From Halopseudomonas sabulinigri (lineage in GTDB: Bacteria; Pseudomonadota; Gammaproteobacteria; Pseudomonadales; Pseudomonadaceae): 34,229 nucleotides of DNA. Shown one piece after another: positions 1 through 34,229 of this stretch. The translations under genes were made by a program, and so were the position numbers. The notes under the pieces were generated by a model that worked only from the letters and a program-made list of their open reading frames with translations, did not search any database and was not told the origin of the DNA. The stretch spans positions 1 to 34,229 of the forward strand of contig DRHT01000042.1 of assembly GCA_011053055.1 (NCBI GenBank), in the 5' to 3' direction. Within the stretch, counting starts at the first letter, position 1, and every line of letters starts with the position of its first letter.

Positions 1-322
1 TCGAGAAACCCGGCTTGTAACCCAACCGCTGATGTTCCTTGCGGATGATATTCAGGCCCAGGTTATGAAAGGTAGATACCGTCAGGCCGCGTGCATCCGG
101 GCCTTTGATCAACTGGCTAACGCGGGATTTCATTTCGCGCGCGGCTTTATTGGTAAAGGTCACGGCAATAATGTGCTGCGCACGAATGCCACACTCTTTG
201 ACCAAATAGGCGATCTTGCGCGTAATGACGCTGGTTTTGCCGCTACCCGCGCCAGCCAATACCAGCAGTGGACCGCTGATGTACTCGACGGCTTCTTGTT
301 GACGGGGATTGAGGCTTGCCAC
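1..322 (-). CDS. rep: ATP-dependent DNA helicase Rep, 5' part only
   Basis: Superfamily 1 3'-5' DNA helicase that helps replication forks pass obstacles. Only the first 107 codons are present; the gene runs off the left edge. Translated from the minus strand it begins near SLNPRQQEAVEY and contains the Walker A segment GAGSGKTSVITRKI, then TFTNKAAREMKSR (motif Ia region) and VSTFHNLGLNIIRKEH (motif Ib region). This pattern fits Rep better than UvrD. The start chosen is a GTG at 322, preceded by an AGGAGAAG ribosome-binding site; no ATG lies at a suitable place. The assignment rests on the N-terminal third of domain 1A only, so Rep versus a close UvrD-like paralogue is likely but not certain. 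Confidence 0.88.
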   Translation of the reverse strand, partial: MASLNPRQQEAVEYISGPLLVLAGAGSGKTSVITRKIAYLVKECGIRAQHIIAVTFTNKAAREMKSRVSQLIKGPDARGLTVSTFHNLGLNIIRKEHQRLGYKPGFS

Positions 323-642
323 TGGTCGGCTTCTCCTGCGGTGGGGGTGGGCAATAATAGCAGTTTTTGCTCAACTGACCGTGTAATAGCCAAACACTAG
401 GCTTGGTTAATGGCTGGATTTTCGCTATAACTGACTTCATAAAAGCGTTGTATATAACTAAATTTAAAAGAAACTTATTTTTTGGGGTGTTCTGAATCAT
501 TTGCGTGAGGGCCTGTGTAGTTGCCCTGTGCAAGCAAGACCCGAAGTAAATCATATAGATAGCAGTGGGTTGAGAGGGTGCTGACGCTGGGAGTCGGTAC
601 CAATTGATTCGGATATTGTCCTGATCCTTGGGGGATCGCTAG
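323..642. other. Intergenic region between divergent rep and the GGDEF/EAL gene
   Basis: About 320 bases without a convincing gene. The stretch around 410-490 is AT-rich compared with the flanks and probably holds the divergent promoters, but I could not settle on a -35/-10 pair. Short reading frames here on both strands have no recognisable product. I see no terminator or RNA gene. Confidence 0.5.
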
Positions 643-2352
643 TTGAGCGCTGAGAGTCCAACGCAGCGAATTGTGCTACTTGATACCGATCACGGTGCCT
701 TTGTGCGGCTGTGTCATCGGCTATCTGCCGTAAAAAGCAGTATTTTTATGCTTGAGCGACAGGAAAGTTGGCACGAGTTGCAGACGCAGATCAATCGCGG
801 CGAGGTGCAGGCAGTCATTGCCCGCGCAGAAAATCTTGCGCTGTTGGCTGATTGTGGTGTGCCGGTGATTCATCTATCGACTGAGCCGGATTTCAACTGT
901 GTTGGAAGCGCTCTCCACGATGTTCTTTGGGATCAGTCCAGTAGCAGTGAAGTCATCCGTTGTTTTCAGTATGCGATCGAGCGCCACAAGCTGCGCTCTG
1001 CCTTGGCGCACGCCGGTAATTTTGATGCGTTGACCGGAACCTGCAATCGGCAAATGTTTCAGGATCGGCTCAAGCAGGGCATGCGCCGCGCGCTGCGCAC
1101 TAATCAGCCTCTCGCCGTGCTCTTCATCGACCTCGACAACTTCCGCCATGTGAACGACACCCTTGGCCACAGCGCTGGCGATACCATCATTTGTGAGGTG
1201 GTTACCCGTCTGCGAAGTGTGCTGCGCAATACCGACACCATCGGCCGTATGGGCAGCGATGAGTTTGCGCTGGTGATCGAGGATTACACCACTGCCAGTA
1301 ATTTGCTGCAGGTCGCGCAAAAGGTGACTAACGAAATGGCTGAGCCTTTTACAGTCAATCGTGAGGGCCTATTGTTGGGCTGCAGTATTGGCATCGCGAC
1401 TTACCCCGAAGGCGGGCAAACAGTAGACAGTCTGTTATTGCACTCCAATTTGGCCATGCTGCAGGCGAAGGGGCAACGTGGTTGCAATTTCCATTTTTAC
1501 GATGAGCGCATCAACCTCCAAGCCAACAGCCTGATTGAGTTTGAGTCTTCTCTGCGCCAGGCTTTACGACGCAACGAGTTTGAGCTGCATTATCAGCCCC
1601 GTGTGGAATTGAGCACTGGCAACATCGTGGGACTCGAGGGTTTGATCCGCTGGCGCCATCCGGAGCGCGGGCTGCTGGGGCCGAACGAGTTTATTCCACT
1701 GGCGGAAGATACCGGTTTGATTGTCCCGATGGGGTACTGGGTTATCGCCCGGGCCTGTCAGGACTTGGCGCGGCTGCAGAAGATGGGCACGTCGCCTGTG
1801 CATGTCGCAGTGAACATGTCGTTCCGTCAGTTTCAGGACAGCCGTTTGCTATCGACTGTCCAGCGCTTGCTTGAACGCACTGGTATCGACCCGCATTGGT
1901 TAGAGTTCGAGCTGACCGAAACGGCAGTAATGCAGCAGCCCGAACAGGTGCTGATGACCATGGACGGGATGACCGGACTGGGCGTGCGCTTCTCGCTGGA
2001 TGATTTTGGCACCGGCTTCTCATCTTTTGTGCACCTGCACAGCTTGCCGATCAATCTGTTGAAGATTGACCGCAGCTTCGTCAAAGGCATTGCCGAACGC
2101 ACGGCGGACCGGCAATTGGTCGGGGCCATGATTGATATGGGGCATAGCCTTGGGCTGGAGGTTGTCGCAGAGGGCGTAGAGCATCGCGAACAGTTGGAGG
2201 TTTTGCGGGGTCTGGGCTGTGAGCAGGTGCAAGGTTACTTCATCAGCCCGGCCTTGGCCTTTGATGAGCTGTGCTACTTCATGGATGCTTACAGCATGGG
2301 CCGCACCGAAGCCCAGAATGCCGACGACAAGGTGTCTTCGCTATTTAGCTGA
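643..2352 (+). CDS. Cyclic-di-GMP signalling protein: divergent N-terminal domain, degenerate GGDEF, intact EAL
   Basis: Probably a c-di-GMP phosphodiesterase, 569 residues. Residues 1-115 look like a divergent receiver-type domain without a clear phospho-acceptor. A GGDEF domain follows (about 122-290, with FIDLDNFRHVNDTLGH). Its signature is GSDEF at 204-208, so the second glycine is a serine, which usually impairs cyclase activity. The EAL domain (about 300-550) reads EGL at 332-334 but keeps the expected metal and catalytic residues: E332, N391, E423, D453-D454 (DDFGTG), K474, E510 and Q530. I expect hydrolysis of c-di-GMP with GTP sensing at most by the GGDEF part. The start is a TTG at 643 behind a GGGGGA site; no better upstream start was seen. 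It is cytoplasmic by appearance, as no membrane segments are visible. Confidence 0.88.
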   Translation: MSAESPTQRIVLLDTDHGAFVRLCHRLSAVKSSIFMLERQESWHELQTQINRGEVQAVIARAENLALLADCGVPVIHLSTEPDFNCVGSALHDVLWDQSSSSEVIRCFQYAIERHKLRSALAHAGNFDALTGTCNRQMFQDRLKQGMRRALRTNQPLAVLFIDLDNFRHVNDTLGHSAGDTIICEVVTRLRSVLRNTDTIGRMGSDEFALVIEDYTTASNLLQVAQKVTNEMAEPFTVNREGLLLGCSIGIATYPEGGQTVDSLLLHSNLAMLQAKGQRGCNFHFYDERINLQANSLIEFESSLRQALRRNEFELHYQPRVELSTGNIVGLEGLIRWRHPERGLLGPNEFIPLAEDTGLIVPMGYWVIARACQDLARLQKMGTSPVHVAVNMSFRQFQDSRLLSTVQRLLERTGIDPHWLEFELTETAVMQQPEQVLMTMDGMTGLGVRFSLDDFGTGFSSFVHLHSLPINLLKIDRSFVKGIAERTADRQLVGAMIDMGHSLGLEVVAEGVEHREQLEVLRGLGCEQVQGYFISPALAFDELCYFMDAYSMGRTEAQNADDKVSSLFS

Positions 2353-2530
2353 GTTGTATCGGGGGTTGGAAGGTGAATAGCGAGGCGACTATCGACTTTG
2401 CTGGCGCCATGCTATTCAAAACCGACGCCGCCCCGCTGCGATTTAATATAGTGCACATCGCGTAGAGCGCCAGCTCCGTTTATCCGGAACTGTTACTAAT
2501 GCAGGCCGAGCGCTTTAGCAGCGCCCCTGT

Positions 2531-4042
2531 TTAGCCACCGCCGGGTTGCCGATCCAGTTGCCGGTATTGCAACGCTTCTGCCAAGTGAGCACGCGCAATC
2601 TGCGCCACACCGGCCAAGTCGGCGATGCTGCGCGCTACCTTGAGTGTGCGGTGGCTGGCACGCCGCGACAGCCCCAGCCGTACACTGGCTTGCTCCAGCC
2701 AGCGGGCATCCTCAGTTACCAGTGCGCAAAAATCGCGCAAGCCATCCATACCCAGGTGGGCATTGAGACCTTGCTGCCGCTCGGCTTGACGTTGTCGTGC
2801 GCTCAATACCTGCGCCGCAGCTGTGGCGCTATTGGGCTCCGCCAAGGTGTGTTCGGCGCTGAGCGAAAACGGCTCGTTGTGCATCGCTAAATGCAGATCT
2901 ATGCGATCCAGCAGCGGGCCAGACAACTTGCTGCGATAGCGTTGCACTTGTTCAGGTGTGCAGCGGCATCGCCCGCTGGGATCGCCTTGAAAGCCGCAGG
3001 GGCATGGGTTCATTGCGGCGATGAGTTGAAAGCGGGCAGGGAAGGTTAGTTGTTCACGGGCACGGGCGATATGAATGCAGCCTGACTCCATTGGCTCACG
3101 CAGCATCTCCAGCACCTTGCGGTCGAACTCGGGCAGTTCATCAAGAAACAGTACGCCGTTGTGCGCCTGACTTATCTCGCCGGGACGCGGTTGGCTGCCG
3201 CCGCCAACCAATGCGGCAGCTGATGCACCATGATGGGGCGCGCGAAAAGGGCGCGTCGGCCAACAGGTCAGTGGCGTGCGATCACACACCGATTGAATGG
3301 CTGCTACTTCTAAGGCTTCCTGTTCCAGGAGAGGCGGTAGTATGCCAGGCAGACGGCTGGCGAGTAGGGTCTTGCCGGTGCCGGGTGGGCCAAATAGCAA
3401 CAGGTTATGGCCGCCGCTCGCGGCAACAATAAGCGCCCGCTTGGCCTGTTGTTGGCCCTGCACCTCAGCCAGCTCGGCGACTTTAACGGGCGTGGGTGGG
3501 GGGGCAGGGCTCAGTGGCGGCAGCGGCTGCCCGTTGCGCAAATGCTCACAAAGGGCCAAAAGGTGATCTGCAGCAATCAGCTCTACGCCATTGACCAATG
3601 CTGCTTCGGCGGCATTGGCGCGCGGCAGTATGAGTGTGCGCCCGGCGTCGCGGCAGGCTAAGGCAACGGGTAATACACCCTGTACCGGACGCAGCTCACC
3701 GGATAGCGCCAGCTCGCCAATGCATTCACAGTCCGCGAGCCGTTCAGGGGGTATTTGTCCGCTGGCCGCTAACAACCCCAATGCGATGGCAAGATCGAAT
3801 CGGCCGCCTTCCTTGGGTAAATCGGCGGGTGCGAGATTAATAGTGATGCGCTTGAGGCTCGGAAAATCCAGCTGAGCATTCTGTAGAGCGCTGCGCACGC
3901 GATCTTTGCTCTCGCGTACGGCCGTCTCGGGCAGGCCAACCAAGGTCAGGCTAGGCATGCCGTTGGCAAGATGCACTTCAACGCTAACCGGAGGAGCCTG
4001 GATGCCCAGGCGGGCGCGGCTGTGGACTATCGCCAGTGACAT
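2531..4042 (-). CDS. comM: ComM / YifB family Mg-chelatase-like AAA+ ATPase
   Basis: Hexameric helicase-type ATPase that promotes branch migration during natural transformation in Vibrio and Acinetobacter; the family is widespread also in non-competent bacteria. The 503-residue protein has the expected order: the N-terminal ChlI-like domain (SLAIVHSRARLGIQAPPVSV, then LTLVGLPETAVRESKDRV), the AAA+ core with Walker A GPPGTGKT and Walker B VLFLDELPEF, the zinc-like NPCPCGFQGD and CRCTPEQ segment, and the C-terminal domain with LGLSRRASHRTLKVARSIADL. I chose the ATG at 4042, five bases after AAGGAG, over the in-frame GTG at 4048, which would overlap that site. It sits upstream of and in the same direction as nothing else here; ubiK precedes it on the same strand with a 60-base gap, so the two may be cotranscribed. 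Confidence 0.95.
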   Translation of the reverse strand: MSLAIVHSRARLGIQAPPVSVEVHLANGMPSLTLVGLPETAVRESKDRVRSALQNAQLDFPSLKRITINLAPADLPKEGGRFDLAIALGLLAASGQIPPERLADCECIGELALSGELRPVQGVLPVALACRDAGRTLILPRANAAEAALVNGVELIAADHLLALCEHLRNGQPLPPLSPAPPPTPVKVAELAEVQGQQQAKRALIVAASGGHNLLLFGPPGTGKTLLASRLPGILPPLLEQEALEVAAIQSVCDRTPLTCWPTRPFRAPHHGASAAALVGGGSQPRPGEISQAHNGVLFLDELPEFDRKVLEMLREPMESGCIHIARAREQLTFPARFQLIAAMNPCPCGFQGDPSGRCRCTPEQVQRYRSKLSGPLLDRIDLHLAMHNEPFSLSAEHTLAEPNSATAAAQVLSARQRQAERQQGLNAHLGMDGLRDFCALVTEDARWLEQASVRLGLSRRASHRTLKVARSIADLAGVAQIARAHLAEALQYRQLDRQPGGG

Positions 4043-4102
4043 GATCACTCCTTGATCATTAAATCTGGTGCCTGATACAGCCGGGCTCAGGCGTAGGTAA
4101 GG

Positions 4103-4363
4103 TTATTTATCGGGGTGTTCGGAGCTCGAGTTTTCGAAGGCCGCGACGCGCGCCTCCAATGCCTCCAGACGCTCACGGGTACGCATGAGCACGACCTGTT
4201 GGGTCTCAAATTCATCGCGGCTGACCACGTCTAACTTGCTCAAAGCGCTTTGTAGCATGGCTTTGAGATGCTTTTCGACGTCGGGGGCTGGCAGCCCCTT
4301 TTCGCTCATTAGCAGCTTGCTTGCTTGGCTGCTGACGGCGTCTATTACAAGTTTATGCAGCAT
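4103..4363 (-). CDS. ubiK: Ubiquinone biosynthesis accessory factor UbiK (YqiC/BMFP family)
   Basis: Small 86-residue protein of the BMFP family, which binds the cytosolic Ubi complex and lipids and supports aerobic ubiquinone synthesis. The diagnostic core is present: SALSKLDVVSRDEFETQQ followed by VLMRTRERLEALEARVAAFE, a C-terminal coiled coil. The N-terminal part is an amphipathic helix. It lies upstream of comM on the same strand and divergent from the glnK region, an arrangement I recall from Pseudomonas genomes. The family call is firm; its function here is taken from enterobacterial homologues. Confidence 0.9.
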   Translation of the reverse strand: MLHKLVIDAVSSQASKLLMSEKGLPAPDVEKHLKAMLQSALSKLDVVSRDEFETQQVVLMRTRERLEALEARVAAFENSSSEHPDK

Positions 4364-4496
4364 CCCGGATACCTGCGGCGATGATTAGTGTTGGTTGGGC
4401 ATATGCCCTTGCTAGCACCGCAGTGTAGCACTGAGTGCAGGCAGACCGAAACGCGCTCCCTGATCGTGCGCCGAATGCGCGCGCGCCCTACAGGCG

Positions 4497-4513
4497 TGCA
4501 CTACACTGGTGCA
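4497..4513 (+). promoter_or_regulatory. NtrC-binding site upstream of glnK-amtB
   Basis: The 17-mer TGCACTACACTGGTGCA matches the NtrC consensus TGCACC-N5-GGTGCA at 11 of 12 fixed positions. It lies about 75 bases upstream of the -24 element at 4588, a normal distance for an activator of a sigma-54 promoter. A weaker copy (AGCACCGCAGTGTAGCA, 9 of 12) lies at 4414-4430. This fits the known control of glnK-amtB by nitrogen limitation. Confidence 0.8.
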
Positions 4514-4587
4514 AGAGAGGGCGTGAAGGCTGGTTGTTTGTTGTACGATATTTTTCATATCATTGATTTTTAAGAAGAAAACAAAAT

Positions 4588-4603
4588 TGGCAGGTTTTCT
4601 GCA
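4588..4603 (+). promoter_or_regulatory. Sigma-54 (-24/-12) promoter of the glnK-amtB unit
   Basis: TGGCAGGTTTTCTGCA has the invariant GG and GC dinucleotides twelve bases apart and fits TGGCACG-N4-TTGCA at all but two fixed positions. Transcription should start near 4614, so the message would include the small porin-like frame at 4699 before glnK at 4914. With the NtrC site upstream this is strong evidence for nitrogen-regulated expression. Confidence 0.85.
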
Positions 4604-4698
4604 ATGTGTGCTGTAGCTGAAGGCGGTGTGCAGTCCTATTGCAGGGCGCAACACCAAATCGCAGCCAGAACAGTGTTGATCACATCAGGAGCATAACA

Positions 4699-5252
<554 letters not shown>

Positions 5253-5305
5253 GGCACGCTCTTTCACCGAATGCAGTAAAAAAGCCTATATGGGGGGCTT
5301 GAAAA

Positions 5306-6556
5306 ATGGAAGATATCGTACAACTCAAGTACGCACTTGATACGTTCTACTTTCTGATTTGCGGCGCGCTGGTTATGTGGATGGCGGCAGGTTTCGCCAT
5401 GCTCGAAGCCGGCTTGGTCCGCGCCAAGAACACCACCGAAATCCTCACCAAGAACGTGGCTCTGTACGCTATCGCGTGCACCATGTACCTGTTGATTGGT
5501 TACCACATCATGTACTCCAGTCCGGAAGGCGGCATTTTCCCGAGCTTTGGCGTACTGATCGGGCCAGAAAACTCGGTTGAAGACGTACTCGCCGGCGGCG
5601 ATGATGCACCTTACTACTCGGTTGCATCCGACTTCTTCTTCCAGGTGGTCTTCGTCGCTACAGCTATGTCGATCGTTTCGGGTGCGGTAGCCGAGCGCAT
5701 GAAGCTGTTCGCATTCCTGATCTTCGCCGTCGTCATGACGGGCTTCATCTACCCAATCCAGGGCTTCTGGAAATGGGGCGGTGGCTTCCTGAACGCGGCT
5801 GGCTTCCTCGACTTCGCCGGTTCTGGTGTGGTCCACCTGACAGGTGCTACCGCTGCACTGGCTGGTGTACTGCTGCTGGGTGCTCGTAAAGGCAAGTACG
5901 GTCCTAATGGTCAGATCAGTGCCATCCCCGGTTCTAACCTGCCGATGGCGACCTTGGGTATGTTCATCCTTTGGTTGGGCTGGTTCGGCTTCAACGGCGG
6001 TTCGCAGTTGGTTATTTCCAACATTGCTGACGCCAACGCGGTTGCTCAGATCTTCCTGAACACTAACGCGGCGGCTGCCGGTGGTCTGATTGCAGGTCTG
6101 TTGGTTGCTCGCATCCTGTTTGGTAAGGCTGACCTGACCATGGCTCTGAACGGCGCACTGGCTGGTTTGGTTGCCATCACTGCTGAGCCGCTGACTCCTG
6201 GTGGTCTGCAAGCTACTCTGATCGGTGCGGTGGGCGGTGTGATTGTCGTCTTCGCGGTACTGGGTCTGGACAAGCTGAAGATCGATGATCCGGTCGGCGC
6301 CATCTCCGTTCACGGTGTGGTCGGTATCTGGGGTCTGCTGGCTGTATGCCTGACCAACGGCGACGCTTCTCTGAAAGCACAGCTGCTGGGCATCGTAGTT
6401 ATCTTCCTCTGGGTATTCATCTCTAGCTTGATCGTATGGAGCATCATCAAACTGGTGATGGGCCTGCGCGTTAGTGAAGAAGAAGAGTACGAAGGCGTCG
6501 ATATCTCCGAGTGCGGTATGGAAGCCTATCCGGAATTCACCAGCAGCAAGAAGTAA
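5306..6556 (+). CDS. amtB: Ammonium transporter AmtB
   Basis: 416-residue inner-membrane ammonium channel with the 11-helix Amt/Mep/Rh fold. Unlike E. coli AmtB it shows no obvious cleaved signal peptide: the protein begins with a short hydrophilic stretch and enters TM1 near residue 13. Family landmarks are MLEAGLVRAKNT in TM1-2, the pore segment FAGSGVVHLTGATAALAG with the first of the twin histidines, and SVHGVVGIWGLLAVCL with the second. The C-terminal cytoplasmic tail (EEEEYEGVDISECGMEAYPE) is the GlnK-binding region. It is cotranscribed with glnK and ends in a strong hairpin at 6581. A long antisense frame over this gene is a shadow of its codon usage. Confidence 0.96.
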   Translation: MEDIVQLKYALDTFYFLICGALVMWMAAGFAMLEAGLVRAKNTTEILTKNVALYAIACTMYLLIGYHIMYSSPEGGIFPSFGVLIGPENSVEDVLAGGDDAPYYSVASDFFFQVVFVATAMSIVSGAVAERMKLFAFLIFAVVMTGFIYPIQGFWKWGGGFLNAAGFLDFAGSGVVHLTGATAALAGVLLLGARKGKYGPNGQISAIPGSNLPMATLGMFILWLGWFGFNGGSQLVISNIADANAVAQIFLNTNAAAAGGLIAGLLVARILFGKADLTMALNGALAGLVAITAEPLTPGGLQATLIGAVGGVIVVFAVLGLDKLKIDDPVGAISVHGVVGIWGLLAVCLTNGDASLKAQLLGIVVIFLWVFISSLIVWSIIKLVMGLRVSEEEEYEGVDISECGMEAYPEFTSSKK

Positions 6557-6580
6557 GCTGACTGGCAATACCGGAAACAA

Positions 6581-6611
6581 CAAAGAGGGCGCCCATCGGG
6601 CGCCCTCTTTG
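6581..6611. terminator. Bidirectional intrinsic terminator between amtB and the sensor kinase
   Basis: A perfect 14-base-pair inverted repeat, CAAAGAGGGCGCCC (6581-6594) against its complement (6598-6611), with a three-base ATC loop and followed by TTTGTGTCT. The stem ends in AAAG/CTTT, so it can also end transcription from the minus strand. It separates two convergent genes. Confidence 0.9.
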
Positions 6612-6625
6612 TTTGTGTCTGTAGA

Positions 6626-7984
6626 TCAGGATTGGCGGGGCAAGCGAACGCATGCCAGTAAGCCCCCCTGAGCGCTGGCCGCAAACCTCAGCGTGCCGTC
6701 ATAGCGCGCTACGGTTTCTCTCACTATGGCTAAGCCAAGGCCATGACCGGGCACTTGCTGATCCAGGCGAAGCCCGCGTGTGCCGAGCTGCTCGAGTTGT
6801 TCTTCCGCGACGCCAATACCATCATCCGCGACCTGGATTTCGAACGCCTGTGCATCCTGTTGCAAGCACACCAGGACCTGCGAGCGCGCCCACTTGCCGG
6901 CATTGTCGATCAGGTTGCCTAGTAACTCATTCAAATCCTGCTCCTCAATCGGCCACAGCTGGTACTCGTCTATTTGGATGTCGAGCTCAAAGCGTTTTTC
7001 GGCATACAAGCGTCCGAGCATCCAAAGCATGTCGCGCGCCTGCACTACAGGGTTGGCGTTCTTACCTGCTTGAGGTCCTGCGGCTTGGGCGCTTCGCATG
7101 GAGGTATCCAGCTGTAGATTGATTTCTGCCAGCTTGCTGGTTATCTGCGTGCGCATCGCGCCATCGATGGGTTGTTGGGTGTTACTCAGCATCTGGGTGA
7201 TGGCTGCAATGGGGGTTTTAACGCTGTGTGAGAGGTTGGCATTGGTTTGCCGGGAGCGCTCGAGGCGCTGGTCCAGCGTATCGAGCAATTGGTTGAGCTG
7301 TTGCGTGAGTCGCTGAAACTCTGCTGGGACGGCTTCGTCGAGCCGTGATCGTCCGCCCTGGCGCAGCTGTTGCAACTGGTGGCGCAGCTGAGTGGTGGGG
7401 CGCAGAGACAAATGCACTGCTAGCCAGATCATGCCGATCAACAACAATAGCAGAGCGACGGCGACCAGGGCGGTCCAAAGGTGGAGTTCTTGTTCGCCGG
7501 CCTTGAGCACGCTGTAATCCTCAGCCACCACGATGATCAGCGGTTGGCCTTCTACCGAAGAGGTAGCGCGGTAGGCGAGGAAGTGACTGGGGGCCGACTG
7601 GCCTGGCAGCTGCGTACTCAAGGTCAGCAGGCCCGTTTCAGATTGGGTCAGCCAAGGTTGCAGTTGGGCGCTCCAGTCCGGGTGTGAGAATAGCTCGCGG
7701 CCAGCCAGGCTTACCGCATAAACGTGGTGGGACGCCGCGTTAAAGGAATCGTGTTGGAAGGCGATTTGATTGCCCTCGCCGGCAGGGGTGGCGCGTAGAT
7801 TATGTTCGATAAAGGCGGCTTCCTGGTACAGGCGGTCTTTTACGAAGTCGCGGGTCATGCGCTCCAGTATTACCCCATGCAGAACCCAAGCGACGCCCAT
7901 GAAGATGGCGGCGAACGGCAGCAGCCAGCACAGCAGCGTGGTGCGAATCGAGCGGCCCGGCTTACTCTTGGGCAGTAAAGACAT
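6626..7984 (-). CDS. PhoQ-like membrane sensor histidine kinase
   Basis: 452-residue kinase. TM1 is about 17-38, a periplasmic sensor region about 40-165, and TM2 about 169-194. A HAMP-like linker leads to the dimerisation helix with the phospho-acceptor H253 in NLSHSVKTPIA. That variant (HSVKTP) is typical of the PhoQ-type subgroup. The ATPase domain has the N-box NELLGNLIDNAGKWA (352-366), G1 ADDGIGV and G2 GHGLGLAIV. The start is the ATG at 7984; an upstream in-frame extension to 8023 lies inside the response regulator gene. It overlaps that gene by 23 bases. Its neighbours suggest control of the divergent copper genes, but the PhoQ-like catalytic part would also fit a divalent-cation sensor. 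The stimulus cannot be read from the sequence. Confidence 0.9.
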   Translation of the reverse strand: MSLLPKSKPGRSIRTTLLCWLLPFAAIFMGVAWVLHGVILERMTRDFVKDRLYQEAAFIEHNLRATPAGEGNQIAFQHDSFNAASHHVYAVSLAGRELFSHPDWSAQLQPWLTQSETGLLTLSTQLPGQSAPSHFLAYRATSSVEGQPLIIVVAEDYSVLKAGEQELHLWTALVAVALLLLLIGMIWLAVHLSLRPTTQLRHQLQQLRQGGRSRLDEAVPAEFQRLTQQLNQLLDTLDQRLERSRQTNANLSHSVKTPIAAITQMLSNTQQPIDGAMRTQITSKLAEINLQLDTSMRSAQAAGPQAGKNANPVVQARDMLWMLGRLYAEKRFELDIQIDEYQLWPIEEQDLNELLGNLIDNAGKWARSQVLVCLQQDAQAFEIQVADDGIGVAEEQLEQLGTRGLRLDQQVPGHGLGLAIVRETVARYDGTLRFAASAQGGLLACVRLPRQS

Positions 7985-8627
7985 AGCCTTGGCCTCGCTG
8001 GGTTTGAATTGCATTGCGGCCAATCAACAATCGCAGCCGGCGGATGTAGGCTTCTATGGTATTCAAACTGGGCTCGGCTTCGAGGTTGTAGAGCTGCTCC
8101 AGTAGCTCTTCCTTGGAAAACAGCCGGTTGGGGCGGCTCATGAAACAGCGTAGTAACCGGAATTCCGTGCCGGTCAGCCCGTGCCATTGGCCATCGGGGG
8201 TGCACACCCGCTGACGCTCTTCGTCGAGGCGATAACGGCCGGTCTCAATGGTGCTGGAGGTCCGCCCTTCGCTGCGTCTGATCAGTGCGTGCAACCGAGC
8301 CAGTAGCTCTTCCCAGTGGAACGGCTTTGCCAGGTAGTCATCGGCTCCGGCTTTTAATCCGTTGACCTTGTCCTGCCAGCTGTCGCGGGCAGTCAGTAGC
8401 AGCACTGGCATCTCACAGCCGGCCTGCCGCCATTGCTGCATGACCTCCAGCCCATTGCCATCGGGCAAGCCAATATCCACCACCGCTACTCGATAGCTTT
8501 CCTGCAACCCTAGCTGCGCTGCTGTGCTGGCCGAGTCGCTGGCGTCTACGGCGAAGCCAGCTTGTTCCAGACTCTGGCGCAAGCTGCTTTGCAGCAAGGG
8601 ATCATCTTCTACCAACAGCAGCCGCAT
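7962..8627 (-). CDS. OmpR/PhoB-family response regulator
   Basis: 221-residue transcription factor. The receiver domain (1-115) has the acidic pair D8-D9, phospho-acceptor D51 (AVVDIGLPDGNGL), T79 and K101 (DDYLAKPF). The DNA-binding winged helix (about 125-220) has LTGTEFRLLRCFMSRP and the recognition segment NTIEAYIRRLR. The start ATG at 8627 follows AGAGG. It is cotranscribed with the overlapping kinase gene. Three TTCAG repeats 15 to 40 bases upstream of its start probably are its own binding site. Copper control is an inference from the divergent cupredoxin-copA-copB genes; the pair could equally be an unrelated PhoPQ/QseBC-like system. Confidence 0.92.
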   Translation of the reverse strand: MRLLLVEDDPLLQSSLRQSLEQAGFAVDASDSASTAAQLGLQESYRVAVVDIGLPDGNGLEVMQQWRQAGCEMPVLLLTARDSWQDKVNGLKAGADDYLAKPFHWEELLARLHALIRRSEGRTSSTIETGRYRLDEERQRVCTPDGQWHGLTGTEFRLLRCFMSRPNRLFSKEELLEQLYNLEAEPSLNTIEAYIRRLRLLIGRNAIQTQRGQGYVFTAQE

Positions 8628-8641
8628 GGGATGCCTCTTTT

Positions 8642-8667
8642 TTCAGGTGTGTTCAGTCAGGATTCAG
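8642..8667. promoter_or_regulatory. Triple TTCAG direct repeat, likely response-regulator operator
   Basis: TTCAG occurs at 8642, 8652 and 8663, giving spacings of 10 and 11 bases, one helical turn each. Tandem half-sites with this phasing are how OmpR-family dimers bind DNA. The site lies in the shared divergent region between the response regulator (start 8627) and the cupredoxin gene (start 8803), so it could serve autoregulation, control of the copper genes, or both. Confidence 0.55.
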
Positions 8668-8802
8668 TTTCGCGCTACATGCTGAGCGCCTAGCACTGGC
8701 TGTGAGAGTGCATCGGCAACCAGGGTGGTTGTCAATTCAAACCGATTTTTTGTGAGTGCTCGGATTCGTGTGCATTCGCTTGTGAAGCAAAGGCGGGACG
8801 TT

Positions 8803-9339
8803 ATGAAGAAGATTTTATTATCGGCTGGCGCAGGACTGTTGGCATTGGTTGTTGTTTCTGGCGTGGAGGCTTCTGCGGGCCATGATCAGCACACTGCTGC
8901 GGCCCCCATGGGGCAGGCGGGCAAGGCCTCTGAAGTGACGCGGACTATTGAGGTCAGCATGCACGATAACTACTTCGAACCGGAAAACCTCAGCGTCAGC
9001 GACGGAGAAACGGTGCGGTTTGAGATTACCAATCAGGGCGGCTTGGTACACGAGTTCAATATTGGTACTGCGGCGATGCACGAAGGGCATCAGGCCGACA
9101 TGCTGATGATGGTGCAGCACGGTGTGCTGAAAGGCGACAAGCTGGATCGCAGCATGATGGAGATGGATATGGGCAATGGTCAGACCATGAAGCATGACGA
9201 TCCGAACAGTGTGCTGCTGGAACCCGGTGAACAGGGCGAGATCATCTGGACTTTCGCTAAAACGGCCAATCTGCAGTTTGCCTGCAATGTGCCAGGCCAC
9301 TATCAAGCGGGCATGCAGGGTGAGATTAGCGTGCAGTGA
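8803..9339 (+). CDS. Periplasmic cupredoxin-like copper protein with a Met/His-rich insert
   Basis: 178-residue exported blue-copper-type protein. Residues 1-24 form a Sec signal peptide (KKILLSAGAGLLALVVVSG). The mature protein has a cupredoxin fold with type-1 ligands in VHEFNIG (His) and FACNVPGHYQAGM (Cys, His, Met). Between them is an insert rich in Met and His (about 100-150: HEGHQADMLMMVQH, then MMEMDMGNGQTMKHDD), probably an extra Cu(I) site. I chose ATG 8803 because it opens the signal peptide and follows AAGGCGGG; the frame extends upstream to 8725 without protein-like sequence. It is the first gene of the copper cluster, 45 bases before copA. It probably buffers copper or carries electrons to the oxidase. 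Confidence 0.85.
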   Translation: MKKILLSAGAGLLALVVVSGVEASAGHDQHTAAAPMGQAGKASEVTRTIEVSMHDNYFEPENLSVSDGETVRFEITNQGGLVHEFNIGTAAMHEGHQADMLMMVQHGVLKGDKLDRSMMEMDMGNGQTMKHDDPNSVLLEPGEQGEIIWTFAKTANLQFACNVPGHYQAGMQGEISVQ

Positions 9340-9384
9340 GCAGATGGGGTGGATCAGTTGGTGCGACCAATACCTGAGGTGTAG

Positions 9385-11145
9385 ATGCGGATGTATATGA
9401 GTGCGATGCGGCAGATGCTGCTACTGGTGTTACTGGCGCCGATGATGGCGCTGGGTGGTGAATACGCGCTGACGGTTGATCGGGTGATGATCGATGTCGG
9501 CAGCTTCCAAAAACAGGGCATCGGTTACAACGGCGCCTCGCCGGGGCCAGTGTTGCGGTTTAAAGAGGGCGAAGACGTCGTCATCAAAGTAACCAATAAC
9601 CTGGACGAGATGACCTCGATTCACTGGCACGGTCTGGTTCTGCCGTTTCAAATGGATGGCGTGCCGGGTATCAGCTATGCCGGTATTGCGCCGGGTGAAA
9701 CCTTTGTTTATCGCTTTCCGATCAAGCAGTCCGGGACCTACTGGTTCCACAGTCACTCCGGGTTTCAGGAGCCGGACGGGGCCTACGGCGCCATCGTCAT
9801 CGAGCCGCAGGGTCGTGAACCTTATCGGTATGACCGCGACTACGTGGTGCAACTCACCGACAAGCATCCGCATTCGGGCGATCGCATCATGCGCAATTTA
9901 AAAATGATGCCCGATTACTACAATCGCCAGCAGCAGACTGTCGCCAGTTTTTGGGCCGACAGCAAGCGTGATGGTGTTGCCGCGACGCTGGATGACCGGC
10001 TGATGTGGGGGCAAATGCGCATGATGGCTGCTGATGTGGAAGATGTGCAGGGTTTTACCGGCCTGATAAACGGTAAAGGGCCGGAGCAGAACTGGACCGG
10101 GGTGTTCAATCCTGGTGAGCGAGTGCGGCTGCGGCTAATCAACTCATCCGCCATGACCTACTTCGATGTGCGGCTCCCGGGCTTGAAAATGACGGTGGTG
10201 CAAGCCGATGGGAATAACGTGCAGCCAGTGCAGGTTGATGAGTTGCGCATTGGCGTCGCGGAAACCTATGACGTCATAGTGCAGCCCAAGGACGACAAGG
10301 CTTACACCTTGTTTGCCGAGTCCATGGGGCGTTCCGGGTATGCGCGTGGCACCCTGGCGCCGAGAGCGGGAATGCAAGGCGCAATACCGGCGCTACGCCC
10401 GGCGCCACTGCTGACCATGGCTGATATGGGCATGGACCACGGCAACATGAGTGGCATGGACCACTCGAAGATGGACATGTCGGATATGCAGGGCATGGAT
10501 CACTCGAAGATGGATATGTCGGATATGCAGGGCATGGACCACTCGAAGATGGACATGTCGGGTATGCAGGGCATGGATCATTCGAAGATGGATATGGCTG
10601 GTATGGATCACTCCAAGATGGCGATGGGCGAAGCGGCGCTGCCTGCCGACCCTTTCTACGCCGCCGGCAGCGGCCTGATTCCCAGCGCCTACAACGATGG
10701 TAAGTTTCTGTCGTACGCAGACCTGCGGGCTCAAAAACCCTTATACGCCGACCGCGAACCCACACGCGAAATCGAACTGCGCCTAACGGGCAATATGGAG
10801 CGCTATATCTGGTCGATCAACGGCGTGAAGGAGTCGGATGCTGAGCCCATACGGTTGCAGTATGGCGAGCGGGTGCGTTTTAAATTCGTCAACGAAACCA
10901 TGATGACTCACCCCATGCACCTGCACGGCATGTGGTCGATTCTGGACGTGGGTGCGGATAAGTGGAACCCGGTCAAGCATGTGATCAGCGTGGCGCCGGG
11001 CACCACCGTATACATGGAGACCGAAGTGGATGCGCCGGGTAAATGGGCGTTTCACTGTCACCTGTCTTACCACGCGGCGGCGGGCATGTTCCGCACCGTG
11101 ATTGTAGAAGGTGGACCGGCCACAGCAGCAGGAGGTGCGCAATGA
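9385..11145 (+). CDS. copA: Multicopper oxidase, CopA/PcoA copper-resistance type
   Basis: 586-residue periplasmic oxidase, expected to convert Cu(I) to the less toxic Cu(II). All copper ligand motifs are present: HWHGL and YWFHSHSG in the first cupredoxin domain, then MTHPMHLHGMWS and HCHLSYHAAAGM in the last. A Met/His-rich segment (about 345-415) with repeated MDHSKMDMS units precedes the last domain, as in PcoA/CopA. The N-terminus (MRMYMSAMRQMLLLVLLAPMMALG) is a Sec-like signal without the twin-arginine motif usual in CopA, which is odd for a multicopper oxidase. Start ATG 9385 follows GAGG; a later ATG is possible. It overlaps copB by four bases. This copA should not be confused with the ATPase CopA at 15357. 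Confidence 0.93.
   Translation: MRMYMSAMRQMLLLVLLAPMMALGGEYALTVDRVMIDVGSFQKQGIGYNGASPGPVLRFKEGEDVVIKVTNNLDEMTSIHWHGLVLPFQMDGVPGISYAGIAPGETFVYRFPIKQSGTYWFHSHSGFQEPDGAYGAIVIEPQGREPYRYDRDYVVQLTDKHPHSGDRIMRNLKMMPDYYNRQQQTVASFWADSKRDGVAATLDDRLMWGQMRMMAADVEDVQGFTGLINGKGPEQNWTGVFNPGERVRLRLINSSAMTYFDVRLPGLKMTVVQADGNNVQPVQVDELRIGVAETYDVIVQPKDDKAYTLFAESMGRSGYARGTLAPRAGMQGAIPALRPAPLLTMADMGMDHGNMSGMDHSKMDMSDMQGMDHSKMDMSDMQGMDHSKMDMSGMQGMDHSKMDMAGMDHSKMAMGEAALPADPFYAAGSGLIPSAYNDGKFLSYADLRAQKPLYADREPTREIELRLTGNMERYIWSINGVKESDAEPIRLQYGERVRFKFVNETMMTHPMHLHGMWSILDVGADKWNPVKHVISVAPGTTVYMETEVDAPGKWAFHCHLSYHAAAGMFRTVIVEGGPATAAGGAQ
10456..10629 (+). repeat. 39-base tandem repeat in copA encoding Met/His copper-binding units
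   Basis: Three 39-base units start at 10456, 10495 and 10534 (13 residues each, MDHSKMDMSDMQG or SGMQG), followed by a shortened 30-base unit at 10573 and a partial one at 10603. The units differ mainly at third codon positions. Each supplies four Met and one His. Such repeats can gain or lose copies by slippage without shifting the frame. Confidence 0.92.
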
Positions 11146-11873
11146 GGAAAGTAATTTTTGCGCTGGCAACCGGCTTGCTGCCAGCCTTGCCCTTGCAGGC
11201 GATGGAAGCGCAAATGAAGCATTCGATGCACAGCGGCTATTTTTATGGCGTGCAGGTCGAGGAGTTGGAGTACCGCGCGGGTGATCGCGGCGAGGAGCTG
11301 GGTTACTGGAGTGCCGATGCCTTTTACGGCACCGATGATCTCAAGCTGCGCTGGATCACCGAAGGGGAGTATGACCTCCAGGAAGAGGTTTACGAGACGC
11401 TGGAAAATCAGCTGGCATTGCAGGTTCCGGTCTCCACCTTCTTTGATGCCAAAGCTGGGCTGCGCTTTGACACGCCTGACGGGCAGAATCGGCAGTACGC
11501 TTTTGTTGGGTTGGCTGGTCTGGCGCCCTATTGGTTTGAGTTAGACAGCAACCTGTATGTCAGCGATCGGGGCGATGTGTCTATAGATCTGGATGCCGAA
11601 TATGAAATCCTGCTGAGCAATCGTCTGATATTAACGCCCTCCGCTGAGCTCGACGCGGCCTTTTCGGATGACGAAGAGGTTGGTGTGGGGGCAGGGCTGA
11701 GCAGCATGGAGCTGGGCCTGCGCTTGAGCTACGACCTGATTGATCGCAGCGTGTCGCCATACGTGGGCGTGGTCTACGAGCGCAGCTTCGGGCGCACGGC
11801 GGATTTTGCCGCTGAGCATGGGGAGGCTAATCAGGCTTGGTTTGCGGTGGTTGGCGTGCGCTTGATGTTCTAG
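11142..11873 (+). CDS. copB: Outer-membrane copper resistance protein CopB/PcoB
   Basis: 243-residue predicted outer-membrane beta-barrel that works with CopA in copper resistance. Residues 1-20 are a signal peptide (KVIFALATGLLPALPLQA). The mature part starts with a short His/Met segment and the family pattern FYGVQVEELEYR. Alternating strands follow, with acidic turns, and the chain ends in Phe, as expected for barrel assembly (FAVVGVRLMF). Start ATG 11142 overlaps the copA stop (ATGA), so translation is coupled. It is shorter than plasmid PcoB because the long N-terminal Met/His extension is nearly absent. No copC or copD follows. Confidence 0.9.
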   Translation: MRKVIFALATGLLPALPLQAMEAQMKHSMHSGYFYGVQVEELEYRAGDRGEELGYWSADAFYGTDDLKLRWITEGEYDLQEEVYETLENQLALQVPVSTFFDAKAGLRFDTPDGQNRQYAFVGLAGLAPYWFELDSNLYVSDRGDVSIDLDAEYEILLSNRLILTPSAELDAAFSDDEEVGVGAGLSSMELGLRLSYDLIDRSVSPYVGVVYERSFGRTADFAAEHGEANQAWFAVVGVRLMF

Positions 11874-12028
11874 CTGGCAGCGGAACAGGGCAGGGGCACA
11901 GCGGGTCGGAGTAAGCAAGGGGCGCTTCCACCGGCGTATTGATTGACCAGTGATGCTCCTGTTAGCGGTTTGGCTGATATCGGCAGCGGTAACTGCAGTT
12001 TTGGTAACTGACAAAGCGAGGTGAGGTT

Positions 12029-12775
12029 ATGACGGATCAACAACGCGACGCGCAACTCTATCGCATGGTGATGAAAGACCATATCTGCCCCTTTGGGCTG
12101 AAATCCCGGGATCTGCTCAAGCGTGAAGGCTACCAGGTAGAAGATCACTGGCTGACAACCCGGGAAGAAACCGATGCTTTCAAGCACAAGCACGATGTTG
12201 ACACCACGCCGCAGACCTTTATCGATAACCAGCGCGTAGGTGGTTATGACGACTTGCGCCGCTATTTTGGCAAGTCGGTAAAGGACCCGGATGAAGTTAC
12301 CTATCAGCCGGTTATTGCGGTTTTTGCCACGGCTGTATTCATGGCGTTGGGGTTTGCTTGGGCGGCTTTTGACACCCTATTTACGGTGCGCGCCCTGGAG
12401 TGGTTTGTTGCCATTTCCATGTGTGTGCTGGCGATACTCAAACTGCGTGACCTGGAAAGCTTCTCGAATATGTTTCTAGGGTACGACCTGTTGGCGAAAC
12501 GCTGGGTGCGGTATGCCTATCTGTACCCGTTCGGTGAGGCGCTTGCCGGCATATTGATGATCGCCGGGGCGATCCTCTGGCTGGCCATCCCGCTGGCGAT
12601 GATCATAGGTACCATTGGCGCTGTATCGGTGTTCAAAGCGGTTTATGTTGATAAGCGCGAACTTAAATGCGCCTGTGTAGGCGGCGACAGCAATGTGCCA
12701 CTTGGTTTTATTTCGCTTACCGAAAACTTGATGATGGTCGGCATGGCCATCTGGATGTTAGTAAAAACCATCTGA
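12029..12775 (+). CDS. Glutaredoxin-like domain fused to a MauE/DoxX-type membrane domain
   Basis: 248 residues. The first 85 form a glutaredoxin fold with ICPFGLKSRDLLK at the active site, TTPQTFIDNQRVGGYDDL as the cis-Pro and glutathione-binding region. The second active-site cysteine is Gly (CPFG), so it is a monothiol form. Residues about 90-248 are a four-helix membrane domain of the MauE/DoxX type, with a KCACVGG motif near 213-219 before the last helix. This pairing would pass reducing equivalents from glutathione to a membrane quinone or thiol system. It follows CopB after 155 bases and is followed by a DUF305 gene 11 bases on. A role in copper-related thiol handling is inferred from position only. 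Start ATG 12029 follows GAGGTGAGG. Confidence 0.8.
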   Translation: MTDQQRDAQLYRMVMKDHICPFGLKSRDLLKREGYQVEDHWLTTREETDAFKHKHDVDTTPQTFIDNQRVGGYDDLRRYFGKSVKDPDEVTYQPVIAVFATAVFMALGFAWAAFDTLFTVRALEWFVAISMCVLAILKLRDLESFSNMFLGYDLLAKRWVRYAYLYPFGEALAGILMIAGAILWLAIPLAMIIGTIGAVSVFKAVYVDKRELKCACVGGDSNVPLGFISLTENLMMVGMAIWMLVKTI

Positions 12776-12786
12776 TAGGAGGAAGT

Positions 12787-13293
12787 ATGTCTTACCGAAT
12801 GTTTTTCAGCATGATAGCCACATCAACCATCGTGATGTTCGGTTTGATGTATCTCAATACTTACGCCGTGGAACACGCCACCTTCAGTCAGACGCGAGCC
12901 TGGATGGCCTTGCTGATGGGAGCGACCATGGGTGTGGTGATGATGGCGTTCATGTGGAAGATGTACGCGAATAAGCTACTGAATAGCGCGATCCTGGGCG
13001 TATCGGTGCTTGTTTTTGCGGGGTCTCTTTGGTTGGTGCGCAGCCAGCAGACGGTTGATGATGTGAGTTATATGAGCGCGATGATTCCACACCATTCCAT
13101 TGCGATCATGACCAGCGAGCGTGCCCGCATTCGCGACCCGCGCGTGCGCGAGTTGGCCGACGGCATCATAAAAGCGCAAGTGCGGGAAATTGCTGAGATG
13201 AAGGCTTTGATAGCTGAGTTAAAAGCGCAACCGGTACCTGAAAATGCGCCAGTCTTGCCACCTTACCGGCAGACCGGCGAAGGGCATCTTTGA
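12787..13293 (+). CDS. DUF305 membrane protein, probable metal-handling helper
   Basis: 168 residues. Three predicted membrane helices (about 5-25, 38-57, 65-84) are followed by a periplasmic or cytosolic DUF305 domain with the hallmark MSAMIPHHSIAIMTSERAR and the later IIKAQVREIAEMKALI. DUF305 is a ferritin-like helical domain common in copper, silver and other metal-resistance clusters; its paired His and Met residues are likely metal ligands. Start ATG 12787 follows GGAGGA. The gene sits 11 bases after the glutaredoxin-MauE gene and so is in the same operon. Its biochemical role is unknown. Confidence 0.85.
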   Translation: MSYRMFFSMIATSTIVMFGLMYLNTYAVEHATFSQTRAWMALLMGATMGVVMMAFMWKMYANKLLNSAILGVSVLVFAGSLWLVRSQQTVDDVSYMSAMIPHHSIAIMTSERARIRDPRVRELADGIIKAQVREIAEMKALIAELKAQPVPENAPVLPPYRQTGEGHL

Positions 13294-13303
13294 TCTTCGC
13301 CGG
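13274..13303. terminator. Possible hairpin between the convergent DUF305 and FAD genes
   Basis: CCGGCGAA (13274-13281) pairs perfectly with TTCGCCGG (13296-13303) around a 14-base loop. It overlaps the DUF305 stop codon. There is no clear run of T on either strand, so an intrinsic terminator is only a possibility. Confidence 0.3.
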
Positions 13304-13334
13304 ATAGATAAAAGGCTAAATGGCCTTGCTGGTA

Positions 13335-14957
13335 TTACTCGCTCTTTAAATCCGCCAACATTGCCGTGGCCAGTGCCTCAGCAACCTTGATACCGTCTAC
13401 TCCGGCCGAGAGAATGCCGCCGGCGTAGCCTGCGCCTTCACCTGCGGGGTATAGGCCACGCGTGTTAAGGCTTTGCAGCGAGAGGTTGTCGCGCTTGATA
13501 CGCACCGGTGAAGAGGTACGGGTTTCGATCCCGGTGAGGACCGCATCGTGGCGGTCGAAGCCGCGAATCTGTTTGCCAAAAGCAGGCAAAGCCTCCCGAA
13601 TGGCATCAATCGCGTAGGCAGGCAGCGCCTGCGCCAAATCGCCGAGCAGCACGCCGGGCTGGTACGAGGGCTGCACCGCGCCGAGGCTGCTTGATGCTTT
13701 ACCGCGGATAAAATCGCCCACCAGCTGACCGGGCGCACAGTAGTCACTGCCGCCGAGTTCATAGGCGCGAGATTCAAGCTGCTCTTGCAACTCCACACCC
13801 GCCAGAGGGCTGCCGGGGAAGTCCTGCTCCGGGTGGATGCCGACCACGATACCGGCGTTAGCATTACGCTCGTTGCGCGAGTATTGGCTCATGCCGTTGG
13901 TGACCACGCGGCCAGGCTCGGAGGTGGCCGCGACCACCATGCCGCCGGGGCACATGCAGAAGCTGTAAACCGCACGCCCGTTCTTGGCATGGTGCACCAA
14001 TTTGTAATCCGCGGCGCCGAGCTCAGGGTGGCCGGCATATTTGCCGAGTCGCGCCTTGTCGATCAGCGATTGCGGGTGCTCGACACGAAAGCCCACGGCA
14101 AAGGGTTTGGCCTCTACATAGACGCCGCGCTCGTAAAGCTTGCGGAAGGTATCGCGCGCGCTGTGGCCCAGCGCCAGAACAACATAGCGGCTGCGCAGCT
14201 CTTCGCCGTTGGTCAATTTGACGCCTTCAATGCGTCCGTCGTCGATGAGGAAGTCTTCCACGCGGCTATCGAACCGGACCTCGCCGCCTAGCGCCCTGAT
14301 CTCTTCGCGCATGCTGGCTACCACGCCGGTCAGGCGGAAGGTGCCGATATGCGGCTTGCTGACAAACATGATCTCTTCCGGTGCACCGGCGCGGACGAAT
14401 TCATGCATGACCTTGCGGCCATAGAATTTGGGGTCTTTGATCTGGCTGTACAGTTTGCCGTCGGAGAACAGGCCGGCACCGCCTTCACCAAACTGTACGT
14501 TGGATTCCGGCGACAACACTTTATTGCGCCACAAGGCCCATGTGTCTTTGGTGCGGCTGCGCACATCGCGGCCGCGCTCCAGCACGATTGGTTTGAAGCC
14601 CATTTGCGCCAGCGTCAGCGCGGCAAACAGGCCGCAAGGACCAAAGCCGATGATCAGGGGGCGTTCAGTCAGGTCGTCAGGCGCTTTGGCAACAGGGTAA
14701 TAGCCGGTATCGGGGGCGGTGCGAACGTTACGGTCATCGGCAAAGCGTTCGAGCACCGAGGCTTCGTTATCCAGCGTGACGTCGATGATGTAAACGAAGG
14801 TGATTTCGCTGTTCTTCTTGCGCGCATCGTAGCTGCGCTTGAACACCGTGAAATCCAGCAGCTGGGCATCGGTTATTTTCAAGCGTCTAACGATGGCTGG
14901 GCGCAGGGCATCGGCGGGGTGATCGAGAGGTAGTTGCAGCTCGTTTATGCGAATCAT
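13335..14957 (-). CDS. NAD(P)/FAD-dependent oxidoreductase (COG2509 type)
   Basis: 540-residue flavoprotein of the uncharacterised FAD-dependent dehydrogenase family. An N-terminal ferredoxin-like domain (1-90: IRINELQLPLDHPADAL, then FVYIIDVTLDNEASV) precedes the Rossmann FAD site LIIGFGPCGLFAALTLAQMG at about 103-122. GEGGAGLFSDGKLYS, SFCMCPGGMVVAATSE and GLYPAGEGAGYAGGILSA are hallmark segments; the last is the C-terminal FAD contact. The start ATG at 14957 precedes the conserved N-terminus and follows AGGA; the frame continues upstream to 15068 with no family similarity. It is a single gene on the minus strand, divergent from the copper ATPase. Its substrate is unknown. Confidence 0.88.
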   Translation of the reverse strand: MIRINELQLPLDHPADALRPAIVRRLKITDAQLLDFTVFKRSYDARKKNSEITFVYIIDVTLDNEASVLERFADDRNVRTAPDTGYYPVAKAPDDLTERPLIIGFGPCGLFAALTLAQMGFKPIVLERGRDVRSRTKDTWALWRNKVLSPESNVQFGEGGAGLFSDGKLYSQIKDPKFYGRKVMHEFVRAGAPEEIMFVSKPHIGTFRLTGVVASMREEIRALGGEVRFDSRVEDFLIDDGRIEGVKLTNGEELRSRYVVLALGHSARDTFRKLYERGVYVEAKPFAVGFRVEHPQSLIDKARLGKYAGHPELGAADYKLVHHAKNGRAVYSFCMCPGGMVVAATSEPGRVVTNGMSQYSRNERNANAGIVVGIHPEQDFPGSPLAGVELQEQLESRAYELGGSDYCAPGQLVGDFIRGKASSSLGAVQPSYQPGVLLGDLAQALPAYAIDAIREALPAFGKQIRGFDRHDAVLTGIETRTSSPVRIKRDNLSLQSLNTRGLYPAGEGAGYAGGILSAGVDGIKVAEALATAMLADLKSE

Positions 14958-15356
14958 GCTGGAGTCCTGGCCGGTGACTCCGGCAGAGGTGGATATCGAA
15001 GGATAAGTGCCGTGCTGCTCGGCAGCCGCAGGCAAGCACAGTTTACCTTCGGCGCATGACGCTGTCATGCGCGCGGATCGAGCGTTAGTGGCGCACTACT
15101 GGTAGTGCGTTGATTGGGGAAGTTTTGGATTAGTTGGTACGGCCTGGGTTTACCTGTGTGAAACTGCTATTTGATTTGCCGGTCGCATGGGTAGCTGGCG
15201 GGTTTATGTCGCTCAGGGTGTTAACTGCACGTAGCTTGTTGCATCAGATCGCCAAACAAATTGAATGCCGATGGTTATTCAGTTTGCTCACTCTCGGATT
15301 GCTCTGCTCGGCCTTCTGGTCAGGGCGTGCTACCGGACTCGATACAGGACGCTGAA
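14958..15356. other. Divergent intergenic region holding an 18-base palindrome
   Basis: About 400 bases between the FAD gene and the ATPase gene. CGCACTAC-TG-GTAGTGCG at 15092-15109 is a perfect eight-base-pair dyad with a two-base centre, too compact for an efficient RNA hairpin and more like an operator for a dimeric repressor. I found no CueR-type dyad in front of the ATPase. A short frame from an ATG near 15206 to 15355 ends one base before the ATPase start; it is Leu-rich but matches nothing I know. Confidence 0.45.
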
Positions 15357-17696
15357 ATGTCTGCTGAACATAGTTGTTGTCATCATGAAAACGCCTCTGA
15401 ACCCGTTAAAGATCCGGTCTGCGGTATGACCGTAGATCCAGAGAAGACGGAGCATCACGCTGAACATGCTGACAAGACCTGGTACTTCTGCTCGGCCGGT
15501 TGCCGAGCGAAGTTTATCGCCAGTCCGCAGGATTACCTGGCGCCCAGCAAAGCTTCAACGCAAGCAGAGCAAGCGCCGCCGGGCGCTATCTACACCTGCC
15601 CTATGCATCCAGAGGTGCGCCAGTCCGGGCCGGGTGATTGCCCGATTTGCGGCATGGGCCTTGAGCCGGAAGAGGTCACGGCGGACGCTGGCCCCTCTGC
15701 TGAACTGACCGATATGACGCGTCGTTTTTGGATAGGTCTGGTATTTGCTCTGCCGGTTTTTTTGATGGAAATGGGCGGTCATCTATTCGGCATACATCAG
15801 CTCATGGCGCCTCAGTTATCGAATTGGGTACAGCTCGTTCTGGCAACGCCGGTCGTGCTCTGGGCCGGTTGGCCGTTTTTTGTGCGTGGCTGGCGCTCGC
15901 TGGTGTCGCGCAATCTCAATATGTTTACCCTGATTGCCATAGGCACTGGCGCCGCCTGGCTGTTCAGTGTGCTGGCGACGGTCATGCCGGATATCTTTCC
16001 GCAGGCGTTTCGTCAGGCCGATGGCGCAGTCTCGGTTTATTTTGAAGCCGCAGCGGTGGTCATTGTATTGGTGCTGCTGGGGCAAGTACTGGAGTTGCGC
16101 GCCCGGGAGAAAACCTCGGGTTCGATTCGGGCGCGACTGGATTTATCGCCAGCAACGGCGCGCCGCCTCGACGAGCAGGGTAATGAAGAGGACGTAGCAC
16201 TCGAACAGGTAGCCGTGGGTGACCGTTTGCGGGTCCGCCCCGGCGATAAGGTGCCGCTAGATGGCGAGATATTGGAAGGGCGCTCGAACGTAGACGAATC
16301 CATGGTGACTGGCGAGCCTTTAGCGGCGAGTCGCACTGTGGGTGATCAGGTCGTCGGTGGCAGCATCAACGGTCAAGGTTCGTTCGTGATGCGTGCCGAC
16401 AAGATCGGCCGCGACACCATGCTCGCGCAGATCGTGCAGATGGTCTCCAGTGCGCAGCGCAGCCGCGCACCGATTCAGGGCCTGGCTGATCGGGTTGCCG
16501 GTTACTTTGTTCCGGCTGTGGTGCTGGTGGCGGTGGTGGCCTTTGTTGCCTGGTCGATATGGGGGCCTGAGCCGCCTATGGCTTACGGTCTGATTGCGGC
16601 AGTCAGTGTGCTGATCATTGCGTGCCCTTGTGCCTTGGGCCTCGCCACGCCAATGTCGATTATGGTCGGCGTAGGCCGTGGTGCGCAAAACGGGGTGTTG
16701 ATACGCGATGCCGAAGCGCTTGAGCGGTTGGAAAAAGTCGACACCGTGGTTATCGACAAAACCGGCACGCTTACTGAAGGCAAACCCAGCGTGGTGGCAA
16801 CCCGCCCTGCAGAAGGCTTTGACGAAGCCCAGTTGCTCCAATTGGCGGCGTCGTTAGAGCGTGGCAGTGAGCATCCGTTGGCCAACGCCATAGTGGAAAA
16901 GGCCAAGTCGTTAGAGCTGCAGCTCAGCGAAGCGACCGATTTTGACTCACCTAACGGTAAAGGTGTGGTTGGCCAGGTCGACGGCCAGCAAGTCGCGCTT
17001 GGTAACCGCTTGTTGATGCAGCAACTGGAAGTCGATATTGCCGCCCATACCGAGGCTGCCGAGCAGCTACGGCATGACGGTGCCACGGTTATTTTTGCGG
17101 CGGTGGATGGGCGCATGGCTGGCCTGATTGCCATTGCAGATCCGGTCAAGGCGACCACGGCGGAGGCCATTAAGGCCTTGCAAGATGAAGGCATCGAAGT
17201 GGTGATGTTGACCGGAGACAACCACACCTCCGCACAGGCGGTCGCACGCAAACTGGGTATCGACCGAGTCGAAGCCGAGGTGCTGCCCGAGGATAAGGGC
17301 CGGGTGGTACAAGCGCTACGGGATCAGGGCAAGGTGGTGCTCATGGCCGGTGACGGCGTGAATGACGCGCCCGCGCTGGCCACCGCGGATGTAGGTATCG
17401 CCATGGGTACAGGCACCGACGTGGCGATTGAAAGCGCCGGTATCACCTTGCTGCGTGGCGACCTCATGGGCATAGTTGAAGCGCGCAAGCTCTCGCGCGC
17501 CACCATGCGCAACATTCGACAGAATCTGTTTTTCGCCTTCGTTTACAACGCGGTAGGTGTGCCCATCGCGGCAGGGATTTTATATCCCTTTATGGGGGTG
17601 TTGATGTCACCGATTATCGCCGCTGCGGCTATGTCTTTGTCGTCGGTCAGTGTGATCGGCAACGCCCTGCGGTTACGCACCAGTCGGCTGAAATGA
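15357..17696 (+). CDS. copA: Cu(I)-exporting P1B-type ATPase with YHS and heavy-metal-binding N-terminal domains
   Basis: 779-residue copper efflux pump of the inner membrane. Instead of the usual HMA domains the N-terminus has a Cys/His-rich start (HSCCHH), a YHS domain (about 18-61: [23 protein letters not shown]) and a heavy-metal-binding domain (about 79-104: [20 protein letters not shown]). Eight membrane helices follow. The intramembrane metal motif is C423-P424-C425 ([13 protein letters not shown]), the phosphorylation site is D467 in DKTGT, and the hinge is [21 protein letters not shown] and [16 protein letters not shown] match the Cu(I)/Ag(I) subgroup. Start ATG 15357 follows AGGA; the frame continues upstream without family sequence. 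The architecture is like SilP/CopF-type pumps. Confidence 0.95.
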
Positions 17697-17819
17697 CGGC
17701 GCTTGGTCTAAGCTGTACGGGGTAGCGTGACATCACCGGTTACAGCTCTTACTGAACTTGCCTGCGTCACGGCGGCCAGAATCAGGCAGACAATATAAAG
17801 CGCAGCAGCAGGAGGCTTG

Positions 17820-18281
17820 ATGAAGGCAGAAACTTATCGTGAGTTGATTGAATGGACGCAGCACCTGCATGGGCAGCTCGCTAGCCGCATGGAGGCGGGC
17901 GCTGCAGCGACCGAAACCACTGAGCGTATGCGGTGGCTGCTGGAATACCTGGCGGATCACGAACGATGCATGCAGCAGATGGTGGTGCGTTTCGAAGAGC
18001 AGGCCGATATCAATGTGTTGGACAGTTGGGTGTACGACCACTTTACCAACAACCCGCGCACCCGAGCGCTGGATGCCGGACAGAGCTTTGCGGGTATGAG
18101 CTACGAGGGCATCTGCGCTACGGTATTTGATTTGCATAACGACGCGCTGGACCTATATCGCTACCTGGAAGGGCGCGCCGAAACGGCTGCCGGCCGAGAG
18201 CTAATGCAGGATCTGCTGGCTATGGAGCAACACGAAACCCTGCGGCTTGCTGAACAGGCGCAGCGCGTGCAGGAGATGTGA
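17820..18281 (+). CDS. Ferritin-like helical protein of unknown function
   Basis: 153-residue all-helical protein. Two helices carry acidic/His pairs suited to a di-metal site: [15 protein letters not shown] (about 41-55) and [14 protein letters not shown] (near 137-150), which recalls rubrerythrin- or bacterioferritin-like bundles, though the spacing is not a classical EXXH set. The start is ATG 17820, just after an AGGAGG site; a TTG three bases upstream is less likely. It lies 123 bases after the copper ATPase and may belong to that unit, so a metal-related or oxidative-stress role is possible. I do not know a characterised member. Confidence 0.6.
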
Positions 18282-18339
18282 TCAGCGCCCCAGAGCGCGT
18301 GTTAATCTGCCCTCTTCTGACTTGGGAGCAGGGGGCAGT

Positions 18340-18759
18340 ATGTGGTTACAAAAAAGCATTCGTCTTAAACCGCGCTCTCGCGGTTTTCATCTGATTGATC
18401 AAGAGATAATCAGCGCCTTGCCTGAACTGCGTTCACTCAACGCCGGGCTGCTGCATCTCTGGCTGCAGCATACTTCCGCTTCGCTGACCGTGAACGAAAA
18501 TGCCGACCCTTTGGTGCGTGAAGACTTCGAAGCCTTCTTTCGACGTGCCGTGCCAGACGATGCGCCTTACTTCAAACATACCTATGAAGGCCCGGATGAT
18601 ATGACTGCGCATATCAAGTCGAGTCTGTTGGGTGTGCAGCTGAGCATTCCGGTCAGTGCGGGCGATTTGGCGATGGGAACCTGGCAGGGAATTTATCTGG
18701 GCGAGCATCGCGTGCACGCGGGTAGTCGGCAGGTGCTGGCGACGTTGCAAGGGGAGTAG
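18340..18759 (+). CDS. YjbQ family protein (UPF0047)
   Basis: 139-residue member of the YjbQ family, small trimeric beta-rich proteins with weak thiamine-phosphate synthase activity reported for some members. Diagnostic segments are [40 protein letters not shown] and [12 protein letters not shown]. Start ATG 18340 follows GGGAGCAGGGGG. From memory a YjbQ gene lies close to sutA and amtB in Pseudomonas; here sutA is about 9.6 kb away, with the guanidine-riboswitch operon in between. Physiological role unclear. Confidence 0.88.
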
Positions 18760-18760
18760 G

Positions 18761-18777
18761 CGCACCGCAATGGTGTG
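18761..18777 (+). promoter_or_regulatory. NtrC-like site upstream of the guanidine-riboswitch operon
   Basis: CGCACCGCAATGGTGTG contains the full core GCACC-N5-GGTG of the NtrC consensus and matches 9 of 12 fixed positions. It begins two bases after the YjbQ stop codon and lies about 120 bases before the -24 element at 18897, a usual enhancer distance. Confidence 0.55.
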
Positions 18778-18896
18778 GCAAGCCCTCTTGTTGGGCACGA
18801 ATGAGCCTCTCCGGGGGAGTGCCAGGATTGGCGTGAATCTTGGGTTTAAAGCGCAAGATTATGATTTTATTGGTCTTTCAGTTTTTAATGATTGGC

Positions 18897-18913
18897 TGGC
18901 ATTAAGAATGCAT
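18897..18913 (+). promoter_or_regulatory. Sigma-54 (-24/-12) promoter of the guanidine-riboswitch operon
   Basis: TGGCATTAAGAATGCAT has TGGCA at -24 and TGCA at -12, with the GG and GC pairs twelve bases apart as required. It differs from TGGCACG-N4-TTGCA at three positions. Transcription would start near 18923, just upstream of the riboswitch. The preceding 50 bases are AT-rich, which suits activator-driven looping. A sigma-70 promoter (TTGGCT with GGTAAT, 17 apart) overlaps but is a poorer match. Confidence 0.7.
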
Positions 18914-18948
18914 TGGTAATCAGTGAAACGGGATGAGTCGTCATTGAC

Positions 18949-19088
18949 TCATGACGCATCACACACTGGAGTGGTATCTAGGCGAACTAGGGTTCCGGCC
19001 TGCAATGCAGGTGACTGGTCCGAGAGTTTTCCGGTTCTCAAGGAATGAGAGCTACACGGCGGGATAAAAGCCCGGGAGATCGTCATGA
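18949..19088 (+). ncRNA. Guanidine-I riboswitch (ykkC RNA)
   Basis: The aptamer has all three conserved blocks in order: CTAGGGTTCCG (18987-18997), GACTGGTCCGAGAG (19013-19026) and GGGATAAAAGCCCGGGAGA (19061-19079). These match what I recall of the B. subtilis ykkC element. Hairpins support the fold: CCTGC/GCAGG (18999-19011), TTCTC/GAGAG (19035-19051) and CGGG/CCCG (19060-19074). A long closing helix pairs TCATGACG-c-ATC (18949-18960) with GATCGTCATGA (19078-19088), eleven pairs with one bulge. The ligand of subtype 1 is free guanidinium. Subtypes 2a-2c bind nucleotides; the near-identity to the ykkC aptamer and the creatininase-containing operon downstream favour subtype 1, but I have not checked each ligand-contacting base. 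Confidence 0.93.
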
Positions 19089-19112
19089 CGACGTCGCCCC
19101 GTGCCTTTTTTT
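19055..19112 (+). terminator. Riboswitch expression platform with candidate terminator
   Basis: Downstream of the aptamer CCCCGTGCC is followed by seven T (19106-19112), 21 bases before the first gene. CACGG (19055-19059) in the third conserved block can pair with CCGTG (19099-19103), and CGGG (19073-19076) with CCCG (19098-19101). Either pairing breaks the aptamer, so ligand binding should prevent termination and switch the operon on. The stem is imperfect, so details are uncertain. Confidence 0.55.
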
Positions 19113-19133
19113 CACTGTGTAGGAGTTGTACCC

Positions 19134-20141
19134 ATGACCGCCACACGTTTCAGCTTTATCCGCAAGACCCTGGCAGGCGCCAGTCTGGCTGCCGCTGCCG
19201 TGCTGTCTCCCGTTGCTGCGCAAGCGGCCGACTCCATGACCATCGGCACTGTTGTTTGGGCCGGTTACGGTCCTTTCTATGTCGCCGATAAACTCGACCT
19301 GTATGACCAGTTTGGTCTCGACGTGGAATTGCAGTTCTTCAACGATCCTGCCTTGTTGCCCTCTGCTATGGCCGGTGGTGCTGTAGACGGCGCCATGTTG
19401 ACCTACGATCAGGTCGTCGGCGCAGTGGCCAAGGGGCTCAAGCACCGCGTAGTGATGCCAATCGACTTCTCCAACGGCGGTGATGCCATTGTTGCCGACA
19501 AGTCGATAGCCTCTGTTGCCGACTTCAAGGGCAAGCAGGTGGGCTATAACCCGCTGTCTCCTTCCGATTTTCTGCTGGCATACGCGCTGCAGGTCAATGG
19601 CATGACTGAAAAGGATATCAAGGGCGTCAACATGACCCCTGAAGGCATCCCCAGTGCCATGGCGTCTGGCAGCCTGCCAGTTGGCGTCACCTACGAGCCC
19701 AATGTGTCACAGATCCTCGGTATGGCCGGTGGTGACAAATTCCACGTGGTCTATTCCTCCAAAGACGCGCCGGGTTTGATTACCGATGTGCTGGCCTTCG
19801 ACGAGAAAATGATTGCTGCCGAACCCGAAGCCATCACCGCGATGATCAAGGGCTATCAGGCGGGCCTCGAGTATATGCAGGCGCATCCGCAAGAATCGTC
19901 GGAAATCATCGGCAAGGTACTGGGTGTAAGCGGTGCCGAAGCTATCGAGCAGATGGAAGGCGTCTACAACATTCCGCTGGACGAGATGGGCAAGAACTTC
20001 ATCGAGTCTGAGGAAACCACCTCTTTTTACGGTAGCGGCGCGGTGATTGCCGACCTGCTGGTTAAGAACAAGCAGATTCCGTCAGTACCGGATTTTGCCG
20101 ACACCTTCGATGCCAGCTTTGTTAGCGACCTGACCGAGTAA
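19134..20141 (+). CDS. NitT/TauT-type ABC transporter substrate-binding protein
   Basis: 335-residue periplasmic binding protein. A Sec signal peptide (about 1-28, ending AAQA) precedes the mature start ADSMTIGTVVWAGYGPFYVA. The family pattern is YGPFYVADKLDLYDQFGLDVELQFF, here cited in parts: YGPFYVAD, GLDVELQFFND, the SNGGDAIVADKSI segment and GKQVGYNPLSPSDFLL. It is related to binding proteins for taurine, sulfonates, nitrate and thiamine precursors. I chose ATG 19134, eight bases after AGGAG; an upstream GTG at 19101 lies within the terminator. It is the first gene after the riboswitch, so it probably binds a guanidino compound. Its permease and ATPase are the last two genes of the operon, 6.5 kb downstream. 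Confidence 0.9.
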   Translation: MTATRFSFIRKTLAGASLAAAAVLSPVAAQAADSMTIGTVVWAGYGPFYVADKLDLYDQFGLDVELQFFNDPALLPSAMAGGAVDGAMLTYDQVVGAVAKGLKHRVVMPIDFSNGGDAIVADKSIASVADFKGKQVGYNPLSPSDFLLAYALQVNGMTEKDIKGVNMTPEGIPSAMASGSLPVGVTYEPNVSQILGMAGGDKFHVVYSSKDAPGLITDVLAFDEKMIAAEPEAITAMIKGYQAGLEYMQAHPQESSEIIGKVLGVSGAEAIEQMEGVYNIPLDEMGKNFIESEETTSFYGSGAVIADLLVKNKQIPSVPDFADTFDASFVSDLTE

Positions 20142-20195
20142 TCAACCGGGCAGGTGCTCGGCGCCTGCCCACTGCATTGTTTTCCGGGAGGAAGC

Positions 20196-21233
20196 ATGTC
20201 TACATCCCAATCCAAGTCCAAGCCGCTTTACCGCTATGCCGATGGCCGGGTCTTGAACAGTCTGGCGATGGCCTACAGTCTGGGCAGTTACGCCGCAGGT
20301 ATAGGCTTGTTACTGGCACCCCACTGGCTGGCCAACGTGGCCGGGCTGTTGTTGCTGGCGCACGCGATGATTATCGGCGCCTATCTGATTCATGAGTTTG
20401 CCCATGGCACCATCTTCAGCAAGCCGGCGCACAACGCGCGGGCGGGCGAAATTTTCAGCTGGATGACCGGCGGCTGTTATGCCGATTTCCAGGATCTGCG
20501 CCGCAAGCATATGCGCCATCATGTTGATCGCGCCGATGTCATCACCTTCGACAGCAAGGTTTTTCTCAATAGCCTGCCCGCCTGGGTACGCAAATTGGTG
20601 CTCGCACTGGAATGGGCTTATGTGCCGGCAGTCGAGCTGATCATGCATTTCTATGTGGTGCTGTTGCCCTTTATCAGTAGCAGCGAGAAACATCGTGCTC
20701 GGCGCGGCAAAGTACTCGGTGTTTTGTTGATACGCACGGCGCTGTTCGCATTGCTTGGCTGGTTGTCGTTCAGTGCGCTGGTTCTCTACTGCGTAGCCTG
20801 GATGATCATGGTCACGGTGCTGCGCTTCGCGGACGCTTATCAGCACACTTACGATGCCTTTGCTGTGCTCGAAGACGACGGCAAGATTCCCTCGGACAAG
20901 CTGCGTGATCGCGCCTACGAGCAGACCAATACCTTCAGCAATGTAGTTTCGCTGCGCTGGCCTGCGCTGAACCTTCTGCTACTCAATTTTGCTTATCACA
21001 ACGCGCATCACGAGAAGCCCGTCGCTCCTTGGTATCGGTTGCCGAAGATGCACGCAGAGTTATACGGCGATGGCTACCGGCAGGTGGTGCCTATGGATGA
21101 ATTGTTGAGCAGCTTTCATCGTCATCGCGTGCGCCGTGTGCTGAGCGAGGACTACGGTGAGTTCGTCGATGGACCCAAGCGTGCCGAGAACTTTTACGGC
21201 GCAGTCGGCGTGTCCTTTTTGACGGCGGTATGA
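20196..21233 (+). CDS. Membrane di-iron fatty acid desaturase/hydroxylase-like protein
   Basis: 345-residue integral membrane enzyme with the three-histidine-box pattern of non-heme di-iron desaturases and hydroxylases: HEFAH (H66, H70), HMRHH (H105, H108, H109) and HNAHH (H268, H271, H272), with an extra H217 in DAYQHTYD. Hydrophobic segments lie at about 23-65, 140-160 and 176-210. Such enzymes use O2 and an electron donor to hydroxylate or desaturate unactivated carbons; the superfamily also includes alkane hydroxylase and carotenoid ketolase. In this operon the likely substrate is a small guanidino compound rather than a fatty acid, an inference from context. No ferredoxin or reductase gene is adjacent. 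Start ATG 20196 follows GGGAGGA; its stop overlaps the next gene (ATGA). Confidence 0.85.
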   Translation: MSTSQSKSKPLYRYADGRVLNSLAMAYSLGSYAAGIGLLLAPHWLANVAGLLLLAHAMIIGAYLIHEFAHGTIFSKPAHNARAGEIFSWMTGGCYADFQDLRRKHMRHHVDRADVITFDSKVFLNSLPAWVRKLVLALEWAYVPAVELIMHFYVVLLPFISSSEKHRARRGKVLGVLLIRTALFALLGWLSFSALVLYCVAWMIMVTVLRFADAYQHTYDAFAVLEDDGKIPSDKLRDRAYEQTNTFSNVVSLRWPALNLLLLNFAYHNAHHEKPVAPWYRLPKMHAELYGDGYRQVVPMDELLSSFHRHRVRRVLSEDYGEFVDGPKRAENFYGAVGVSFLTAV

Positions 21234-22021
21234 CTATGCATACGCTCGATTACCAAAATCGCACTGTGCTTATCAGTGGTGCAGCTAGCGGCATAGGGCG
21301 CGGCCTCGCCGAAGCATTTGCAGCGCAGGGCGCGCGACTGGAACTGCTGGATCGTAACGGCGACGCGCTGGCCGCTGTGGTCGAAGTGCTGTCTGGCATA
21401 ACCGAGGTACAGGGTTATGCGCTTGATCTGAACGATGACTTGGCCGTTAGCGAGTATGCGCTGGCGCTAGCTGATCGCTGCGAGCGGGTAGACGTGCTGA
21501 TTAACAACGCTGGGATGGAACAGCCGACGCCGCTGTTGGATGACCGTGCCGACGCCAATCGTCGTTGGCAGAACCAGTTGGATAACAACGTGGTGTCGAT
21601 GCTGCGTCTTACCCGCGCTCTGCTGCCGTTGCTTGGTGAGGGCAGCAGTGTGATCAACCAGTCGTCAATCTGGGGCTTGAGTGCGGTGACTGGGTTCTCT
21701 GCCTATGTTGCTAGCAAGCATGCAGTAATAGGTCTGACCCGCTCGTTGGCATGGGAGCTGGGAGCGCAGCGAATTCGGGTGAACGCGGTGTGTCCGGGCT
21801 GGATCGCTACCGATGCGGCCATGGCGTCGTTACGCAGCATGGCGCAGGAGAGTGGTCGTACTGAGGAGGATGAGCTGCGGCATATTCTCTCGGCTCAGGC
21901 GATTCCCGAGCTGCTCACACCTGCTGATTTGGCCGGTACTTTCTTATTTCTCGGCTCCCCTGCCGCAGCTGCCATGACCGGGCAGGCGTTAGTAGTGAGC
22001 CGTGGTGAGGTGATGCATTGA
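21230..22021 (+). CDS. SDR-family dehydrogenase 1
   Basis: 263-residue classical short-chain dehydrogenase/reductase. The cofactor motif is SGAASGIG (16-23, Ser replacing the usual first Thr), followed by D41 at the end of the second strand, which favours NAD over NADP. NNAG is at 92-95. The catalytic set is S146, Y159 and K163 (YVASK). The C-terminus (ALVVSRGEVMH) lacks the usual GG-containing ending. It overlaps the desaturase stop by four bases and the next gene by one, so it is translated in the same unit. It probably oxidises an alcohol made by the upstream hydroxylase; the substrate cannot be read from sequence. Confidence 0.88.
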   Translation: MTMHTLDYQNRTVLISGAASGIGRGLAEAFAAQGARLELLDRNGDALAAVVEVLSGITEVQGYALDLNDDLAVSEYALALADRCERVDVLINNAGMEQPTPLLDDRADANRRWQNQLDNNVVSMLRLTRALLPLLGEGSSVINQSSIWGLSAVTGFSAYVASKHAVIGLTRSLAWELGAQRIRVNAVCPGWIATDAAMASLRSMAQESGRTEEDELRHILSAQAIPELLTPADLAGTFLFLGSPAAAAMTGQALVVSRGEVMH

Positions 22022-22776
22022 TGGACGTTCAAGATTTTAACGGCCAGCGGGTGCTGGTAACGGGCGCGGCGACCGGTATTGGTCGCGCTTGCGCGCTGAT
22101 GCTGGCGTTGCGCGGTGCTGAGGTATGGATCAATCACCTCGGTCAGGGCGATGCCAGTGCGGCCCTGGTGGATGAAATCGTAACGGCCGGTGGGCGGGCG
22201 ACGGCGATTGAAGCGGATGTCAGCGACCCGTACGCGGTAGCCGAAATGTTCGCGTGCATCACCGCCAGCGGTCCACTGGACGGTTTAGTGAATAACGCCG
22301 GGATCATTCAAGAGCAGCCCTTTTTGGATACCTCTGAGGAGGATTGGCGGCAGATCATGGCAGTAGACCTGGATGGCGTATACCGCTGCTGTCGTCACGC
22401 CTTGGAGGGCATGACTGTCGCCGGGCGCGGTGCGATCGTCAATATCAGCTCGGAATTGGGCCACTTGGGGCGTGAGAACTACGTGGCCTATTGCACCGCC
22501 AAGGCGGGCGTAATCGGCCTGACCAAATCGCTAGCGCGCGAGTTTGCGCCAGCTATTCGGGTCAACGGCGTAGCGCCGGGCCCGGTGGATACCGCGATGG
22601 TATCGCTGGAGCACATGAGCGAAGAGTGGATTGCCAAGGAGCTAGCCATACCGGCTGGGCGTCTTGGCCGTCCCGAGGAGATCGCGGCAGCGGTCTGCTT
22701 CCTGTTGTCGCCGTCAGCCAGTTTCTTTACCGGCCAGATGTTGGGTGCCAATGGCGGTGCCTGGATGGGTGGCTGA
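22021..22776 (+). CDS. SDR-family dehydrogenase 2
   Basis: 251-residue classical SDR resembling FabG-like and sugar/alcohol dehydrogenases. TGAATGIG (14-21), NNAG (91-94), S144, Y157 and K161 (YCTAK) are present; the helix-4 Asn is Asp here (AVDLDG), which is seen in other members. The C-terminus GQMLGANGGAWMGG is typical. ATG 22021 overlaps the previous stop (TGATG); a TTG three bases upstream is less likely. Two SDRs side by side suggest two oxidation steps, alcohol to aldehyde or ketone on successive intermediates, or two enantiomers. The two proteins are only distantly similar, so a recent duplication is unlikely. Confidence 0.9.
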   Translation: MDVQDFNGQRVLVTGAATGIGRACALMLALRGAEVWINHLGQGDASAALVDEIVTAGGRATAIEADVSDPYAVAEMFACITASGPLDGLVNNAGIIQEQPFLDTSEEDWRQIMAVDLDGVYRCCRHALEGMTVAGRGAIVNISSELGHLGRENYVAYCTAKAGVIGLTKSLAREFAPAIRVNGVAPGPVDTAMVSLEHMSEEWIAKELAIPAGRLGRPEEIAAAVCFLLSPSASFFTGQMLGANGGAWMGG

Positions 22777-23660
22777 TGTTACGTCCCGAATGGGTGCTGA
22801 TTCTCGCCACCATCCTGTGGGGCACGAGTTGGGTACCTTTGCAGGCGTTTGCCGAGTTAGGCATCAGCGGCATGCCGATGGTTTTAGCCAGTTACGGGCT
22901 GATCGCCTTGTTTGCCTTGCCCTTGCTCTATTGGCAACGGCGAGCCTGGTGGCCGCAGCGCTGGGGCTTGTTGGGGATCATCCTGTTCGGCGGCTGGGCG
23001 AATGCGTCGCTGATTTCGTCGCTATCGCTGGCGGAGGATTTGGTGCGTGTGATGCTGCTGTTTTATCTGGCTCCCGTGTGGGGTGTTTTAGGCGGTTGGC
23101 TGCTGTTACGTGAGCGCATCACTGCACTGCGACTGCTGGCGCTGGGGTTGGCGCTGGTGGGTATTGGGCTGACGCTGGGAGTAGGGCGCGATACGTTCAG
23201 CCGCATGACCTCGATTGACTGGTTGGCTGTCAGCGCCGGTCTGGGTTTTGCCCTGAACAACCTGGCCACCCGCGCGGCGGATCGCGTGCCAATGGCGAGT
23301 AAAACGGTCGCGGCTTTTGTGGGTAGCGCTCTTTTTGCTGGTTTGGCCTGCGCTTTGTACGGCGAGTGGTGGCCAGCGCTGGGAGTGCAGACCTGGTTAT
23401 GGATTGTGCTCTTCGCGGTTGGCTGGTTGTTGCTCGCAACGCTTGGCGCCCAGTACGGGGTTACCCACCTGCCAGCCAGTAAAGCTGCGGTGTTGGTGGT
23501 ATTCGAATTGATTGCAGCGGTGCTCTCGGTGGCTTGGTTGAACGATGAGCCGATTGGCCTGCGTACGTGGGTCGGCGCGGGAATGGTCAGTTTGGCCGCC
23601 GTTATGGCCGGTTGGCCGGAACAAAACATTGAAAACGAATTAGCGAGGAGCTCGTCCTGA
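22776..23660 (+). CDS. DMT superfamily transporter, EamA type
   Basis: 294-residue inner-membrane protein with about ten hydrophobic helices in two EamA halves (VLILATILWGTSWVPLQAFA at the start; LAVSAGLGFALNNLATRAA opens the second half). EamA proteins export amino acids or other small metabolites. They belong to the same superfamily as the small SMR pumps, one class of which (Gdx) exports guanidinium under guanidine riboswitches. ATG 22776 overlaps the previous stop (TGATG). The longer frame upstream lies within the SDR gene and is not used. In this operon it may remove guanidinium or a toxic intermediate, which is inference. Confidence 0.88.
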   Translation: MLRPEWVLILATILWGTSWVPLQAFAELGISGMPMVLASYGLIALFALPLLYWQRRAWWPQRWGLLGIILFGGWANASLISSLSLAEDLVRVMLLFYLAPVWGVLGGWLLLRERITALRLLALGLALVGIGLTLGVGRDTFSRMTSIDWLAVSAGLGFALNNLATRAADRVPMASKTVAAFVGSALFAGLACALYGEWWPALGVQTWLWIVLFAVGWLLLATLGAQYGVTHLPASKAAVLVVFELIAAVLSVAWLNDEPIGLRTWVGAGMVSLAAVMAGWPEQNIENELARSSS

Positions 23661-24430
23661 TGACAAGTGTGTATATGGATCAAATCAGCTGGGTCGAATA
23701 CCAACAGCGAGTGGAGCAGGGTGCAGTGGTGTTTCTGCCCTGTGGTGCGACTGAACAGCACGGCCCGCACTTGCCGCTAGGTACCGATGCGTTGCTGTCC
23801 ACGGCCTTGAGCGCGGATGTAGCCGCGCAGGTGGGAGGCATTGTCGCCCCGGCGCTGGCTTACGGTTACAAGTCACAGCCCAAGTGTGGCGGCGGTCAAC
23901 ATTTCTGTGGCACTACCAGTCTCGATGGCGCCACGCTGATTGCGCTAGTGCAGGACGCCGTACGCGAGTTTGCCCGTCACGGTGTTAAGCGTTTGGTACT
24001 GGTGCTAGGGCATTACGAAAATACCTGGTTTGTCACCGAAGGCATCCAACTAGCGCAGCGTGAATTGGGTACGGACTGTGAGCTTGAAGTAATGCGGCTT
24101 GAACACTGGGACTTCTGTAAGGAAGAGACGCTGGATGACATCTTCCCTGATGGGTTCCCTGGTTTTGCGCTCGAACACGCGGCGGTCATCGAAACCTCGC
24201 TCATGCTGCATTACCTCCCGCACTTGGTCAGCCTGGACAAGATACCCAACGATCCACCCGCTGACTTCCCACCCTATGACATGTATCCGACGCGCACCGA
24301 GTGGGTGCCGCCGTCCGGCGTGTTGTCTTCGGCGTTGGGCTCGACCGCTGAAAAGGGCGAGCGCATGGCTGATGACATTGTCAGTGGCATCGCGGCGGCG
24401 GTGCGGTACGAATTCAAATTGGAGGCCTGA
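23660..24430 (+). CDS. Creatininase family amidohydrolase
   Basis: 256-residue metal-dependent cyclic amidohydrolase. Aligned from memory to Pseudomonas putida creatininase, the dinuclear metal ligands are all present: E32 and H34 (ATEQHG), D43, H118 and E120 (GHYEN), offset by two from the reference. YGYKSQ, GGGQHF, GTTSLDGATL and PADFPPYDM also match, closer than the MftE or arylcreatininase-like branches. Of the two substrate-contacting tryptophans one is kept (W150, in HWDF) while the other, W174 of the reference, is F169 (GFALEH). This suggests creatinine or a near relative as substrate with altered specificity. ATG 23660 overlaps the previous stop (TGATG). No creatinase is encoded in the window. 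Confidence 0.9.
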   Translation: MTSVYMDQISWVEYQQRVEQGAVVFLPCGATEQHGPHLPLGTDALLSTALSADVAAQVGGIVAPALAYGYKSQPKCGGGQHFCGTTSLDGATLIALVQDAVREFARHGVKRLVLVLGHYENTWFVTEGIQLAQRELGTDCELEVMRLEHWDFCKEETLDDIFPDGFPGFALEHAAVIETSLMLHYLPHLVSLDKIPNDPPADFPPYDMYPTRTEWVPPSGVLSSALGSTAEKGERMADDIVSGIAAAVRYEFKLEA

Positions 24431-24432
24431 GT

Positions 24433-25083
24433 ATGCTCGCCACGCTGCAACCTGAGCGCACTGCATTACTGCTGATCGACATGCAACGCGATTTCTGCGC
24501 GCCGGGCGGATATGCCGATCAGGCAGGGCTGGATATCCAGCGACTGCGCGCACCGATTGCTGCGCAGCAGGCTTTGCTGGCTGCGGCGCGAGCGAGCGAA
24601 ATGTTGGTGGTGCATACCCGTGAAGGGCATCGCCCGGACCTATCTGACCTGCCGGCGTGGAAACGTTTGCGGGCCGAGCGGAGCGGCGCACCTATAGGTG
24701 TACTTGGGCCATTGGGCCGCTTATTGGTGCGCGGTGAGTACGGTCACGATCTGATTGATGAGCTGCAGCCAAAAACCGGCGAGCCAGTGATCGACAAGCC
24801 GGGCTACTGCGCCTTTGCGGCAACTGACCTTGAGCTGATCTTGCGTACCCGCGGCATCGATACCCTGATCATCACCGGGGTCACCACCGAAGTCTGCGTT
24901 AGCTCCACACTTCGCAGCGCGATTGATCGCGGCTTTAACTGTCTGACCGTGCGCGATGCCTGCGGCTCGGCCTACGTTGATCTGCACGAGGCTGCGCTGG
25001 CGATGATCGCCGTCGAAGGTGGGGTGTTCGGTGAGTGTTGCGACAGCGCGGCGCTGCTCAAATATCTACAGGAGGCAGCATGA
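24433..25083 (+). CDS. Isochorismatase-fold cysteine hydrolase
   Basis: 216-residue amidohydrolase with the catalytic triad D16 (LLIDMQRDF), K122 (VIDKPGYCAF) and C155 (GVTTEVCVSST). HTREGHRPDL at 61-70 and GEYGHDLIDEL at 101-111 are features I associate with the group of ureido/biuret-type hydrolases such as biuret hydrolase, RutB and N-carbamoylsarcosine amidase. The expected chemistry is release of ammonia and CO2 from an N-carbamoyl group. It starts three bases after the creatininase stop and its own stop overlaps the next start (ATGA). In a creatinine-like pathway this enzyme would fit an N-carbamoyl intermediate; the substrate is inferred. Confidence 0.88.
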   Translation: MLATLQPERTALLLIDMQRDFCAPGGYADQAGLDIQRLRAPIAAQQALLAAARASEMLVVHTREGHRPDLSDLPAWKRLRAERSGAPIGVLGPLGRLLVRGEYGHDLIDELQPKTGEPVIDKPGYCAFAATDLELILRTRGIDTLIITGVTTEVCVSSTLRSAIDRGFNCLTVRDACGSAYVDLHEAALAMIAVEGGVFGECCDSAALLKYLQEAA

Positions 25084-25862
25084 CGCAGGTACAAAAACTC
25101 TGGCCATTGCTCACTGCGACCCACCATTACGACAAGTCGATCTCAACCCGCGGACGTGGCCACGGCGTGCAGATAGAGGCGCCGATTCTGGCCTTTCTGA
25201 TTGAGACCAAGCAGGGCAGGGTGCTGTTCGATGTGGGCTGTGATTACAACAAGCTTACCGATCCGACGCTGCGGGCGCAGTGGTACGACCCCGAAACTTT
25301 CCCCATGGGGCCGCCAAAAATGAGTGAAGAGCAGCGTTTACAAGCTCACTTGGCGCGACTCGGTTTAACCACTGGCGATATCGATATGGTTTTTCTCAGT
25401 CACCTGCATTTTGACCATGCAGGCGGCCTTTGTGATCTCTGCGGTGCTGAAGTGCACGTACATGAAGACGAACTACAGGCTGCTCGCGAGCCAGCAGATG
25501 ATGCTTATTTTGCTGACGATTTTGCCGGTAACGTGCGCTGGCGTCTGCAGCAGGATGAGTACGATCTGCTGCCAGGCTTGCGCGCGATCAACACCCCGGG
25601 CCACACCGCCGGGCACATGTCGCTGATGGTCGAGATGCCGCAGGGCGCGCCGGTGATTCTGGCTGGCGATGCCGCCGACTTACAGGAAAACCTGGACGAT
25701 GAAATTGCGCCCGGGCTGTGCTGGCGCGACCGTGAAGACATGGCCGTTCAGAGCATCCGTAAGCTCAAGCAGATTGCCAGTGACACCGGCGCAGATATTT
25801 GGCCGAACCATGACATGGCCTTTTGGCGAACCCTTAAACGCTTTCCGGAGTACCACCAATGA
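25080..25862 (+). CDS. Metallo-beta-lactamase-fold hydrolase, AHL-lactonase-like
   Basis: 260-residue cytoplasmic zinc hydrolase. The metal-binding set is complete: H108, H110, D112, H113 (SHLHFDHAGG), H175 in TPGHTAGH, D197 (LAGDA) and H244 (WPNHD). Overall it is closest to the N-acyl homoserine lactonase group, which opens lactones, but those annotations are often wrong for enzymes in catabolic operons. It could open a lactone or cleave an ester, amide or thioester made by earlier steps. ATG 25080 follows GGAGG and overlaps the previous stop (ATGA); the next gene also overlaps by four bases. Confidence 0.88.
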   Translation: MTQVQKLWPLLTATHHYDKSISTRGRGHGVQIEAPILAFLIETKQGRVLFDVGCDYNKLTDPTLRAQWYDPETFPMGPPKMSEEQRLQAHLARLGLTTGDIDMVFLSHLHFDHAGGLCDLCGAEVHVHEDELQAAREPADDAYFADDFAGNVRWRLQQDEYDLLPGLRAINTPGHTAGHMSLMVEMPQGAPVILAGDAADLQENLDDEIAPGLCWRDREDMAVQSIRKLKQIASDTGADIWPNHDMAFWRTLKRFPEYHQ

Positions 25863-26617
25863 GCCCCGTTCCTATTGGCTATCACGGTGTCTGGCAGCGC
25901 ACGCTATTGCGTTTGGCCGATGGCACGGAAGACACCACTACGCAGGTGTACTGGTTACAGAGTGCGCACCTGCATGCTGATTTACGCATTCCCGACCCCA
26001 GGCCCAGCCTGCCGCTCGAACGCGTTCGGCAGGCTGGTTTCGCGGGCATCACCGAAGCCAGCGAACACCGCTGCCAGTGGCATCGCGCAATCGACTTTCA
26101 TCCAGACAGCGGTACCGATATTGGCAACATGCACTTTGTCAGCGCCGACGAGGTGCATGAAACCGCGCTCGATGGCAGTTACCTGGAAATCTGGAAACGC
26201 CTGCCTGACTCCATTGGCCCGGTTGAGGAGAGTTGGCTGCACAGTGCCGATGACTCCGGTCGTCGTGCCTGTGTGCTGCGCGCCGGAGACTATTTCATGT
26301 TTGCTGCTGACCGCCCATTACGGCTGAACGGACGTCTCTCGTTGCAACATTATCTGCAGCACGAAAGCACCCGCGACGTGGAGTTGCTTTTGGGGTGTGA
26401 GTTGACCTTCGGCCGTATTCAGGGCGGTGGCCAGCCCTGGCAGATTCTTTACAGCAGCTTGCCTGCCTCCAGCGGTGGCCTTTTCGCGGTGCCTGCTGAC
26501 GCGCAAGTCTGGGATGAGTTGCCAGTAGCCTGGCTTGGCATTTACCCGCCCGAAAACGGCTGGTGCCGGGCGCCTTTGCCCCGCCTGCAGGATTTGAATA
26601 TGGAGATACTGGCATGA
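25859..26617 (+). CDS. Uncharacterised protein, possibly HRI1-like beta-barrel
   Basis: 252 residues, no signal peptide, no membrane segment. I do not recognise a characterised bacterial relative. The pattern WQRTLLRLADGTEDTTTQV then YWLQSAHLHADLRIP, with a later VLRAGDYFMFAADRP, suggests antiparallel beta strands of a calycin-like barrel and reminds me of the yeast HRI1 family; that resemblance is weak and from memory. Cys, His and Asp are not arranged as an obvious active site. It overlaps both neighbours by four bases (ATGA), so it is a firm part of the operon. It might bind a pathway intermediate, but function is unknown. Confidence 0.6.
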   Translation: MSPVPIGYHGVWQRTLLRLADGTEDTTTQVYWLQSAHLHADLRIPDPRPSLPLERVRQAGFAGITEASEHRCQWHRAIDFHPDSGTDIGNMHFVSADEVHETALDGSYLEIWKRLPDSIGPVEESWLHSADDSGRRACVLRAGDYFMFAADRPLRLNGRLSLQHYLQHESTRDVELLLGCELTFGRIQGGGQPWQILYSSLPASSGGLFAVPADAQVWDELPVAWLGIYPPENGWCRAPLPRLQDLNMEILA

Positions 26618-27456
26618 ACGCACCCGCCCCATTACCGGAAACTCAGGCCGCCGCTCCGGTGCGCAAGCGCCGCTCTCGCTGGTGGGTAGTACGCGGCACG
26701 CTGGCGCCGCGTACTGCCGGTTTGCTCACCGCCTTTGGTTTGATTGCGCCTTTCTTCATTTGGTGGCTTTACACCGCATTGGGGCTGAATGATCCGCTGT
26801 TTATGCCGGGCCCGATAGCGGTTGCGGAGCGCACCTGGAACTGGTGGCTGGAAGACGGCCTATGGGGTGACGTCACCATCAGTGTTTACCGGGTCATGGC
26901 GGGCTTTCTTATTTCGGCGTTGATTGCACTACCGCTTGGGCTGTATTTGGGCACCTATAAACCAGTGCAGGCCACACTGGAGCCGTTGATCGACTTTATT
27001 CGTTATATGCCGGCGGTGGCTTTCATTCCATTGGTCATGCTTTGGGTAGGCATTGGTGAAGGATCGAAGATTCTCATCATCTTTATCGGTACTTTCTTCC
27101 AGATGGTGCTGATGGCCGCCGAGGATATCCGCCGAGTGCCCATGGCGCAGATTGAAGCGGCGCAGACCATGGGCGCTTCACGTACTGAGATTATTCGCCT
27201 GGTGGTGCTGCCGTCAGCCCGCCCGGCGCTGCTCGATACCTTGCGCATTACCTGTGGCTGGGCCTGGACCTATCTGGTGGTTGCCGAGCTGGTGGCCTCC
27301 AACTCGGGGCTGGGGTACGCCATTCTGCGAGCTCAGCGCTATATGCATACCGATAAGATTTTTGCCGGAATCTTGCTGATTGGCTTGATCGGCCTGCTGA
27401 CCGACCAGGCATTCCGCTGGCTTGGCCGCCGGGCATTTCACTGGCAGAAGAGGTGA
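26614..27456 (+). CDS. NitT/TauT-type ABC transporter permease
   Basis: 280-residue inner-membrane permease of the BPD family. A basic cytoplasmic N-terminus (VRKRRSRWW) is followed by about six helices. The EAA loop that docks the ATPase is seen in EAAQTMGASRTEIIRLVVLPSA, here split as EAAQTMGASRTEI and VVLPSARP. ATG 26614 overlaps the preceding stop (ATGA); the frame extends upstream inside the previous gene and is not used. It ends three bases before the ATPase start. Together with the ATPase and the binding protein at 19134 it forms the importer. Confidence 0.92.
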   Translation: MNAPAPLPETQAAAPVRKRRSRWWVVRGTLAPRTAGLLTAFGLIAPFFIWWLYTALGLNDPLFMPGPIAVAERTWNWWLEDGLWGDVTISVYRVMAGFLISALIALPLGLYLGTYKPVQATLEPLIDFIRYMPAVAFIPLVMLWVGIGEGSKILIIFIGTFFQMVLMAAEDIRRVPMAQIEAAQTMGASRTEIIRLVVLPSARPALLDTLRITCGWAWTYLVVAELVASNSGLGYAILRAQRYMHTDKIFAGILLIGLIGLLTDQAFRWLGRRAFHWQKR

Positions 27457-27459
27457 ACC

Positions 27460-28302
27460 ATGAGTAACTCCTGTATCAGCATCCGCAATGTGGGCAAGCA
27501 GTTCGTGACCCGCGACCAAACCATCGAGGCGCTTCGCGACGTAAATCTTGAGGTGCAGCCCAACGAGTTCATCACCTTTGTAGGCGCCTCCGGCTGCGGC
27601 AAGTCGACTTTGCTGCGGATTCTCGCCGGACTTGAAACTCACAGCAGCGGTGAAATTCTGCTACATGACCAGCCGATAGATGGCCCCGGCGTAGACCGCG
27701 CTATGGTGTTTCAGCACTACAGTCTTTACCCCTGGCTGAACGTGAATCAGAACATTAAATTCTGCCGTCAGCTAAAAGTGATTTCCGACACCGTACACAG
27801 TCAGTCGGACGTCGAAACCGCCTCTGGTCGCGCCGATGCGTTGCTCAATCTGATGGGCCTGCGAGACTTCAGTGAGGCTTATCCCAGCCAGTTGTCCGGC
27901 GGCATGCAGCAGCGGGTGGCAATTGCTCGTGCGCTGATGCCACGCCCTGATTTTCTGTTAATGGATGAACCTTTTGGTGCGCTCGACGCGCAGACCCGTG
28001 AGGTCATGCATGACCTGATTCGGCATGTGCATCGCTTGGAAAAGAGCACCATTTTGTTTGTCACCCATGATGTGGAAGAGGCTATTTATCTAGGCAGCCG
28101 GATTGTTTTAATGGCGCCGCGTCCAGGCCGAATCGACAGTATCTATGACGTGCCACTACCGAAGGTTCGTCATCAGGACATGAAGCTGGAGCCCGACTTT
28201 ATCGAGCTTAAACGCCAAATTCTGGTGCGTATACGTGAAACCTCAGGGGTGCAGACCGATCTTGATCAGCTGGCCCGGTTGACCGAGGGCGCGGACCTCT
28301 AA
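27460..28302 (+). CDS. NitT/TauT-type ABC transporter ATP-binding protein
   Basis: 280-residue ATPase. Walker A GASGCGKST, the Q-loop VFQHYSLYPW, signature LSGGMQQRV, Walker B FLLMDEPFGALD and the switch histidine FVTHDVEEA are all present. It follows the permease after three bases, with start ATG 27460 behind AGAGGTGAACC, and is the last gene of the operon. A stretch after the Q-loop (about 103-123, SDTVHSQSDVETASGR) is longer than in the closest TauB/SsuB proteins. It belongs with the binding protein at 19134. Confidence 0.93.
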   Translation: MSNSCISIRNVGKQFVTRDQTIEALRDVNLEVQPNEFITFVGASGCGKSTLLRILAGLETHSSGEILLHDQPIDGPGVDRAMVFQHYSLYPWLNVNQNIKFCRQLKVISDTVHSQSDVETASGRADALLNLMGLRDFSEAYPSQLSGGMQQRVAIARALMPRPDFLLMDEPFGALDAQTREVMHDLIRHVHRLEKSTILFVTHDVEEAIYLGSRIVLMAPRPGRIDSIYDVPLPKVRHQDMKLEPDFIELKRQILVRIRETSGVQTDLDQLARLTEGADL

Positions 28303-28357
28303 CATAGAGCTTCGCGTGAAAAAAATCTTGCCGAGTACTAGCCAAATCACTCTAATG

Positions 28358-28371
28358 CGCTATATATAGCG
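28358..28371. promoter_or_regulatory. AT-centred palindrome upstream of sutA
   Basis: CGCTATATATAGCG is a perfect 14-base palindrome 27 bases before the sutA start. It may be the -10 region of a sutA promoter (TATATA), an operator, or, with the T-rich stretch that follows, a weak terminator for the ABC operon. The sequence does not settle which. Confidence 0.4.
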
Positions 28372-28397
28372 TGTTTTCCCTTGGGAGGGTGTGGGGC

Positions 28398-28709
28398 ATG
28401 AGTGATGATGATATGGACGATGATCTTGATGACGTGGAATCCGCCACGGATAACGATCAGCAGCATGACAGCGATGACGATTCCGATTCAGACGGTGAAG
28501 TGGTCACCAGTAAGCCACGCAAGAAGAACGCGCCGGCAGAAGACTCGGACGGCGTATCTGTCGAGGCCAAGGAGCGTGAACGCGATATGTTAGCGCGCCA
28601 GATGGAAGAGTTTCTGTCGCGCGGCGGTAAGGTGCAGGAAATTGACTCCAACGTGGTCTCCGACCCGCCGAAGAAGCCGGATAGTAAATACGGCAGTAGA
28701 CCCATCTAA
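28398..28709 (+). CDS. sutA: RNA-polymerase-binding regulator SutA
   Basis: 103-residue acidic, mostly disordered protein. The first half is rich in Asp, Glu and Ser; a short helix (KERERDMLARQMEEFLSRGG) follows, and the C-terminus reads KPDSKYGSRPI. This matches SutA, described in Pseudomonas aeruginosa as a protein that binds the beta subunit of RNA polymerase and supports ribosomal and maintenance gene expression in slow growth. Start ATG 28398 follows GGGAGGG; the frame continues upstream to 28371 without matching sequence. It has its own promoter-like region and is not obviously part of the guanidine operon. The C-terminal tail makes the call strong. Confidence 0.92.
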   Translation: MSDDDMDDDLDDVESATDNDQQHDSDDDSDSDGEVVTSKPRKKNAPAEDSDGVSVEAKERERDMLARQMEEFLSRGGKVQEIDSNVVSDPPKKPDSKYGSRPI

Positions 28710-28769
28710 CAGGCCGCTGTTAACGGCCTGCTGCATCTGTTGTCCGCCACTGCCCAACTAGGGCAGTGG
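28710..28769. terminator. Paired hairpins between convergent sutA and yigB
   Basis: Two hairpins stand side by side: CAGGCCG (28710-28716) with CGGCCTG (28724-28730), and CCACTGCCC (28747-28755) with GGGCAGTGG (28761-28769). Both are perfect, with loops of 7 and 5 bases. Neither has a T run, so ending transcription here is plausible but unproven. Confidence 0.5.
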
Positions 28770-28777
28770 TAAGCGCT

Positions 28778-29485
28778 TCAGCGCGCGTACTTCACGTACC
28801 GATTTAACCACGGTGGGATTTCGCTCAGGCAGCGTATTTCACCGTGCGGGCGCGGTTGTTGTGGCCAAGCTTTGCCCTGGGGGTTGAACCACAGGGTATG
28901 CATGCCGACATCCAGCGCGCCCTGAATGTCGTCACCCGGATGATCGCCAATGTGCAGAGCTTGAGACGGCTCTACACCAGCAGCCTCTAAAGCAGTTTGG
29001 AAGGGCGCGGCATCGGGTTTGCTCAGGCCGACTTCATCAGCAGACACGATGATCTTAAAGAAGCGATCTAACCCCAGTCGTCGAACATCTGCGTTGCCGT
29101 TGGAAATACTCGCTAATTGGTACTGGCGTGAGAGTAGCTCCAGCACTACCTCCACATGCGGGAAGTACTCTAACTGGTGACGGGCATCGAGAAATACTTT
29201 GAAGCCCTGTTTGGCCAACTTACTTGCCTGCTTGTCGGAGTAGCCGGCTTTACGTAGTCCCAGTTCCAACACGGCGATGCGCAATGGCGTGACGCGGTGG
29301 CGGAGCTCAGGCTGCGCAGCTAGCACCTCGTTGCGCAGGGTCATACGAGCCTCGAAGTCCAATTGCTGAGCAAACTTCGGGGCGTTCTTTTCCAGCCAGT
29401 GCAGCAGGGTCTGCTCGGCGGCAACCACGACTGATTCGGTTTCCCACAAGGTGTTGTCTAGATCAAAGGTGACGAGCTGAATCAT
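28778..29485 (-). CDS. yigB: HAD-superfamily phosphatase, YigB-like
   Basis: 235-residue HAD phosphatase; YigB in E. coli dephosphorylates the riboflavin precursor 5-amino-6-(5-phosphoribitylamino)uracil. Motif 1 is FDLDNTLW with nucleophile D8 and D10, motif 2 SISNGN, motif 3 a Lys in LSKPDAAPF, and motif 4 [14 protein letters not shown] helical cap lies between motifs 1 and 2. Its ATG overlaps the xerC stop by four bases, the same linkage as xerC-yigB in E. coli, which supports the name. Other HAD activities cannot be excluded. Confidence 0.88.
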
Positions 29486-30423
29486 TTGGTATCTGCTTTG
29501 CGTTTGGCGCGCGGGTGGGCTTTGTCGTAGACCTGCGCGAGATGTTGAAAATCCAGGTGAGTATAGATTTGCGTAGTGCTGATGTCGGCATGCCCGAGTA
29601 GCTCCTGCACAGCACGCAAATCGCCGGAAGACTCAAGCATGTGGCTGGCAAACGAATGCCTGAGCATGTGCGGATGCAGGTGCTGGCCGATGCGTTCCAC
29701 GCCACGTTGGCGTACGCGCAGTTGAATCGCCCGCGTGGTTAAACGCGTGCCGCGTTGGCTGACAAATACCGGTTGGGCGACGCCACTCTGCACCGGGCGC
29801 ACTTTAAGCCAGGCCTGCAATGCGTTACGGGCAATGCGACCCACGGGCAGTAAACGGGTTTTATTGCCCTTGCCGAGCACGCGCACTTCGCCTTCTTGCA
29901 GGTCCAGGTCGGCCACATCCAGCCCAGCTAGTTCCGACAGGCGCAGGCCGGAGGAGTAGAACAGCTCCAACATCGCCTGATCACGTATTTGTAACCAGTC
30001 CGGATCGCCGTTGTCGTCAAGCAACTGGCTGGCGAGATCGGCATCCAGAGTCTTGGGCAGTTTTTTGCCGGCCTTGGGCGCGCGCAGGTCCAGCGCCGGA
30101 TTACTCTGGCAGCGCCTTTCGCGCAACAGGTAACGGTAAAAACTGCGAATGGCGCTGAGCTGGCGTTGCAGGCTGCGCGGCGAAATGCCACGTTGATGTT
30201 GCTGGGCGATGTGGTGACGTAATTGGGCGTTGTTGAGTTGATCCCAGCTGCTCAATTGGCGCTCACGGTTGAACTGCAATAATTGCTGTAGGTCGTGAGC
30301 GTAGGCTTCCAGCGTACGGGGCGATAATTGACGCTCGGTGCGCAGGTGACGCAGAAAGTCGTTTATATCCTTGTCTGCCGCCGGCGCAGCAGGGGCGCCG
30401 GCAGTCTCAGGCGTGGGCTTCAT
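29482..30423 (-). CDS. xerC: Site-specific tyrosine recombinase XerC
   Basis: 313-residue recombinase that resolves chromosome dimers at dif with XerD. The N-terminal SAM-like domain (about 20-105, with [20 protein letters not shown]) precedes the catalytic domain. The catalytic residues are seen in [12 protein letters not shown] (Arg), the beta-hairpin Lys in [24 protein letters not shown] (His, Arg), [16 protein letters not shown] (His and the nucleophile Y287). ATG 30423 lies inside the DUF484 gene, overlapping it by 17 bases; a longer frame to 30465 is not used. Its position after dapF and DUF484 is the usual one, separating it from phage integrases. Confidence 0.95.
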
Positions 30424-31111
30424 CAGCCATCGGGCGTTGGCGCAGTAAAATGCGCGCCAGGGCATCGGCTACATAGCCGAGGAACAAAGTGCCGGTGGCG
30501 CTGCGATACTGTTGCGCGTCCTTGCTACCCAATGCCAGTACGCCGTGCAGGCCTTGATGGCTGATAGGCGCAAACGCGGTGGAGGCAACCTCTTCGCCGT
30601 CGTCGCCAAACAGAAAGCGCAGCTCGTCCGGGCGCAACGCACCACTGACTGGCTTACCGTTATCGAGCAGATGCCCAATGGCGGCTTTTGCTTCAGTGTG
30701 GGTAACGCAATGGGCATTACTGTAGCGATCGGCTTCGGTGAATAGAATCAGGCAGACGAAGGGGATCTGAAAGTCGTTGCGCAGGCTGTCTTCCAGGCTG
30801 GCTACCACTTGATCGAGACTTTGAGCTTCGAGCATGCCGAGGATCAGACGGCGACTCTTGTCGAACAGCCGGTCATTCTCGCGGGCGGTATCCATTAACT
30901 GGTTCAGGCGGTGACGCACATCGATGTTGCGCTCACGCAGCAGTTTGACCTGGCGCTCTACCAGCGAGACTGCTTGGCCGCGCTGATGCGGAATGATCAG
31001 GTCGGCCAGCAATTCGTCATGCTCGGCGAAGAAGGCCGGGTGGCGCCGTAGGTACTCGGCTACTTGCTCGGCGTCGATCTCTTCACTGCTCTGCGGCTTT
31101 TGCTCGCTCAT
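30407..31111 (-). CDS. DUF484 family protein
   Basis: 234-residue member of DUF484, a GAF-like cytoplasmic family nearly always found between dapF and xerC in gammaproteobacteria. The N-terminal [22 protein letters not shown] is diagnostic, followed by a coiled coil ([19 protein letters not shown]) and a C-terminal GAF-like sheet domain ([24 protein letters not shown]). Its ATG at 31111 overlaps the dapF stop by four bases; the frame continues upstream inside dapF. No function is known; it may be linked with XerC. Confidence 0.92.
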
Positions 31112-31938
31112 ACGCGTATCTGTCCCTCGTAGACCCGGGTGGCCGGGCCAGTCATCAGTACGGGTTGACCGGGGCCGGCCCATTCTATTTGCAAGTTGCC
31201 ACCCGGCAATTGAATCTGTACCGGCGAGCGTAACAGACCCAAGCGGATGCCAGCGACCGCTGCGGCGCACGCACCGGTGCCACAGGCTTGGGTTTCGCCA
31301 ACGCCGCGCTCAAATACCCGCAGCTTTGCGTGATCAGGATCGATCACTTGCATGAAACCCGCGTTAACCTTGCGCGGAAAGCGCGGGTGCGCCTCTATCT
31401 GCGCGCCCAAGCGTTCAAGCATGCCATTGTTGATGTCGTCCACCAGAGTCACGCAATGCGGGTTGCCCATGGAGACGGCAGCGACCATCAGTTGCTCGCC
31501 AGCGACCTCGAAGGCATATTGCTCGGCTTCTTGCTCGGCGATAAAAGGCACGTCTGCCGGGGTGAAGCGCGGCGCCCCCATATCCACAGTTACCTGCCCG
31601 TCGCGGCGTACGTGCAGGGAGATAGGCCCGCCGGCAGTTTCCACGTTGATGACATTCTTGGCGGTCAGGCGTTTATCCTGAACAAAGCGGGCGAAGCAGC
31701 GCGCGCCGTTGCCACATTGCTCTACTTCGCTGCCGTCGGCGTTATAAATGCGATAACGAAAGTCGGCGTCCGGACAGCCAGGCGGTTCGACCACCAGCAA
31801 CTGGTCGAAGCCAATGCCCGTGTAGCGGTCGCTCCATTGGCGGATCTGCTTAGGTGACAGCTGCACGTGCTGGGTGACCAGGTCGATGACCATAAAGTCA
31901 TTGCCCAGACCGTGCATCTTGGTGAATCGCAACAGCAT
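31108..31938 (-). CDS. dapF: Diaminopimelate epimerase
   Basis: 276-residue PLP-independent epimerase that converts LL- to meso-diaminopimelate, the precursor of lysine and of peptidoglycan cross-links. The two catalytic cysteines are C75 (EQCGNGAR) and C219 ([14 protein letters not shown]). [15 protein letters not shown] is the typical start. The ATG at 31938 lies just after the lysA stop with one base between; an upstream extension to 32022 would lie within lysA. It is followed by DUF484, xerC and yigB with overlapping genes, so all five form an operon with lysA. Confidence 0.97.
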
Positions 31939-31939
31939 G

Positions 31940-33193
31940 TCAGTCCTCAGGCAGCAGGCGTTCGCCGGCCAGCAATTCGGCGACCGTTTCGCGGCGGCGC
32001 ACCAGATGAGTCTGCTCGCCATCCACTAATACTTCAGCGGCGCGCGGACGGGTGTTGTAGTTGGAACTCATAACAAAGCCATAAGCCCCCGCAGAACGTA
32101 CCGCGAGTAAATCACCCTCGGCCAATGCCAAGTCACGATCCTTGCCCAGGAAGTCGCCCGTTTCGCACACCGGACCCACGATATCCCAGCTCAGCATGTC
32201 GGCGTCGCTGCGCGGTTTGACCGCGTCGATACCCATCCAGGCGCTGTACAGCGCAGGGCGGATGAGATCGTTCATGGCGCCGTCGATGATTGCAAAGTTT
32301 TTGTGCTCGGTCGGCTTGAGCAAGTTAACGCGGGTCAGCATCACGCCTGCGTTGGCAACAATTGAACGGCCCGGTTCAAACAGCAATGTTAGGTCGCGGT
32401 CAGCCAATGCTTCACGTACTTTGGCTAAATACGCGCCGGGAGTTGGTGGCGTTTCATCGCGGTAGGTCACGCCAAGGCCGCCACCGAGATCCAGATGACG
32501 GATATGAATGCCTTCAGCCGCCAAGCCATCGATCAATTGCAGCAAGCGCTGCAGCGCATCGATGAAAGGGGTGTCGTCGGTCAGCTGTGAACCAATATGG
32601 CAATCCACACCGCAGATGTCGATATGGCTCAACTCGGCAGCGCGGCGGTAGACTTCGGGCGCGCGGGCGATATCGATACCGAACTTGTTTTCTTTCAGAC
32701 CGGTAGAGATATAAGGATGCGTCTTGGCGTCAACGTCGGGGTTTACCCGCAGCGAGATGGGCGCCTTGATATTCAACTCGGCAGCTACTTGCTGCAAGCG
32801 TTCTAGCTCGGCGGCAGATTCGACATTGAAGCAATGAATGCCAATCTCAAGCGCGCGGCGCATTTCGGCAGCTGTTTTACCCAGGCCAGAAAAGACGATG
32901 CGTGACGGCTCGCCGCCGGCGGCGAGCACGCGTTCCAGCTCGCCACCGGAAACGATGTCGAAACCGGCGCCCTTGCGAGCCAACAGATTCAGCACAGCTA
33001 GGTTTGAATTAGCCTTGACGGCAAAACAGACTAAATGGGGTACGCCTTCCAGCGCCGAATCCCAGGCCTGATAGGCCTGTTCGATCGCGCTGCGCGAGTA
33101 AACGAAGCAAGGGGTGTCGTACTCGGCGGCAATCGCAGATAATGCGACTCCTTCGGCGTGCAGCTCGCCGTTGCGATAATCAAACGCGGTCAT
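31940..33193 (-). CDS. lysA: Diaminopimelate decarboxylase
   Basis: 417-residue PLP enzyme for the last step of lysine synthesis. The PLP lysine is K60 ([13 protein letters not shown]). HIGSQL, the GGGLGV phosphate loop and the decarboxylase signature [16 protein letters not shown] are all present, with [18 protein letters not shown] near the end. The length is normal for bacterial LysA. The ATG at 33193 is seven bases downstream of the lptM stop and the stop lies one base before dapF, so lptM-lysA-dapF appear cotranscribed. Confidence 0.97.
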
Positions 33194-33200
33194 CTGTGCA

Positions 33201-33347
33201 TCACTTCTCGGTCGGTTCCTGGATCAGTTCTTCCTGCGCCGGGGTCGGCGGCTGGCCTGAGGTGTCTTCTGGCAGATATAGAGGGCCTTTCTGGCCGCAG
33301 CCAGCAAGCACCAGTAAGCCGAAGATGAGTGCGCTGATATGCTTCAT
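33201..33347 (-). CDS. lptM: LptM/LppL small lipoprotein
   Basis: A 48-residue lipoprotein, too short for many gene finders. It has a signal peptide with the lipobox LAGC (Cys17) followed by GQKGPLYLPED, the hallmark of the LptM (YifL) family, and a Pro/Glu-rich tail ending EPTEK. In E. coli LptM helps mature the LptD-LptE outer-membrane translocon. ATG 33347 is preceded by GGATTCC, a weak ribosome site. It sits directly upstream of lysA, as in Pseudomonas, and divergent from cyaY. Confidence 0.9.
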   Translation of the reverse strand: MKHISALIFGLLVLAGCGQKGPLYLPEDTSGQPPTPAQEELIQEPTEK

Positions 33348-33475
33348 AGTGGAATCCTTACAGGTAGAATATCTGGCAGTATACCCAGTCGCCCGGTTTG
33401 GTGCATCAGCCGCCGCTCAGTGGGCGTCGGGTTGCACTGTCTCGGCTCAGCGGCCAACAAACAAGAGAGAGCCCT

Positions 33476-33820
33476 ATGCAGGATATGACCGAAGCGGAAT
33501 TTCATCAGCAGGTAGATCGGGTACAGGACTTGATCGAGCATGCGGTTGACGGCTGCGATCTTGATCTGGATATGGAGCACATGGAAGGCTCGTTAGTATT
33601 GGTGCTGGCCGAAGGCACGCGTTTGGTCGTCGGTCGTCAGCCCGCCTCGCGCGAAATTTGGCTGGCGACACCGAATACCACGCTGCACTTTGGTTATCAG
33701 GGAGAGACGGGCTGGCAGCATGATGGAGGTGAAGGCTCGTTGGCAGAGAAGTTGTCGGATGTGCTGGAAGAGTTGATTGGCGACGAGGTGGAGCTTGAGC
33801 TGGATGAGAGCGCCGAGTGA
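33476..33820 (+). CDS. cyaY: Iron-sulfur cluster assembly regulator CyaY (frataxin)
   Basis: 114-residue bacterial frataxin that binds iron and modulates cysteine desulfurase activity. The acidic first helix (MTEAEFHQQVDRVQDLIEHA) and the following acidic run DGCDLDLDMEH are typical. The sheet has LVVGRQPASREIWLATPN, an IWLA core motif, and GWQHDGGEGSLAEKLSDVLEEL. ATG 33476 follows AGAGAGAGCC. It is divergent from lptM-lysA. Its stop overlaps the next gene (GTGA). Confidence 0.92.
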   Translation: MQDMTEAEFHQQVDRVQDLIEHAVDGCDLDLDMEHMEGSLVLVLAEGTRLVVGRQPASREIWLATPNTTLHFGYQGETGWQHDGGEGSLAEKLSDVLEELIGDEVELELDESAE

Positions 33821-34011
33821 GTGAGCGCGGCCATCAACCTTCGCCTTGCGTTCGCCAATGTTGTCTGGATGCCGACGAGTGTCTGGGATGTGGCCGCCTG
33901 ATGAGTGAAATACTCGAATGGGCCAATGCCAATGATACGCGTCAGCGAGCGATTATTGCTGTTGCAGGCGAGCGGCGATTACAGCGCCAGCAGCGATTGC
34001 AGCGCCGCTAA
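33817..34011 (+). CDS. DUF1289 small Cys-rich protein
   Basis: 64-residue protein of the DUF1289 family. The four cysteines in PCVRQCCLDADECLGCGR form the conserved CxxxC...CxGC set, likely a metal or Fe-S site, followed by EILEWANANDTRQRAII. The start is a GTG overlapping the cyaY stop by four bases (GTGA), so it is coupled to cyaY. The C-terminal end (ERRLQRQQRLQRR) comes from an imperfect direct repeat around 33970-34008. Function unknown. Confidence 0.8.
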   Translation: MSERGHQPSPCVRQCCLDADECLGCGRLMSEILEWANANDTRQRAIIAVAGERRLQRQQRLQRR

Positions 34012-34229
34012 GCTCATCGACGGCCCAGTGGTCCTCTGGGCGAAAACGGGCAACAAGTTGCACAATGTCTCGCGGCTTTGCCCACCCCAAGCCCCCTCAA
34101 CCCCTTGCCGCTTCTAGGCTGCAGCCAAGTGCGCAACAACTTGCACAGCAGTGCGCAGCTTCTTGCGCAACTTTGCGTGAACTCCGTCACAAACGGCTTC
34201 TGGCGTGGTTTAGTGCTGCTGTTAATCGA
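34012..34229. other. Right-edge non-coding stretch with short near-palindromes
   Basis: No gene fits here. Two related near-palindromes are seen, GCAACAAGTTGCACA near 34049 and GCAACAACTTGCACA near 34123, followed by more TTGCGCAA-like motifs. They might be regulatory or REP-like, but the sequence is cut off and I cannot say more. Confidence 0.3.

What the first reader, a model, noticed from the sequence alone, without database searches (positions are those of the whole stretch)
18897..28302. Guanidine-I riboswitch heading an eleven-gene oxidative and hydrolytic operon
A clear ykkC/guanidine-I aptamer (18949-19088) precedes a compact operon of binding protein, di-iron desaturase-like enzyme, two SDRs, EamA transporter, creatininase, isochorismatase-fold hydrolase, MBL-fold hydrolase, unknown protein, ABC permease and ATPase. 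Known guanidine-I operons usually encode SMR/MATE-type exporters, the urea/guanidine carboxylase system or ureohydrolase-type guanidinases; none is in this operon. The gene set fits uptake and breakdown of a substituted or cyclic guanidine: oxygenation of a carbon, oxidation of the alcohol, ring opening, and release of nitrogen. Free guanidinium may be the product or the signal. I do not know whether this combination has been described.
Basis: partly seen in the sequence, partly recalled or inferred. Interest (0 to 1): 0.93.

Follow-up and report, generated by a model that had tools for sequence, protein, structure and literature searches.

The report
Guanidine-releasing operon under a riboswitch
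An RNA element of the guanidine-sensing family heads an eleven-gene set, found in related form in many proteobacteria, that is predicted to import larger guanidine compounds and likely cut free guanidine out of them with a membrane iron enzyme and a relative of a known lyase, so that their nitrogen would become usable.

Summary
Rfam places a Guanidine-I riboswitch at 18976-19080 (85.8 bits, cut-off 63), followed by eleven tightly packed genes. Of 80 relatives fetched with the desaturase-like gene (DES), 74 carry a Guanidine-I element just upstream of the cluster; 3 of the other 6 are contigs cut too short. The most constant genes are SBP, DES and the 'unknown' protein (UNK). UNK is the key: it is a homologue (32% identity, E 1e-21) of MgdL, the N-(hydroxymethyl)guanidine lyase published in October 2025, and keeps its catalytic Asp and Arg. 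Outside DES clusters this family stood beside the published hydroxylase MgdH or a relative in 15 of 17 loci; here the unrelated membrane di-iron protein DES takes that place. Of 63 Pseudomonadaceae genomes with DES, 61 carry a marker of the guanidine carboxylase pathway. My reading: DES hydroxylates an imported N-alkylguanidine, UNK cleaves the hemiaminal, and free guanidine is assimilated through a second riboswitch operon of the same genome. The substrate is open: methylguanidine, or a creatinine-like compound handled with the creatininase, SDRs and hydrolases. I rate it a new variant of a known kind.

The parts
18976..19080 (+). Guanidine-I riboswitch aptamer
   Evidence: Rfam RF00442, 85.8 bits, gathering score 63
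19081..19133 (+). Predicted expression platform: CTGTGTAG (19115-19122), overlapping the Shine-Dalgarno TAGGAG (19120-19125), is complementary to aptamer bases CTACACGG (19052-19059); a T tract lies at 19106-19112
   Evidence: Complementarity; sequence; function not tested
19134..20141 (+). SBP: NMT1/THI5-like periplasmic binding protein
   Evidence: PF09084; 27% identical to the SBP of the own genome's other riboswitch operon, sharing DFSNGxD
20196..21233 (+). DES: FA_desaturase-fold membrane di-iron protein, predicted N-alkylguanidine hydroxylase
   Evidence: PF00487 1.9e-34; eight box histidines kept in 81 of 81 sequences; found with UNK in 65 of 80 loci
21230..22021 (+). SDR1: short-chain dehydrogenase
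   Evidence: PF13561, PF00106
22018..22776 (+). SDR2: short-chain dehydrogenase (an ATG lies at 22021)
   Evidence: PF13561, PF00106
22776..23660 (+). EAM: EamA-family transporter
   Evidence: PF00892, two stretches
23660..24430 (+). CRN: creatininase family, with Trp174-Asp175 of the solved enzyme replaced by Phe-Ala
   Evidence: TIGR04448 381 bits, cut-off 235
24433..25083 (+). ISO: isochorismatase-fold hydrolase nearest to biuret hydrolases
   Evidence: NF050097 273 bits, below its cut-off of 370; 6azo 242 bits
25080..25862 (+). MBL: lactonase-like metallo-beta-lactamase-fold hydrolase
   Evidence: PF00753; lactonases lead the solved-structure list
25859..26617 (+). UNK: MgdL homologue, predicted hemiaminal lyase
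   Evidence: 32% identity over 231 aa to MgdL, E 1e-21; D41 and R43 correspond to D49 and R51
26614..27456 (+). PERM: ABC permease
   Evidence: PF00528
27460..28302 (+). ATP: ABC ATPase
   Evidence: PF00005

Best explanation
A Guanidine-I riboswitch heads a conserved operon that likely imports an N-alkylguanidine and is predicted to strip its alkyl group in two steps, hydroxylation by the membrane di-iron protein DES and cleavage of the resulting hemiaminal by UNK, a homologue of the lyase MgdL, which would release free guanidine. Shown here by sequence: the riboswitch, the operon, its conservation, the homology of UNK to MgdL with both catalytic residues, and the near-constant pairing of UNK with DES. 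Inferred: that DES is the hydroxylase, that UNK is a lyase, and that guanidine induces the operon. The released guanidine would be used through the Gca-CgdAB-AtzF pathway; Gca- and CgdA/B-like genes stand in a second riboswitch operon of the same genome (its contig ends behind Gca, and AtzF was not looked for). SDR1, SDR2, CRN, ISO and MBL, which are missing from some clusters, would process a larger precursor or the removed carbon fragment; EamA would export an excess product. Methylguanidine is the simplest substrate; creatinine or creatine, which carry the same kind of N-alkyl groups, is the next.
For: Riboswitch upstream of the cluster in 74 of 80 relatives. UNK homologous to the published MgdL with its catalytic Asp and Arg (PMC12508155) and grouped with it, apart from a 'long' class, by a branch of support 97/82. 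UNK in 65 of 80 DES loci, with 13 of the 15 misses being contigs that end within 5 kb behind DES. UNK-family genes outside DES clusters are beside an MgdH-like hydroxylase in 15 of 17 loci, whereas MgdH occurs in 2 of the 90 stretches of the DES set, so DES fills the hydroxylase's place. Eight box histidines in 81 of 81 DES sequences. Of 63 genomes with DES in 298, 63 have Guanidine-I and 61 the CgdAB-subunit-like gene UAAP2, against 117 and 115 of the other 235. Gca or CgdA/B-like genes in the held stretch of 27 of 80 loci.
Against: No activity was tested. MgdH-like genes of at least 390 bits coexist with DES in 15 of 63 genomes, so DES is not a simple replacement. MgdL was specific for N-(hydroxymethyl)guanidine (PMC12508155), and UNK is only 32% identical. 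The D-x-R motif is shared by the wider family, L160 and L161 included, which have no MgdH-like neighbour. UNK is missing in L072 and L084 despite 10 kb behind DES, and the riboswitch in L020, L063 and L084 despite about 9 kb upstream. The best explanation gives no firm role to five of the eleven genes. No electron donor for DES is in the operon. Genome counts are not corrected for relatedness.
Confidence: 0.72

Rival explanations
1. The operon serves methylguanidine alone: DES is a convergent methylguanidine hydroxylase, UNK an ordinary N-(hydroxymethyl)guanidine lyase, and the other enzymes deal with formaldehyde or side compounds. This is the narrow form of the best explanation.
For: UNK is homologous to MgdL, which is specific for N-(hydroxymethyl)guanidine (PMC12508155); minimal clusters keep only transport, DES and UNK, for example L060.
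Against: MgdH-like genes coexist with DES in 15 of 63 genomes; creatininase, SDRs and ISO have no place in methylguanidine breakdown, yet occur in 42 to 47 of 54 loci with full flanks.
Confidence: 0.3
2. A cyclic guanidine such as creatinine is the substrate and hydrolysis is the main route: DES hydroxylates a ring or side-chain carbon, an SDR oxidises the alcohol to an acylguanidine, and CRN and ISO hydrolyse it to guanidine or methylguanidine and an acid; UNK has a helper role.
For: CRN passes the creatininase cut-off; ISO is nearest to biuret hydrolases, whose superfamily holds guanylurea hydrolases; the two SDRs, CRN and ISO occur in 42 to 47 of 54 loci.
Against: DES and UNK persist where SDR1, SDR2, CRN or ISO are absent; Trp174-Asp175 of creatininase are replaced in 62 of 62; the own genome has no Creatinase_N match, which excludes only the classical next step.
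Confidence: 0.12
3. DES acts on membrane lipids and EamA exports guanidine: the operon is a tolerance response to guanidine.
For: PF00487 is mostly annotated as fatty acid desaturase; other guanidine riboswitches control exporters (PMC12508155 introduction).
Against: A periplasmic binding protein with an ABC permease indicates import; the lyase homologue and the link to guanidine assimilation genes have no role in this reading.
Confidence: 0.05

Closest known systems
MgdH-MgdL methylguanidine demethylation operon of Vreelandella boliviensis (PMC12508155, 2025)
   Same: Guanidine riboswitch control, ABC import genes, link to the Gca-CgdAB-AtzF pathway, and a homologous lyase with the same catalytic Asp and Arg.
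   Different: The hydroxylase there is a 2-OG/Fe(II) oxygenase; here it is an unrelated FA_desaturase-fold protein. Creatininase, ISO, MBL, two SDRs and EamA are extra, and the carboxylase genes are in another operon of the genome.
Guanidine carboxylase operons (Gca, CgdAB, AtzF) under Guanidine-I
   Same: Same riboswitch class and related SBP-permease-ATPase transport; present elsewhere in the own genome (L115).
   Different: Those consume guanidine; this operon is predicted to make it.
Guanidine-releasing 2-OG oxygenases: ethylene-forming enzyme, NapI, plant homoarginine-6-hydroxylases (passages of PMC12186494)
   Same: Hydroxylation at the carbon next to the guanidino nitrogen releases guanidine.
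   Different: Those are 2-OG/Fe(II) oxygenases and their hydroxylated products are described as decaying without a lyase (PMC12508155 introduction).
Creatinine catabolism by creatininase and creatinase
   Same: A creatininase-family enzyme.
   Different: No Creatinase_N match in the own genome, two residues of the solved creatininase replaced, and guanidine rather than urea as predicted product.

Membership tests
Guanidine-I riboswitch | Score above Rfam's gathering cut-off over the whole model | tested here: met
   85.8 bits against 63, positions 1-107 of 107
Guanidine-I riboswitch | Binds guanidine | not testable with these tools
   Needs in-line probing
MgdL (N-(hydroxymethyl)guanidine lyase), for UNK | Sequence homology to the published protein | tested here: met
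   32% over 231 aa, E 1e-21; grouped with MgdL against the 'long' class, support 97/82
MgdL, for UNK | Catalytic Asp49 and Arg51 | tested here: met
   UNK D41 and R43; the motif is also kept in the wider family
MgdL, for UNK | Gene beside a guanidine-linked hydroxylase under riboswitch control | tested here: inconclusive
   Riboswitch met; the operon's oxygenase-type protein is DES, not MgdH
MgdL, for UNK | Lyase activity | not testable with these tools
   Needs an enzyme assay
MgdH, for DES | 2-OG/Fe(II) oxygenase fold (PF03171, PF14226) | tested here: not met
   DES matches only PF00487, MgdH PF03171 and PF14226
Membrane di-iron desaturase/hydroxylase, for DES | PF00487 match and histidine boxes HX3H, HX2HH, HX2HH | tested here: met
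   1.9e-34; boxes kept in 81 of 81 sequences
GntB arginine hydroxylase, for DES | NCBIfam cut-off | tested here: not met
   19.5 bits against 380
Creatininase, for CRN | NCBIfam equivalog cut-off | tested here: met
   381 bits against 235
Creatininase, for CRN | Trp174 and Asp175 of the solved enzyme (importance recalled, from no call) | tested here: not met
   Phe or Tyr, and Ala, in 62 of 62 cluster sequences
Classical creatinine catabolism | Creatinase present in the genome | tested here: not met
   No PF01321 match in the own genome; the control search rang in 13 of 14 genomes
Biuret hydrolase, for ISO | NCBIfam cut-off | tested here: not met
   273 bits against 370
Guanylurea hydrolase GuuH, for ISO | Closest relative is GuuH, or activity on guanylurea | not tested
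   No GuuH sequence was compared

The most novel reading that the evidence does not exclude
A further, convergent kind of guanidine-releasing enzyme: a membrane di-iron oxygenase that, with an MgdL-type lyase, N-dealkylates guanidino compounds, and in its full eleven-gene form turns a creatinine-like cyclic guanidine into free guanidine instead of urea, under a riboswitch that senses the product.
Probability: 0.5. Interest if true: 0.82.

Novelty: new variant of a known kind. Interest (0 to 1): 0.73.

Why it matters
Guanidine riboswitches are widespread, yet few enzymes that make free guanidine are known. This cluster, seen here in Pseudomonadaceae, Burkholderiales and chemolithotrophs such as Acidithiobacillus and Thiobacillus, would add an oxygenase unrelated to the known 2-OG enzymes, give the conserved 'unknown' protein a role, and show that hydroxylase-plus-lyase N-dealkylation of guanidines is a recurring design. 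It also names testable substrates for genes now annotated as fatty acid desaturase and hypothetical protein.

Tried and rejected
Mutual exclusion of DES and MgdH: rejected, an MgdH-like gene of at least 390 bits coexists with DES in 15 of 63 genomes (read by eye). MBL-UNK and MgdH-UNK fusions: seemed present in stop-to-stop frames of L051 and L119; rejected, because the upstream part is not the other protein. Transcription terminator as the general expression platform: of 77 riboswitches, 53 have no T-rich run in the 130 bases behind; among the 45 rows printed, a run close behind the aptamer occurs in the window, L005 and L050, so I favour Shine-Dalgarno masking. The first riboswitch alignment, A2, mixed strands and was replaced by A3. 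A plasmid DNA search gave only ATPase fragments covering 1%. Extra genes as a hint of the substrate: a methylmalonate-semialdehyde dehydrogenase follows CRN in L055 and L072, too few to decide. Foldseek with the UNK model gave a lipocalin-like barrel and yeast YLR301w, no function. With the DES model it gave two chloroplast motor-complex subunits and FtAlkB, only the first at E below 0.001.

Papers. PMC12508155: abstract, parts 1-4 of 7 of the text and a passage search (no occurrence of 'desaturase' or 'creatininase'). PMC12186494, PMC11410670, PMC9800807, PMC12625717, PMC13296017: passages only. The others: search listings. In the listings and in those passages I saw no paper that links this cluster to guanidine; the library lacks most subscription papers, and I did not see Sinn 2021, which surveys guanidine operons.
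Full report
What was checked. Rfam finds one element above its cut-offs in the window, Guanidine-I at 18976-19080. The own genome has two: this one and one at C1:107160-107261. Eleven + strand genes follow, packed with gaps of -4 to +3 bases except for 54 bases between the first two. The protein at 25859-26617 (UNK) has no Pfam or NCBIfam match at E 0.001 and no Pfam match at E 1.

Conservation. An alignment of 19 DES proteins was used to scan the genome collection; 274 stretches encode a relative and the best 80 loci were kept, L005-L084. Searching them with the window's proteins gave the order SBP-DES-SDR1-SDR2-EAM-CRN-ISO-MBL-UNK-PERM-ATP in 27 of 80 loci and the same without MBL in 11. A number of the others are cut by contig ends. 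Among 54 loci with at least 8 kb before and 8.5 kb behind DES the counts are DES 54 (by construction), SBP 53, UNK 53, CRN 47, ISO 46, EAM 46, SDR2 45, ATP 44, PERM 43, SDR1 42, MBL 39. Smaller forms exist: SBP-DES-UNK-PERM-ATP in Stutzerimonas kirkiae (L060), SBP-DES-MBL-UNK in Acidithiobacillus (L063, L071).

The riboswitch goes with the cluster. A covariance model made from 19 Guanidine-I elements, the window's included, was run over 90 stretches: the 80 loci plus 10 that I chose, nine from genomes of the family search and one with the own genome's second riboswitch. In 74 of 80 loci an element ends 38-197 bases before the match to the first cluster gene; one of these, L064, is a partial match at a contig end. 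Of the six without, L030, L056 and L078 are contigs that begin within 0.5 kb of the cluster's first match; L020, L063 and L084 have about 9 kb upstream and no Guanidine-I match in Rfam at E 0.1 either. L084 has a Guanidine-II element before its Gca-like gene.

Genome level. In 298 genomes of the family, 180 have Guanidine-I at E 0.001, 69 have a DES match at E 1e-60, of which 63 score at least 400 bits (my threshold, set after seeing the gap between 468 and 346 bits), and 176 have the CgdAB-subunit-like gene UAAP2 at E 1e-50. Reading the lists by handle, all 63 DES genomes have Guanidine-I (others 117 of 235), and 61 of 63 have UAAP2 (others 115 of 235). The two exceptions, G196 and G202, are 83% and 79% complete. 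Fisher p values are 1e-16 and 6e-14, without correction for relatedness. Sixty-one of the 63 carry two or more Guanidine-I elements (counted by eye). Gca- or CgdA/B-like genes lie in the held stretch in 27 of 80 loci. The own genome's second riboswitch is followed by SBP, permease, ATPase, CgdA/B-like and Gca-like genes (L115); the contig ends there and AtzF was not looked for. The reference genes of L013 are named by NCBIfam urea carboxylase, allophanate hydrolase, UAAP1 and UAAP2; that such a set works as a guanidine pathway is taken from PMC12508155 and its references.

The unknown protein. A 2025 paper (PMC12508155; [quoted passage not shown] Asp49 and Arg51 are needed. The gene-specific ends of the four published primers for the two genes match one stretch of genome G678 exactly (L163), so its genes are the published ones or those of a near-identical strain. 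The window's UNK aligns to that MgdL with 32% identity over 231 residues, E 1e-21 for the single comparison. In an alignment of 61 sequences, 25 columns are at least 85% identical in both the UNK and the MgdL rows, among them D49/R51 (UNK D41/R43), W99, E126 and E135. In a tree of 99 rows, UNK and MgdL together are separated from a 'long' class by a branch of support 97/82; MgdL is one clade on a long stem, and UNK as one group is neither shown nor excluded. UNK is found by HMM in 65 of 80 DES loci; 13 of the 15 misses are contigs that end less than 5 kb behind DES, and L072 and L084 are misses despite 10 kb. The UNK model is a beta barrel (pLDDT 90), as the paper says of its MgdL model.

Neighbours of the family. 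In an order-wide search of 390 genomes with the UNK profile, 20 matched: four with the DES-type gene and sixteen with weaker matches. I fetched one stretch for each of the sixteen and added L163. In 15 of these 17 the UNK-family gene stands directly beside an MgdH-like gene; L160 and L161 are the exceptions. L158, L159 and L163 are from the genus of V. boliviensis, so the more independent part is the twelve 'long' loci L146-L157, 12 of 12. All 19 loci (18 of 82 genomes) of that genus fetched with MgdL also contain MgdH. In the DES set MgdH occurs in 2 of 90 stretches, L066 and L119. So the family's usual partner is a hydroxylase, and in this cluster DES fills that place. This is the main argument for DES as an N-alkylguanidine hydroxylase. 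DES keeps the eight box histidines in 81 of 81 sequences; it has no sequence match among solved structures at E 1, and its model, of medium confidence (pLDDT 80), resembles FtAlkB weakly (E 0.08).

Against a plain replacement. In 15 of the 63 DES genomes an MgdH-like gene of at least 390 bits is also present, so DES may serve another guanidino compound. The own genome has only a 41% identical MgdH-like match on another contig. MgdL was specific for N-(hydroxymethyl)guanidine in the paper. The D-x-R motif is also kept in the long class and in L160 and L161.

The other enzymes. CRN passes the creatininase cut-off and keeps the residues aligned with the solved enzyme's metal site as I recall it, but Trp174-Asp175 of that enzyme are Phe/Tyr-Ala in 62 of 62 cluster sequences, the window's included. 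The own genome lacks Creatinase_N. ISO is nearest to biuret hydrolase, below its cut-off; guanylurea hydrolases belong to the same superfamily (PMC9800807 passages). A natural but untested reading is that CRN, the SDRs and ISO bring a larger or cyclic guanidino compound to, or through, the DES-UNK step. The SBP shares DFSNGxD with the SBP of the genome's other riboswitch operon (27% identity).

Regulation. The aptamer's CTACACGG can pair with a segment overlapping the Shine-Dalgarno of SBP. In 37 of the 46 riboswitches in which an ACACGG core could be read, at least 6 contiguous pairs form with the downstream stretch, against 15% in shuffled sequence; in 35 of these the partner contains GTGTAGG before the start codon. 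The others of the set were not examined, and most of the 46 are from one bacterial family. Guanidine binding would hold the aptamer strand and free the ribosome site. This is a prediction.

Verdict. It is a new variant of a known kind, with the oxygenase and the extra enzymes as the new part.

Noticed in passing
L146-L157: A longer class of UNK/MgdL relatives (open frames of about 300-380 residues), beside MgdH-like genes in 12 of 12 loci and often beside guanidine-type SBP genes; a likely second hydroxylase-lyase pair of unknown substrate.
   Followed up: partly
L055:13427-14797 and L072:9778-11271: A CoA-acylating methylmalonate-semialdehyde dehydrogenase gene follows CRN, a possible hint of a three-carbon fragment.
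   Followed up: no
L069:15674-17815 and L076:13334-15538: A PAS-GGDEF-EAL gene stands between MBL and UNK.
   Followed up: no
L062, L064, L068, L073: A second DES copy (48-51% identical to the window's) lies in the cluster.
   Followed up: no
L084:2438-2482: A Guanidine-II riboswitch precedes the Gca-like gene next to a DES cluster that has no Guanidine-I match.
   Followed up: no
23660-24430: A creatininase clade in which Trp174-Asp175 of the solved enzyme are Phe/Tyr-Ala, although NCBIfam names it creatininase.
   Followed up: partly
28371-33193: Behind the operon stand a SutA-domain gene (+) and, on the - strand, genes with HAD hydrolase, phage-integrase-family recombinase, DUF484, DAP epimerase and PLP-dependent decarboxylase domains.
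   Followed up: no
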